From NCBI GenBank assembly GCA_023512835.1, contig CM042088.1, forward strand, positions 2,720,078 through 2,784,077: DNA of 64,000 nucleotides, given 5' to 3'. Below are positions 1 to 64,000 of this stretch, one piece after another. The position numbers were made by a program, and so were the translations under genes. The notes under the pieces were generated by a model. The model worked only from the letters and a program-made list of their open reading frames with translations, ran no database searches and had not been told where the DNA came from. This stretch comes from Taxillus chinensis. Lineage: Eukaryota; Streptophyta; Magnoliopsida; Santalales; Loranthaceae. Every line of letters begins with the position of its first letter. The first letter of the stretch is position 1.

Positions 1-1017
1 TGCCAAGTTCCAAGTTGGGCGGCTGTTCCCTCTTCAAACTCTATAAAAAGGAGGCATTACCCATTCCTATGAAAAAGGATTTTTTTTTGGAGACTAAAAA
101 ACAGAGAGAGCTTAGAAAGAGAAGGCCCAAATATTCAGTAGACTTTGCTGAACGGAGCTGAAGAAGACGTCCTCCACCATCCTTGCTAGATTTTGTCTCC
201 ACGTCCCTCAAGCAGTCAAAGAGTAGTGAAACTAGCAGGAACATCAAGCTTGATTTCCAGGTTTTATTCCCCTCTTATCTTACACTCATCATCATCACTA
301 CACTAAAATCTCCCCCTTTTATTCAAGAATACAACAAAACATTTTCAAAGGCCCGGTGACCGTGGGATTGAGCCTTTGGTGCTCATATCCTTGCCACTTG
401 GCCAACATTGAGTCTGGGAGTGAATCTGAGCTTCACAGTGTGCTCTTCATGACACAGACCCTACTTTTTTTGTTTTGACATAAAACCTCAAATTCTCTTT
501 AAAACAAACCCAGGCCCTTGTGACTGCGGGATCAAGTCCTATTGCTTATGTCTCCATCATCCGGCCAACATCAACTGTAGCAATGAATCTGAGCTCCATG
601 CTGTGCTCTTCATGCTACGGGCTTTCTTTCTGTTTTCCGAGATAAAACAAAAAGAATAACATTTTTCTTCTAAATAAAACCATCACAGTTTTTACAATGA
701 AATAAAAGAAAAAAAGGGAAGTTAAAATAAGCAAGCACCCATAGACAAAGACTAGGTACCAATTTTGGGTGTTGTGGGGGTGCAAGAGCCTTTCTTCCTT
801 CCCCACACGTAACCAACTCCTGAACCTATTCTCTTGAAACCGTAGACCCTCCTAGGTGGCCAAACACACCTTTATTTTTGTTTGGTGGCGACTCTATTTT
901 TCTATCTCTCTTTTTGGTCCTGTGCGAGCTATGGCAATGATGGCTCAATGACCAAATCTCCATCCAAAGGAGTAATCTCAAGCCAGTCACGAGCCTGGAC
1001 GACACCGGGTGATGACA
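1..1017 (+). mobile_element. Ogre/Tat-type gypsy LTR, 3' part (left end outside window)
   Basis: A TATA-like box (TATAAAAAGG, about 42-51) is followed by a transcribed-leader-like region. The last 260 bases match, in reverse, the left ends of the G1 and G2 LTRs at 23847 and 54934. Shared landmarks are a GTTGTGGGGGTGC block, CACACGTAACCAACTCC, TGGTGGCGACT and a terminal GATGACA. No primer binding site follows position 1017, so this is a solo or truncated LTR. About 345-470 and 505-630 are two diverged direct copies of one segment, both containing GAATCTGAGCT and GTGCTCTTCATG. There is no coding content. The family assignment rests on the shared terminal 260 bases. Confidence 0.7.
345..630. repeat. 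Imperfect tandem duplication inside the LTR
   Basis: Two copies of a roughly 125-base block (about 345-470 and 505-630) share AGGCCC, GTGAC-G-GGGAT, GGCCAACAT, GAATCTGAGCT and GTGCTCTTCATG in the same order. The copies are clearly diverged, so the duplication is old. Confidence 0.6.
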
Positions 1018-1165
1018 GCATGGGTAAATGGTTTGAACGTGATAAAGTTTCAATTGTGCAACTCTAAAATTTTGTGATGATTCGAGCATGAAAACATGGA
1101 AAAGAATTTGTGGTATTGAAATTGAGTGCTTGTGAACTTGAAGCTTGTAAAATGTGAACGAACGG

Positions 1166-1207
1166 AAAATAAAATAAAATAAAATAAAATAAAATACAAT
1201 ACAATAA
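1166..1207. repeat. AAAAT microsatellite
   Basis: About six consecutive AAAAT units are followed by diverged ACAAT units. Confidence 0.8.
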
Positions 1208-4200
1208 TGTTGGTGTTCTGTGAATGATTGAGTATGTGCCTTTGTATGGTATTGTGTGGAAGAAGCGATGTTGTGTTCAAAACGATGAGATATCCACTTA
1301 AGTATAGATTATATGTGCAATGTAAAGGTGTGAACTTGTATAGTCTGTGATGTGTATCCATGAATTTGTGTGGTGATAATGCATGTTTTAAGGTTAGTTA
1401 TAGCTCAGAATGCCTAGTTGGTAATGGTATTGAGATTGTTGAGTGATAACCTGGAGCGCTGCCTTTTCGTGGAGCCAATGTCTTCGAAAATTGTGACCTG
1501 TACGACTATTGAGGTAGCAGAGAAGCCCGCCCCTCGGGATGGGCAAGTGGGTGAGCTGCAGGATGTAAGTAATGATCTAATCATGGCAGAGGTTGGCATC
1601 TTAAGCCTGGTAATTTCAGAGTTGAAGGATGAGATTCAACAACTGATTAAGAGCAAGGTATGCCGAGAGCTATCAACCCACATCATCGGGGGGAGCTTGG
1701 GTGAAGATTAACTGAAGCATAGTTGTCCTGATCAGTAGAAAGGGCTCAAGAGGCAGAGACCAGTTTCCCAAAGGGGTTGTTCTTGCAGTGGGCAACCGGG
1801 ACATTGGAAAAGAGTATGGCAGGAAGAAGTACTAGTGTCGCATCTTTGGAAAAGTAGGAGATCACCAGACAGTCTATTTTGGTAAAGCAAGGCATGGTGC
1901 TAGAGGACTGGCTCAGTGAGCTAGGGATAAAGCAAAATTCAAACCTTGTTTGGGGGCCGAAGACTACCAAGTGAGGCTAGGAGGAGAGCATGGCAGAACT
2001 TTCCTTAGTCAAGGGTATGATTTTGATTCTCGCGTGTTAAGATTTCTGTTTATTGGTGGTATCATATTCCTTTAACGATAGTGATCGGTTGAGTCTCGTG
2101 CTGGATTAGGTGAGGATAGGTGAACCTTTGATTCCTGAGTTTCTAGCAATTTAATTAAGACACTTGTGATAGAGGGGTATTCTCGTTAGGTGGGCTCTTA
2201 AGCCACTGTTTTATGTTAGGTAAGGCTTAGAAGGTCGTTTGAGTTACCATTTTGGATGGACGTAGTTGGGGACCTACAAGAGAATAAATGAGTAAAATAA
2301 ATAAATATATATATATATATATATGACAACAAAAGACTAATAAATTACTGATGGTTATAAATAGTTGTTGGAAAGAGTTGGTGGTTTTAATGTAGTCTAA
2401 AGTGTTAATCGTATCTTTGTGGGTAGTCAATTTTGGGCGCCCGTGTGTGAGGAAAGTAATAAATGTTACTATGTTACCCCTAATACTCTGGCGTAGGTGA
2501 GATTACCTCTGGCCTAGCTAGCCTAGAAAGCTGGAGGCATGAGTTAGTGGCTTGTGGGTAGTGTGTGATCCCACTGTGGCAACCTTGAGTAATAAAAATG
2601 TGTTTTCATGTGAGTAGAGGTTTCTGTAGATGTGCTACCTAAGAAGGATGTTCTTTTGGTAACCTTTCCAAGTGTCAAGGTTGAGGGAGGAAATTGCCAC
2701 TAGTATAACCCACTCCTTGAATCATTGAGATCTAAATTGATTGGCGAGAGTGGTATGTGGTTTTAAGGTTCTTATGGGGGTCCTGTGGAGATGGCTGCAA
2801 ATTCTTGGGGGGCCAAACATTGACCACGTGTCATGCTGGTGGTGTGTGAAAGACCTTGGGTAATGTTCATAGGATATGTGGTGAAATGGGTTTGCATATG
2901 TATAACAATGTGATGAGTTCTAGAACTAGGTTATGAGTGAGTTGATAGGATCGTGCCCAGTGAATCCAATCAGTGCAAGCAGGCAAGCGAGTGAGATTGG
3001 GCAGGCCTTGTTTGGGTTTTTCCTCATAATTGGGAGACATCTTCCGAGGGGTTGAGGATGTACTCCTGGTGGTAGGACCATTCCGTTAATCTATGTCCCG
3101 TGGGTAATAGGCTTAAAAGAGGAGAGAAGGTGGGGGCTAGTATGTCCTCTCTTACATGTGTTCTACACAGTAGTTTGTTTTGTGTGTTGTGGTTGCTTTG
3201 TTTTGTTGTGTGTGTTGCATATGTGCTAAAGGGGTATAGCAAAGTTCTTATGTGTGGGTCTTGTGGCATACATATGCAGAGGGGTAGGAGGTGATGCATG
3301 CGCATATTATGTGCGGTGTGGGATGAAGAGGGGTGTTATGTGTAATGTTAATGTTATTCCTTGTCACATGCGATGGCATGCTAAGTTAAAGTGTGAAAGT
3401 ATTGATGAGTTGTGATTCACAGAATGGAGTCAGATGTGAGTTTTTGCTTGTAAGGGGTATTAGTGCTACTCCTTTGGGGGAGATTTGTGTCCTGCGGCTA
3501 TTATGGGGTCTTCATGCTACATATGTTCTTCTTGAAAGTCTTTCGTGTGCGTTTTCATGCGGTAAGTGAGATGGTCCACGCCATCAAGGTGTTGGTGTGT
3601 TTGGGAGCTACGTGAATATCCCGAATCAGGAGTTTGCATGTCTTGTTTCTTGTGCCTACCCGGAGGAATTGCAGTGACCATATTAAGCTACGGCTAGAGC
3701 CTGAGTATTTCTTGGTCCATTTGAGTGTTTTGTTGGTGTGTTGAGATAGAACGTAATAGTTGATATAGCGGAGTTGGTGGGCCATGAGGTGGAGTATGTC
3801 TTGGAGGCAAGGGATTTTCTTGTGACCTATGAGTGGTGACACAGGATTCCATCATGGTCATGTTGCAGATAGGAGCGTTTTCAGTGTGGGGAGAACTATG
3901 TTATTCATAACTACTCGACGTCAAAAGGATTCCTATCGCGTGGTGCGTCTGCTGACTTGGTAAGGCATTATCTCTTGGGCTGTACGGTAAGCCTTAGTTG
4001 TGAAGGCTGTGTGGGACCTTGGTGGATCTCTATTTGACTGTGATCAAGGAGGTCGATTCTCAAAGTCGGTGACTAGTGATAGCCCGATAGTGGGTTTTGG
4101 TCTTACCATGGTTGTGTGTGTGGTGCTACATTTACTGTTTTAAGTTCATCCTTGGACTCCGTTGGGCTCCAGGTTGACTGCGACCGAATGGTTGAGGGCA

Positions 4201-5236
4201 CACTCCATTCTCGTGTTGTTGTGTCCGGGCTTGTACTTCATTCTGCGTCACCATTGGCGTTGGTTGGGTTTCAATGTTCCTTGCTTGAGTGAGGTGGTTT
4301 TTGCAGTGATGATGGTGCTGTTGAGGTGAGCTCCCTGTGTGGGAATGTGATTGTGGTTTGCATAACACTATCCTGTTTGTTTGTGTTTCATTGTGACCTC
4401 ATTGTGCTTGCTGTTAGGGCGAGATCTACCTATGGGCTGAGGCTGAGTTGACTTTAAATCCCAATTGGTGGGTCATTGTTGGGTATTTTACGTTGTGGAG
4501 TGTTGGTCCCATTGTGCCGCGAGTTGGCATCTCCAACATTTGTGGTAATGACTGCATTATGTGTTGCTTTGATCTTTTCGTGTTGTTTACTATTTGGTTT
4601 CCCTTTTCAGGGACGAAAAGTCCAAAGGTGGGACGGTTGTGAGGAAACTCCCAACGGATGCGTTTGTATGGTGTTGGCGACTGGGCAGTGGAACGTTAAA
4701 CGTGTAGTAGTGTTTTATGAGTTGTTCCTTGTGGTCGTGTTTATGCTGTGAGTTGGTCTGTAACCTATGTAATTTGTTAAACGTGTTGGCGATGGGAGTA
4801 TATGTCTTACACCATTGTGACATATGTGACTACTTGTGAAGTATGTGTTAGGTGAGGAGGAGACGTGGGAGCGTGAGTCCATGAACCATGAGCAGCACCC
4901 AGAGTTGTTCGAGGACGAACAATCTTAAGAGTGGGAGGTGGCTGTTGGCCAAGGGATAGTGATGTGTTTTCTTGTATTAGTTGTGTATGATTTGGTGTAT
5001 TTGTATTGTCTTTTAGACATGTGTTCATATTTGAGATATGTTTTGAGACTTGTATCTGTGATATGCGGGTATACGGTATATGCATTGTAATGCATGTGGT
5101 TATGGATTGTGGTTGTGCTTTGTTATGTGCCGTCTGCGGCGTGTGACCCATTAAGGTGTTGTGGCTTGCGGTTTGGCAAATGGGTAGCTTGTATTTGTCA
5201 CTCCTTGCATGTTTCTTTTCAAGGACGAAAAGTCTT

Positions 5237-5249
5237 AAGGGGGAGAGGA
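5237..5249 (+). other. Polypurine tract before an LTR stump
   Basis: A purine run lies directly before TGTAATGACC, as expected for the plus-strand primer of a plus-oriented gypsy element. The upstream GGACGAAAAGTCTTAAG is a common end of chromovirus pol genes. Confidence 0.55.
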
Positions 5250-5251
5250 TG

Positions 5252-5424
5252 TAATGACCTGCGTTTGCGGTATGTAAGAAGTTAATCACAGATGCCTTGT
5301 GAGTGGAAATTGTTGGGTTTAGAGAGTTTTCTTCCCACACACTTTAGCTAAAACACCTTGAATGTTGATGCACAAGTTTGAGGTAAGAGATGAGCCCAAG
5401 AGGGGACTTTTGGGAGGTGCACGT
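5252..5424 (+). mobile_element. 5' stump of a chromovirus-type LTR
   Basis: It starts TGTAATGACC directly after the polypurine tract and is interrupted at 5424/5425 by solo LTR A. The last bases, GGTGCACGT, resume after LTR A as GACAATTG, so LTR A landed inside a CACGTG core. Only about 175 bases of this LTR remain recognisable. Confidence 0.5.
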
Positions 5425-5857
5425 TGTAAGGACCCGTACCTTGAGTTAGTCAGTTTTGCCTCCTGAGTAGAGTTTTTCTAGATTTTGACCTAGTAAATGG
5501 ACTCCAATGAATTCACGTGCAAAAGGAAAGATGCTTAGAATGGTGTCCTCTATCTACCACAGAAGTTTCAGGCCAAATGGACATGTATGTGAGGTGCACG
5601 TGATATGGGTCCAATTCACGTGCAAGTGTAATTGTCTTAAATGATGCAAGGAGGCTAGGGGTGAAGTTTGAGAGCATTTGGAGTCCATATGGAGGTGCAC
5701 GTGAATTGGGGAATTCACGTGCAAATTGGCGTGGGAGCTTACTTTTTGCATGGTTCCCTTGGTTTTGACATTCTAAGGAACTTTCTCCAAAGGACCATGT
5801 TGAAATTCTGAGTATTTTGGCCTATATGGGTGCGGAAAGGTCTAAATGTGTATATCA

Positions 5858-5912
5858 AAACTACGTCGTTTTGATGCCGGGATTCACTTAATCAAAACTA
5901 CGTCGTTTTGAT
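5858..5912. promoter_or_regulatory. Paired ACGT palindromes in U3 of LTR A
   Basis: Two copies of ATCAAAACTACGTCGTTTTG lie about 35 bases apart, shortly upstream of the TATA box. The ACGT core is the kind of site bound by plant bZIP factors. The binding is inference; the repeats are directly visible. Confidence 0.6.
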
Positions 5913-5921
5913 GTTGTGTTG

Positions 5922-5932
5922 TCTATATAAGG
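5922..5932 (+). promoter_or_regulatory. TATA box of LTR A
   Basis: TCTATATAAGG lies downstream of the palindrome pair and upstream of a leader beginning AGGGTTAGGGTTTG, so it probably marks the U3/R promoter of the LTR. Confidence 0.65.
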
Positions 5933-6515
5933 AGGAGAAGCCCCTGTTTAGGGTTAGGGTTTGTTGCTCCACCACCGTCGCAGAGAGAGAGAGAGAGGGG
6001 AAGGAGAGCTCCTGGTTGTTGCCGGGCTCTTGCGTGGGTGGTCCGTGACTCGTGGGTGGACGGCGTTCGACGTGGGATCGGGACTTAGGTGTTGTTGCGT
6101 TTACTTGAGGTAGGGATTTTGTTCTTCCTAAATCCTCCCGTCCTAGGGTCCTAGGGGGGGAATATTATATTATTTATATGTAAATTCATATAGGTGTGAC
6201 CTCCTATATGAATGTTGGCCTTCAATGGCGATTTTGGTGTTTCTGGTGTTTGTGTGATGCATGAAACGTGTTTGATAAAATGCCTGTACGACATGCCGTA
6301 CATGTTTGATGAAATGCCCTGTGAACTTAGGCGTGTGTATATGCCCATTAAGTGTTTGGTAATATGTCCGTGTACTGGACTTGTGGTTTAGTGTATGTAT
6401 GTATCTGGATGTTTGCTCTATGGCCTGAATGGGTTTGTGCGCTTGTGAACGGGTGCTCACCAAGTGTTTGGTTGTATGCTTGAGTGACCATGTGTGTTGT
6501 GTGCTTGTAGTACGT

Positions 6516-6618
6516 GGCCTGAAGAGCGGTTAAATCACTTGGCCTGAAGAGGCGGTTAAATCACTTGGCCTGAAGAGGCGGTTAAATCACTTGGCCGGAA
6601 AAGGCGGTTAAATCACTT
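6516..6618. repeat. Four 26-bp tandem repeats in LTR A
   Basis: The unit starts GGCCTGAAGAGGCGGTTAAA and ends TCACTT. It occurs four times head to tail (6516, 6541, 6567, 6593); the first copy is one base short and the last has two changes. LTR B lacks this array, so it arose after the two LTRs split. Confidence 0.9.
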
Positions 6619-7137
6619 GTGGTTAAAGTGTTAGCCTGTGTGGCAGTGGAGGATTGTAAATTGTTGATGTGGTTGTTATTATGTTTGTTGAGATTATTGT
6701 AACACAACACCGCACTTGTACACATGGCATGTAGATGCTAGGAACATGGGATGGGTTGGGAGACATGATCCCTATGGTTTGGTTGCTCACCCCTCCTACT
6801 GTGTTTGTTTTTTTTCCCAGGGGACTTACAGCGTTAGGTGGATACACCAAGGTGGAAGACCTTTTTTTTTACTTTATGTTTTATTTTTATTTTTATGGGA
6901 CCATGTAACCCCAATGGGGATGGATTAAAAAAGAGAACTTTGTAATAAAGACTGACTTTGTTATTGGTTTGTGGACAGCTTTTGATGGACTTTATTTTTC
7001 TTGAATGTGTTGTGAAAGTTTTAAGATGTTAAATTCTTGATTTGTATCCTTACCCCTTTGCCCTCCGTGTGGGTAAAAGGGAAGTCACGTACCGGTTTCC
7101 TCGGGTTGGAAATCCGGGGCGTGACACACGTGACAAT

Positions 7138-8772
7138 TGATAACGTGCATTTATGCCCTAGGAAGATGCTATTTGCATATACAGGCGCTTTTAGGCTATT
7201 TTATCAGGTTTTGGAGATTAATTTTGACCATGTAGATGACCTCAAATCAATTGGCGTGCAGAACTAAAGATTCTCAGAATGATGTCCTCTACCTTCCACA
7301 GGTATTCAGCAGGCTTAGGGAGCAATTGGACCAATTGGCGTGCAAGCATATTACTGCATACCAGCCTTCTACATGATGCAAGGAAGCTTGGGGTAGAATT
7401 TTAGGGTATTTGGACCTGCACGCCAATTGGGAATATGGCGTGCATTATGGCGTGCAGCCATGTTTTTGCACCATCACTTTGGTTTTGTGATTCTAATAAT
7501 CTTTTCCCAAAGGACCATGTTGGAATTATGGATATTTTGTCGTGTGTGGATGCGGGAAGGTTGTAGCTTGTTTGATTAAAACTACGTCGTTTTGATGATG
7601 GATTCATTTAATCAAAACTACGTCGTTTTGGGGTTTGAGTTATCTATATAAAGAGGTGAAGACTCCTTGTTCTAGGGTTAGGGGTTTCCGTACTTCGGTG
7701 AGAGAGAGAGCTAGAGAGAGGGAAAGAAGGAGAGCTGCTGGTTGCTGCTAAAGCGTCTTGCGTGGGAAGGACGGCGTCTAGCGCGGGAGCAAGGAGGATC
7801 TTCTTTAAGGTAGAGGTTCTGTCTTTCCTGGTCTGTTCCGGGGTTAGGCCCCGCGTAGATGTTTTACCGAATTTCTATGGTTGTTGTTATAATATTTATA
7901 TGTAAATTCATATAGGTGTGACCTCCTATATGAATGTTGGCCTTCAATGGCGTTTTGGTGTGATTTTGATGTTGGGTGGGCAGTGTATGTCAAATGTTCG
8001 ATAAAATGCATGTGTGAATATGTTTGTATGACAATGCCCCGTAGGTGTTTGATAATATGCCGGAAGGTGGGGAATTGTGAGTTGGTAAAGGTGTGCATGC
8101 TAAGTGCTTGTTTTTATGCCTGAGTGGCTAGGTTTGTACATTTGTGAATGTGTGCCTACTACGTGTTTGGTTTTATGCCTAAGTGGCGATGTGTACTGTT
8201 TTGTGAAACCCGGTGGCTATCGAAGCCCGGGACTATTTTGTGAAACCAGGGTGGTGGGAAGCCCGAGACTGTGCATGCTAAGTGCTTGGTAAAGGTGTGG
8301 CTGGAAATAATTGTATTTGCTAATATAGCTTGCTAATTACATTTGTTGAAATAATTGTATCATGACACGCACTTGTACACATGGCATGTAGATCTAGGCA
8401 CTGGGATGGGTTGGGGAGACATGATCCCTACTGATGGGGGGTTGCTCACCCCTCCTGTGTGTGTTTTTCTACGGAGTGGTGTTAGCGGGGGGAGTGTTAG
8501 GGGGAACACCCAAGTTGGAAGACTTCTCATTGTGGCTTTACTCCTTTTGTTATTTGAGTTTTTGTCAAATGTTATGTTGAGACTATTGTAACTCCAATTG
8601 GAGATGATGTAATGGATTTTGGAACTTAATAAAGATAAGTGGTTTGCCTTTTTGCTATTTATTGTGGATTATTATGAATGTGTTGGATTTTGTACATCTA
8701 TCCCTTGCCCACCGGGTGGGTAAAAGGGAGTCACGAACCAGTTTCCTCGGGTTGAAAATCCGGGGCGTGACA
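7138..8772 (+). mobile_element. LTR B, mosaic gypsy LTR (N1-like start, LTR A-like end)
   Basis: The first bases, TGATAACGTGCATTTATGCC, match the start of the N1 LTR at 26178. After a gap of roughly 90 bases relative to N1, the match continues through CCTAGGAAGATGC and the U3. Downstream of the TATA box (TCTATATAAAG, near 7650) the sequence instead follows LTR A: AGGGTTAGGGG, a GA-rich stretch, CCTCCTATATGAATGTTGGCC, GTACACATGGCATGTAGAT and a terminal GGGGCGTGACA. Flanking bases (ACAAT / CGCAG) give no TSD, so it is a rearranged or truncated LTR. A short tandem duplication (GTGAAACC and AAGCCCG) lies at about 8198-8270. Confidence 0.7.
7576..7631. promoter_or_regulatory. Paired ACGT palindromes in U3 of LTR B
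   Basis: Two copies of AAAACTACGTCGTTTTG lie just upstream of a TCTATATAAAG box, in the same arrangement as LTR A. Confidence 0.55.
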
Positions 8773-8869
8773 CGCAGCGCCTTGGCAGGGGTCATGCCAA
8801 ATTATTTTGGATATTCTAAGATGAATTATCATGTGGATTACTATATTGGATTAGTTGAGAAATAATATA

Positions 8870-9693
8870 TATCATAATCTGTATATTCTGAAGTCAGACA
8901 GAGGTCATCTAGCTACCATAGTCTATCTAGATGACATTATCTTCGAGGGACGTCACTCAGGCTGATGTGAAGAACTTGCCAAAAGGATGAGTGATGGTAA
9001 TTGACCTACTTCTTAGGATTACATATCAAGCAAACTGCTAGGGGTATATTCATATCTCAGCACAAATATGCCAAAGAATTGCTGAAGAAGTATGGTATGG
9101 TGGGTAGTAAGCTTGTTGGAACTCCCATGGCTACAAGCTGCAAATTACACAAAGATCAGGAAGGCACAAGTGTAAATCAGAAAGAGTTTTGAGGCATGAT
9201 CGGAAGTCTCCTATACATTATGACCTCTAGACATTATCTCATGCAAGTTGTATGTCAAACAAGTCAATACCAAGTAAACCCCAAGGAGTCTCACTTGCTG
9301 GCAGTCAAATGGATCCTTCGATATCTACATTGTACATCAGACATGGGATTGTGGTATCCCATGAAGGATTCAGTTGAATTATAGGCATACATTGATGTAG
9401 GCTGGGCTGGAAACATTGATGATAGACATTCAACCAGTGGCTAAAGTTTTTATTTGGGCTCTAAATGTGTTGCTTGGTTGAGCCGTAAGCAGAATAGTGT
9501 GGCCTGCAGCACAACCGAAGCTAAATATGTGGTTGTACATGCTTCTTGTACTGAAGTGGTATGGATGAATACTCAACTGTCAAACTTAGGAGTCAATGTG
9601 GAGTTACCTGTTAATATATGGTGTGACAACCAAAGTGTCATCAACATAAACAGGAATCCAGTCCAACACTCGAAAACCAAGCATATTGACTAT
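8870..9693 (+). pseudogene. Copia P1 pol fragment: reverse transcriptase C-terminus and RNase H, part 1
   Basis: This is the 3' part of a Ty1/copia polyprotein, the enzyme block that copies element RNA into DNA. Visible landmarks are YLDDII (catalytic box, near 8920-8950), [76 protein letters not shown]-like and TTEAKYV, with the RNase H block NIWCDNQSVI and SKTKHID. In-frame stops occur near 9190, 9382 and 9441, and the YLDD region is frame-shifted, so it cannot be functional. The frame is interrupted at 9693 by solo LTR S1 and resumes at 11137. Nothing upstream of about 8870 belongs to it; LTR B ends at 8772. Confidence 0.9.
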
Positions 9694-11136
9694 TATTGGT
9701 CCCTGAGAGCCTAGAGGAGGGGGGGGTGAACAAATTCTTTAAAAAATTGTTTCTCTTCTATCTAGTACAATACTAATACTAACTGGAAAGATAAAATTGA
9801 TGCGGAAAACAATCAGATATAATGGAAGTACTTATTTTATTATCAAATGATAATTACAACAAATTGAAAAGTAGATAAAGTTGTTCGCACTAGCTTTTCT
9901 CTACTAAAGAAGTATCTCTCTTTTGTTTATAGTAGCACTCTGAAACTATTCTATTACGCACAGTCTAACACATTATTCTAATTCAAAAGCACACCTTTAC
10001 AAGTATACATGACTATATATTTATAGACATCCCTTGAGTGAACATCTTGGAACTTGACATTGCTTCTTGGGTGATGAGCTGCATTGACGATCTTTTTCTT
10101 GGAAAATCTTTCCTTTAAATGCTGTAGATGTAGAGCTCAAGATATTAGAAGTATGATCAAATTGAATTGCTTTGCAATGTTCCAATTTCATTAAAGGCTT
10201 TGTCCATGCATCTGAGTGATCCATGTGTAGGATGATATAAATGTCTTCAACGAATCTTATCTTACATTGGGACACGGCGATTTGATGAGTTTGAATATGC
10301 TGATCTGACTTAGTGAGTAAGCGGAGCACTATCTTCTTATTCTGGAGTATGGAGACTTATTCCGAGCTAATGGAAAGCTTGGATGCTTATTCCGCATTAA
10401 GGTTCCTTACTCTGTGTCCTTACTTGCTTACTCTGTGTCAATCAAGTACTCGGATCCCTTATACCATAACAAGGTTCCTTACACCATGTCAATTGAACAC
10501 TCGGATCTCTTATTATGTATTACTGTTCCTTACTCTGTGTTAATTGAATGCTCGGATCCCTTATTCCGTATTAGCACTTCCTTACTCCGTGTGAGTAGAA
10601 GACTCGGATCCTTATTTTGCATTTTCATGTCCTTAGTCCGCGCGAGTGGAAGACTCGGATCCTTATTATGCGTCCATGTCCTTATTCCACGCGAGTCAAA
10701 GATTTGGATCCTTATTCCATGCATTCTTGTCCTTAGTCTACGCGAGTAGAAGACTCGAATTCTTATTCCGTGTTTTCTTGTCCTTAGTCCACACGAGTTG
10801 AAGACTCAGATTTGTATTTCATGTCTTCTTGTCCTTATTCCACGCGAGTAGAAGACTTGGATCCTTATTCCGTGTCTTCATGTCCTTATTCTACGCTAAC
10901 GTTCCTTACTCCGTATCTTCTGATAACTCAGCTTATTTACTAAGTCATTTGTCGACACTCACAATGATCCGGACTAGGATTATGTATCCTGTCCTTAATG
11001 TATTACTCACAAGTAAACTGAGTTTGTTGTTTAAGCTTATCTTCTGCAACATGTTAGACATATAGAAATGAGAGATCTCAAATCAAACTATATAGGATTT
11101 CATTTGCATCTTCCATATTTTGGGTTCAATCCAATA
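9694..11136 (-). mobile_element. Solo copia LTR S1 inserted in P1, TSD ACTAT
   Basis: The plus strand starts TATTGGTCCC and ends AATCCAATA, and ACTAT flanks it at 9689-9693 and 11137-11141. Removing one ACTAT restores the RNase H frame of P1. The sequence is homologous to the C1 LTR at 43414-44708: the same GGTCCCTGAGAGCCTAGAGG edge, the CTGCGGAAAAC-like block, a TATA box on the minus strand near 10010-10025 (ATATATTTATAG) and a block of CCTTA(C/T)TCCG repeats. By that homology it reads on the minus strand. The expected TG..CA ends appear as TA..TA, consistent with C-to-T decay at both tips. Confidence 0.85.
10320..10915. repeat. Degenerate repeats with CCTTA(C/T)TCCG core, in S1 U3
   Basis: The motif CCTTA(C/T)TCCG(T/C) recurs about every 40-60 bases, usually joined to GAAGACTCGGATCCTTATT-like segments. 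The same motif dominates the U3 of L2, L3 and C1. The spacing is irregular and the copies are diverged. Confidence 0.75.
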
Positions 11137-11330
11137 ACTATCGGTACCACTATATAAAGGAACAAGTGGAAAAGGGAAATATGCAACTGGTGTATGTTCC
11201 AACTCAGGAAAAGATTACTGACATCCTCACCAAACCTCTATCCATCGAGCTATTCGATCGACACCAACACGGGTTGTCTATGCAGCTTCCTCCTCACGCC
11301 TAAGGCATTGGTAGGTCCCCCCCCCCCCCC
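11137..11330 (+). pseudogene. Copia P1 pol fragment: end of RNase H
   Basis: This continues the P1 frame after S1. Recognisable pieces are RYHYIK, EQVEKGNMQLVYVPTQEK and DILTKPL, the typical last 50 residues of plant copia RNase H, and the frame closes shortly after at about 11300. It is followed by two purine tracts (GGCAAAGGGGGAGA near 11350 and CCAAAGGGGGAGA at 11471) and then the 3' LTR. Confidence 0.85.
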
Positions 11331-11470
11331 TCTTTTTTTGCAATTGGTTGGCAAAGGGGGAGACGAAGAATATTGTGTATAGAGAGAGTTTAGTGGGAGG
11401 AATTCAGGGGAAGAATGCATGTTAAATGATCGTTAAGTTCGAAGATCGTTTACATATGTTGCCAACAATT

Positions 11471-11484
11471 CCAAAGGGGGAGAT
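11471..11484 (+). other. Polypurine tract of copia P1
   Basis: AAAGGGGGAGA lies directly before TGTTGTTCCC, the start of the P1 3' LTR. This is the usual plus-strand priming site. Confidence 0.8.
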
Positions 11485-11639
11485 TGTTGTTCCCATAGTC
11501 ATTTCGGGTTCTCATTGTTGTCAACAGTGATATTAAGAAGCAGGCAGCAGCATGTTGTACTTGGTTGATAACTTCGTAGAGTGATCTATTAGATTGAGCT
11601 TATAGAGGTTGTCTAACTATGTAGTACTTCAATTTGGTC

Positions 11640-12170
11640 AGGGTCGAAGATTTGAAGATTCGAAAACCCACAAGGTCGAAGATCCATAGACTCGAAGATT
11701 TGTAGGTTTGATGATCTTTAGGCTCAAGGCACCTCAAACTCAAATGTCCACATCGTCGCGACTAAAGACACAAAAGATCCATCAAAAAAAAAAAACAAAA
11801 GGGTACTAAGATAGGGTTGTGGACTCGAAGATCCACAAGGTCGAAGATCAAAGACTCAAAGTGCAGTCAGGTGAAGAGCAGTGTGTCTAAGATTCGAAGA
11901 CTTGCAGACTCGAAGACCCATTGGGTGTAGAGTGGCGGTGTCACAAAGTCGAAGGTCGACGGGGCAAAGATTTGGATACCCGTTGATGTGAACTGATGAT
12001 TAGCCAAGTATAAATGTGATTGTCACTGGTTCAAAGCTAGAGACCCGAAGACTCAAAGCTTTAGCCCAAAGATCAGAGTGTCACTAGCTCTAACCTAGAG
12101 TTGATCTAACTCAAAAGTCTGAATTTTGTGACTCAAAGGTTCGAAGGTTCAGACTCGAGGATCGTAGCGT
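11640..12170. repeat. Short degenerate TCGAAGAT repeats in P1 LTR
   Basis: The octamer TCGAAGAT(C/T/G) and variants (TCAAAG, TTCGAAGA) recur well over ten times in about 530 bases, often as 'ACTCGAAGAT-CA-AAGGTCGAAG'. It behaves like a decayed minisatellite in the U3 promoter region. Confidence 0.7.
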
Positions 12171-12294
12171 ACGTACAATATGAACCATTTGGGACACTAC
12201 AAAACAATCATCTTTGAGGCTATGGCTATAAAAGGGGCATCAAATCATCCATTGTAATCCTCCAATATTCTATCATCTTACACATCTACTATTC

Positions 12295-14451
12295 TGTCAC
12301 GCCCCCGAATTCCAGGGAACCCGGAACCGGGTACATGACTTCCCCTTGCCCGCACCCGAAAGGTCAAGGGGTTGGTGACTAGCACCAATAGAGACTATCG
12401 CGGGTGTTGTCTCAAAATTGAAACCCCGTACCTCACTAGGGTAATCGCTTTCTGTATTTCTCTTTCCATATATCATCATGCACACATTAAGTCAAACAAC
12501 ATGACATCACATCACAAACAAGATGCAAATACGGTCCACGGACCCATGTCCGGGATACAAACATAATATAATACGAGTACGTGCTCATACTCATCGAGGG
12601 TGTTGGGCACGTCCTCTTGGAAGAAAGTCCTCCACTAGTCTCGGGTCACACCTGAAAAGGTAAACAACAAGTAGGGGTGAGCGACAAGCTCGTAGGTGGC
12701 CCCGACACTCCACATCATGCAAACATATAAGAAAAATAATAAATGCTCGTGTATGAGTGAGTGTGCACACAATCATCGGGCTCGGCCCAGAAAACAAACA
12801 TCAGGACCTAGCCGCCCACACAGAACTTTGTCCACGATCCTCACTAGGATCCCCAGGCTCGGCACTCGGCCCTACCACGGCCCTATATGCCCGGACAAAG
12901 GGGGGGCATATGCCGGCCCATACCCACATAGCACCATCGGTGCATCACGGTGAGAACCCAAACAAGTCAAGGAGTCCATGCCCCCAATACCCCACATCAA
13001 CATACTAACATGTGTAGTAGGCATGTCATTCTCGACATTTCCTTTGGAACTGTAGCCGGTCTCCACAAGTAAATCCTCAATCCTTGATTTATGAAGGAAG
13101 TACCCATAGTAGCTATTTTCTTGAAATTAAAAGTCCCAGGATTGGGTTCCCATAAAGCAAAAATAAGATAATCTGATTTTTTGGGGATTTTTCTGAGATG
13201 TCTAACCCCACTTTCCAAAAATTCACCACTACGAACTTTTGGGTTTTTCCGAGATTTTACACTAAATCCCAAATTTCACATTTTGAAATAATGGGAATTA
13301 ATTTTTCTAGTATTTTTCTTTGAATCCAAATGGGGGGTATTTCGTTATTTACATTGTAACTTAAGTATATACTTAAGTGTGTAGATGGGTAGGATGCAAT
13401 GTAAATAGGTCCACCAGGTCAAAGGTCATTCGAACCGGTAAACTACATCTTTCGAATCGCATTTCGAATCGCATTTCGAATCTGTATTTTCGAATCTCTT
13501 TTCGAACCGCCCCGACCCTCGAACCTACACTCGAACTAAAAAAAAAAACTTAAAAAAAAAACAAAAAAACCCTTCAAAACCCCCCTTGAAGTACCTTCGA
13601 AACCTTTGGTACGCCCCCCCCCCCCCCCCCCCCCGGCCCCCAACGACACTCGAAAATTTCACATTCGACACTCGAAATTACAATACATCGACTACCTACT
13701 AACCTTCGAAATCGCACATTCTAAATTTTCAATTTCCGATCTATCGGTTCTAGGAGAATGGTTTTTTTTTTTTTTTTTTCTTTTTTTTTTTTTTGATTAA
13801 ACGAATCTCATAAAAGTCATACCAAATACTATATATTAGGTTTTAAATCACGTCTTACCCCTCGAACGCATTTAAATTACAAGATTTAACCCAAAATTTG
13901 TTTTTCCCCAATTTTCTAGGGTTCAACACAATTTGCATGATTTCATCAAATTCTTACATGTTAATCAAAAAACAAAGCAAGAAAAGGGTGAAGAATCAAG
14001 GGAACACCTCGGAATGATTCTTGAAGTCAGAAGGCCCCAACTACCCAAATCGCCAAGGCCTCCAAGCTCTCTTCTCTCTTTTTCTCTCTAAGCTCTCCAA
14101 CGAGCTAAATGCTAAAACGAACGTTGAAGCTCTCTTTCCCCTATTTATATTTTTGCCGAAGACCGCTAGTCAACCATTGACCCAGCCACATAATTAACCT
14201 CCAAGGTCCCGAACTCCAAATTGAGTCAAACTAGGCAAATTCAATAGTCAACCAATAGGCCCCAAAAGTCAATACTTCCCAAAAAGTCAACAATCGATCA
14301 AACAGGGCCCCGAGCTCGGGGGGGGGGAGTTTCATGAATCCGCGCCCCAAGGACGAAAAAGGCCCCCATCGGGGGGCCACCCCACCGCCCCGATAGTTAC
14401 ATTCCCATAGAATGACTATCTCTCAAGACTACCCAAATACGAGTCTTTACA
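12295..14451 (-). mobile_element. Solo gypsy LTR T1 (chromovirus-type), reverse orientation
   Basis: The plus strand begins TGTCACGCCC and ends CTTTACA, so on the minus strand it reads TGTAAAG ... GGGCGTGACA like LTR A. ATTC flanks both sides (12291-12294, 14452-14455); a fifth base is ambiguous. A minus-strand TATAAATA box lies near 14139-14149. It shares with LTRs A and B the motif GCTCACCCCTAC (reverse of 12672-12683). It contains a 21-C run (13614-13634), a long T run near 13760 and three copies of CGCATTTCGAAT near 13450-13480. No interior is present. Confidence 0.8.
14139..14150 (-). promoter_or_regulatory. TATA box of solo LTR T1
   Basis: CTATTTATATTT on the plus strand reads AAATATAAATAG on the minus strand, in the same place relative to a CT-rich leader as in LTR T2 near 21865. 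Confidence 0.5.
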
Positions 14452-14460
14452 ATTCCAACA

Positions 14461-17100
14461 TCATCTAGAGTATAAAAATGGAGATTTGAAGAAGGATTGG
14501 GTATCAATTAGAGCTTGAAGGCATTCTACTTAGAAAAGAAGATTAACCTTGGAAATTCTTAGTCAAAATAGGCAAGCAATTCTTTCTGTATTCTTTTTTC
14601 ATGAATTGTAATTCTATTGCCTTCAATCAAACTATAGCAGCTTAAAAACCCATGATTAGGGTATGGATTGAAATTGTAATGTTTTAGTTTAGTCTTTTTC
14701 ACCTTGTGAGTATTTATTGAATATCTTGGTTTAAAATATAAAATAGACGTCGCCACTTCATTTCATCATCATAGGTATTTATGTGAACGATTGAAAAATG
14801 AAACATAATTATTGGAAAAATCAAGATATTCAAACTAGGGGTTACATAGTTTGCGAAAGTCAACATAAAACCTAGGATGCCAAGTTAAGAGCGGGTGTGG
14901 TGCTAGCTCTAAACTAAACAACCTAAAACTTCACTCGTCCCCCATACTATGGTGTACATAGAATTATGACACTTAGAAAAGGCTAATTCATGCATTAGAG
15001 GTTGGGTATTAAACAATGATCATAAGGAAAGAATTAAATTGAATTAAGGCATAATCTTTGAAAAAATACATCAAACAAAATCCAATCGCCTTTATAAATT
15101 GAATTTCTCTCTATTTTTAAAACTGCTTTCCATCTCTCACATTTTTAAAAGCAATTTGTTTAAATTTAGTTTTGTGCTTATATTATTCTAATCAAAATCA
15201 CTTTCTAAGCTAGTTTAGAATTTCGAAATTCTTCATCCTTCCCTTGAGTTCGACAACCGGATTTAAAATCCACTTTATTGCTTGTCATGATTCATATACT
15301 TGCGATTCATCAATCAGTTATGTAAAGGTAGCACATGATCCCAATCATGAAATTATTATAAAAGGGCAGGAAAAGTTCAAGATGTAGGAAGGGGGTAATG
15401 GTAAGGAGCTTGGAAAGATTTTTAAAGGTGAGAATGGGATTAAGGTAGAAGCATCAAACGATCATCAAGAGGTTATAGGTTATAAAATTAAATGACATCA
15501 TGATTATGGATGCAAGACAAAGGGGAAATGAAGGAGGACATTTGCTAAAGGAAAAGTATCCTAGAGAAATGGGCACTCTAATCAAAATACTGAAGCTACA
15601 AGGTTGAAAACTAAATAAATTGTTAATAATGCTCTTGGAAATGGTATGCATAGGCTAGAGGAGTGGGGGCGACTATTTAAATTTAAAGTTATACCATTTG
15701 GCTCATATTTTTTTACCTTAAAAATGTTTTGTGGAGGCTAAGGCTATAGTCAATCCTGTTTTAGAAGAGAAGTGGGAACAACCGAATAGGGAAAGCTTTT
15801 GTAGACAAAAGCTAAGCTCTAGAATTAGCCAGGGCCCGTTCGAGGATGCCATACATAATGTTTTTTAGTTGAAATTCACAATAATAAATTCCTAATTTTT
15901 CTATAGTTCTGTAGTCCCATCAAAAATTCAAAATGATCAAATGCTCATTCAGTCATTCATACTGTCATATATATAGTTAGGGCATAGGGAGATTGGGGGA
16001 AGTCGTGAATTACTAAACACTAGTCGGGATTATGGGACTGCATCAGGTGTTGCTTAGGAAGATTTTGCAATGGCTACTATTGCTTATAGAGATCGCAAAT
16101 GGTTGCAGGCATTTGCTATACAGAAATTGCGCCGGAGATTTTGTGGACATGAAAAGGTAGGGTTTTTGTTATTTATTCTCTCGATTTCTCTTCTACAACT
16201 TTATTTTTCTTTAATTAAAAGACAAAAACAAAATTAAAACCCATCAAATCAACAATAACCTCTATTGCTATAGTGCAAACTCAACAACTTTGGCCCCTCT
16301 GCTTACACCCTTTGTCCCATCCTTGGAGCAAGGGTTTCCACCACCTGATCTTCTTTCTGTCCCCTGTGGCTCTTGTGTCACCAACTTTAACCGGTCCACT
16401 TCCAACTTGAAGTTCTTCATTCAAATGGTTTTAGATGGTGGATCCATATCCTATGGTATTGCATGGGCTGCAATACTTCATTCTAGCCGTTGGATCTATT
16501 TTTAATGGTGTGTATTAGAATTTTATTTAAGTAGAAATTTATTACAATGATTGCTACAATATTTCACTATAATGGTGTTATAGTCAAATGAAAATTTAAT
16601 CTGACCATTAAAAACTAATTTAATGGTTTGCATTTCAAGTATTGCATGTCATGCAATACTTGAAGGTATTACATAAGATATTAATCATCAGATGGTCATA
16701 TGGTGGTCATGTGCATTGTCGAGCCCCATCGTGAAGAATGTGGTAGCAACAAAGGAAAGGCCTAAGAGGGCAAGTAGTGAGATCGAAGGTGGGAGAGAAC
16801 TTAGCAACCCACTACTTTTTTAAAATATAAAATTCTAATAAAATTAATATTTTGTTAGAATAGTTAAAAAATTATTAGTATGCTATTTAGGGTGATAAAA
16901 CATAGCTAACTCAATTTTGTAAAAATGAAGTTTCTTGCTAAATTTTAGATAAATAATATTGAGGTCATTATTAGTGCTCTGAGATGCTTAGCGCTTGCTA
17001 CAAATTTAAAAACATGTAAGCATAAATTTTTTTTAAAAAAGACGTAATCTATTTTGATGTCCTTTAAAATGTCCTCTAAGTCTTAAACATCTTTTGATTG
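14461..17100. other. Unassigned AT-rich DNA
   Basis: No domain-bearing reading frame was found. The end of the first part (15225-15310: GAGTTCGACAACCGG ... ATACTTGCGATTCATCA) resembles the U5 end of Athila/Tat LTRs, so an old LTR may lie at about 14700-15313. At 16069-16158 one frame reads MATIAYRDRKWLQAFAIQK and on, ending at a GGTAGG splice-donor-like site; it could be a stray exon, but I do not recognise it. 16290-16505 is an open frame (71 codons) without known features. A perfect palindrome lies at 16634. Confidence 0.4.
16634..16664. repeat. Perfect 31-bp palindrome (15+1+15)
   Basis: TTCAAGTATTGCATG is followed by one T and then its exact reverse complement. It would form a cruciform or a tight RNA hairpin with a one-base loop. 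No known element end was recognised around it. Confidence 0.85.
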
Positions 17101-17695
17101 AGTTTAAATTGATAAAAGAGTACTAGTAGCTCTAAGAGCAAGTCTAACAAGCTTTTCATTTTATGTCTACATTTGGAGAATGTTTTTATTCATTTTATAA
17201 TTTCAACTCCAATACTTCTCTTTATTTTATGTTTATTTTGATTAAAATAACATTTTTCTAAATTTTATTTTAACTTTTTTTATTTTTCTTTGTTAATACA
17301 TATAAGTGAATGAATAGTAAGAAAAGATAAGAAATATTATAATATTAAATAAAGATTGACTTTATCACTCTTCATAAATAAAGTGTGTATTTTTTAATCT
17401 TCACATTTAGAGAGTAAAAAACTAAATATAATATTATTTGATTCCCTATTTGTATATAATAAAAAACATGTTGAAGTTTCTACTAGAATGATTACAATGG
17501 CCTAACGTACAAATAATTAACTTCAGGCCATTTACAGTGGTTTTCTTAATTCTAATTGATTATGATTAATCATATTTCCAATTCTATCTGAATGAGTCCT
17601 TAAACTCTTGTTAGTAAGAAAATGCTATCATCATATCTATTTGAATACATTGAAGAAGGTATTATTTGAATGCATTGAAAAAGGGATTCCACGAT
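17101..17695. other. AT-rich spacer, possible MITE debris
   Basis: There is no coding content. The opening AGAGCAAGTCTAACAAGC and CAACTCCAATACTTCTC resemble the ends of hAT-type MITEs, but no clean inverted repeat or TSD could be fixed. A motif at 17491-17530 (ACAATGGCCTAACGTACAA...) recurs in diverged form at 18262-18300. Confidence 0.3.
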
Positions 17696-17696
17696 G

Positions 17697-17882
17697 GTTT
17701 TAGATAGTTGATCTACTTGGATGCTTAAAAGGATTGTATGGTGGGCAACTTTTGATAGTTTGGATTGATATGAATAACTACATATACCTTATTCCTTATG
17801 TTATTGTTGAAAAGGAGAATAGGAGTTCATGGACTTGGTTTCTGGATTTGTTAGGACAAGATCTGATTATTGGTTTATGAGT
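17697..17882 (+). pseudogene. MULE (Mutator-like) transposase fragment
   Basis: One plus-strand frame carries the signature of the MULE transposase core: a 'GC-LKG-YGGQLL' block, then IDMNNYIYLIPYVIVEKEN and SSWTWFLDLLGQDL. In the family this stretch holds the first catalytic Asp (usually D-GCHLKG) and the conserved W-W-F-LL block. Here the Asp lies in a decayed VD/LLGC context and the frame ends in a stop soon after, so about 60 codons of a dead copy remain. Flanking sequence up to about 18170 may be further decay of the same gene. The call is by pattern recognition only. Confidence 0.65.
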
Positions 17883-18421
17883 ACATAAATCTTAGATGGG
17901 TGATGATAAACATCAGGATGTTGATATCCAAGAGTTAGAATGCCCCAAACATCACGTTTTGCTTTCCAAACCATTATGCTCTGGTTTACATGATCAATAT
18001 ACATTTCTATTTAACTTGCAACATGTTTTCATGCATGTAACAAATATTTTCCTCCAGCAGTACGTGAAAAAAAACAGCACAACAATCAATTTCACAATAA
18101 GTATAGCTTCCTTTAAAAATAAACAATTAATGAAAGAAACCAGACCGAAGCATAAATGATGTGATCTATTTTGGTTGTCGGTTCCGCCCTAGCCCTTTTT
18201 TCAATCCTCAACCACTCAATCTTGACTTTAAATGAATAAAATGAGACACCATGAAAATGATAACAATGGCTTAACTTACAATTTATTAACTTCAAACTAG
18301 GAGATATCAGGGCGTGGATAAACTTATTATCATATTCCATCATGCATTCATTAATGTATATGCAGTTTATTAAATTTATTTATAATGTATGACATTTTAA
18401 AATGTTTTATATTTTAAGAAA

Positions 18422-18601
18422 ATGTCTTTTAACCCGCTAGCCGTTTTATTGAGCCAAAATAAATTGATCGATAAAAATTTCAATGATTGGAAGTATAATA
18501 TGAATATTGTGTTAACTGCTGAAAAGCACAAGTTTGTGCTATCAGAGCCTTGCCCACCTGAACCTCCATCTAATGCTTAGAAAACCAAAAAGGATGCCAA
18601 T
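18422..18601 (+). pseudogene. Copia gag N-terminal fragment
   Basis: Starting at the ATG at 18422 the frame reads MSFNPLAVLLSQNKL, NFNDWKYNMNIVLTAEKHK and CPPEPPSNA, then a TAG stop and KTKKDANY. This is the well-known N-terminus of plant copia Gag (NPL ... L-G-NF-DWKRNL-IVL). It is cut off at 18601 by LTR T2, and no continuation was found after 22048. Confidence 0.85.
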
Positions 18602-18755
18602 TATCATGCCCCGGATTTCCGACCCAAAGAAACCAGTTAGTAAATACTCATGCCCGCACCTGTAGGGACAAGTGGTTGGTGACAACACCAGGAAAGGAAC
18701 CATAGCATAGGTGCCGTCCCTAATCCATACCACACATATAGCACATGAATGTAGG

Positions 18756-19255
18756 NNNNNNNNNNNNNNNNNNNNNNNNNNNNNNNNNNNNNNNNNNNNN
18801 NNNNNNNNNNNNNNNNNNNNNNNNNNNNNNNNNNNNNNNNNNNNNNNNNNNNNNNNNNNNNNNNNNNNNNNNNNNNNNNNNNNNNNNNNNNNNNNNNNNN
18901 NNNNNNNNNNNNNNNNNNNNNNNNNNNNNNNNNNNNNNNNNNNNNNNNNNNNNNNNNNNNNNNNNNNNNNNNNNNNNNNNNNNNNNNNNNNNNNNNNNNN
19001 NNNNNNNNNNNNNNNNNNNNNNNNNNNNNNNNNNNNNNNNNNNNNNNNNNNNNNNNNNNNNNNNNNNNNNNNNNNNNNNNNNNNNNNNNNNNNNNNNNNN
19101 NNNNNNNNNNNNNNNNNNNNNNNNNNNNNNNNNNNNNNNNNNNNNNNNNNNNNNNNNNNNNNNNNNNNNNNNNNNNNNNNNNNNNNNNNNNNNNNNNNNN
19201 NNNNNNNNNNNNNNNNNNNNNNNNNNNNNNNNNNNNNNNNNNNNNNNNNNNNNNN
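18756..19255. other. Assembly gap, exactly 500 N
   Basis: 500 consecutive N is the usual placeholder for a gap of unknown size. It hides the 3' end of LTR L2 and part of T2. Any reading frame running through it is meaningless. Confidence 0.99.
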
Positions 19256-20232
19256 TAAGTGATAATATCACTGCGGAAGATAACCAGATAGTGGAAGTAT
19301 TTTGTTTTATTATCACAAAGTGATTACAACAAAATAGAAGCAAACACTCTCTTACACTCTGTTTATAACTTTGAATTCACACACTAGCCAAGTGCCTTTT
19401 CTATTTTTACACTACTTCGCTCTAGCTCTCCTCACTTTACAAGAAGTATAAGTATGAATATTTATACAAAACATTCCTAAGAGACAACCTTGGAACTTGA
19501 AGTTCCGGAATGCGTTCCGCACTAACTATCCCTCGGTAATCTATCTGCCTTGACTGGCTGCGGATTGTGGAGCTCAAGATCTTGGATTTGAAGAGTATAA
19601 GTGTCTTTGTGAGTTCCGAGATACAATTAAGGTTGTGTCCACATATCCGGATGATCCACGTGTAAGATTCTTCTTGTTCTAAATGCATTCTTCTTACATC
19701 GGGACAGCACGAGTTGATAACTTTAAATGCGGTTTCATTGGAGCAGTGTCTTCTTGGTCCGGTGTAATTTTCCTTACTCCGTAGTTAATGAAGCTCGGAA
19801 CCTTACTCCGTGTCAGTGGTTGCTTACTCCGTATCTATTCAAGACTAGAATCCTTAGTCCGTGTCGCTTTCCTTACTCCGCATGTAAGTTCCTTACTCCG
19901 TATGTAAGTTCCTTACTCCGTATGTAAGTTCCTTACTCCGTGTGTAAGTTCCTTACTCCGTGTGTAAGTTCCTTACTCCGTATGTAAGTTCCTTACTCCG
20001 TATGTAAGTTCCTTACTCCGCATCTATTGTTACTTGGTTATTTACCAAGTGTTTGACGACACTAACTCTTGTCCGGATCAGGATTATGTATCCTGTCCTT
20101 AGCTTTGCTCTCACGAGTGCATCTTTGGATTAGTGACATACCTTCTGCAATGATCAAATAAACACAAAAGATCTCAGATCAAATTACATAAGGCTTTAAC
20201 GGCATTATCCAAATTCTGGGTTTGATCCAACA
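19256..20232 (-). mobile_element. Copia LTR L2 (C1 family), partly hidden in gap
   Basis: It is homologous to the C1 LTR from TAAGTGAT-ATCACTGCGGAAGATAACCAG (19256) to GGGTTTGATCCAACA (20232), on the minus strand. A minus-strand TATA box lies near 19455-19465 (ATATTTATAC). The U3 contains the 20-bp array at 19871-20020. No polypurine tract follows 20232, so it is probably a solo LTR. Confidence 0.8.
19871..20020. repeat. Eight 20-bp tandem repeats (CCTTACTCCG every 20 bases)
   Basis: CCTTACTCCG starts at 19871, 19891, 19911, 19931, 19951, 19971, 19991 and 20011. The full unit is TAAGTTCCTTACTCCGTATG, with only A/G and T/C changes near the end of the unit. It lies in the U3 of LTR L2 and is the most regular form of a motif shared by S1, L3 and C1. 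Confidence 0.95.
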
Positions 20233-20360
20233 AACCACAGATCTTATGATAAACCGCCAGAGCTAACCTGAAATCTGGATTTTCCCCAAATTTCCCAAAA
20301 ACCCAAGGTTCATGCTCTATTTCATATCATGACAAAATTTGTCCAAATCAAAAACATAAT
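20233..20360. repeat. Segment duplicated at about 21583-21706
   Basis: The piece around CAGATCTTATGATAAACCG, GGATTTTCCCCAAATTTCCC and TTTCATATCATGACAAAATT recurs in the same orientation on the other side of L3 (about 21583-21706) with roughly 10% differences. The pair brackets L3. It is part of the T2 LTR. Confidence 0.8.
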
Positions 20361-21453
20361 TGTTGATCAAACCTAGAATTTGAATGATACAGATAAAATC
20401 CTATCTAATTTGATTTGAGACCTTGTATGTTTATTCTTGAGAGCAAAGCTAAGGATAGGATACATAATCCTGATTCGGACCAACGTGAGCATCGTCAAGT
20501 ACTTGCTAAATAACCAAGTCTTCATATGAAATAAGGATCACTCGTGCGAACAAAACACTTAAAGTTACGGACTAAAGAATCTGCGTCTTACACTTAAATG
20601 GACTAAGTTAAATAGATACAGAATAAGAATCCTAGTCTACATCTCGCACGGAGTAAGAAAGAACTGTCGTAGAATAAAAAGCTAAGTCTTTCACTCAAGC
20701 AGATTAAGGACAAGAAGACACGGAGTAAGGAATTCGAGTCTTTCATTTACGCAGAGTAAGGAAGGACTTGTGTGGAATAAGGACCCTAGTCCTTTGTAGT
20801 AAGGATCCGAGCTTCATTAACACGGAGTAAGGAATCTTAAAACGGATTAAGAAGACGTTACTTCACTTTATCAGCTTTGCATTCAAGTCATCAGATCATT
20901 GTGTCCCGATGTAAGAAAGATCCGTTGAATATCTAAGTCGTCTTACATGTGGATCACATGGAGATGTGGACATAGCCTTAAATGCAATTGGGATCACGCA
21001 AAGATATTTAATATGTTTACAACCCAAGATTTTGAGCACCACATATGTTGCAATTAAAGCAAATATTTTCCGAGAAGAATTCAATGCTACACAATCCTTA
21101 GAAAATACAGTTCCAAGATTGCCTCCCAGGGATGTTTATATATATTAAACTTTGTATATTTTCATATATGCGCATACATGTACAAGAGCTCTTAGAGATT
21201 AAATTGGCTAGTGTGTGAGTAATTGTAAAACAGAGTGCAAGAGAGTATCAACAGATCGAAAAGCTTGTTAGAAGCTTTAATCTGTCTTTATTTTGTTATA
21301 ATTATCTTTTAATAATAAAACAAAATACTTCCACTATCTAGTTATCTTCTGTATTGATTTTATCAGTTCACCAGAAAAGTGTTGTGCCGGAGAAGAAGAA
21401 AAGAGTTTTTGATAAGAGCCTATTCACCCCCCTTTAGGCTCTCAGGGACCATA
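20361..21453 (+). mobile_element. Copia LTR L3 (C1 family), plus orientation
   Basis: It starts TGTTGATCAAACC and ends CTCTCAGGGACCATA, matching the C1 LTR ends in reverse. CGGAGTAAGG motifs, the reverse complement of CCTTACTCCG, recur from about 20640 to 20860. A TATA-like TTTATATATATT lies at 21136. It diverges head to head from L2, with 128 bases between their starts. No clear TSD (left ATAAT, right about GTTAT). Confidence 0.75.
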
Positions 21454-22048
21454 GTTATAAACCCCCAGAAAAGTGTTGTGCCAGAGGTTTTATGTGGTTC
21501 ACTTCTCAACCCTCATGAAATACATAGTTATAAACTCCCAAATTTCAGAAATACATACCCACAACGATATAAATAAGATATTAACTACAGATCTTATGAT
21601 AAACCGTCAGATCTAACCCGAAATATGGATTTTCCCCAAATTTCCCAAAAACTCAAGGTTCATGCTATATTTCATATCATGACAAAATTCGTATAAATAA
21701 GAACATAATCAAGAGAAGAAGTACAAGAACCCCTACCCGGAGTGATTCTTTGAGCTCCACGAACCCAAATCGTCCCAAATTACCAAAGCTTCAAGCTTCC
21801 AAGCTCTCTTTCTCTCAAACACACCAACGTGATAGCGTAAAGTGGAAGCTCTCTTTATGTTCATCCTATTTATATTTACTGCTAATTTTTTAATTAATAA
21901 ACACCCAAAATTACATAATTAGCTTTGCAAGGTCCCGAACTCCAAATTGAACACAACTACAGCCAAAATGCATGCTCGTATCGCCGAGCACGATACCAAA
22001 ATGAGATCTTCATTACCAGTTAAATCAACCCAAACACGGGTCATTACA
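21454..22048. other. Remainder of LTR T2 to the right of L3
   Basis: It holds a duplicate of the L3 tail motif AAAAGTGTTGTGCC (21373 and 21468), the second copy of the 125-base T2 segment, a CT-rich leader (21775-21830) and a minus-strand TATA-like box. There are no genes. Confidence 0.5.
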
Positions 22049-22103
22049 AGTGCAAATAGTTAAACACGCAGGAGCAGATTACGCTAGACAGTTTATCACA
22101 GTT

Positions 22104-22639
22104 ATGTGAGAGACACACATCAATCCAGTAACTAGCTCAATTAATTCGATATGTAACACGTCAACCCAATAACCAGGTTAATTCGAGATGTGAGAGTTCA
22201 CTTCAATTCAAGATGGATATCACATCTCGAGACAAGATACTATTTCTCGAACCTAAGTTTAAAGAAATCAAATTAAACTCGAAAAGCTCTAAATTTCGGT
22301 TTGAGAAATAGAACTTTAGTTTGAAAAGAACTTTTATTTTTCGAACTGAAGTTTGGAAAAATCAAATCAAACTTGATAAACCTTGAACTTTGGTTCGAGA
22401 AATAAAACTTCATCTCAAACCAAAATTCTATTTCTTGAACCAAAGTTCAAAAAAATGATATAAACTTAAGAAAGAGAACTTCAATTACTTCAGTTCGATA
22501 TGTGATTTCCGTCTCGAACCAAAGTGAATTCTCAGGTTTCAAATTAAATAATTGAGCTAATTACTAGGTTGACGTGTCACGTCTCTCACATCTCAAATCA
22601 ATTGAGTTGATTAGTAGGCTGATGTGTCTCATTTCACAT
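22104..22639. repeat. Foldback element with two-part inverted arms
   Basis: The left arm (22104 to about 22205) and right arm (about 22540-22639) are inverted copies of one another. Outer ends read ATGTGA on the left and TCACAT on the right, and arms share GAGACACA(C)ATCA, ACT-(A)GCTCAATTAATT and CACGTCAACC. Each arm is itself two diverged direct repeats of about 45 bases. The core (about 22235-22470) has further alternating inverted blocks around TTCGAACC-AAGTT and TTTGGTTCGAGAAATA. No TSD was found. The RNA would form a long, branched hairpin. Confidence 0.8.
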
Positions 22640-23846
22640 TAGCTAACTATACGTCATTGCCGATGACTACAAATATATTTTCTCATTAAAAAAACAAAAT
22701 AAACAAAACAAATTACTTCTACCCAAAAGAAATTTTGGGAAGGGAGAGTAAAGCCGTTAGAGTTTGGATTTTGAAAGAATAAAATAAACATAATAAAAAG
22801 AATCCTAATTAATGTTCAATTTTTGGAACTTCTATATTTCTTTGTGCATCATGATATTCCTTTTATTATTAATGTAATAATTATTAAATATTTAATATTT
22901 TACAAAGTATCAAATTCATATTTGAACAGTATAAGTGATCTTGATCATTCATACTTAAAATTTAATATTTAATTTGTTGATTCATTGTGGATTCAAATTT
23001 AACTAAAAAATAACTAAAATATGAAAAAACATCTCTACATTGGGCTCTTTATTGCAATAGTAAATTTAACTTATAGCTAAATAATTGGCTAACTAATTTA
23101 TTTAAGTAAATGTTATTTTGAAATTAAATAATAGTTCTTCTTCATAGATCTTTAAGATACCTAATTTTAAAATAATAATATTAATATTTTATTAAGATAA
23201 CCAATAAATTTGTTTGAGTCTATTATTTGAATTTGTAAAAAGTAAATGAATAAAATTTTTAAAACTAATTTTTATTGCTAAATTATAACTAAACAATACA
23301 TAATCTAATGTGAAGGCTTTTAGAGTATTTAGAACGGGCTGGGTATTAGCTAAAAAAACTAGCTAAAAATAAAAAATAGGTTTATAAGAGTATCTGCAAT
23401 AGTTTTAGCTAAAATAAAAGTTAAAGTAAAATTTAGCTTAAACTCTATAAAATTGTTCTCGAATAGTGTATCTATAATATAAGTTATATTTAGCTTCAAG
23501 AAAAATTTAAGTTAAATTTGCATAAAATTATAGCTTTAGTTAATGTTGTCACATCATTTTTTATCCAAAAATTTCAATTTTATCTCCACATATAAAGATT
23601 TTTTATTTGTGAAAAGTGTTTTTTTGCTTCTAACTCCAACAACACTTTCATTTTAACTTTATTTTTATTAAAATAATAATTTTTATTATATTTTATTATA
23701 TTTTTTTCTAACTCTATTCCACACAGTTGCCCTCACAACCCTCCACTCAACCCTGACTCTTCATCATCGTCTGAGGCACATGCCCTGAACAAAAACAATT
23801 CAGTACATAAACCACTTAGTTATCCAGAAACAAGATTCTAGACACA
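22640..23846. other. AT-rich spacer without genes
   Basis: No coding signal. From about 23330 to 23720 there are MITE-like phrases (GAGTATCTGCAATAG..., TAACTCCAACAACACTTTC) and repeated TTAGCTAAA motifs, but no defined ends. The last bases before 23847 (ACACA) would be the left TSD of element G1, which cannot be checked because G1's other end is off the window. Confidence 0.4.
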
Positions 23847-24499
23847 TGTCATCACTGGTTTTCGTCCGGACCCGTTTGGGGTGGGCTCAAACTAATCCAA
23901 TGGTGAGAAATTTACAGTCGCCACCAACTGTTTTTGGGGTACAATTGGATACCCTCTACTTTAAGTAGTTTAAAGGTGTGGTTTGCGTTATCAAAGAAGG
24001 GTTCGGGAGTTAGTTACGTGTAGGGAAGGATTAGCACCCCTACAACGCCCTTTCGGTATCTATTCTCAGAAGATGAGGGTTTTTTTATTTCTTTTCACTG
24101 TGTTGGATCGGAAAGTCAATGCTTTTTACTTCGCTAAATTATTTGTCAAAGTTGTGGTAAAAATTGATTTACCCTAAATTTCTGAAGAAAATCCTAAATG
24201 TTTTGTTTTGTTTTTTTGTTTTTTTGTTTTTATTTGTTTTTTTTTCTCTTTTTTTTTTTTTTAAATAGAACATGAAATCTTTTTGGTTTTTGATTTGAAA
24301 ACATTTTTTTTATGCTTTTGTTTTTTCCATTTATTTTATTAGTCTTAATCTATGACATTTGATTTCTTAATCTAATGTGAACCCACAAATGGATAATTCT
24401 AAAGGATACATGTGAGTAGAGGGCTTTACATTTTTGTTGTTGTGGTGGTTGTAAAAAGACACGCTTATCTATTTTTGGTAATTATTATTTTTTTGTTTT

Positions 24500-25250
24500 T
24501 ATATTTTCTTTGTTTGTTTTATTTTTTGGTGCTGGAAAAGATACCCACGAAAACTAAGAATCTTCATCACCATTTCTTCTTGTTTTTGTTTTTGTTTTTT
24601 TTTTGTTTTGTTAAAAAAAACCGTTTTAATATTCCTCTTTTTTTTTTTTTTTTTGGGTGTTGGAAGATATCTAATGATAGCTTTATTATTATATTATTAA
24701 AAAATGTTTTGTTTTTATTTTTTTATTTTGTTGTTTTCTTGTTGTTTTTTTGTTTTAAATTGGAAAACATACCTAATAAAAACCAAACAAAATATATTTA
24801 TATAAAAAAACAAATTTTATACATCTTTTGGTTTTCTTTTGTTTTTTTTTTGAAAACTAACCTACTAATACCAAGAAAAATATTTATGTCACTATATTCT
24901 ATTTAAAAAAACTTTTTTTAATCTTTTTTTTATTTTTATTAGAAAACTAACTTAATAATACTAAGAAAAATATCTATATCACTATATTCTATTTATGTGA
25001 ATAAAAAAACATTTTTTATCTTTTGTTTTTTTAATTGAAAAACATACCTAATAAAACAAGAAAAATATATTTATCTCACTATATTATAAACAAAAACATT
25101 TTTTACACATTCTAATTTTGTTTGGTTATTTTTTTTTTGTGGAAAACATGCCTAATAAAACCATATCACTATATTATTCTATTTATATTGATTTGAGTTT
25201 TTTTTAAAAACAAAACATTTTTGTTTTACTTCTTTTGTTGACCACAATAA
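24500..25250. repeat. T-rich tandem repeats of about 90-140 bp in G1 LTR
   Basis: About seven diverged units start with GGAAAA(C/G)AT-CC(T/C)A(A/C)-AAAAC (near 24535, 24660, 24762, 24853, 24942, 25036, 25140), and most continue with AAGAAAAATAT-TTAT, ATCACTATATTCTATTTAT and a long T run. G2 lacks these, so the array expanded in G1's lineage. Confidence 0.7.
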
Positions 25251-26101
25251 AATAAAATAAAATAAAACATGCAACATAAATAAATAATTAAACCCAAAAA
25301 TTACAGTGTGGTGTGTAGTGAAATTTTAAATATAATCTTTCTAGTCCTCTTTTTTTTTGTTTTCTCTTTTTTTTGTTTTTGTTTTTTTGTTTTTTACATA
25401 TTACAATTACATACAACAAAATAAACAAATAAAATACAAAAATACAAAAAATATAAATAATAATAATAATAATAATAATTTAACAGCGCTTAAAAAAACA
25501 CAAATAACAAAAACGAAATTTAGCAATTATAACACAAAACAAACAATAATAAAAGGGTAGCGAAACCGACTTTTCCGATCTTGGCAGCGGCACCACGTCC
25601 GAGCTATCCTGTTGGCATCGAAAGTGTTGAAAGAACCTCCGAGTCCGGTAGAGAACTGTGAACTCGCCTTATGTAACATGCTGAAGTTTGGCCGGAATTT
25701 AAAATTGTCGCCGGAGATGGACCGGAACTTGGGAGGGGTTAGAGATTATTGGTTTAATTTGTGGCTTTATAGGAAGGAAGATATGTAGTGATTTTTTTTT
25801 TTGGTTTTTTGTTGGTTTGGAGATTGAAAAATGAGAGAGAGGAGATTTTTTTTTTGAGAATTTTCGTGGGATTTTTTGGGATGAAAAAGGAGGTTTTTGA
25901 TTTGTGTTTTGGGGAAGGAGAGTGGAGAGGAAGTAAGAGAGTAAGCTTTGTTATTTTTTTTTTTTTAAATTTTTTGTGGGCTTTTGGGATGGAAAATTGT
26001 AGTTTTTAGGAAGGAAAATGAAGAGAGAGGAAGAGAAAAAAATGAGTGTTTTTTTTTTTGAAAAGAAATTCGTTTTTTTTTTTTGAAAGCGGAAAGAAAG
26101 G

Positions 26102-26111
26102 GGTATTTATA
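26102..26111 (-). promoter_or_regulatory. TATA box of G1 LTR
   Basis: GGTATTTATAG on the plus strand reads CTATAAATACC on the minus strand. GA-rich leader sequence follows in the minus direction. N1 inserted only about 70 bases upstream of it, in the U3. Confidence 0.6.
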
Positions 26112-26177
26112 GTTAAAGAAGAAGAAGAAGAAGAGAGAGAGAGAGGGGGGGAAAAAACTGTCGGTGGTACTGTTCAT

Positions 26178-27672
26178 TGATAACGTGCATTTTATGCCGT
26201 TATTCTAGTGTTTATTTAGGATGTTTAAGAGCATGATTAGAGCCTTATTGCTTCATATATCATATATATTTGCTCTAACCCCTAGGAAGATGCTATTTGC
26301 AAATACATGCGCTTTTAAGCTGTTTTGGCAGATTTTGGACCTCACTTTTGACATAGTAGATGGCCTCAAACAATTGGCGTGCAAGAACAAAAGTTTCTTA
26401 GAATAATGTCCTCTACCTACCACAGAAATTTCAGAGCATTTGGAGCTGCACGTGAATTCACCCATTTCACGTGCAAGCATATTTTTGCCTCTCAGGCCTC
26501 TACAAGATGCAAGGAAGCTTGGGGAGAAGTTTGAGCTGATTTGGAGGTGCACGTGAATTCACCATATCACGTGCAAATTGGCGTGCAAAGATATTTTTGG
26601 ACCGATCCTATCGTTTTTCCATGCTGATCATTTGTTCCTGAAGGCCCAAGTCTAAATTGTGGATGGAAGATAGAGATTTTAAAGTTTCGAGTGCTACTTA
26701 TCAAAACTACGTCGTTTTGATAGATGGGCTAGGGTACACACCTCAAAGCCCATCCAAACTCTATAAATACAAGCCTCCACGCCTCTGCTATGCATACCTA
26801 ACCCCCCTACACGTTTTTAGAGAGAGAGAGGCTCCACGACTTGGAGGTGCTCCTTGACCTAGGAGAGCAGCCGTCGTAGCAGCCATCGCGGATTTTAGAG
26901 CTTGGATTTGAAGCTTTGTTGCGCGCGTGGATAAGAAGAAGATGTTGAGCTTTTCTGCTTTGTGTTTGCTTGTAATCATGTGTGAGTAGTCTTTTAATCT
27001 AGGGGAGCAATGTAGCCCCCTTGTTGTTTTGCTGTGTTTATGAATATTGGGTTTGGATGATTGAGTTTTGCATGTTTTATGAATCTGTTCTTAATACTAT
27101 CTTTGGATGTACACCTTGGTATTCTTATCCCTAGTCTGGGGTGGATTGAGATTCATAACTTATTTGTAATTGGTGTGATCATTATCCTTTTGCAAGTATG
27201 ATTTATTGGCTTTGCATGTTTGTGTGTTTAGATGACCATTCTGGCATACAACTCTTAAAAGGGCCTCAATGACCATTTGTTGTCCTTGGCTTATGTTTAG
27301 CATTTTTTCAATTAGACAACCCTAATACCATGAACCAGTAGAGATAACATAGGGAGGTGAAATTGTGACCCTAGATGCCTTTAATCCTTGAATCTTAATC
27401 CTAAAATCACTTTGCTTTCTTTGTTTATTCAGAAAACCAAATAAAAATTAGATCTTTAGTTTAAAAAAGAAAACTTTTTGCCAAGACATTTTATAGAACA
27501 AGAGTAATTGGGTGCTTTGATTTGAGAACTAGAGAACTAGGCTAATCCCTGTGGGTTCGACCCCTTGCTTGCTGCTATTCTTTTAGTGCAAACTCAGGGA
27601 ATTTATTATCTTGAAGAGAGATTTAACGACATTAGCTAGCTCTTTTAGAGAGGCTAAAAATTCTGTTTGTCA
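26178..27672 (+). repeat. N1 5' LTR
   Basis: It starts TGATAACGTGC and ends TTTGTCA. U3 boxes are CACGTGAATTC, CACGTGCAAATTGGCGTGC, one ACGT palindrome (26700-26719) and a TATA box (CTCTATAAATAC, 26759-26770). The U5 ends with CCCTGTGGGTTCGACCCC, a phrase typical of Athila/Tat LTRs. Confidence 0.95.
26759..26770 (+). promoter_or_regulatory. TATA box of N1 5' LTR
   Basis: CTCTATAAATAC lies about 40 bases downstream of the ACGT palindrome. The same box is at 31998-32009 in the 3' LTR. Confidence 0.8.
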
Positions 27673-27675
27673 AAT

Positions 27676-27693
27676 TGGCGCCGTTGCCGGGGA
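27676..27693 (+). other. Primer binding site of N1 (tRNA-Asp type)
   Basis: TGGCGCCGTTGCCGGGGA starts three bases after the 5' LTR. This is the primer site usual in Athila and related plant gypsy elements. Confidence 0.9.
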
Positions 27694-27907
27694 TTCAACG
27701 GTTAATTAGTTTTTAGAAATCAACATTGAGTGAAATTGTTTAAATTCTGATCTTGGTGTTTTATTTTGTCTTTTATTTTCTGTTATTTTGTGTTCTTTGT
27801 TTGTTTATTTTGCATTGTTCGGAGCTGCTGGGTGTGTTCTTGTTGTTTTTCAGGAACATACACCAAGTGTTTGAAGAATTGCTAGTTGTGTATGCGACGA
27901 GGGGAAC

Positions 27908-29353
27908 TTGTGTCCTTTAATCCAGAACCTGAACAACACTCCAATGGATAGAAAGTTTGGAGATGAGGAGGAGCTAACCATGGAACAATGTTTGGAAAGG
28001 ATGATCCAAGGAAACAAATATTTGTGGGAAAACCAAGGGAGAGATGAGGAGAATTCAATGATAACAGACCAACATGTTTATGTTCCAGGCCATGCAGCAG
28101 ATCAATTTTCATATAGTGCTTGGGATTGCACTATCTATGATCCTCCCACAAGCAGCTATTCATACCAGGAGCCTCCTTGTTATGGTGGGACTATTAATGG
28201 AGATGGTAGAGAAGTATGGCCAACTTACACCCAACCTGAGGGTGACTACTATCCACAGGAACCACCACCTGAGGAGTTTAATGGTTTCTTCAATGGATAT
28301 TCTGAGAACATATGGGTTGGGCAATATCAAGATGAAGCTTACTCTGAAGCCCCACTCTATGGCAATTATTGTCCATATCAACAACAAGAGTGGCAGCCCC
28401 AAGTTGAAGATGAAGAAACCAGAAGAGAGGGAGAGGAATTGAATGAAAGGCTAGGAAGTTTGGAGACTACCGTAAAAAATATAGAGCAATTATTGATGAG
28501 TATGGTTCAAAATACAGATAACGGAGTCTCATCTAACTCCTTTGCTGGTGACACAGAGATAGAGACTGAAGAGAATTGCAAAGCCATCACTCCAACTTCC
28601 ATGTATCAATCTTTGACATCTGCCTCACAAGAATGGGAGTTTTCTGCTAATAATGATTCTGAAGATGAAGCTCGCATTCTAGCTGGTCAAACCATTAATG
28701 ATGCTATAGACCAAGAAGTGGATACAAGGGCAATGGTTCATTATGATGAGGTTGTCCCTCCACCACAATTTAATAGCCCATGTGATGTATCCACTTCAAC
28801 TCTTCCCATGGTTGGAGCTTATGAGGACAATTTGAAGTATTTTTCTATCCAAGAAGAAGAGGAAGACTTGAATTGTTCTGGGGTGTTAGAAGAACATGAG
28901 AAACCAATAAATGACAACCGAACGATGCAGCAACAAATCTTGGATGATGATGCTATAATTCTCATCTCTGAAGGCACATCAAACCAAGGTACTCTTTATG
29001 AAGACAAGCTACATGAGCCCACCACTACTATGTTTGCTTTGGAATCATCTTCCCTTATACAAGAGAAGGAAATGCTTGACAAGGGAGGTAACCATGCGTG
29101 CATCATGACTACTCCAATTGTGGAGTATGCTGAATTTGTTTTACCACCTCGATGGAATGAGAGGAAGGAGAACCATAAGTTTGTGGAGGTGTCTCCCTAT
29201 CAACAATTGAATCACGAGTTCAAGTGGCTCCCACAGCGGTTCATTCATCCGATTGCTATGGTCTACGAGACTGCTGAGGTTTACAATGCAAGGATGAAAG
29301 CCTTTCATACATTGGTTGAGCTTAGAATGACAAAGTCTAGCTACAGACTTTAA
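27908..29353 (+). CDS. N1 open frame, gag-region-like protein of unknown function
   Basis: 481 intact codons are the only long frame of N1. The protein is acidic and rich in Glu, Gln, Tyr and Pro. Residues about 60-170 have repeated Tyr/Pro/Gly patches. About 170-202 is a charged heptad-like stretch (EELNERLGSLETTVKNIEQ) that could form a short coiled coil. The last 80 residues contain EFVLPPRWNERKE and FKWLPQRFIHPIAMVYET. No zinc knuckle, protease motif or catalytic site is visible. A second in-frame ATG lies at 27944. The stop is followed by AAAGCGCTGGTTGGGAGGCA, a phrase commonly found after the last gene of Athila-like elements, so this frame may be a relic of a fused gag-pol end. It is intact in a young element, so it may still be selected. 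The function is not known. Confidence 0.75.
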   Translation: MCPLIQNLNNTPMDRKFGDEEELTMEQCLERMIQGNKYLWENQGRDEENSMITDQHVYVPGHAADQFSYSAWDCTIYDPPTSSYSYQEPPCYGGTINGDGREVWPTYTQPEGDYYPQEPPPEEFNGFFNGYSENIWVGQYQDEAYSEAPLYGNYCPYQQQEWQPQVEDEETRREGEELNERLGSLETTVKNIEQLLMSMVQNTDNGVSSNSFAGDTEIETEENCKAITPTSMYQSLTSASQEWEFSANNDSEDEARILAGQTINDAIDQEVDTRAMVHYDEVVPPPQFNSPCDVSTSTLPMVGAYEDNLKYFSIQEEEEDLNCSGVLEEHEKPINDNRTMQQQILDDDAIILISEGTSNQGTLYEDKLHEPTTTMFALESSSLIQEKEMLDKGGNHACIMTTPIVEYAEFVLPPRWNERKENHKFVEVSPYQQLNHEFKWLPQRFIHPIAMVYETAEVYNARMKAFHTLVELRMTKSSYRL

Positions 29354-29589
29354 ATAAAGCGCTGGTTGGGAGGCAACTCAATGTTTATTGCTATGTTTTA
29401 TTTTATGTTATTTTCTTTTATTTATTTATTTTTATTCAATCAATTGTTTGCAAGCTAACCATTGTGCAGGAGACTTTGCTTCTTTCTTAACTAATCATTT
29501 GCAGGATGAGCAAATTATTGGGTCCTGAACTTGTGGAATTGTTTTTAAAGTCAAAGTCAAGGAGCAAGGAGCAAGTGAAGCCCAAACGT

Positions 29590-29905
29590 GCATGAAGATG
29601 GGCTCAACCAATTCACGTGCAAGGGCTATTTTGGTCAAAACACTCTAAAAATTTAGGGGCACGTGTATCACGCCAATTGGAGCATCTTTCCTTCTGCACG
29701 CTATATAAAGAGAGGCCATCTTCAAAGGCTTCCACACCAAAATCACTCCAGTGGGATCTTTGCTTGCTACTACATGATGGCTATTCTGCAAGGGAGAGAA
29801 ACTTGGGAAGTGCGCGGTGAGACGTCGGTTGACTTTGTGGCTCAGGTACGACGAATGGTGGCCAATGTCATCTACTATTACAATGTGCCAAACCAGGGGT
29901 AAGTG
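29590..29905 (+). other. LTR-U3-like module with TATA box and 42-codon frame inside N1
   Basis: Within the N1 interior, AATTCACGTGCAAG (29620) and CACGTGTATCACGCCAATTGG resemble the U3 boxes of the N1 LTR. A TATA box (CTATATAAAGAG, 29700-29711) follows. A short frame starts at ATGATG (29774), reads MMAILQGRETWEVRG and then VDFVAQVRRMVANVIYYYN, and stops at 29900. Its last codons overlap GGGGTAAGTG, a good splice donor. Thereafter GAGGACATAGCATATTTTAAG (about 29930) echoes the motif just before the 3' LTR. It could be an internal promoter with an acquired exon or a remnant of an older LTR. Confidence 0.45.
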
Positions 29906-31402
29906 TTTTTCCTACTCCCTATTTTATGCCATGAGGACATAGCATATTTTAAGTGTGGTGTATGGGAGTGACTTAAGCCACTTGCTTGTCTTTTATGTTG
30001 TGATTGCATGTTTTATTTAAAAAAAATAAAAAATAAAAAAATTTAGTTGCATGATTGTTTGAGTTGTTTGCTTGAATGATTTGCTTGTGGAGACATGGAT
30101 ATTAAGTATGCAATTTTGGCTTAAAATTTAATTTTTATGCCACATTAGTATCATGTTGTGATAAGGGTGTTAAAGTAGTTAAAATGTGCTCTGAATTGGT
30201 TTAATCATGTCTTTATCTTTTAAATGATATCACCATGTTTTTGGAGCTGAGTTTTAAATATTAGCTGAGCATGAAATGCTATGATAGACCTAAGTAACCC
30301 TTAAAGTTGAGTGAAAAAGAAATGCAAAATGAGAAAAACTTCTTTTAGCCTTTGAGTGACATTTATGGTTTATGGGTAATAGTTTGATTTGCTACTCTTC
30401 TTGCATTCAACATTGGTTATTTAATGGTAGGAGTCAAGTAAGCATGTGATTACTTATTAGTGCTCCGTGTTTGGTGTGTTGCTAGTGATACAAGGCCATT
30501 TAAGTCACTTTGACTTCCTATGTATCCTAATTTTTGTTTGTTGTGTTGTAAATATAAAAGGCTGTGATATAGAATGTGAAAAAGCCATCACTTAATTGGA
30601 AAATGGGATGTGAGACATCAATGAATTTCTGTCTCTCCTTATGTAGCAAAATGGCAAGGAGTTTGCATTAAAAAAAAAATCAGTCTTATTTATGTGTTAT
30701 ATGAGTAAAAAAAAGAGTGAATAATCCATCAAGGGAGAGCATAAAATGCAACCTTGTAAGGTTATTACTAAAAAAAAAAGATTCAGAATAAAAGCCACAC
30801 TGGCTTGATGTTTATGTGTGATTATTTATTTATGAAGCCACATTGGCTAAATTGTGTTTGTTTTAAGAGTGTTGAGCTCAATTCTTTAGCTCATGATTTT
30901 GTTTTATTGAGTTAGTAGACTAGAGTGTGAGTTCAAATAAAGTAGAATAGAGAGTGTGTTTTCTTTGATGAGCACAATAGGGAACTCTCATGATTGCTTG
31001 GCAAGTACTTAATCAATAGCTGATGGCGAGTGTAGAGATAGAGTTTTCCATCCATTGTTCATTGATAGGTATTGGGCTTGAGAATTATTATATTTGAGTG
31101 AGGCTGCTTATCCTTGGTAAGAACTTAAAGGGAAACTAGGTGCTATTTTTATCATGGATTGTTTGCTCATATCTGAAATTTAAGTGGTGATATTGCATGG
31201 TTGTTGGACTAGGGATATGAACATGAATGAACTAAGTTATGACTCATTTTGATGCTTAAATTCCCATTTCATCATGATAGAGTTGCATGCTTAGGAAACC
31301 ATGATTCTCCTTGATTGTTATTTTATTTTTCTTCCGTTTGACTGCGTGTTTATTTTATTTTTGCATGCTTGTATGTTTTTGCTTGAGGACAAGCAATGGT
31401 TC
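29906..31402 (+). other. N1 interior 3' region, no genes
   Basis: AT-rich, with no open frame of note. Short A runs (30012-30045, 30670, 30712, 30770) and repeated 'CCACATTGGCT/CCACACTGGCT' phrases (30796, 30838) are visible. It ends in GCTTGAGGACAAGCAATGGT, a standard 3' end of Athila-like interiors. Confidence 0.5.
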
Positions 31403-31416
31403 AAGTGTGGTGTATT
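31403..31416 (+). other. Polypurine-like tract of N1
   Basis: AAGTGTGGTGTATT lies directly before TGATAACG. It occupies the position of the plus-strand primer and has the form usual in Athila-like elements. Confidence 0.65.
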
Positions 31417-32911
31417 TGATAACGTGCATTTTATGCCGTTATTCTAGTGTTTATTTAGGATGTTTAAGAGCATGATTAGAGCCTTATTGCTTCATATATC
31501 ATATATATTTGCTCTAACCCCTAGGAAGATGCTATTTGCAAATACATGCGCTTTTAAGCTGTTTTGGCAGATTTTGGACCTCACTTTTGACATAGTAGAT
31601 GGCCTCAAACAATTGGCGTGCAAGAACAAAAGTTTCTTAGAATAATGTCCTCTACCTACCACAGAAATTTCAGAGCATTTGGAGCTGCACGTGAATTCAC
31701 CCATTTCACGTGCAAGCATATTTTTGCCTCTCAGGCCTCTACAAGATGCAAGGAAGCTTGGGGAGAAGTTTGAGCTGATTTGGAGGTGCACGTGAATTCA
31801 CCATATCACGTGCAAATTGGCGTGCAAAGATATTTTTGGACCGATCCTATCGTTTTTCCATGCTGATCATTTGTTCCTGAAGGCCCAAGTCTAAATTGTG
31901 GATGGAAGATAGAGATTTTAAAGTTTCGAGTGTTACTTATCAAAACTATGTCGTTTTGATAGATGGGCTAGGGTACACACCTCAAAGCCCATCCAAACTC
32001 TATAAATACAAGCCTCCACGCCTCTGCTATGCATACCTAACCCCCCTACACGTTTTTAGAGAGAGAGAGGCTCCACGACTTGGAGGTGCTCCTTGACCTA
32101 GGAGAGCAGCCGTCGCAGCAGCCGTCGCGGATTTTGGAGCTTGGATTTGAAGCTTTGTTGCGCACGTGGATAAGAAGAAGATGTTGAGCTTTTCTGCTTT
32201 GTGTTTGCTTGTAATCATGTGTGAGTAGTCTTTTAATCTAGGGGAGCAATGTAGCCCCCTTGTTGTTTTGCTGTGTTTATGAATATTGGGTTTGGATGAT
32301 TGAGTTTTGCATGTTTTATGAATCTGTTCTTAATTCTATCTTTGGATGTACACCTTGGTATTCTTATCCCTAGTCTGGGGCGGATTGAGATTCATAACTT
32401 ATTTGTAATTGGTGTGATCATTATCTTTTTGCAAGTATAATTTATTGGCTTTGCATGTTTGTGTGTTTAGATGACCATTCTGGCATACAACTCTTAAAAG
32501 GACCTCAATGACCATTTGTTGTCCTTGGCTTATGTTTAGCATGTTTTCAATTAAACAACCCTAATACCATGAACCAGTAGAGATAACATAGGGAGGTGAA
32601 ATTGTGACCCTAGATGCCTTTAATCCTTGAATCTTAATCCTAAAATCACTTTGCTTTCTTTGTTTATTCAGAAAATCAAATAAAAATTAGATCTTTAGTT
32701 TAAAAAAGAAAACTTTTTGCCAAGACATTTTATAGAACAAGAGTAATTGGGTGCTTTGATTTGAGAACTAGAGAACTAGGCTAATCCCTGTGGGTTCGAC
32801 CCCTTGCTTGCTGCTATTCTTTTAGTGCAAACTTAGGAAATTTATTATCTTGAAGAGAGATTTAACGACATTAGCTAGCTCTTTTAGAGAGGCTAAAAAT
32901 TTTGTCTGTCA
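31417..32911 (+). repeat. N1 3' LTR
   Basis: Same length as the 5' LTR, offset by exactly 5239 bases. The ACGT palindrome has one change here (CTATGTCG at 31945). Confidence 0.95.
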
Positions 32912-33784
32912 TTCATGAACAATACACAGGTACTATTATAAACAGTATCACGATTTGAAATACTATCATTTTTATCATTATTTTGTTTTTTTCTTAAAAA
33001 ATAAATAACCAAAAAACAAAATGCAAAAAGACAAAAATATCATAATTTTATTATTATTTATTTTTTAAATTTTTAATATTGTTTTTTTAAAAAATATTCT
33101 TTTGTTTGGTAGTATTAGTTTTTTATTTTCTTAGGCCCGTGAATAGTACATGGGTACTGTTCATGCATGTGTTTTTTTTAAAAAAGAATCTGTCAAGATT
33201 ATTTTTATAATAAAATATTAAAATATATAATAGTAAAATAAAATAAATAGATAATTTTTTTTTTAAAAGAAAAACTTAAAACAATTTTAACAAATTTAAA
33301 AATAAAAATAAAAATAAAAAAACTTGTCAGTGAGTGAACAGTTCCCCTTCTTTTTTTTGGTTGAAAACTGCCAAACTGTTGGCAGATACCGTTTATGAAC
33401 TGTACCCGAATTTTTTTGTTTTTTGTTTTTTTTAAATATAGGCAATATATATCAAAATTCTCAAAATGACGAGAGGATCACAATGGTGAGGTTCTTGACC
33501 TAATTTGGAGTGCCGCTTTGAAAGTCAATTGTCATTTAACTGTTATTAACGGTCTGAATGTTGTTTTGACCGTAAATTCGTCATTTGACCTCAAAATCGA
33601 GCGTGGTCGAAGGCGTTGATCTTCAAATTTGATTTTCCATCACCTGTAACTGTCTCTTTTGCACCCTTTGTCTTAACGGCTATGCCTCTTTATTTATTTA
33701 TCTACATAAAGTGAGTGACAGATAAGGAAAAAAAAAGCTGAAAAGGAATATGTATGTCCAACCCGGATAGAATGAGGTCTAACA

Positions 33785-33800
33785 GCTGCCCCTCTTTGTG
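33785..33800 (-). other. Polypurine tract of G1
   Basis: GCTGCCCCTCTTTGTG reads CACAAAGAGGGGCAGC on the minus strand, right before the LTR start TGTTAGACC. G2 has the same 16 bases at 55869. Confidence 0.8.
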
Positions 33801-33965
33801 CATTGTTTGTAGACAAACAAGTGTACAAAGACAAAAGGAAATCATTTTGGATGGGTTGGAGCATTTACCTGACTTACCTAGCGCATGAAGCAGATTAGTA
33901 TGTTGTGGTTGGATATGTCCCCAAGAATGAAAATGAGCTTCTCAGGCGATAGAATATGAACAATT

Positions 33966-34405
33966 TTGAAAAGGCATCTAAGGCCTAACAGGAATGGAAA
34001 GGGCATCTAGGGCCCAATATGAGTAAAAAAAGCATCTAAGGCCTGACAGAAATGGAAAAGGCATCCAAGGCTTAACAGAAATTGAAAAGGCATCCAAGGC
34101 CTAATAGGGATTGAAAAGGCATCCAAGGCCTAATTGGAATTGAAAAGGCATCCAAGGCCTAATTGGAATTGAAAAGGCATCCAAAGCCTAACAAAAATGG
34201 AATAGGCAACCAAGGCCTACAGAAAAGGAGATGGTGTCTTGAGCCAACAGGAAATGGAATGACATCTTGGGCCAACAGGAATTAGGAAGGCAGCGTGGGC
34301 CTACTTGGAAAGGAGATGGCATCGTGGGCCTACTTGGAAAGGAGATGGAGTCTTGGGCCAACAGGAAGTGGGAAGGCATCTTGGGCTTGGAATTGAATTA
34401 GAAAA
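33966..34405. repeat. 28-30-bp tandem repeats in G1 3' untranslated region
   Basis: About 14-15 head-to-tail units of GGCATC(T/C)AAGGCCTAACAGGAATTGAAAA type. The distal units (34205-34400) have drifted to GGCATCTTGGGCCAACAGGAA. The array lies between the pol stop and the polypurine tract, and G2 has a larger version. Confidence 0.9.
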
Positions 34406-35617
34406 GGTGTCTAGGCCTGGAAAGAGGTCAATGATTGTATCAATTTGGGCTCCCTCTGCGAGTTCACTCAAAGAGATCGCTCTACAAGGTTACCCGAGAG
34501 AGGAAATGACTGCAGTTTGTTTGTCAAAAGGAGGCTTTCAGAGGCAGAGCATTGGTTGAACAACAGCGATTTTCAGGCTTAGGAAACTTGTTGTGGATGA
34601 TCTGTTGGGATCTTCAGCTCGACAACATTCCTGAAACTAGAGAAAATGCTAAATGTATGCAAATGGTGCATGGAATGCAAAAGGAATTTTAGGTTAGTGC
34701 TAAATGTATGCTGATGTGAGATCACAACTTGTTGTTCCTGAAATTGAAGAAAATGCTGAATGATGCATGGATGTGATGTATGCGGGGGGACATAGTGAAA
34801 TGTATTGCCAATGACCCAATATGGGCCAGGGGGTTTATTCTCAATATTGCGGGAGAGTTTGGCTGACATCCAACTTGTTGGGAAACTCTTTTTTTTTTCT
34901 CTTTGGTTGAGGAGACCTTTTCATCTTGCCAGGGAGGGCTTAGTACTCTTAGATTGAGGGCTTGTTTGACTTAGCTCACTGCATTGAAGAGCTTGACATT
35001 ACAATTCCACTGGGGATGTTGGTATTTCATTGAGATATTGGCACTCTATGTTGAGGAGTTTGACTTGTTTGAGGTTTTTGAACTTAACCCTACTCATAAG
35101 GTAACACCAAAGGAGCCTACTGGGGATTTAAAATATTCTAATTAAATGTAAAATGAAGACGATGAAACATGATTAAGGAAATAAAAAAAAGGATTTTTGT
35201 CAGTTTAATTCCAAAAAACATATTTATATCATAGAAAGTGCCCAATGTTATAATCCGATAACAGAATTACAAGTCTTTAAAAGCATAATGTACAAATTTG
35301 ATTCGAGTGTGCCTCAGGTTTGACCAAGTCTTCCACTGTTTGCAGCTACTGCTTCTGGATGATACTGTTTCAGCTGTTTATAAACTAAACCATGTTTCAT
35401 GTGGTCCTGATCCTTCTCAATTTTGACTGATTTCATCCTTTAGGATTTGTTGTTGGCTTTGTATTTTACCCTTAGTGCCCTTTCGGGTTTTCACTAAGTC
35501 CGCCTTTGCTTTTTTCTTTGTCTTTTACTGGAGCTTTGTATTTTACCCTTGATGCCCTTTCAGGTTTTCACCAAGTCCGCTCAGTACAGGAATGGGAATC
35601 TTGTTAGGAGGTATGAG
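34406..35617 (-). other. G1 3' untranslated region outside the array
   Basis: No coding signal. It holds GGCTCCCTCTGCGAGTTCAC and CTACAAGGTTACCCGA, shared with G2. A duplicated block of about 55 bases (35455-35510 and 35528-35583) contains TTTGTATTTTACCCTT, TGCCCTTTC and GGTTTTCAC(C/T)AAGTCCGC; G2 has the same duplication near 57479 and 57557. Confidence 0.6.
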
Positions 35618-36934
35618 TTAAGCATAAAACTTTTTGACAACATCGTTATTCACTGGATTAAGAAGCTCATCTCCATCCATTTTGGCAAGGATCAATGCGC
35701 CTGCTGAGAATGCTTTTTTCACAACATATGAGCCTTCATAATTGGGAGTCCACTTGCCTCTATGGTCATGTTGAATTGGTAAGATTTTCTTGAGGACGAG
35801 ATCACCCTCTTGAAAGCTTCTGGGCTTCACCTTTTTATTGTAATTGGTCATCATTCTCTGTTGATACAACCGTCCTCTACAAACTACTGTCAAGCGCTTG
35901 CCTTCAATTAAATTCAACTGTTCATAGTGGCTTTGGGCCCATTCTACTTCTTCGAGTTGAGTATCCTTGAGTACTTGGAGGGAAGGTATCTCCACTTTGA
36001 CAGGTAGAACTGCTTCCATACCATAGACTAAAGAAAACGGAGTTGCCCCAGTTGATGTACGCACCAAGGTGCGATAAGCATGCAAAGCATATGGTAGCTT
36101 CTTGTGCCAATCTTTGTATGTTTCGGTTATCTTTCTGATAATGTTGTTGATATTCTTGTTGGCTACTTCAACTGCTCCGTTCATCTTTGGGCGATAGGGG
36201 GTCGAGTTGCGGTGTTGAATTTTGTACGTTTCACACAACTTACCCATCATCCGACTGTTCAAATTGGCGGCGTTGTTTGTTATGATCTACTCAGGAAGCC
36301 CATATCGACATATGATGTTGTTCCACATAAATCGAAGTACCACAACTAGTGTGACATTTACATATGATGCTACTTCTACCCACTTGGTGAAATAATTTAT
36401 GGCCACTAAGATGAAACGATGTCCATTGGAGGCTTTCGAAGATATTGGTCTGATAACATCAATACCCCAAAGCGAGAAAGGCCATGGGGAAACCATCACG
36501 TGCAGCTTGGATGGAGGTACTTGGATCTTATCACCATAAATTTGACACTTGAGGCATTTGCGCACATATTTAATACAATCTTTTTCCATGGTGACCCAAT
36601 AATAGCTCATTCGCATGATTTGTCTTGTTAAAGCATGTCCATTCGCATGTGAGCCGCATTTCCCTTCGTGTACTTCTTTCATTATCTGTGTTGACTCTTC
36701 TTTTGCCACACACCGCAGTAATACCATGTCATGATTTCTCTTATACAAGAGCGAGCCATCGAGATAATAGTTGGATGCTGACCTTTGGATATTTCGTTTA
36801 TCAGACTCAAGAGGCCTCTGCAGGGTATTCTTGTTTAAGAAAATATTGTCGGATATCATCGTACCGAGGCTTTTCCTCTGTATTTCCTTCGATGGCCATA
36901 CAATATGTAGGAGCATCTTGTATGCGGATATCAA
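35618..36934 (-). pseudogene. G1 integrase
   Basis: Integrase inserts the DNA copy into the genome. Reading on the minus strand: the zinc-binding HHCC part (HANGHALTRQ, CLKCQIYGDK), then WGIDVI with the first catalytic Asp, a stop and TNNAANL where the second Asp is expected (G2 has TDNAANL), and NGAVEVANKN with the catalytic Glu. The C-terminus runs through FSLVYGMEAVLP, LKKILPIQHDHRGKW and ends VVKKFYA. Two lesions disable it: a TAG stop at about 36285 and Asp-to-Asn in the DDE triad. The upstream end is frame-shifted relative to the RNase H region near 36880; G2 is continuous there. Confidence 0.9.
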
Positions 36935-37406
36935 ACGACTGAACTTCCAACTTTGTGTCTAGCCGAAGGAGGGAGGCTAGAGTTGCCAGTGCATCAGGAA
37001 TCTGATTGTATTCCTTAGACACATGCTCAAATGTGATGTCTTCGAATTGCTCAACTAACTCCGTAATATGCTTCCGATATGGGATTAATTTGTGGTTTCG
37101 AGTCTCCTATTCTCTCTTTACTTGAAAAATGATAAGTGCAGAATCGCCAAACACTCGTAATTTTTTGATTCCTTTGTTAATTGCTTCTTGAAGTCCCATC
37201 ACACAGGCCTCATATTCTGCTACATTGTTTGTACAAGGGAAGGTTAACTTTGCTGCCATTGGGAAATGTTCGCCTTTTGGGGATATCAAAATAGCCCCTA
37301 CGTCGTGCCCCAAGAGACTGGAGGCTCCATCAAACCACATAGTCCACATGTCTGATAGTTCGACTGCAATGATGTTGATGTGCTCATCTGGAAATCCAAT
37401 AGTCAT
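36935..37406 (-). pseudogene. G1 second (archaeal-type) RNase H
   Basis: The frame carries MWFDGASSLLGHDVGAILISP, NNVAEYEACVMGL and RVFGDSALI, giving the Asp, Glu and Asp of an RNase H active site; the fourth Asp follows in the NQIPDALATLAS part near 36990. A second, archaeal-type RNase H between the usual RNase H and integrase is a hallmark of the plant Tat lineage, which includes Ogre. A stop near 37107 (TGG to TAG, EWETRN in G2) breaks it. Confidence 0.9.
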
Positions 37407-37412
37407 AGGCTC

Positions 37413-38198
37413 TTAATCTTCTAGTGCTCTGTCTTCCAAGTAATCAGCTATTACACTTCCTTTTATGGCTTTTTGAGGCACATAGATGATATCATATTCC
37501 GACATGATTAACTGCCATTTGGCGATTCTTCCAGAAATGGATGGTTTTTCTAATAGATACTTGAGCGGATCATGCCTCGAAATCAGCCATGTTGTATGAT
37601 AAAGAGTGTATTGCCTCAATCGTCTTGTTATCCACACAAGGGCACAACATGTCTTTTCCAACAGTGTATAGTTCTTTTCATTGATAGTGAACTTTTTGCT
37701 GAGATAATAAATGGCATGCTCTTTCTTGCCTGCAGAATCATGTTGCCCCAAGACATAACCCATTGAGGACTCTTAAATAGTCAAGTATAAGATCAGAGGT
37801 TTGTCTGGTACCGGTGGGACCAAAATAGGTGGATTAGACAAGTATTGCTTGATCCTATCAAAAGCTTCTTGACACTTGTCATTCCCAATTTCAGGGTTAT
37901 TCTTCCGTAACGTCTTGAAGATGGGTTCACATGTGGCCGTCAATTGTGAAATGAATCGAGCAATGTAATTCAATCTCCCGAGGAATCCTCTAACCTCCTT
38001 GATGGTTCATGGTGGGGGCATCTCTTGGATAGCTCAAACTTTATTCGGATCAATTTCCACTCCTTTTTAGCTCACAATGAAGCCTCACAGTTTTCCCGAC
38101 ATGGCTCCAAAAGTGCATTTTTCAGGGTTCAATTTGAGCTGATATTTCTGTAGCCTGTTGAAGAGCTTACGGAGTACTTTAATGTGATCTTCAGTGCT
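37413..38198 (-). pseudogene. G1 reverse transcriptase thumb and first RNase H
   Basis: Visible are NPEKCTFGAMSGKL, EVRGFLGRLNYIARFISQL and PLILYLT, then GYVLGQHDSAGKKEHAIYYL and YTLLEKTCCALVW, TTWLISRHDPLKYLL and KWQLIMSEYDIIYV. Compared with G2 there are in-frame stops at 'GKL*GFIVS*', at 'KV*AI' and before the RNase H start (37769), and one near 37411. All fit single C-to-T or G-to-A changes from the G2 codons. Confidence 0.85.
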
Positions 38199-39075
38199 TC
38201 ACAATTTGGCTATCATGTCATCCACATATACTTCGACCTCTTTATGCATCATATCATGGAATAAGGTCACCATGGCTCGCTGATAGGTTACCCCTGCATT
38301 CTTCAGACCAAAAGGCATCACATTATAACAAAATGTGCCCCAAAGTGTTGTAAACGTGGTTTTCTCCTTGTGCTCAGGGGCCATATGAATTTGATTGTAG
38401 CCCAAGAAGCCATCCATGAATGAGAACAGAGCGTGCTTTGCTGTGTTATCCACTAGGGTATCGATATGAGGAAGCGGGACATTATCTTTCAGGCTAGCCC
38501 AGTTTAGATCTCTATAACCAACACACATGCGGACCTTGCCTCCTTTCTTCGGTACTGGTACAACATTGGCCACCCATTCTGGATAGTGAGAGACACTTAG
38601 GAAACCTGCGTCCCATTGCTTTTTGACTTCTTCTTTAATCTTCAGTAGCATCTCCGGTCTCATTCTTCGCAATTTTTGCTGTACTGGCTTGCATTCTGGC
38701 TTTACTGGTATGTGTTGTTACACTATGTCTGTGTCTAAACCAGGAATATCTTGGTATGACCATGCAAAAACGTCAATGTAGCTTCTTAACAGCTCGATTA
38801 ATTGCTTCTTGATGTCGGCAACTATCAAGAACCCTACCCTCAATTCTCTTGGTTCAGTTATCATCCCCAAATTCACCGTTTCTACTGGGTCTTCACTTGG
38901 AATGGATAAGCGATCGTCCCTTTCCAATAAGCGCATGATCTCTCCTGGAAGCTCGGGTGTCTCTTCCTCATTCTCATCAGCTTCAAACACTGGCTGCTCT
39001 CAGTCTGGACTTTGGTCAAACCTTAGGCATCTCGTTTCGCTTTCACATACTATGTTTTTATTGACATTGTGATAC
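38199..39075 (-). pseudogene. G1 reverse transcriptase, N-terminal and palm
   Basis: It starts at the intron acceptor (39075). An acidic leader (FEADENEEETPELPGEIMRL) and SYIDVFAWSYQDIPGLD precede the palm. Palm landmarks are YRDLNWASLKDNVPLPHID, FSFMDGFLGYNQIHMAPEH, TLWGTFCYNVMPFGLKNAG and the intact catalytic EVYVDDMIAK. Stops occur at SPD* (TGG to TGA, 38999) and DIV* (CAA-type to TAA, 38718), with a further stop right after MIAKL. The palm itself is well preserved. Confidence 0.9.
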
Positions 39076-39263
39076 CTGCTTATAAGAGAATGACAAGTTG
39101 GTAACCAAATATGATATGCATATGTTATGAATGGAATGCACCATAAAAGATTTGAAAAAAAAAGTAAATTTTATTGGAAAGCTTTTAATAAAAACAAATG
39201 TTCACAACTTCAAATCACATTAAAATAGAATACATTAAATCTCGTTGACCCCTTAAGCATTAC
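39076..39263 (-). other. G1 spliceosomal intron between protease and reverse transcriptase
   Basis: On the minus strand the sequence opens GTAATG and closes TTCTCTTATAAGCAG: 188 bases, AT-rich, with a pyrimidine-rich acceptor. It contains the stop that ends the protease frame (TAA as part of GTAATG). Cutting at GT and AG puts the protease frame (PIM) in phase with the YHNVN start of the RT frame. G2 has the same intron. Ogre elements are known to carry a spliced intron in this place; splicing here is inferred from sequence only. Confidence 0.8.
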
Positions 39264-41095
39264 ATTATGGGGAGGTCCAGGCTGGTCCAATTATTCAACA
39301 GTTGGTTAGGATCCTCCCGCACCACCAGAACCATTTCGCTTGGTGCATGCTCGTCTGTGTCCGATGCAGCTACAGTCCCCGTCTCAGTTTCAGCTTGGCT
39401 TTTGTGGACAAAATCGCCACTCCGAAAGGTAACATGTAAGGAGGGAAAGCTCCTCTTTTCTTCTTGTGTTGGCTGTTTCTGCAACCTTGCCATTCTAACT
39501 TCCCTCTTCTTAGTAGCTTTCCTCTGTCTGTCAGCTCTTGTAGGCATGTAGCCTAACCCAAACTTCTCGGTATTTTCATGGATAGTCAACGGTTTCTGAA
39601 TGCCTTGAGCTTTTAGGCCTAATCCTTGTCCTAGTTTGTACCCCTGTTTGATCATGGTGGTGGCAACCATTCTCACAACCTTCGAAAGATAAGGGTTTGG
39701 GGTAGAAGTGACGTTCACCATCTCAAACGCCCGATAGGAGCATTCTGGAACATCCTCATTGTTTTCAATATAGGGGACTGATGCCGGCTTGGTGACGAGG
39801 AAACTTGTCTCTCTAGAGATGCAAATGAGTTGGTCTCCCATCGCAAATTTCATCTTTTGGTGGAGGCTTGATGGCATTGCTCCAACCATGTGGATCCAAG
39901 GTCTTCCCAACAAACAGCTATAATAGAACGAAATGTCCAACACCTGAAATTCCACCGTAAAAGTAGCTGGTCCAATCAGAAGTGGAATGTCCAAAGTTCC
40001 GACCACGTCACGTTTTCCTCCATCGAATGCTCGTACCTTCTTACAAGGACGCATATAGGATGCGTCAATTGGTAGTTGTTGCAGTATGTGTAAGGGCATA
40101 ATGTTCAAGGCAGAGCCGTTGTCGATAAGTACTCGAGCTATGGTGTGCTCCTTACATTTGATTGTGATGTGCAGAGCTTTTATATGTCCCTTTCCTTCCT
40201 GGGGCAGCTCGTCATCTCCAAAGCTAATGACGTTGTTCATAATGAGGTTACTAGTGAGTCCATCCACATTTGCCACGGGGAGGGTTGGAGGAACATAGGC
40301 TTGGCTTAGAACCTTCATTGGTGCTTCCCGGTGAGGTTGGGAATCCATCATTAATGAGAGCAACGAGATGCGAGCCGGTTGTCAACTCAGCTGGTCCACG
40401 ATGTTATACTCGCTCTGCTTCATGAGTTTCAGAAATTTTGTTGTCTCTTCTTCAGTGACTGGTGCTCCTTTCTTTATTGCCACCAGTGTTGGCTCAATGT
40501 CTGGTTCCGCAGCTTTTTCTTTCCTTGCTTTGTCAACCATATCAGGAGCATAAGCACGACCACTCCGGGTTTTCTTTTCTGCTGCGGTGGCTCCCTGAAC
40601 TACCTCATAGTTGTAGTTCCATGGGACTGCATTATCTATCTTGTAGGGAAAAGGGGCAGGAACACGTATGGTGAGAGGTGTAATTCCATGAGGCAGTAGT
40701 GGGATTTCTGGAGTCTTAACATTCAAGACAAGGGGGGTTAGCACCCACGATGGTTTGTATGACATGTCTCCTTGGATCATGTGGCTTTGATTGTCTATCT
40801 CTTCCCTAGAGAATTCAATTATCCTCTGGTCTATGAGCTTTTGTATCATACTAGCGAACTCGCTACATTGTTCAATATCATGTCCCTGTGACATTTTGTG
40901 ATAAAGACATTGTTTCTCCAACTCTGTCCCCTTCTCTGTATTCAATATGTTTTTAGCCAGTATATACCCATGTTCCTGTAGCAGGGTAAACAAAAATGTC
41001 TTCTCCATTTGTACTTGAGAGACCTTCTCCAGCCGTCCTTCATTCTCGATACTAGCAACATTGCTGGAGTGTTCTGGGAGAGGATTGCTGTTCAC
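39264..41095 (-). pseudogene. G1 gag C-terminus, protease and G-patch-like segment
   Basis: One near-continuous frame with a stop at about 40364-40379 (QLS*QPARISLLSLM). The first part holds YHKMSQGHDIEQCSEF, a CHCC-like remnant. The aspartic protease is marked by LIDNGSALNIMPLHILQQL (Asp in DNGS rather than DTGS), then KRDVVGTLDIPLLIGPATF and SCLLGRPWIH. After it comes MIKQGYKLGQGLGLKAQGI and GLGYMP, which has the glycine spacing of a G-patch, an RNA-binding module found after the protease of some retroviruses. The frame ends at the intron donor, 39264. Confidence 0.85.
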
Positions 41096-41236
41096 ATTTG
41101 GTGTCCCAGTTAGTGTAGAAAAATCAAGCCACTTTGCATCCTTTAAAGCCTGGACCTTCCTTTTGAATGTTATGCAGTTTTTGATATCATGTCCAGCTCC
41201 ACCGGCATGATATTCACATCTGGCATCTGGTTTATA

Positions 41237-42656
41237 CTAAACCGGGGGAGGAGACCTTATTTCTCCCAAGGGTGTAGGAAGCACCAGCCTTGCTTCCAGG
41301 AGCTTGGGGTATAATTCAGCATATGTCATTGGAATCGGGTCAAACTCTTGTCGCGGCCGACGAGGAGCCTGATTCGCTCCTACATGTTGAGTCTGGACCC
41401 TTGGATGCCCATATCCTTGGAATACGGGTCTTGGTCCGTCTGGAGCTGACGCCCTTGGTTGCTCTTGGTATGGTGCTCTCGGTTGAAATGGGTTTGGTGC
41501 CATTAGATATGGAAAGGGAACCCCTCCTTGTGGTAAATGGGGAGCGAATTAGGGAGCAGGAGCAGGTGCAGCATAGGCAGCTACCGATGACCCTCTGTAG
41601 CACCCTGGTGCTTGGTAGAATGTTGGTTGTATGGGCGGGTTCGATTGGTATACCAAGTTGTTCTCATTTTCCTTCTTCTTTGCTGGTGGTTGAAACTGCT
41701 TTGATGCCTCAGCCACATCACCCTTTAGCTTTCCTCGTTTAATTCCACTTTCTACACGTTCGCCGGATGCAACCAAATCTGCAAAGCTGCTGGAAACATT
41801 ACCGATCAACTTCTTATAGTAGACACCTTTTAGTGTCTTGATAAAAAGAGTAGTGAGTTCTCTTTCTGTAAAGGGAGGTTGGATCTCCACAGCAGTCTCT
41901 CTCCATCTCCGTGCATAATCCTTGAAACTTTCGTCGGACCCCTTTTCCAAGGACTGCAGGGTCAATCGGTCTAGCACTAGCTCGGTGACGTGTTTGTATT
42001 GAGCCAAGAAGGATGTGGCCAATTCTTTCCAAGTCTTGATACGGTTGCCATCCAACTAAAAGTACCAGTGAAGGGATGCCCCAGTTAGGCTTTCCTGGAA
42101 ATAATGCATAAGCAGCTTATCTTCGCCTGCATAGGCTGCCATCTTTTTGACAATACATGGCTAGGTGTGTCCTTGGACAATGGGTCCCATTGAACTTCTC
42201 AAACTCTGGCATCTTGAATTTCGGTGGCAGCACCACTCCAGGGACTAAACATAAGTCTTGTGGGCTAATCATGCCATAGTTGTCGATGCCTTCTACAACT
42301 TTCAGTCTTTCCTCTAAGCGTCTTAGAGCAGGGGACTCAACATTCTCCTTAGGAGCTGGGGAACCCACCGCTTCCATTATATTTCCTGTTTCGGGCATAG
42401 TGAAATGAATTTGATTTGAAGTAGGGGGTTGTGCCATGGTGGGCTGATATGTGGGTGCCTGACTTTGACCCAGATTAGGTGGCAGAACTGTCTTCTGCCC
42501 CTGTTCTTGTTGGTGATTTGGGGTTCCTCTTGCCAGGATTCTTTCTCTTTCTTCAGTCAGCTTGGTGAGCATGTCCATCATCAAAGCCATTTGCCCCTGC
42601 AGGGCTTGTTGTGATTGTTCTAAACCCATAAGTCTGTTCACTGCTTCGTCTACCAT
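41237..42656 (-). pseudogene. G1 gag
   Basis: The start at 42656 gives MVDEAVNRLMGLEQSQQAL and a short coiled-coil-like stretch, then a Pro/Gln-rich linker and FKMPEFEKFNGTHCPRTHL, the usual opening of the gypsy capsid domain. A frameshift near 42110 moves the frame to WKELATSFLAQYKHV, SFKDYARRWRETA, FIKTLKGVYYKKLIGNVSS and the Gln/Pro-rich tail ending RPRQEFDPIPMTYAELYPK. A stop (GYKPDAR-like 'V*') closes at 41237, and codons up to 41100 (CEYHAGGAGHDIKNC) continue the C-terminal zinc-binding-like part. Confidence 0.85.
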
Positions 42657-42940
42657 TGGTTGTGGCTGTGATACCTGATTACGATGAGATCTGAGATTGT
42701 AAGAGTGCGCAATCCTAGAGAAAGGTTGTTACCCACCTAGGTACAAGGGAATTTTTATTTTGATTTTTCATTTGATATGCATGTATGCATGAATGTATAT
42801 GTGTAGGGTTAGAGAAACAAACAACTTTATTGCAAACAAAACACATAATACAAACACACAATACAAACATACAATGCTGAAATGCCATGTAAAATGAAAG
42901 CTATCGCTACATGATCTTAAGACATTCTCTCAATCATCTC
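42657..42940 (-). other. G1 spacer between ORF1 and gag
   Basis: About 280 bases without an open frame. It contains a repeated CATACAATACAAACA phrase (42840-42870). Ogre-type elements normally have such a spacer between ORF1 and gag. Confidence 0.5.
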
Positions 42941-43413
42941 CTAAGTAGCACGACACCTCTTCCTCTGGGGTGGTCGCTCACCTGCCTTCTCCCTTTGCTT
43001 CAATATGGTCTCGATCTGTTTTTCCCTCAGCTGCAACCTCTGCAGAACTCCTTCTAGGGATGCTTCTAGCCTTTGGATCTGCTGCCTTAGAGTCTGATTC
43101 TCCTGGAGGAGAGCTCTCATATCTGTAGTTAACTGTGGCTTGTATTGTGCCCTCCAAGATATGTATGCGGGATAAACACCAGGTTTTGGACTGTTGGGTT
43201 GGATCTTGTGTGGGGTGGACCATGCCTGATACATCTTTTTGCCTTTTTTTGCGAGCATGGTTTTGCTGTAAGTGAAGTCACAATCTTCCATGCCAAATAG
43301 CACAGGGATAATCTGATGATGCCCGACTTGTCTTCCACCTTGTAATAGTGCATATGCAGTTCCTCCCCAAGGACCTAAGAGTGGGACCCAATTGTAGTCC
43401 CCGCAGCTATAAG
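42941..43413 (-). pseudogene. G1 ORF1 C-terminal part (Ogre-type extra ORF), interrupted by C1
   Basis: The minus frame is open from the C1 boundary to the stop at 42941. It starts YSCGDYNWVPLLGPWGGTA, continues HHQIIPVLFGMEDCDFTYS and ends in QTLRQQIQRLEASLEGVLQ and IETILKQREKAGERPP, a clear coiled coil of about 45 residues. An extra reading frame upstream of gag is a defining feature of Ogre elements; its function is unknown. The N-terminal part lies beyond the C1 insertion, outside the window. Confidence 0.75.
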
Positions 43414-43710
43414 TGATGGTCCCTTGGAGCCTAGAGGGGGGTGAATAGGCTCTTATTTAAACTCTTTTTAATCTCTTAAGACACCACACTTATCTAGTTA
43501 AGTGATAGAATCACTGCGGAAGATAACCAGATAGTGGAAGTATTTTATTTTATTATCAAGAGATAATTACAACAAAATAGAAGCAAGACTCTCTTACACT
43601 CTATTTACAAAAGGATTCACACACTAGCCTAGATTATATCTTTGAGCTCTTGTGCATACACAGGGTTAATTCAGGCTCGTTCGCACACCTACACAAATGT
43701 ACAAGTATGA

Positions 43711-43722
43711 ATATTTATACAA
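43711..43722 (-). promoter_or_regulatory. TATA box of C1 LTR
   Basis: ATATTTATACAA on the plus strand; L2 has the same box near 19457. The repeat-rich U3 lies directly upstream on the minus strand. Confidence 0.7.
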
Positions 43723-44014
43723 ACATTCCTAAGAGACAACCTTGGAACTTGTAGTTTCGGAATGCGTTCAGCACTAACTATTCCTCGGTAATCTCTCTGC
43801 CTTGACTGCTGCGGTTTGTGGAGCTCAAGATCCTGGGTTTGAAGAGTATAAGTGCCTTTGTGAGTTCCCAAATATAATTGAGGTTGTGTCCACATATCCG
43901 AGTGATCCACGTGTAAGATTCTTCAGGTTCTCAACGAGTTTGTCTTACATCGGGACACCACGAGCTGATAACTTTAAATGCGGTAGTTTGAAGTAGCATC
44001 TTCTTGGTCCGGTG

Positions 44015-44490
44015 TAATTTTCCTTACTCCATTGCTAATGAAGCTCGGAACCTTACTCTGTGTCATTGGTTGCTTACTCCGTATCTATTAGGTACTGGAA
44101 TCCTTAGTCCGTGTCAGTGCTTCCTTATTCCGCATGTAAGTTCCTTACTCCGTATGTAAGTTCCTTACTCCGTATGAGTGAGTGGCCCGGATTCCTTACT
44201 CCGCATCTAGTTTCCTTACTCCGTGCGAATAAAGACTTGGGTCCTTATTCCGCATCAATACTTCCTTACTCCGTATGTATGAAAGACTCGGATGCCTTAC
44301 TCCGTGTCTCCTTTAGTTCGCTTGAGGGGAAGACTTAACTTTTTACCTCCATGTCAAACCTTTTACTTCGTGCGACCTTGTAGACCAAGACTCTTACTCC
44401 GCATCAGTTTGACTTAGTCCGTTTGAGGCATTAGGAACAAATTCCGTAATCCGTAGCTTTTAAGTTCTTAGTCCACACGAATGTTCCTTA
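44015..44490. repeat. CCTTACTCCG repeats in C1 U3
   Basis: At least a dozen copies of CCTTA(C/T)TCCG with variable spacing. Near 44130-44175 the spacing is the 20 bases seen in L2. In the direction of C1 transcription the motif is CGGAGTAAGG. Confidence 0.85.
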
Positions 44491-44708
44491 TTCCGTATGT
44501 ATTGGTGACTTGGTTATTTACTAAGTGTTTGACGACACTCACTCTTGTCCGGATCAGGATTATGTATCCTGTCCTTAGCTTTGCTCTCACGAGTGTATCT
44601 CCGGATTAATAACATATCTTCTGCAATGATCAAAGAAACACAAAAGATCTCAGATCAAATTACATAAGGCTTTATCAGCATTATCCAAATTCTGGGCTTG
44701 ATCCAACA

Positions 44709-44725
44709 ATCTCCCCCAATTATGG
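44709..44725 (-). other. Polypurine tract of C1
   Basis: ATCTCCCCCAATTATGG reads CCATAATTGGGGGAGAT on the minus strand, immediately before TGTTGGATC. Confidence 0.85.
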
Positions 44726-44851
44726 ATATGCCCAAGCCCTTTGTAATCTGATTTGGTAAGCAGTGCAAAAAGATAACATACAGAATACGCATCACAACCA
44801 ATTTCATTCATCAACAACAGAATACAATTCAGCCTTTATACAAGATTTTCA

Positions 44852-47575
44852 TTAAGGTACATAAGGCTTACTATACTTGAAGATCATAGTTGCTGCTTTC
44901 TCTCTAAGCTCCATTGTCTGCTTCATCGTATAAGTGGTGTGTTGGCTCCAAGATTTGTCCACAGATAAGAATGACTTGATGAAGTAACAGACAAAGGCCC
45001 CACAGCTATCTCCATCCGGCTGTTGTGGCACTTGCTTCTTGCCCCGAAATGTCGCCTTCAACTTCTCAGTTGGATTCAAGGGTGTGATGCCCAACTCTTC
45101 ATATAATCCAACTTTCTTCACAGCTTCAATCAGCCTGAGACACAGTGGTTCTCATTGATTCTTTCTTACATAATGCTCCACAATCTGATGGGAATCAATC
45201 AGAATCATTTGTTTGGACTGAATCATGAAGACAGCCATCATGAAATGTGGCGACATGATCCGATACGGAATGAGGATAGTTGAGAGAGTTTTCCATGGCT
45301 TGCTATCCTCAGCAGTTCTGTCGATGAAGGACTGAATGAGATCTACACTGGGAAGATAGCCTTCATTCCAGCACGGCAGAACTTCAAACAAGTGCCCATC
45401 CTTGTATAGAGATAGAAACAGCCTCATCTCCATTTTAGCAGCCCTAGAGAAGTTGTCAATGTCTTCTGTTGTAAAGAGTCCTTTTTCCGAACAAAGGGTC
45501 CGAATGTCGTCCGGGGAAAAGGGGTACAGGTTAGAGAGACATCTTCTCTCGGCAGAAGACACAGCATAGAACTTCATTGCCTTATGCACGCTTCCATCCG
45601 CATCAAAAGGGTCACACGCCGCGTATGATGGGAGGAAGGTGTCAGCTGCGGATGGAGAGGATGGAGGAAGAGCTACACTCGAGGAGCTTGGCTGAGAGAA
45701 GTGGCTACGTTTGGGAATTTGAACTCCCTGAAGCAATGAAGAGGCAGGCCGCTTCTCAGCACGAGTGGTTGGTTGTGCAGGAGGAGCAGAAGGATCAGAT
45801 GACACTTTCTCCCCCGGTTTGGCAGATCGCCGGGAAGCAACGGGAGGACGAGCCATCGTGTGCGCCAGGTCCGCGAAGGAGGTAGACAAGGAATGGACGG
45901 ACGAGGCAACGAGATCCATCTTCTGTTCCATGGAAGTGGAGGAATCAGTGAGAGCGGAGAGGAGTTGGGCGCCAAGTGCAACAACCTTGGCGGTGATGGC
46001 GGATATTTGGGCGCTATGAGCTTGGGCGTGTCGGTCCAGCTGGGCGGAGAGCACAGCGTCGGAGTGGACCGTGCCAAAAGAAGCACATCCAAGGACCAAC
46101 TCCGGAGCTTTGGAGGACTCCCCCGCATGAACAGGAGCAGGAGTGCGCTGGGCAGAGGAGTCCGCAGGAGTATTAGCAGCAGCAGCAGAAGGGGCATCCG
46201 GAGCATCAGAGGCATCCGGAGCAGCAGACCCGCTTTGACCAGATAGGTCAACAACGGGAATGGCGGCAGCAGGAGAAGAAGGTCCAGCCTTAGCAGGGGA
46301 AGAACTCCGTGTGGCATGGACGGGGCTGGAAGGGGTAGGGAACGGCACATCTGGAATGGAGGCCGGCGTAAGAAAGCCTTGGTCCAAGTTCCAGATGATC
46401 ATGGTCTCCGGGGATTGGGTATGGCACATGTAAAACACCCGGAGATCGGTGTCAGGAATGGAGGTAGTGTGGGCAAGGTTGAAATGTAGCCATAGATCCG
46501 TTAAGGTGTCGGCGGAGAGATGGTCAAGGTAATCTCGGGGTTGAGGTAGGGGAGGCAAAGGAGCTTTTGGAGTAGATTCCGGGACATCAGCAATAGCAGC
46601 AGCAACGGCGGTATCAACCGCGGCAGCAACAGCGGAAGTGGAGGGAGTGGGGACATCCGCAGCAGAAGGGGCTAAAGAAACAGCTCTAGGAGCACTGCGC
46701 TGAGATGGCCCCGCAACCTCGGAGGGTTCGGCACGGATGCTGTGCTGGGAGGCCCGAGAAATGGAGGGCACAGCAACGGACCGAATCCGGGAGGACCAGT
46801 GAGCAGAGCTGACCTCTGGGGCATGGTTGGCAGAGGGGTCACCAACAGAACTGCCTTGTTATTCCGAAGCAGGGAGGGGGCGAAGAGCTGCAGAGGGACG
46901 ACGGGCTGTTATGTTCCCATCAGGCGTCAGATAGCGAAGGTAATAAGCTGGATAGAATGAAACAGCATCAGAGCGGGCGAAATGGTCCGGATGAAGATGC
47001 CAGAAGACAATGCTGAGTATGCGCCCGAAAGAACGGTTCTTGGGTCCAGTCTGCAGTAGTCGGAATAAAAATGTCCCCCAGTCCATTGGAAGACCTTCGA
47101 AAACGCCGTACATGGCCAGAAGAAGGTCGTACGGAGTGGAGTCCAGGGTGGATGTGCGAGCCAGTAAACATCGACTCAAGATGGTCGCCATACAGCGATA
47201 GCGACCTTGGAAGGACTTCACCTTGTATTTCTTGCCTTTGTAGGTGCAACCCATAGAAGCTACCATGGGATCGGCATCGGGGCGCTGTGGTTCACCGGGG
47301 GGTAGATGGAGAGCAGCGCGGAGAACGACGGGGTTAATGAGGATGGATTCACCGTGAACATAGGAGATGATGGAGTCGGTGGTACAGCGAATCCGTTGGT
47401 AAAACTCGAGAATGTCGTCTATAAGCAGATCGACAGGATTAGAGATCAGGTCGAGTAGGTGAGAGGCTTCTAGAAGAGGGCGAATATCGGAAAACCAGTC
47501 CGGAGGGTTGGAGACAACGCTCCAATCAACCAGATGGCCGGGATTAACGCCGGAAAGAGAGATTCTGGGTGCCAT
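44852..47575 (-). pseudogene. C1 third ORF: transposon-protein-like domain fused to Ulp1-like cysteine protease
   Basis: A single minus-strand frame of 908 codons starts at ATG 47575 (ACAATGG context), broken only by TAA (46859-46861) and TGA (45152-45154). Residues 1-238 (MAPRISLSGVNPGHLVDW, DILEFYQRIRC, YVHGESILINPVVLRAALH, YDLLLAMYGVFEGLPMDW) resemble the plant transposon protein N-terminal domain. A Pro/Ser/Ala-rich linker follows. The C-terminus has the Ulp1 (C48) pattern: SPHFMMAV with His (45245-45247), LIDS with Asp (45194-45196) 17 residues on, then QPDGDSCG with Gln and Cys (45002-45004) six residues apart. These are the spacings of yeast Ulp1. The TGA separates Asp from Cys, so the copy is dead as read. 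GC content is higher than in the pol genes. No membrane segment is evident, so it is not a typical env-like protein. Domain assignment is by motif; the role is unknown. Confidence 0.8.
46241..46261 (-). other. SUMO-interacting-motif-like stretch in C1 third ORF
   Basis: The linker contains IPVVDLS, which matches the classic hydrophobic SIM core (V/I-V/I-D-L-T/S). It lies about 255 residues before the catalytic His. Such short motifs can arise by chance. Confidence 0.4.
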
Positions 47576-47700
47576 TGTAGATGAAAGTTGAAGGGCGAGA
47601 GGAAAGGTGAGGTCTTGGGGATCAAAGAAGCAACGAGAGGTTTAGGGATTTGAAAAGGGTAACGCTCGTGCTTCGCAGGAATGACCAGAATATATAAGAC
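47576..47700 (-). promoter_or_regulatory. Putative separate promoter and leader of C1 third ORF
   Basis: A TATATAT box (plus strand AATATATAAG, 47690-47699) lies about 115 bases upstream of the ATG at 47575. The leader between them is pyrimidine-rich (for example CCTCACCTTTCCTCTCGCCC) and ends ACAATGG, like an ordinary plant gene leader. The transcription start is inferred. Confidence 0.45.
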
Positions 47701-49271
47701 CGAGTCCGTAAATGTCAGCGGGTCTAGTAATTTAGCGAGTGAAACAGTGAACCGCTTGACAGGCTGATGTCATTAGTCTTGATATCGATGCGCCTCCGAA
47801 TTAAAAGATGACGTGGAGGCGGCATGACCAAATAAGGGTAACAGCTGTTCACCTTCCGGAGAAGTGTGTGCATCCTGAGATATGCATTTAATGAATCATC
47901 ATGATTCCTCCTCAAAAGCACGCGATATAAAAGAAGACATGGATTATCAGAATTTGACAGTGTCTGGAGTCCGAAGGAATGAACCGAAAATCATCCGGAA
48001 TTAACGACAGTCGAGTGAAGAGTATCCAGATGAAAAGTAGACCGTTTCCGTAGTAACAAAGTGTGGTGAGAGAGAAGTAGATTCCTTTGCTTGTCAATAA
48101 GTCGAAGAGAAGAGAAGTACCACAACACTTCAAATCCAAGACTATGGACTAGATTTACCAATAAGGTTGCAAAGAAAAACTGAACCTGTAGCTTAAAACA
48201 AGATAAACTAAAAATACAAAAGCTGAATAGGCACAGATTAGTACGGATAGGAGAAAATAGTCAATGAAGAGCTACATAATCTGAACTAAGGAGAAACAGA
48301 ACTTATACATTACAAAGAATGTAATAGACATATACATACGAGAGAATGATCATATTACTGAATCAGGGCATATGTCAGATAGAGATACACAAGTACATAT
48401 AGGTCAACATAGCGAAACCGTCCTGCTGAACGACGTAGCTAAGATTAATTAAAGATCATATGATTTGATCAAACTAGGATTCATGAGTGAAAAATGAGGA
48501 AGCGGACACATGTCAAATGCAAGCAATTGATTATCCGATTAAAATGCATGGTTGAAGAAAAGAAAAACATCCAAGCATGCCTCAATTCCGTTTCAACAAT
48601 GCATGTCCAGTCAGATCTGGAAGTAAAGGTTTAGAGGGAAGAGTATCCGAGACATATTAGGGGGTCATTACTGAGGTAATAGATGAAGCTTAAGCTCCCC
48701 CGTAGATCATTTGATCCTCTCATTGAAAGGCTCCCCCTCAAATAGACAGCCAGGAAAGAGGTCATGAGACATATACGGGGGGTATTACTCGAATAATTTA
48801 AAGCATTTTCTCCCCCGTAGATTGTGCAATCCTCTCGGTAGACCTTTCCGGCTTATGGAAATTCAGCACTGTCTATCTTTTTAGGAAACTATACTTCAGA
48901 AGCTGATCAGACTGCGATTGAGTATTCAACCACCAGGCATTCCAAGCTAACCCATTTCATTTCTTTAACTATACGTGTTAATAGAGTAATCTAAATGAGC
49001 AGACTTTTGTCATGTGGTGATCAGTGGAAATTAAGATCATGAAACCAGAAAGAAGTTAATCATATAAACTTTAATCATGTTTGCTTAAACGACTTCAGTC
49101 GGGAAACGCAAGCATCCTCCCATTATGAAGTTGATATTAATATCAGAAGCATGAAGCCGTTAATCAGTAAGTATGATCAGCATTAAAAAACAGTATGTAT
49201 CATCTACTTCCACTAAAAGCACAATGCATGTTCTGATAGTAAGTATATTGTTGAGTAATTTAAATGAGAAA
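47701..49271 (-). other. C1 spacer between pol and third ORF, with duplicated polypurine tracts
   Basis: About 1.6 kb without a coding frame. Two imperfect direct repeats of about 72 bases (48659-48731 and 48775-48847) each contain GGGGGGT(C)ATTACT, then CTCCCCCGTAGAT, ATCCTCTC and an A/T spacer. On the minus strand these give GGGGGAG purine runs. Another, GGCTCCCCCTC, lies at 48730. Extra polypurine tracts between pol and LTR are known in Sireviruses. Confidence 0.6.
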
Positions 49272-51269
49272 CTATGCAGAGAAGTCAAGCATACCTAATC
49301 GGATGAGTAGTTCAGAGAATCTTGCATCAGGTAGGGGCTTTGTAAGTATGTCTGCTAGTTGATCTTCAGTAGCAACATGTTCTAGGGAAATGTGATTTTT
49401 GAGAACATGGTTGCATATGAAGTGATACCTGACCTCAATATGCTTCGTCTTAGGGTGCATGACAGTATTGTTGCTGATAGCAATTGCACTAGTGTTGTCG
49501 CAGTAGAGTGGAATAGATGACATGTTGAAACCGTAGTTAGTAAGTTGACTTTACGTCCGGTAGTAGTGGCGCAAGAACTCCCAAAGAGCTATATATTCCG
49601 CCTCGGCAGAAAGGTTGATACGGAATTCGCTTTTCTGAACCATGAAATTAATCTATTTCCAAGAAACTGACACGTACCACTTGTGCTCTTCCTGTCGATG
49701 CGACATCCAGCGAAGTCGGCATCAGAGTATCTGGATAAGGTGAAATTGGACTCCTTTGGGTACCAGAGTCCCAAATTCATCGTTCCCTTGAGATACCTTA
49801 ATATCCGTTTAACATGAAGCATATGTGACTCCTTGGGATTCGCCTGATATCGTGCACAGATGCAAGTTGCAAACATAATGTCTGGGCGACTTGCTGTAAG
49901 ATACAGCAAGGATCCTATCATCCCTCTGTAGTCAGTCACATTTACTGATATGCCGTCCACATCAGGATCTAACTTGGCACTAACAGGCATGGGAGTTTTG
50001 ACGGGAGATGAACCTTCCATACCAAACTTCTTAATAAGATCGCGAGTGTACTTAGCTTGATTAATGAAGATTCCTTCCTTCAATTGTTTAACTTCTATTT
50101 CGAGGAAGTAGGATAGTTCTCCCATCATGCTCATCTCAAACTTGCTTGTCATCAACTTAGCAAACTCTTCACAAAGCTTCGGATTCGTTGATCCGAAAAT
50201 GATATTATCCACGCATATCTGTATGATCAGAGTGTGTCCTTTCTCTTTTCGTAGAAATAAGGTGGTGTCTATCTTCCCTTTTTGGAAGTTGTGAGCAAGT
50301 AGGAATTCTGACAGTGTGTCATACCAGGCTCTTGGAGCTTGCTTCAAACCATATAAAGCTTTCCGAAGTTTGTAGACTAGATGTCCTGCTTTAGGTTCAA
50401 TGAAACCGGGAGGTTGTTCTACGTAAACCTCCTCTTGAAGATCTCCATTCAGGAATGCACTCTTGACGTCCATTTGATAAACTATGAAGTTTTCATATGA
50501 AGCATACGCCAGAAACATTCGGATTGCCTCAAGTCTTGCTACTGGAGCAAAGGTCTTGTCACAGTCTATTCCTTCTTCTTGACGATATCCTTTGGCTACC
50601 AGTCTGGCTTTGTTCCGGATTACTATTCCATCGGTATCAAGCTTGTTCCAGAACAACCATTTAACTCCAATGACTTGCTGAGACTTAGGCCTTGGTACTA
50701 AAGTCCACACATTGTTTCTCTTAAATTGATTCAGCTCTTCTTGCATGGCTTCTATCCAATTCGAATCCTGAAGAGCTTCATTTGCCACCTTTGGTTCTAT
50801 TTGAGATAGAAAACACGAGTAAAGACTCATGTTGGATGTGGCTGCTCTTGTTCTTACACCAACAGTAGGATCACCAATCACTTGATCTGAGGGATGGTTT
50901 CGGGTCCATCTGTAATTCTGTGCATGTGATGGATGATCTTCAATAATTTGAAGCTCTGCCAGATTAGGTGGTTCAGGTGTATCTGCTGGTTGAGCTTCGT
51001 CCAGACTAGATGTTTCCGTATTAGAAGGTACGGTAGAACTAGGTGGTTCTTCAACACTGTTTCTTTCAGTGTTAACTGGTCCGGACGGACTTGAAGGTGC
51101 TCCGAAATTTTGGGTTTCCGTAGGAGTATGTCCGGAGCTTAATGGTAGTCCTGAGTCCGAGTCATCCGTAGCATCATCCATATAATTTCTTTGTGCCTCG
51201 CTGATGCCACGTGGTTGGTCAGAATGTGTAACAGGAACATTCATAAACTTCGAATAATCGACATTGCTG
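49272..51269 (-). pseudogene. C1 reverse transcriptase and RNase H
   Basis: Landmarks from the minus strand: [86 protein letters not shown], then CVDNIIFG where YVDDIIFG is expected. The second catalytic Asp is Asn (codon at 50204-50206). It continues [37 protein letters not shown] and [20 protein letters not shown] frameshift near 49610 separates the RNase H tail (LYCDNTSAIAI, HPKTKHIEVRYHF, DQLADILTKPLP, 49272-49523). The active-site change and the frameshift make it inactive. Confidence 0.95.
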
Positions 51270-52387
51270 TCCAGGACCTGCACATTAGAACTTGAAGAAG
51301 CAACTTTTGACCAATCAAGATTAGTTTCATCAAAGGTCACATGGATAGATTCTTCAACTTTAAAAAGTTTTCTATTGAAGACCCGATAAGCTTTGCTATG
51401 TAATGAGTACCCGACAAAGATCTCATCATCAGATTTTGGTTCAAATTTATTCCGGGGTTCTTTGCCGTTGTTCAATATATAGCATGTACACCCAAAGGCT
51501 CTGAAATGTGAAATTGAAGGCTTTCGTCCTCTCCACATCTCATAGGGTGTTTTCATGGTAGATTTATTTATTAGAGTTCTGTTCTGAATATAGCAGGCAG
51601 TGGACACAACTTCAGCCCATAGACTGAGAGGTAGCGTTGCCCCTGCTAACATAGATCTTCTAGCCTCAACTAAGGTACGATTCTTGCACTCAGCTACTCC
51701 ATTTTGTTGTGGAGTTTTGGGCGCAGAGAAGTCATGCTGTATGCCCTATTCAGAACAATATGATCTTATTTCTGAAAAATCAAATTCTGTACCATGATCA
51801 CTCCTGATGCATTTTATGCTCAGTCCTTGTGAATTGCTTATCCAGTTGAAGAGATCTACAAGATGCTTAAAAGTTTGATCCTTTGATTTCAGGAACATTA
51901 CCCATGTGTATCTGGTGAAATCATCGATAACCACAAGGGTATATCTCGCACCAACCAGTGACGGAACAGAAATAGGACCACAGAGGTCCATATGAAGAAG
52001 TTGTAGAGGAGCAGTTATTGAATTAACTGATTTGCTCTTAAAGCTATGTTTGGTCTGTTTGCCCAGTTGGCATTCTCGACAGAGAGTGTCTCTAGAGAAT
52101 TTGAGTTTAGATAGACCAGTGACAAGATCAAGTGAAGCTAATTTAGACAATGTCTTAAAGTTTAAATGTGCGCATCGCTTGTGCCATAGCCAACTATCTT
52201 CATCTGAAGCTTTAGTGAGGAAGCATACAGGGTCAGAAGAATTATTTCTTAAGACCACTGAGTATATGTCCCCATCTCTTGATCCGGATAACTTAACATC
52301 TCCGGATAAGTTTTCTCTTACTGTACAAGTGTTGGACATAAAAGAAACCGTAAATCCTTTGTCACATAAATTACTGACACTTAACAA
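51270..52387 (-). pseudogene. C1 integrase
   Basis: The GAG-pre-integrase HHCC domain is intact: WLWHKRCAHLNFKTL and CRECQLGKQ. Catalytic residues follow in LLHMDLCGPI and IRSDHGTEF, then after a TAG stop (51746-51748) [13 protein letters not shown] with the Glu. The C-terminal [18 protein letters not shown] segment appears as [19 protein letters not shown], with [16 protein letters not shown] spacer rich in Ser, Pro and Thr follows before the RT. The single stop is the only lesion seen here. Confidence 0.95.
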
Positions 52388-52990
52388 ATTATGATTTAAA
52401 CCTTCAACTAGTGCAACTCTAGTGATTGATACACAGCCGTTAGTTAAAGTGCCATACCCGACAGTCTTACCTTTGCTGTTGCCACCATATGAAACGGATG
52501 GACCTCGTTTTTCATTAACTTCTACAAGCGAGTCCGATCACCCGTCATATGTCCGGAGCATCCACTATCGAGGATCCACTTGCTTTGATTGATCTTTAAC
52601 TTCAAGTGATCCGGCAATGCATTCCAGAGATGCTCCTAAAAGACAACAGTTTACACTTTTGGTGCCCAAACTTATTTCGGGCAGTTAGAGAGAGCAGTAG
52701 TAATGTCAACAGTTCCAGATTTGATTTTGCTAGGACTTTTAGCTCTCCAAATTGACTTTGACTTGTTAGTTTCAGCTGCCTCTTTTATTTGGGTTTTCTT
52801 GGGAGAGACACTCCTTTGTGGTTTAGATTTTGTTTTGCTCGAAGAACCCTTTTTATTCAACTGATCTTTATTGGTACGAATTTGATTACAAAGCCAGTTA
52901 TCAGATAAACTCCAACATTCATAGTGATAATGACCCATTTCCCTACAAATGGAACAGACACTATAATGCGAAGTACAAACAGGGGATACA
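52388..52990 (-). pseudogene. C1 second zinc knuckle and aspartic protease
   Basis: CSICREMGHYHYEC (about 52918-52960) is a CX2CX4HX4C zinc knuckle. Then come a Lys/Ser-rich stretch (SKTKSKPQRSVSPKKTQ) and the protease core SKWILDSGCSGHMTG with catalytic Asp near 52570. A frameshift right after GDRTRL (about 52530) breaks the frame; VALVEGLNHNLLSVSNL picks up the integrase frame. Confidence 0.85.
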
Positions 52991-53212
52991 GGTCTCTTAG
53001 ATTTTACAGACTTTCTACTCTGTTCCCTGTGGCCTAATCCATTGCGTTTGGGTGACGCGCTCTTGGCCCTAGATGCGTCAGCCTTAACTTTTCCTTTCTT
53101 TTTGGGTGCTACAGTTTTGGCTTTAACTGCTACAGCCTTCCCTTCATCATTAGTTACGAGTCTTCTTGCTTCGGGAAGAGCAAGAATGTGACCTCAACTC
53201 CACAGTCATAAA

Positions 53213-54931
53213 CTATGGTGCCACCTGAAATGAAACCATCCAACGGTTTAGATTACTAACAGGATATAAGTTGGTTAGTTTTGGAGTGAAATCTAGAGGA
53301 CACTCAGTAGTTTGAGCATTGGAGGTTGATGATTCGGAGCCTAGGCCAGGTTTGACTCGAATATTATCCGGATCAGTCCTAAATGTAGAGGCTATTTCCC
53401 CGGACTTAAGCCACTTACGATTTATTTCCCTTTCCTGTTCAAGTTCATTCTCGAGTCTTTTTACTATAACTTTTAGGCCTGAAAGATTGGTATTTAGCAG
53501 ATGATTTTCAGCTCTTAGATTGTGATACCAAGCTTCTTTTCCTCTGAAGTCAGCTATGTCCTTTTCAAGTCTAGTAATAGTAAATTCAAGACATTTATTC
53601 TGACTTTCCATATCTTTGTACATTTGAGTAATTATTAGTCTCTCATTCTTTTCATGATCACAAACAGTAGTAAGAGATTCTAATTTACTCATGAGCTCAG
53701 AGATAGAAGGTACCTCGATTTGCCATGAGGCAGATGTTCGGCTTAGGAGTTGGCTCATCATCCGAGGATTCCTCCTCTTCTTCCGAGCCACTGATGTACT
53801 TTGTCACGAACGCCTTCCTCTTGTTCTTGCTGTTGTCTGAGGTGGTACGTCGAGGAGTAACCTTGTCACTTTTCTCTGCCGTCTTAGATTTGGATCTGCA
53901 TTCCTTGGCCCAGTGACCGGGTTTCCCACAATTAAAGCATTCTTGGGAGCTCGACTCCGATCGTTCCTTCCTTCTGGATGATGAGGAGCCTCTTCCGAAT
54001 CCTTTTCTACTTTTCCGAAGGAATCGTTCAAAGGATTTGACGAGAAGAGCTATTTCCTCTTCTGCGTCTGAGTCAGAATTCTCTGACTCATCCGTATCAT
54101 CCTCCTGATGATTACTGGAGCATTCCGTAGCTTTGAGAGCTACCCCTTTTTCTTTCCGAGCTATTTTCTCATCACGGTCAGTGTATCTGAATCTGGCCTC
54201 ATGAGTCCGAAGCTCTCCATATATTTCCTCAAGGGCGATAACGGCCGCTTTTTGTCAGCTTGCATCTTGAGCTGCTTGGAGTAGTAGCGATCCGGCAAGG
54301 ATCGAAAGAACTTGTCATTGATTTGAGACTGAGTGTAGTGCTCATTGACAGTTTTTAGCTCTAGAATGAGCTTGCCGAATCTCCGATAGATGCTTTCAAG
54401 GGATTCGCCAGGTTTGTGATTGAAACTCTCAAAATTCTGTCTGAGAGCACATATCACATTTTGCATCTGGGACTGACTTCCCTCATAGAGGATTGTCAGT
54501 TTATCCCAGACAGCTTTTGCTGACGTGCAGCCCTGGACATCCGTGAAAGCCTCGGAATCCAAAGACGATGTAACATAAGCCAGAGCCTTTTCACTAGCGC
54601 ACTGCCAGGCTCTTTCATCGTTGGTAAGTTCGGTATCCGTCTTTGGCCTCCTAACTCCATGTTCTCCGATAGTCATTGGAATTAGAATCTCCTGATGAAA
54701 ACATGGCCACATGAGATGATCATGGCATACCATAAACATCATCATGCGAGCTTTCCACTGGGAGAAAAGCTCAGGTGTGAATTTGGGCGGTTTTGTCAGA
54801 GTAAAACCAGAACTCCGTGGTTGAGGAGCGGCGACAGTAGCAGGTTGAGGTGGGTCGACGTTTTCACTGCTGCTTCGATTCGGGATGGGCTCTTGTGCAC
54901 CTCCGGAGTTAAGGCGAGTGTTGAATAGCAT
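53213..54931 (-). pseudogene. C1 gag with coiled coil and zinc knuckle
   Basis: The natural start is the ATG at 54929-54931 (MLFNTRLNSGGAQEP); codons further right belong to the G2 LTR. Capsid features: FTPELFSQWKARMMMFM, AWQCASEKALAYVTSSL, AKAVWDKLTILYEGSQ and GESLESIYRRFGKLI. A frameshift lies near 54255; the correct frame then carries KGVALKATECSSN, an acidic stretch and CFNCGKPGHWAKEC (53899-53940), a CX2CX4HX4C zinc knuckle. After NICLMAN a frame continues through ELMSKLESLTTVCDHEKNE and LKVIVKRLENELEQEREIN, a long coiled coil of about 110 residues typical of Sirevirus gag extensions. Confidence 0.9.
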
Positions 54932-54933
54932 AC

Positions 54934-55868
54934 TGTTATCACTCGTTTTCGTCCGGGCCGAACCCAAATGATAAAATATACAGAGTCGCCACCAACTGTT
55001 TTTGGGGTACAGTTGGATACCCTCTACCTTGAGTAGTTAAGATGTGGTCTGTGTTACCAGAGATGAGTTCGGGAGTTGGTTACGTGTTGGGAAGGTTTTA
55101 GCACCCCTACAACGCCCTTTCGGTACCTGTCTTAGGAGGAGAAGGTTTCTATTTATTTTTATTTTTTTTGCTTTTATTTTTTATTTTTTTTATTTTTTTA
55201 TTTTTAAATCACATTTAATCTAAATCTAATTCTCAAAATTTTATTTTAATCCGTCACATGCTAATTAATTAATAGGCTTAATTACTACTCACGAGCTAAT
55301 TATTAAATTTAAAAGTTAAAGGTTAAATTTAATTATCATAATCTAAGTACAAATTATTTAAATTAGCCTAATTATTTACTAAATTTTAAATATGAAAATT
55401 ACTTACAAAAGTTAATTACTAATTTATCTAATTACTAATGTTATTTAATTCATTACGCGCTAATTAATTAATTACCAGGCTTACTTACTATTGACATGCT
55501 TAAATTTGAAAAGTTAATTACAAACTTATTAAAAATTAACTACCTAATTATGCTGATTTAATTATAAACTAACTACTAATTTACTACACAAAATAAAAAT
55601 TAAAGAAGGAAAGGAATAAAAACCTGGAATATTGTGGACCGAGGGCGCCCTTCTCCCGAATGCCTCCTTTTTCTACAAAAGAAGGGAAAAGAAAATTAAT
55701 TTGACTATAACCGCAGTTCTTTTTTAGAACCGCAGTTAAGTTTACACTTTACTCTTTTTTTTGAGTTTTGTGTAATTGATGGATGGTGTCTTTGGAAGGG
55801 GAGAGGAACCCTTTATATAGGAGTCATGGAGAAGGAAATTTTGTAAAACCTCCAATGGGGGTCCAACA
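54934..55868 (-). repeat. G2 3' LTR
   Basis: The plus strand starts TGTTATCACTCG and ends GTCCAACA, 935 bp. A minus-strand TATATAA box lies at 55813-55821, only about 50 bases from the LTR start, so the U3 is very short. The interior (55150-55600) is AT-rich with TTAATTA phrases. The first 210 bases match the G1 LTR. Confidence 0.85.
55813..55821 (-). promoter_or_regulatory. TATA box of G2 LTR
   Basis: CTTTATATAGG on the plus strand reads CCTATATAAAG on the minus strand, followed by a GGTTCCTCTCCCC leader. Confidence 0.65.
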
Positions 55869-55884
55869 GCTGCCCCTCTTTGTG
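55869..55884 (-). other. Polypurine tract of G2
   Basis: Same 16 bases as at 33785 in G1, directly before the LTR start TGTTGGACC. Confidence 0.85.
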
Positions 55885-56053
55885 CATTGTTTGTAGACAA
55901 ACAGTGTACAAAGATAAGAAGGAATCATTTTGGACGGGTTGGAGCACTTACTTGCCTTACCTGGCGCTGAAGCAGGGTAGGACGTTATGGTTGGGTTTGT
56001 CCCCAAGAATGAAAAGAAGCTTCTAAGGCCGGTGGAATTTGAACAATTTTGAT

Positions 56054-56600
56054 GAGGCATCTAAGGCCTGACGGGAGTTGAAAAGGGCATCTAAAGCCTG
56101 ACAGAATTGAAAAGGCATCTAAGGCCCGACAAAATTGAAAAGGCATCTAAGGCCTGACAGAATTGAAAAGGCATCTAAGGCCTAACAGGAATTGAAAAGG
56201 CATCCAAGGCCTAACAAGGAGTGAAAAGGCATTTAAGGCCCGATAGAAACTGAAAAAGGCATCTAAGGCCTGATAGGAATTGAAAAGGCATCTAAGGCCA
56301 ATTATGAATTGAAAAGGCATCTAAGGCCTGACAGAATTGAAAAGGCATGTAAGGCCTGACAGGAATTGAAAAAAAGCATCTAAGGCTTGATAGGAATTGA
56401 AAAGGCATCTAAGGCCTAATTAGGATTTGAAAAGGCGTCTAAGGCCTAACAGAATTAAAAAGGCATGTAAGGCCTAATCAAGAATTGAAAAGGCATCTAA
56501 GGCCTAACAGGAATTGAAAAGGCATCCAAGGCCTAACAGGAATGGAAAAGGTTTTCGAAGCCTAACAAGAATTGAAAAAGCATCCAAGGCCTAGACAAGG
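56054..56600. repeat. About 19 tandem 28-30-bp repeats in G2 3' untranslated region
   Basis: The unit is GGCATCTAAGGCCTGACAGG followed by AATTGAAAA. It is repeated head to tail with one- or two-base changes and small length shifts. It is homologous to the G1 array at 33966 but has more and less diverged units. Confidence 0.95.
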
Positions 56601-57680
56601 GTGCATGATTGTTGAATACTGATTATGGGCTCCCTCTACGAGTTCACTCAATGAGATCGCTCTACGAGGTTACCCGAAAAGAGTGGAAGTTTGTTTGAGT
56701 CTCAAAAGGGTGCTTTTAGAGCTTGGGGAAATTGTTAAAAAAAAGTCTTGTAGAGTTAAACAAAGGAAGCTAGTAGGGCTTGATGAGAAGCTTGTTGCGG
56801 ATGAGTTCTTGGGATCTTTAGAGGCGATGACGTTCCTGAAATTGCAAAAAATGTTGAATGTATGCAATGATGCATGGAATGCAATGTGGTGTATGTAGGG
56901 GAGACATAGTGAATGAAATGTGTTGCCAAGGACCCAATATGGGATGGGGGTTTATTCTCAATATGGTTGAAGGGTTTGACTGACATCCAGCTTGTTAGGG
57001 AATTGTCTCTCTCAATATAGATGGAGGGCTTGTTTGACTTAGCTTCACTGCATTGAGGAACTTGATTTGACGACTCCGTTGGGATGTTGGCACTCTGTGT
57101 TGAAGAGTTTGACTTGTTTGAGGTTTGAGCTTGGCCCTACTCATAAGGTAACGCCAAAGGAGCCTACTGGGGATTTAAAATGTTCTAATTAAATGTGACA
57201 TGAAGACGATGAAACATGCGTAGGGAAATAAAAAGGGATGTTTGTCGGTTTAATTCCACAAAACATATTTATATCATAGAAGGTGCCCCTTGTTATAATC
57301 TGATAAACAAAATTACAAGTCTTTAAAACATAATGTACAAATTTGATTCGAGTATGCCTCAGGTTTGACCAAGTCTTCCACCGTTTGCAGCTATTGTTTT
57401 TTAGATGGTGCTGTTTCTATTGTTTGCAAAGGACCCTGTTTTATGTGGTCTTGATCTTTTCGCCCTTCAGGATTTATTTTTGGCTTTGTATTTTACCCTT
57501 GGTGCCCTTTCAAGTTTTCACCAAGTCCGCCTTTGTTCGCTTCTTTGTCTATTGTTGGAGCTTTGTATTTTACCCTTGGTGCCCTTTCGGGTTTTCACCA
57601 AGTCCACTCATTGCTGCCATGCTTTATTCCTTCCATGTCTCGGAAGAAAGATTAAGTAACTCCTCATTTGGACGAGAGAG
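56601..57680 (-). other. G2 3' untranslated region outside the array
   Basis: No genes. It shares with G1 the GGCTCCCTCTACGAGTTCAC block, the TTGACTTGTTTGAGGTTTG block and the duplicated TTTGTATTTTACCCTTGGTG block (57482 and 57565). Confidence 0.6.
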
Positions 57681-60194
57681 TTAAGCATAGAACTTTTTCA
57701 CTGCATCGCTATTCACTGGGTTAGGGAGCTCATCACCATCCATTCTGGCAAGGATCAATGCGCCTCTTGAGAATGCTTTCTTCACAACATATGGGCCTTC
57801 ATAGTTGGGAGTCCACTTGCCTCTATGGTCATGTTGAATTGGTAATATTTTCTTGAGGATGAGATCACCCTCTTGAAATATTCTAGGCTTCACCTTTTTA
57901 TTGTAGCTGTTCATCATTCTCTGTTGATATAACTGACCTTTGCAGATGGCTGCCAAGCATTTGCCCTCGATTAAATTCAATTGTTCATAACGGTTTTAGA
58001 CCCACTCTGCTTCTTCGAGTTGAGCATCCTTGAGTACTCGTAGGGAAGGTATCTCTACTTCGACAGGTAAGACGGCCTCCATACCATAAACCAAAGAAAA
58101 TGGAGTTGCCCCAGTTGATGTTTGTACCGAGGTGCGATAAGCTTGCAAGGCAAATGGTAGCTTCTCATGCCAATCTTTGTATGTTTCCGTCATCTTTCTG
58201 ATAATGTTCTTGATATTCTTATTGGATGCTTCTACTGCTCCATTCATCTTGGGGCGATAGGGGGTCGAGTTGCGGTGTTGGATTTTGTATGTTTCGCACA
58301 ACTTACCCATCATCCGACTGTTCAGATTGGCAGCATTGTCTGTTATGATTTGCTCAGGAAGGCCGTATCGACATATGATGTTGTTCTGCAAAAATTTAAC
58401 CACCACGGCTTGTGTGACATTAGCATATGACGCTGCTTCTACCCACTTGGTGAAATAATCAATGGCCACTAAGATGAAGCGGTGACCATTGGATGCTTTC
58501 GGAGATATTGGTCCGATAACGTCGATACCCCAGAGCAAGAATGGCCATGGGGAAACCATCACATGTAGCTTAGATGGAGGTACTTGGATCTTATCGCCAT
58601 AAATTTGACACTTGAGGCATTTGCGTACATACTCAATACAATCTTTTTCCATGGTGACCCAATAATAGCCCATTCGCATGATTTGTCTTGTTAATGCATG
58701 TCCATTTGCATGTGAACCGCATTCTCCATCATGCACTTCTTTCAGTATCTGTGTCGACTCTTCTTTTGCCACACACCGCAATAACACCATGTCATGATTT
58801 CGCTTATATAGAATGGGACCATCAAGGTAATAATTGGATGCCGATCTTCGGATATTTCTTTTATCAGACTCAGAGGCCTCCATCGGGTATTCTTGCTTGA
58901 ACAAATATTGTCTGATGTCATCATACCAGGGCTTTTCCTCGGTATTTCCTTCGACGGCCATACAATGTGAAGGAGCATCTTGTATGCGAATATCGAAAGA
59001 CTGAACTTCCAACTTTGTGTCTAGCCGAAGGAGGGAGGCTAGAGTTGCAAGTGCGTCGGGAATCTGATTGTACTCCCTGGGCATATGCTCAAATGTAATG
59101 TCTTCAAACTGCTCAGCTAACTCTGCGACATGCTTCCGATATGGGATTAATTTGTGGTTTCGAGTCTCCCATTCTCCTCTTACTTGAAAAATGATAAGTG
59201 CAGAATCACCAAACACTCGTAATTTTTTAATTCCTCTGCTAATTGCTTCTTGGAGCCCCATCACACAGGCCTCATATTCCGCCACATTGTTGGTACAAGG
59301 AAAGGTTAACTTTGCTGCCATTGGGAAATGTTCGCCTTTTGGAGATATCAGGATGGCCCCAATACCGTGTCCCAAAAGACTAGAAGCTCCATCAAACCAC
59401 ATAGTCCACATGTCTGATACTTCGGCCGTAATGATGTTGATGTACTCATCTGGAAAGCCAATAGTCATGGGCTCATAATCTTCTAATGCTCTGTCTGCCA
59501 AGTAATCGGCTATTGCACTTCCTTTTATGGCTTTCTGAGGCACGTAGATGATATCATAATCTGACAGGATCAACTGCCACTTGGCGATTTTTCCAGAGAT
59601 GGATGGTTTTTCCAAGAGATATTTGAGTGGATCATGCTTGGAGATCAGCCATGTAGTATGATAAAGAGTATACTGCCTCAATCTTCTTGTTATCCAAACA
59701 AGGGCACAACATGTCTTTTCCAATGGTGTATAGTTTTCTTCATTGATAGTGAACTTCTTGCTGAGATAATAAATGGCCTGCTCCTTCTTGCCAGTAGAAT
59801 CATGTTGCCCTAAGACACAACCCATTGACGACTCCTGAACAGTCAAGTATAAGATTAAAGGTCTGTCGGGTACTGGTGGGACCAAAACAGGTGGATTGGA
59901 CAGATATTGTTTGATCCTATCAAAGGCTTCTTGACACTTATCATTCCAACAGTCTGGATTGTTCTTCCGTAATGTCTTGAAGATGGGTTCACATGTGGCT
60001 GTCAATTGTGAAATGAACCGAGCAATGTAATTCAATCGCCTGAGGAATCCTCTAACCTCCTTGATGGTTCGCGGTGGGGGAATCCCTTGGATAGCTCGAA
60101 CTTTGTCTGGATCAATTTCCACTCCTTTTTGGCTCACAATGAAACCTAAAAGTTTTCCCGACATGGCTCCAAAAGTGCATTTTTCGGGGTTCAA
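57681..60194 (-). pseudogene. G2 pol: RT thumb, RNase H, archaeal-type RNase H, integrase
   Basis: A 732-codon frame (60194-57996), then one TAA stop (57996-57998, CAA in the G1 relative) and 98 more codons to the natural end VKKFYA. Residue 1-110: RT thumb (NPEKCTFGAMSGKLLGFIV). About 113-235: RNase H (LILYLTVQESSMGCVLGQH). About 262-385: archaeal-type RNase H with D268 (WFDGASS), E306 (VAEYEAC), D330 (FGDSAL) and D380 (QIPDAL). From about 470: integrase with HANGHALTRQ and CLKCQ zinc ligands, WGIDVIGPI, IITDNAANL and NGAVEASNK, so DDE is complete. It is the best-preserved pol block in the window; only the late stop and upstream RT lesions spoil it. Confidence 0.95.
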
Positions 60195-61137
60195 TTTGAG
60201 CTGATATTTTTGTAGCCTGTTAAAAAGCTTATGGAGTACTTCAATGTGATCTTCAGTGCTCCGCGATTTGGCATCATGTCATCCACATATACTTCGACTT
60301 CTTTATGCATCATATCATGGAATAGGGTCACCATGGCTCGTTAATAAGTTGCTCCTGCATTCTTCAGGCCAAACGGCATCACATTATAACATAATGTGCC
60401 CCAAAGTGTCGTAAACGTGGTCCTCTCCTTGTGTTCGGGGGCCATACGAATCTGATTGTAGCCTGAGAAGCCATCCATGAATGAGAATAGGGCATGTTTT
60501 GCTGTATTATCCACTAGTGTATCAATATGAGGAAGCGGGAAGTTATCTTTCGGGCTGGCCCAATTCAAATCTCGATAATCAACATACATACGAACCTTGC
60601 CTCTTTTCTTTGGTACTGGTACAACATTGGCCACCCATTCTGGATAGTGGGAGACACTCAGAAAACCTGCATCCCATTGCTTTCTGACTTCTTCTTTAAT
60701 CTTCAGTAGCATCTCCGGTCTCATTCTTCGCAATTTCGCTGTCTTGGCTTGCACTCGGCTTTACTGGTATGTGGTGTTGCACTATGTCAGTGTCTAATCC
60801 CGGCATATCTTGATATGACCAAGCAAAAACATCTATGTAGCTTCTCAACAGCTCAATTAATTGCTTCTTGATATTGGCAGCTATCAAGGACCCTACCCTC
60901 AATTCTTTTGGTTCAGTTGTCGTCCCCAAATTCACCGTTTCTACTGGATCTTCACTTGGAATGGGTAAACGATCGTCCCTTTCCAATAGGCGTATGATCT
61001 CTCCCGCTAGTTCGGGTGTCTCCTCTACCTCATTCTCATCAGCTTCAAACACTGGCTGCTCCCAATTTGGACTTTGGTCAAACCTTAGGCATCTCGTTTC
61101 ACTTTCGCATACGATGTTCTCATTGACATTGTGATAC
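60195..61137 (-). pseudogene. G2 reverse transcriptase, N-terminal and palm
   Basis: It begins at the intron acceptor with YHNVNENIVCESETRC, the acidic FEADENEVEETPELAGEI stretch and SYIDVFAWSYQDMPGLD. A frameshift near 60750 shifts to LRRMRPEMLLKIKEEVRK. The palm has YVDYRDLNWASPKDNFPLP, DGFSGYNQIRMAPEHKE and NVMPFGLKNAGATY, then a TAA stop (60341-60343) where G1 has the Gln of YQRAM. EVYVDDM is encoded just after (about 60285-60300), and one base is missing near 60272 relative to G1. Three lesions, all small. Confidence 0.9.
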
Positions 61138-61321
61138 CTGCTTATAAGAGGATGACAAGTTGGTAACCAAATATGATATGCATATGTCATGAATGGAATG
61201 CACCATGAAAGATTTGAAGAAACACATTTTATTGGAAAGCTTTTAATAAAAACACATGTTCACAACTTCAAAAGACATTAAAATAGAAAATAGTAAATCC
61301 CAGTGACCCCTTAAGCATTAC
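61138..61321 (-). other. G2 spliceosomal intron between protease and reverse transcriptase
   Basis: 184 bases on the minus strand, opening GTAATG and closing CTTATAAGCAG. It is in the same position and phase as the G1 intron. Both exon edges stay open: PIM upstream, YHNVN downstream. The intron body is AT-rich and more variable than the flanking codons. Confidence 0.8.
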
Positions 61322-62961
61322 ATTATGGGGAGGTTCAGGCTGGTCCAATTGTTCAATGGTTGGTTGGAATCCTCTCGCGCCACCAGAACCATCTCGCTCG
61401 GTGCATGCTCGTCTGTGTCCAAGGCAGCCACAATCCTTGTCTCGGGCTCAAGTTGGCTCTTGTGAATAAACCCTCCAGTCCAGAATGTAACATGTAAGGG
61501 GGGAAAGCTCCTCTTTCCCTCTTGTATTGACCTTTTCTGCAACTTTGCCATTCTGATTTCCTTCTTTTTGGCAGCTTCCCTCTGTCTGTCAGCTCTTGTA
61601 GGCATGTAGCCTAACCCAAACTTCTCGGTATTTTCTCGAATAGTCAATGATTTTTTTGATTCCTTGAGCCTTTGGGCCTAATCCTTGCCCTGGTTTGTAC
61701 CCCTGTTTGATCATGGTGGCTGCAATCATTCTTGCAGCCTTCGAGAGATAATGGTTTGGGGCAAAAGTGACATTCACCATCTCAAATGCCCGATAGGAGC
61801 ATTCTGGAACATCCTCATTGTTTTCAATATAGGGGACTGATGCTGGCTTGGTGACAAGGAAACTTGTCTCTCCAGATATGCAAATGAGTTGGTCTCCCAT
61901 TGCAAATTTCATCTTTTGGTGGAGGCTTGATGGCACTGCTCCTGCCATGTGGATCCAAGGCCTTCCCAACAAACAGCTATAATAGGGTGTAATGTCCATC
62001 ACCTGAAATTCTACCATAAAGGTAGCTGGTCCAATCAGTAGTGGAATGTCTAGGGTTCCCACCACGTCACGTTTTCCTCCATCGAATGCTCGTACCTTCA
62101 TTGTACAAGGGCGCATATAGGATGCGTCGACCGGTAGTTGTTGCAGTATATGTAAGGGCATAATGTTCAAAGCAGAGCCGTTGTCAATAAGAACTCAGGC
62201 TATGGTGTGCTCTTTACACTTGACAGTAATGTGCAGAGCTTTTATGTGTCCCTTCCCTTCCTGGGGCAGCTCATCATCTCCAAAACTGATGACGTTGTCC
62301 ATAATGAGGTTACTAGTGATTCCATCCACATTCTCCACTAGGATGGTTGGAGGAACATAGGCTTGGCTTAGAACCTTCATTAGTGCTTCCCGGTGAGGTT
62401 GGGAATCCATCATTAATGAGAGCAACGAGATGCGAGCCGGTTGTCGACTTAGTTGATCCACAATGTTATATTCGCTTTGTTTCATAAGTTTCAAAAATTC
62501 TGTGGTCTCTTCTTCAGTGACCGGTGCTCCTTTCTTTGTTGCCTCCAGTGTTGGCTCAATGTCGGGTTCTGCAGGTTTTTCTTTCCTTGCTTTGTCAGCC
62601 ATATCAGGGGCATATGCCCGACCGCTCCTGGTTTTCTTTTCTGCTGCGGTGGCTCCTTGGATTACTTCACAGCTATAGTTCCATGGGACTGCTTTATCCG
62701 TCTTGTAAGGGAAACGGGTAGGAACTCGTATGGTGAGTGGTGTAATTCCATGAGGCAGTTGCGGGATCTCTGTTTTCGCCTTCTTGTCTGGCACAAGATT
62801 TGCATCATGTATAGTGAGAGGCCTGATTCCATGTGGTAGTAATGGGATTTCTGGAGTCTTCACGTTCAAAATAAGGGGTGTTGGAACCCATGATGGTTTG
62901 CATGACATATCTCCTTGGATCATATGGCTTTGATTGTCCGTATCTTCTCTTGAGAATTCGA
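61322..62961 (-). pseudogene. G2 gag C-terminus, protease and G-patch-like segment
   Basis: Same architecture as G1. Protease: IDNGSALNIMPLHILQQLP, with an in-frame TGA just upstream (62195-62197) where G1 has CGA. G-patch-like segment: MIKQGYKPGQGLGPKAQGI; an extra T near 61655 shifts the frame, after which GLGYMPTRADRQREAAK continues to the intron donor. The 23-residue region between KTPEIPLLPHG and TEIPQLPHGITPLTIRVP shows a duplication absent from G1 (two LPHGI-PLTI blocks, about 62725-62850). Confidence 0.85.
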
Positions 62962-64000
62962 TTATCCTTTGATCCATCGGTTTTTGCACCACCCCGGAAA
63001 ACTCACTACATTCTTCGATGTCATGTCCCTGCGACGTCTTGTGGTATGGGCATTGTTTTTCCATATGTACCCCCTTCTCTGCTTCTGATGTGTCTTTGGC
63101 TTGTACATATCCATGTTCTTGTAACAATTGAAACAAATATACCTTTTCATATGTATTTGAGAAGCCTTCTCCAATCGTCCTTCAGTCTCGATACTAGCTA
63201 CATTATTGGAGTGTTCTGGGAGAGGGTTGCCGTTCACATTTGGCGTCCCCGTCATTGTGGAAAAATCTAACCAATTTGCATCTTTCAAAGCTTGGACCTT
63301 CCTCTTGAACGCTATGCAGTTTTCAATATCATGTCCTACTCCACCAGCATGATACACGCATCTAACATCTGGTTTGTAACAAGCCGGGGGAGGAGACCTT
63401 ATTTCTCCCAAGGGTGTAGGGAGTACCAACCTTGCTTCTAAAAGCTTGGGATATAATTCCGCATATGTCATTGGAATTGGATCAAACTCTTGTCGTGGCC
63501 GACGAGGGGCCTGATTCAATCTCGCATGTTGGGTTTGGGCCCTTGGTTGCCCCTATCCTTGGAATGTGGGTCTAGGTCCTTCCGGAGCTGATGCCCTTGG
63601 TTGCTCTTGGTATGGTGCTCTCGGTTGAAATGGGTTTGGTGCCATTGGATATGGAAATGGAACCCCTCCTTGTGGCAAATAGGGCGTGAATTGGGGAGCA
63701 GGAGCAGGTGCAGCATAGGCAGCTACTGGTGATCCTCTGTAGTACCCTAGTGCTTGGTAGAATGTTGGTTGTATTGTTGGGTGCGATTGATATACTAGGT
63801 TGGTCTCATTTTCTTTCTTCTTTGCCGGTGGTTGAAACCTTTTTGATGCCTCGGCCACATCACCCTTTAGCTTTCCTCCTTTAATGCCACTTTCAACACG
63901 TTCACCAGATGCGACCAAGTCTGCAAAGCTGCTAGAGACGTTGCCAATCAATTTCTCATAGTAAACGTCTTTTAGCGTGTTGATGAAAAGAGTAGTGAGT
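62962..64000 (-). pseudogene. G2 gag, truncated by window end
   Basis: Frame fragments IGNVSSSFADLVASGERVE, KKENETNLVYQS, NPFQPRAPYQEQPRAS, RPRQEFDPIPMTYAELYPK and the zinc-binding-like CVYHAGGVGHDIENCIAFK (CX3HX4H-C type). A TAG at 63553-63555 and a frameshift near 63130 break it. The capsid N-terminus and ORF1 lie beyond the right edge. Confidence 0.85.

What the first reader, a model, noticed from the sequence alone, without database searches (positions are those of the whole stretch)
44852..47575. A copia retrotransposon carrying a Ulp1-like cysteine protease fused to a transposon-protein-like domain
Seen: one minus-strand frame of about 908 codons between pol and the 3' LTR of C1, with two in-frame stops. 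The C-terminus has His, Asp 17 residues later, then Gln and Cys six apart in QPDGDSCG, the C48/Ulp1 pattern. Known: Ulp1-like domains are familiar in Mutator-like and some other plant DNA transposons; Sireviruses are known for env-like or unknown ORFs after pol. Inference: this Sirevirus lineage replaced or built its third ORF from a transposon-derived or host Ulp1 gene, which could remove SUMO from host silencing or integration factors. I do not know of this arrangement as a described standard feature.
Basis: partly seen in the sequence, partly recalled or inferred. Interest (0 to 1): 0.88.

Follow-up and report, generated by a model that had tools for sequence, protein, structure and literature searches.

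The report
Shared protease gene in plant retrotransposons
A plant copia-type retrotransposon carries a third gene ending in a SUMO-protease-like (Ulp1) domain; the gene shows signs of selection across the copies examined, and a gypsy-type retrotransposon in the same genome has the same two-part gene, which offers a testable function for genes long called envelope-like.

Summary
Minus-strand frame 44852-47575 (908 codons, stops at codons 239 and 808) lies between pol and the 3' LTR of a SIRE-like copia copy that has lost its 5' LTR. Its end matches Peptidase_C48 (1.8e-6, above cut-off) with His-17-Asp and Gln-6-Cys; its start resembles PF20167 (below cut-off). It is not a private capture or nested insertion: the host genome (521 Mb) has at least 77 matches, window included. 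In the 30 best the frame is usually broken, 28 align end to end, and 25 show the PPT/LTR junction at the same distance. Variants shared by four or more copies have N/S 0.25 (N-terminal) and 0.32 (C48) of neutral; singletons are near neutral. So this "envelope-like" gene is a two-domain predicted ubiquitin/SUMO-type protease shared by copia and gypsy elements. Activity and target are inferred. No relative turned up in other plants. The answered literature searches show no description, but Athila+Ulp1 never ran and supplements were not readable.

The parts
43417..44708 (-). 3' LTR of the SIRE-like element (TG...CA, 1292 bp)
   Evidence: Junction TGGGGGAG-AT/TG and LTR end GGGACCA; related LTR copies at 9697-11137, 19256-20233 and 20359-21459
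44709..44718 (-). Terminal polypurine tract TGGGGGAG plus AT of the AT/TG attachment site
   Evidence: compare AGGGGGAG-AT/TG of Sireviruses in PMC2829016 (passages); one base differs
44852..45151 (-). C-terminal half of the C48 domain; Gln codon 45022-45020, Cys codon 45004-45002
   Evidence: Pfam PF02902 1.8e-6; codon positions; 36% identity over 56 aa to the gypsy homologue
45155..45676 (-). N-terminal half of the C48 domain; His codon 45247-45245, Asp codon 45196-45194
   Evidence: No Pfam or PDB match on its own; 29% identity over 99 aa to the gypsy homologue, E 6e-11, spanning His and Asp; best of 500 shuffles 24.3 bits against 50.4
45677..46858 (-). Ser/Pro/Ala-rich linker (judged by eye)
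   Evidence: Translation; weakest constraint of the three parts, dN/dS 0.46
46862..47575 (-). PF20167-like (Transposase_32) N-terminal domain from the ATG
   Evidence: Pfam 3.1e-4 here, 1.1e-5 to 0.0023 in the four other copies sent, all below the cut-off of 45 bits; 23% identity over 210 aa to the gypsy homologue, E 4e-17
47642..49271 (-). Linker between pol and the third gene, no frame of note; AGGGGGAG copy at 48738
49272..52537 (-). pol: integrase (rve), SH3, RVT_2 reverse transcriptase; end piece taken as RNase H by eye
   Evidence: Pfam; no RNase H Pfam hit on 49275-49550
53700..55036 (-). gag (Retrotran_gag_2, zf-CCHC)
   Evidence: Pfam
29657..29899 (+). C48 remnant, Ser at the Cys position, inside another LTR element
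   Evidence: tblastn 7.6e-5 and 32.0 bits against at most 25.4 in 500 shuffles; 32% over 68 aa to the gypsy homologue; no Pfam hit; multicopy
26177..32911 (+). LTR element (98.8% identical LTRs) holding that remnant
   Evidence: Self-BLAST; PBS-like TTGGCGCCGTTGCCGGGGA seen, called Athila-type from recall

Best explanation
The frame is the third gene (eORF-3'F, 'envelope-like') of a SIRE-like copia family. SHOWN: it joins a PF20167-like N-terminal domain, a Ser/Pro/Ala-rich linker and a C48 (Ulp1/SENP-type) domain; it sits after pol and before the 3' LTR in most copies checked; shared variants show purifying selection; and a collinear homologue is the third gene of a Ty3/gypsy element in the same genome. 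INFERRED: the protein is made late or from its own message, the N-terminal part and linker place it on a partner (nucleic acid, Gag or a host protein), and the C48 domain cleaves SUMO or another ubiquitin-like modifier from host proteins that restrict expression or integration of the element; the analogy is with Ulp1-bearing VANC/KIU proteins of Vandal transposons, whose Ulp1 part has itself no proven role. The window copy is decayed (two stops) and is not expected to be active.
For: C48 above cut-off in the window and in 3 of the 5 other copies sent (the other two 20.5 bits against 20.7). His, Asp and Cys invariant in 8 chosen C48 regions (3 SIRE-like, 2 gypsy, 3 others; the catalytic Gln is Arg in one). 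The profile of those 8 finds SENP1 at 1.5e-9, catalytic residues aligned in the alignments shown, and yeast Ulp1 at 1.1e-6. Family: 77 scored matches, the window plus 76 at 86-92% over the middle piece; in 30 loci, window copy included, His 30/30, Asp 29/30, all four residues 20/30. dN/dS 0.26 / 0.46 / 0.31 for N-term / linker / C48 against neutral simulations with medians 0.74 / 0.88 / 0.63. Variants in at least 4 copies: N/S 0.25 / 0.41 / 0.32 of neutral; singletons 0.99 / 0.78 / 0.96 (C48 binomial p 2.8e-5, Fisher 3.9e-4). Gypsy homologue: 674 open codons, C48 5.6e-14, PF20167 7.1e-8; collinear.
Against: No activity, expression or structure evidence. A single-sequence AlphaFold model of the His/Asp piece was useless (pLDDT 40). 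In the 5 SIRE-like copies sent, Pfam covers at most profile positions 150-211, and phmmer of one such copy against PDB gives only SENP1 E 0.02; the 1.5e-9 profile result leans on the other rows. The 8 aligned regions were picked for being open; over all 30 copies only 20 keep all four residues. The aromatic after His is Phe, not the usual Trp (recalled), in SIRE-like and gypsy rows. C48 selection is weaker than on RT (RVT_2 shared ratio 0.04), and the C48 dN/dS bootstrap interval 0.24-0.40 only just clears the simulated neutral range 0.41-0.93. 2 of 20 third-gene copies had no pol match upstream and 5 of 20 pol copies sent had no C48 match at the expected place. Two database searches found no relative in other plants.
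Confidence: 0.55

Rival explanations
1. The protease cleaves the element's own proteins (Gag, Pol or the third protein itself), like the adenovirus protease, rather than host SUMO conjugates.
For: Weak Peptidase_C5 (adenovirus) hit 0.079 on the same stretch; adenain among weak PDB matches (0.061).
Against: SENP/Ulp1 are far better matches. The elements' pol should already hold an aspartic protease (recalled; not shown here).
Confidence: 0.15
2. The C48 fold is kept as a binding or structural module of an envelope-like or chaperone protein, without catalysis.
For: Ulp1-like remnant with Ser for Cys at 29657-29899, with 151 matches counted in the genome; Phe instead of Trp after His; 10 of 30 copies lack at least one catalytic residue.
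Against: His, Asp, Cys invariant in the 8 regions chosen, and catalytic-core variants shared by four or more copies at 0.27 of neutral (small counts, 7 N and 11 S).
Confidence: 0.2
3. Simple nested insertion of a DNA transposon or retrocopy into C1.
For: C48 occurs in plant Mutator-like elements (PMC13317346, passages).
Against: PPT/LTR junction at about the same distance in 25 of 30; C48 downstream of pol in 15 of 20 pol copies sent, plus 3 more read from hit coordinates. No inverted repeat of 12 or more bases (exact seed 10) brackets the frame (shorter or diverged ends would be missed). Selection across copies.
Confidence: 0.02
4. SIRE-like and gypsy elements each picked up a PF20167 domain and a C48 domain separately from the same pool of mobile genes, so the shared architecture is parallel and not one inherited or exchanged gene.
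For: In the C48 tree the SIRE-like, gypsy and other C48 groups are not resolved; the four SIRE-like copies are as close to L033/L034 (76-92 bits) as to gypsy (69-82 bits). PMC6317226 leans to independent acquisition or very fast evolution of eORFs (passages).
Against: Both domains, their order, a linker and the position after pol are shared, with significant similarity in both domains.
Confidence: 0.3

Closest known systems
SIRE/Sirevirus eORF-3'F ('envelope-like' ORF), PMC6317226 and PMC3414828 (passages read)
   Same: Copia, same position and orientation; eORF-3'F in 74% of SIRE elements
   Different: [quoted passage not shown] 'ulp1' and 'peptidase' do not occur in the main text of PMC6317226; its Additional file 4, which lists domains, was not seen
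Athila 3' additional ORF with Transposase_32, sunflower, PMC11728184 (passages read)
   Same: PF20167-type domain in a sense ORF of a Ty3/gypsy element
   Different: 487 aa, no C48 reported ('protease' and 'SUMO' do not occur in its main text)
Ulp1-bearing VANC (KIU, Kaonashi) of Vandal/MULE DNA transposons, PMC13317346 (passages read)
   Same: Mobile-element protein with a C48 domain; family linked to escape from silencing
   Different: DNA transposon; N-terminal part is VANC; precise function of its Ulp1 domain said to be unknown
SENP1/SENP2 and yeast Ulp1 (solved structures)
   Same: Profile E 1.5e-9 (SENP1, catalytic residues aligned) and 1.1e-6 (Ulp1)
   Different: Host desumoylases; the first half of the domain is strongly divergent here

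Membership tests
SIRE / Sirevirus (Ty1/copia) | Copia pol order with RVT_2, integrase before RT | tested here: met
   Pfam on the pieces
SIRE / Sirevirus (Ty1/copia) | Terminal AGGGGGAG followed by AT/TG at the 3' LTR | tested here: inconclusive
   TGGGGGAG-AT/TG: attachment site exact, octamer differs at base 1
SIRE / Sirevirus (Ty1/copia) | Several identical PPT copies clustered near the 3' LTR (PMC2829016) | tested here: not met
   One exact AGGGGGAG (48738), 4 kb from the LTR, and four CGGGGGAG, two of them inside the third gene; none between the gene and the terminal PPT. Hence 'SIRE-like', not filed as a strict Sirevirus
SIRE / Sirevirus (Ty1/copia) | Forward eORF between pol and 3' LTR | tested here: met
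SIRE / Sirevirus (Ty1/copia) | Reverse transcriptase phylogeny within SIRE | not tested
   Listed protein relatives are plant copia Pol of unstated lineage; no tree built
Peptidase_C48 (Ulp1/SENP) | Pfam PF02902 above curated cut-off | tested here: met
   28.4 against 20.7 bits; 3 of 5 other copies also above
Peptidase_C48 (Ulp1/SENP) | His, Asp, Gln, Cys in order with 17 and 6 spacing | tested here: met
   Window; gypsy homologue
Peptidase_C48 (Ulp1/SENP) | Whole catalytic domain recognised | tested here: inconclusive
   SIRE-like copies match at most positions 150-211 of 217; gypsy homologue 81-181
Peptidase_C48 (Ulp1/SENP) | Cleaves SUMO or another ubiquitin-like protein | not testable with these tools
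   Needs an enzyme assay
PF20167 Transposase_32 | Score above curated cut-off of 45 bits | tested here: not met
   21.1 here, 18.3-25.9 in four other copies, 30.5-34.6 in three gypsy-type loci; hence 'PF20167-like'
Retroviral-type envelope | Signal peptide, transmembrane segment, membrane fusion | not tested
   No predictor run; the domains found suggest an enzyme instead
Athila (the gypsy element L083/L086) | Athila lineage by RT tree or PF03078 | not tested
   Named Athila-type from recall only; Ty3/gypsy by RVT_1, RNase H, integrase; gag piece weak Retrotrans_gag 0.0074; PF03078 search unanswered

The most novel reading that the evidence does not exclude
The 'envelope-like' third genes of SIRE-type (Ty1/copia) and Athila-type (Ty3/gypsy) plant retrotransposons descend from one old PF20167-C48 protease gene that has passed between the two superfamilies; the apparent chaos of plant eORFs is largely fast divergence and loss of catalytic residues in this one gene, and its job is to strip SUMO or a related modifier from host factors that silence or block the elements.
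Probability: 0.3. Interest if true: 0.87.

Novelty: new variant of a known kind. Interest (0 to 1): 0.7.

Why it matters
Plant retrotransposon 'envelope-like' ORFs have long been known without a proven function; PMC6317226 asks whether they have one at all (passage). A recognisable protease domain that shows selection, and is shared by copia and gypsy elements, turns that into a direct enzymology and genetics question, and suggests that two unrelated retrotransposon lineages use the same tool on the host's ubiquitin-like modifier system.

Tried and rejected
Protein-database searches with the C48-containing piece (region 395-568; 244 candidates) and the N-terminal piece (420 candidates) found no relative. 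The database does hold plant copia Pol (7991 hits), so this means no relative sharing words and of fitting length; the N-terminal search excluded full-length proteins by its length rule. A viral-contig scan found nothing. A Pfam scan of the C48 remnant gave no family. The single-sequence fold was uninformative. The C48 tree did not resolve SIRE-like against gypsy. The co-location control was faulty: minus-strand pairs were not shifted, hence a mean of 2.05; I replaced it with an analytic expectation of 0.09 pairs against 5 observed. In the keep-length alignment one copy looked stop-free but has frameshifts; I use the counts. Pairs with under half of the codons comparable were dropped from the dN/dS (378 of 435 pairs kept for the N-terminal part, 435 for the others). 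Considered and rejected: nested insertion, chance frame, recent private capture. Attempts to count copies of the gypsy third gene, to search the genome with the last piece of the frame, and to place the gypsy lineage by PF03078 did not complete.
Full report
OBSERVATION. The minus-strand frame from ATG 47575 to stop 44852 is 908 codons (final stop included) with two internal stops, at codon 239 (TAA, 46861-46859) and codon 808 (TGA, 45154-45152). In 1000 dinucleotide shuffles the best of three frames never had fewer than 14 stops (mean 26), so the frame is coding in origin. The three pieces were searched apart. The last hits Peptidase_C48 at 1.8e-6, 28.4 bits against a cut-off of 20.7; the first hits PF20167 Transposase_32 at 3.1e-4, below its cut-off; the middle one hits nothing. 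His777, Asp794, Gln852 and Cys858 are in order with spacings 17 and 6. The motif alone is weak evidence: a His-x16-Asp pair at a fitting distance occurs in 6.7% of shuffles.

SURROUNDINGS. Upstream on the same strand are copia gag, zinc knuckle, integrase and RVT_2; downstream is TGGGGGAG-AT/TG and an LTR of 1292 bases. The Sirevirus junction is AGGGGGAG-AT/TG (PMC2829016, passages), so the attachment site fits and one octamer base does not. The cluster of identical PPT copies near the 3' LTR, which that paper calls a Sirevirus feature, is not there: one exact copy lies 4 kb away, and four CGGGGGAG lie in the linker and inside the gene. I therefore write SIRE-like. No 5' LTR was found; by eye, gag sequence abuts gypsy-LTR-like sequence at about 54950, so the copy cannot be dated by its LTRs.

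FAMILY IN THE HOST GENOME. The window lies in an unnamed 521-Mb genome (264 contigs, nine of 48-60 Mb among those seen). The middle piece found 77 scored matches of 10404 first-look candidates: the window and 76 others at 86-92% identity. I aligned the 30 best, window copy included: 28 align from first base to within 2 bases of the last, two begin at bases 504 and 660, one has a deletion of about 260 bases. A pattern for the PPT/LTR junction, allowing two variant bases, is found 128-136 bases after the frame in 25 of 30; 5 lack it. I fetched the upstream region of 20 of these 30: 18 have the pol match, four of them clearly partial, and 2 do not. In the other direction I took 20 of the 62 pol matches; 15 have the C48/linker sequence at the expected place and 5 do not (the 5 were not followed up). 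I had left out three better-scoring pol matches because one search already lists a third-gene match about 2.8 kb downstream of them; with these it is 18 of 23. So the gene is a standing part of the family.

STATE AND SELECTION. Of the 30 copies 1 has neither stop nor frameshift; the C48 region is free of both in 8, and 6 of these keep all four catalytic residues; over all 30, 20 keep all four. His is kept in 30, Asp in 29. Of 73 stop cells 57 are CAG>TAG (19), CGA>TGA (14), CAA>TAA (11) or TGG>TAG/TGA (13), the C-to-T type expected of methylated copies. Pooled pairwise dN/dS is 0.26 for the N-terminal domain, 0.46 for the linker, 0.31 for the C48 region. Neutral change simulated with the family's own fourfold-site spectrum gives medians of 0.74, 0.88 and 0.63, so raw dN/dS overstates constraint and must be read against these; the C48 bootstrap interval 0.24-0.40 lies just below the simulated range 0.41-0.93. 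The cleaner test splits variants by sharing: singletons, mostly post-insertion, are near neutral (N/S 0.99, 0.78, 0.96 of neutral), variants in two or three copies lie between (0.58, 0.73, 0.64), and variants in four or more copies are lowest (0.25, 0.41, 0.32) (binomial p 3e-13, 1e-6, 3e-5; Fisher against singletons 1e-8, 0.002, 4e-4). Variants are not independent on a tree, so these p-values are approximate. On the RT domain (18 copies plus the window) the shared ratio is 0.04: the third gene is constrained, but less than RT. The 30 copies are the best matches, not a random sample.

A SECOND KIND OF ELEMENT. Searching the genome for the two Pfam families (150 C48 places scored of 4309 candidates; 147 PF20167 places from 150 scored of 869) gave 5 pairs on one strand with C48 1.5-1.8 kb downstream of PF20167, against 0.09 expected (the permutation was faulty and is not used). 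I fetched 3 of the 5 (L083-L085). L083 has a 674-codon open frame about 1 kb after Ty3/gypsy RT, RNase H and integrase frames, with C48 at 5.6e-14 and PF20167 at 7.1e-8; L084 has the same order with stops, after a gypsy integrase; L085 has both domains in pieces but no pol frame of 110 aa or more upstream in the stretch held. The window pieces align with the L083 protein in order: N-terminal 23% over 210 aa (4e-17), His/Asp half 29% over 99 aa (6e-11), Gln/Cys half 36% over 56 aa (1e-8). Scores are 67.4, 50.4 and 38.5 bits against at most 28.1, 24.3 and 26.2 in 500 shuffles each. A natural copy of the window family with an unbroken frame aligns with it at 9e-17 (C48 region, 225 aa) and 2e-15 (N-terminus, 201 aa). 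blastn finds no nucleotide similarity (E 1e-3), so the relation looks old. I call the gypsy element Athila-type from recalled sequence features only; its gag piece gave a weak Retrotrans_gag hit (0.0074) and the PF03078 search did not complete. A further C48 locus, L035, has a short PF20167-like match upstream (44 aa, 1.1e-5).

A THIRD TRACE IN THE WINDOW. At 29657-29899 (+), inside an LTR element with 98.8% identical LTRs, lies a short frame like the C48 end, with Ser for Cys. It beats 500 shuffles (32.0 against 25.4 bits), has no Pfam hit, and has 151 matches in the genome, a lower bound.

FOLD. Eight C48 regions chosen for being open (3 SIRE-like, 2 gypsy, 3 further ones) share invariant His, Asp and Cys; the catalytic Gln is Arg in one. 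Their profile finds SENP1 at 1.5e-9, with the catalytic residues aligned in the alignments shown, and yeast Ulp1 at 1.1e-6. This leans on the mixture: a SIRE-like copy alone gives 0.02, the gypsy one alone 0.02. A single-sequence AlphaFold model of the His/Asp piece was uninformative. The C48 tree does not resolve SIRE-like, gypsy and the other groups.

MECHANISM. Shown: domains, position, selection, sharing between copia and gypsy. Inferred: an active ubiquitin-like-modifier protease, aimed by the N-terminal part. [quoted passage not shown] Self-processing and a non-catalytic role remain open.

KNOWN AND NEW. SIRE elements commonly have a forward 3' eORF (74%), split into 19 groups of no or very little similarity and doubtful function (PMC6317226, passages). 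PF20167 is on record in an Athila 3' ORF of sunflower (PMC11728184, passages). Literature searches answered: Ulp1+Sirevirus, 1 paper, the review; two of Ulp1 / LTR retrotransposon / additional open reading frame, 34 papers, 20 listed; Ulp1+Copia+retrotransposon+protease+plant, 14 papers, 13 listed; Peptidase C48+LTR retrotransposon+gag, none; PF20167, 1 paper; a six-term search, 13 papers, 12 listed; Sirevirus and env-like terms, 5 papers; Cotzilla or Sirevirus, 57 papers, 15 listed. From these listings and the passages opened, none describes this arrangement. Athila+Ulp1 failed four times, many papers are not held, and supplements could not be read, so novelty is provisional.

Noticed in passing
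window 26177-32911 (+): LTR element with 98.8% identical LTRs, no long pol-like frame in the listing (internal region not searched systematically), a 492-aa frame (27875-29353) without Pfam hit, and a C48 remnant with Ser for Cys that is multicopy.
   Followed up: partly
window about 33776-43416 and 54950-64000 (-): Two gypsy copies about 86% alike, with the SIRE-like copy between them; repeats of about 29 bases at 56049-56655.
   Followed up: no
window 9697-11137, 19256-20233, 20359-21459: Three further related LTR copies, the last in the opposite orientation; an N gap lies at 18756-19255.
   Followed up: no
window 42944-43456 (-): Weak DUF7745 match (4.8e-5, below cut-off) overlapping the end of the 3' LTR.
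   Followed up: no
L032, L033, L034, L036 (G000): A separate group of C48 frames (up to 453 aa), at 33-92 bits to the SIRE-like and 53-88 bits to the gypsy C48 domains, with no PF20167-like match in the stretch held; element type unknown.
   Followed up: partly
G000: Many strong PF20167 places (up to 106 bits, frames up to 685 codons) with no listed C48 nearby; only 5 of 147 listed places pair with a listed C48, but both lists are truncated.
   Followed up: no
L001-L030: Stops in decayed copies recur at the same codons (for example 172, 583, 852) and are mostly C-to-T, as methylation damage would give.
   Followed up: partly
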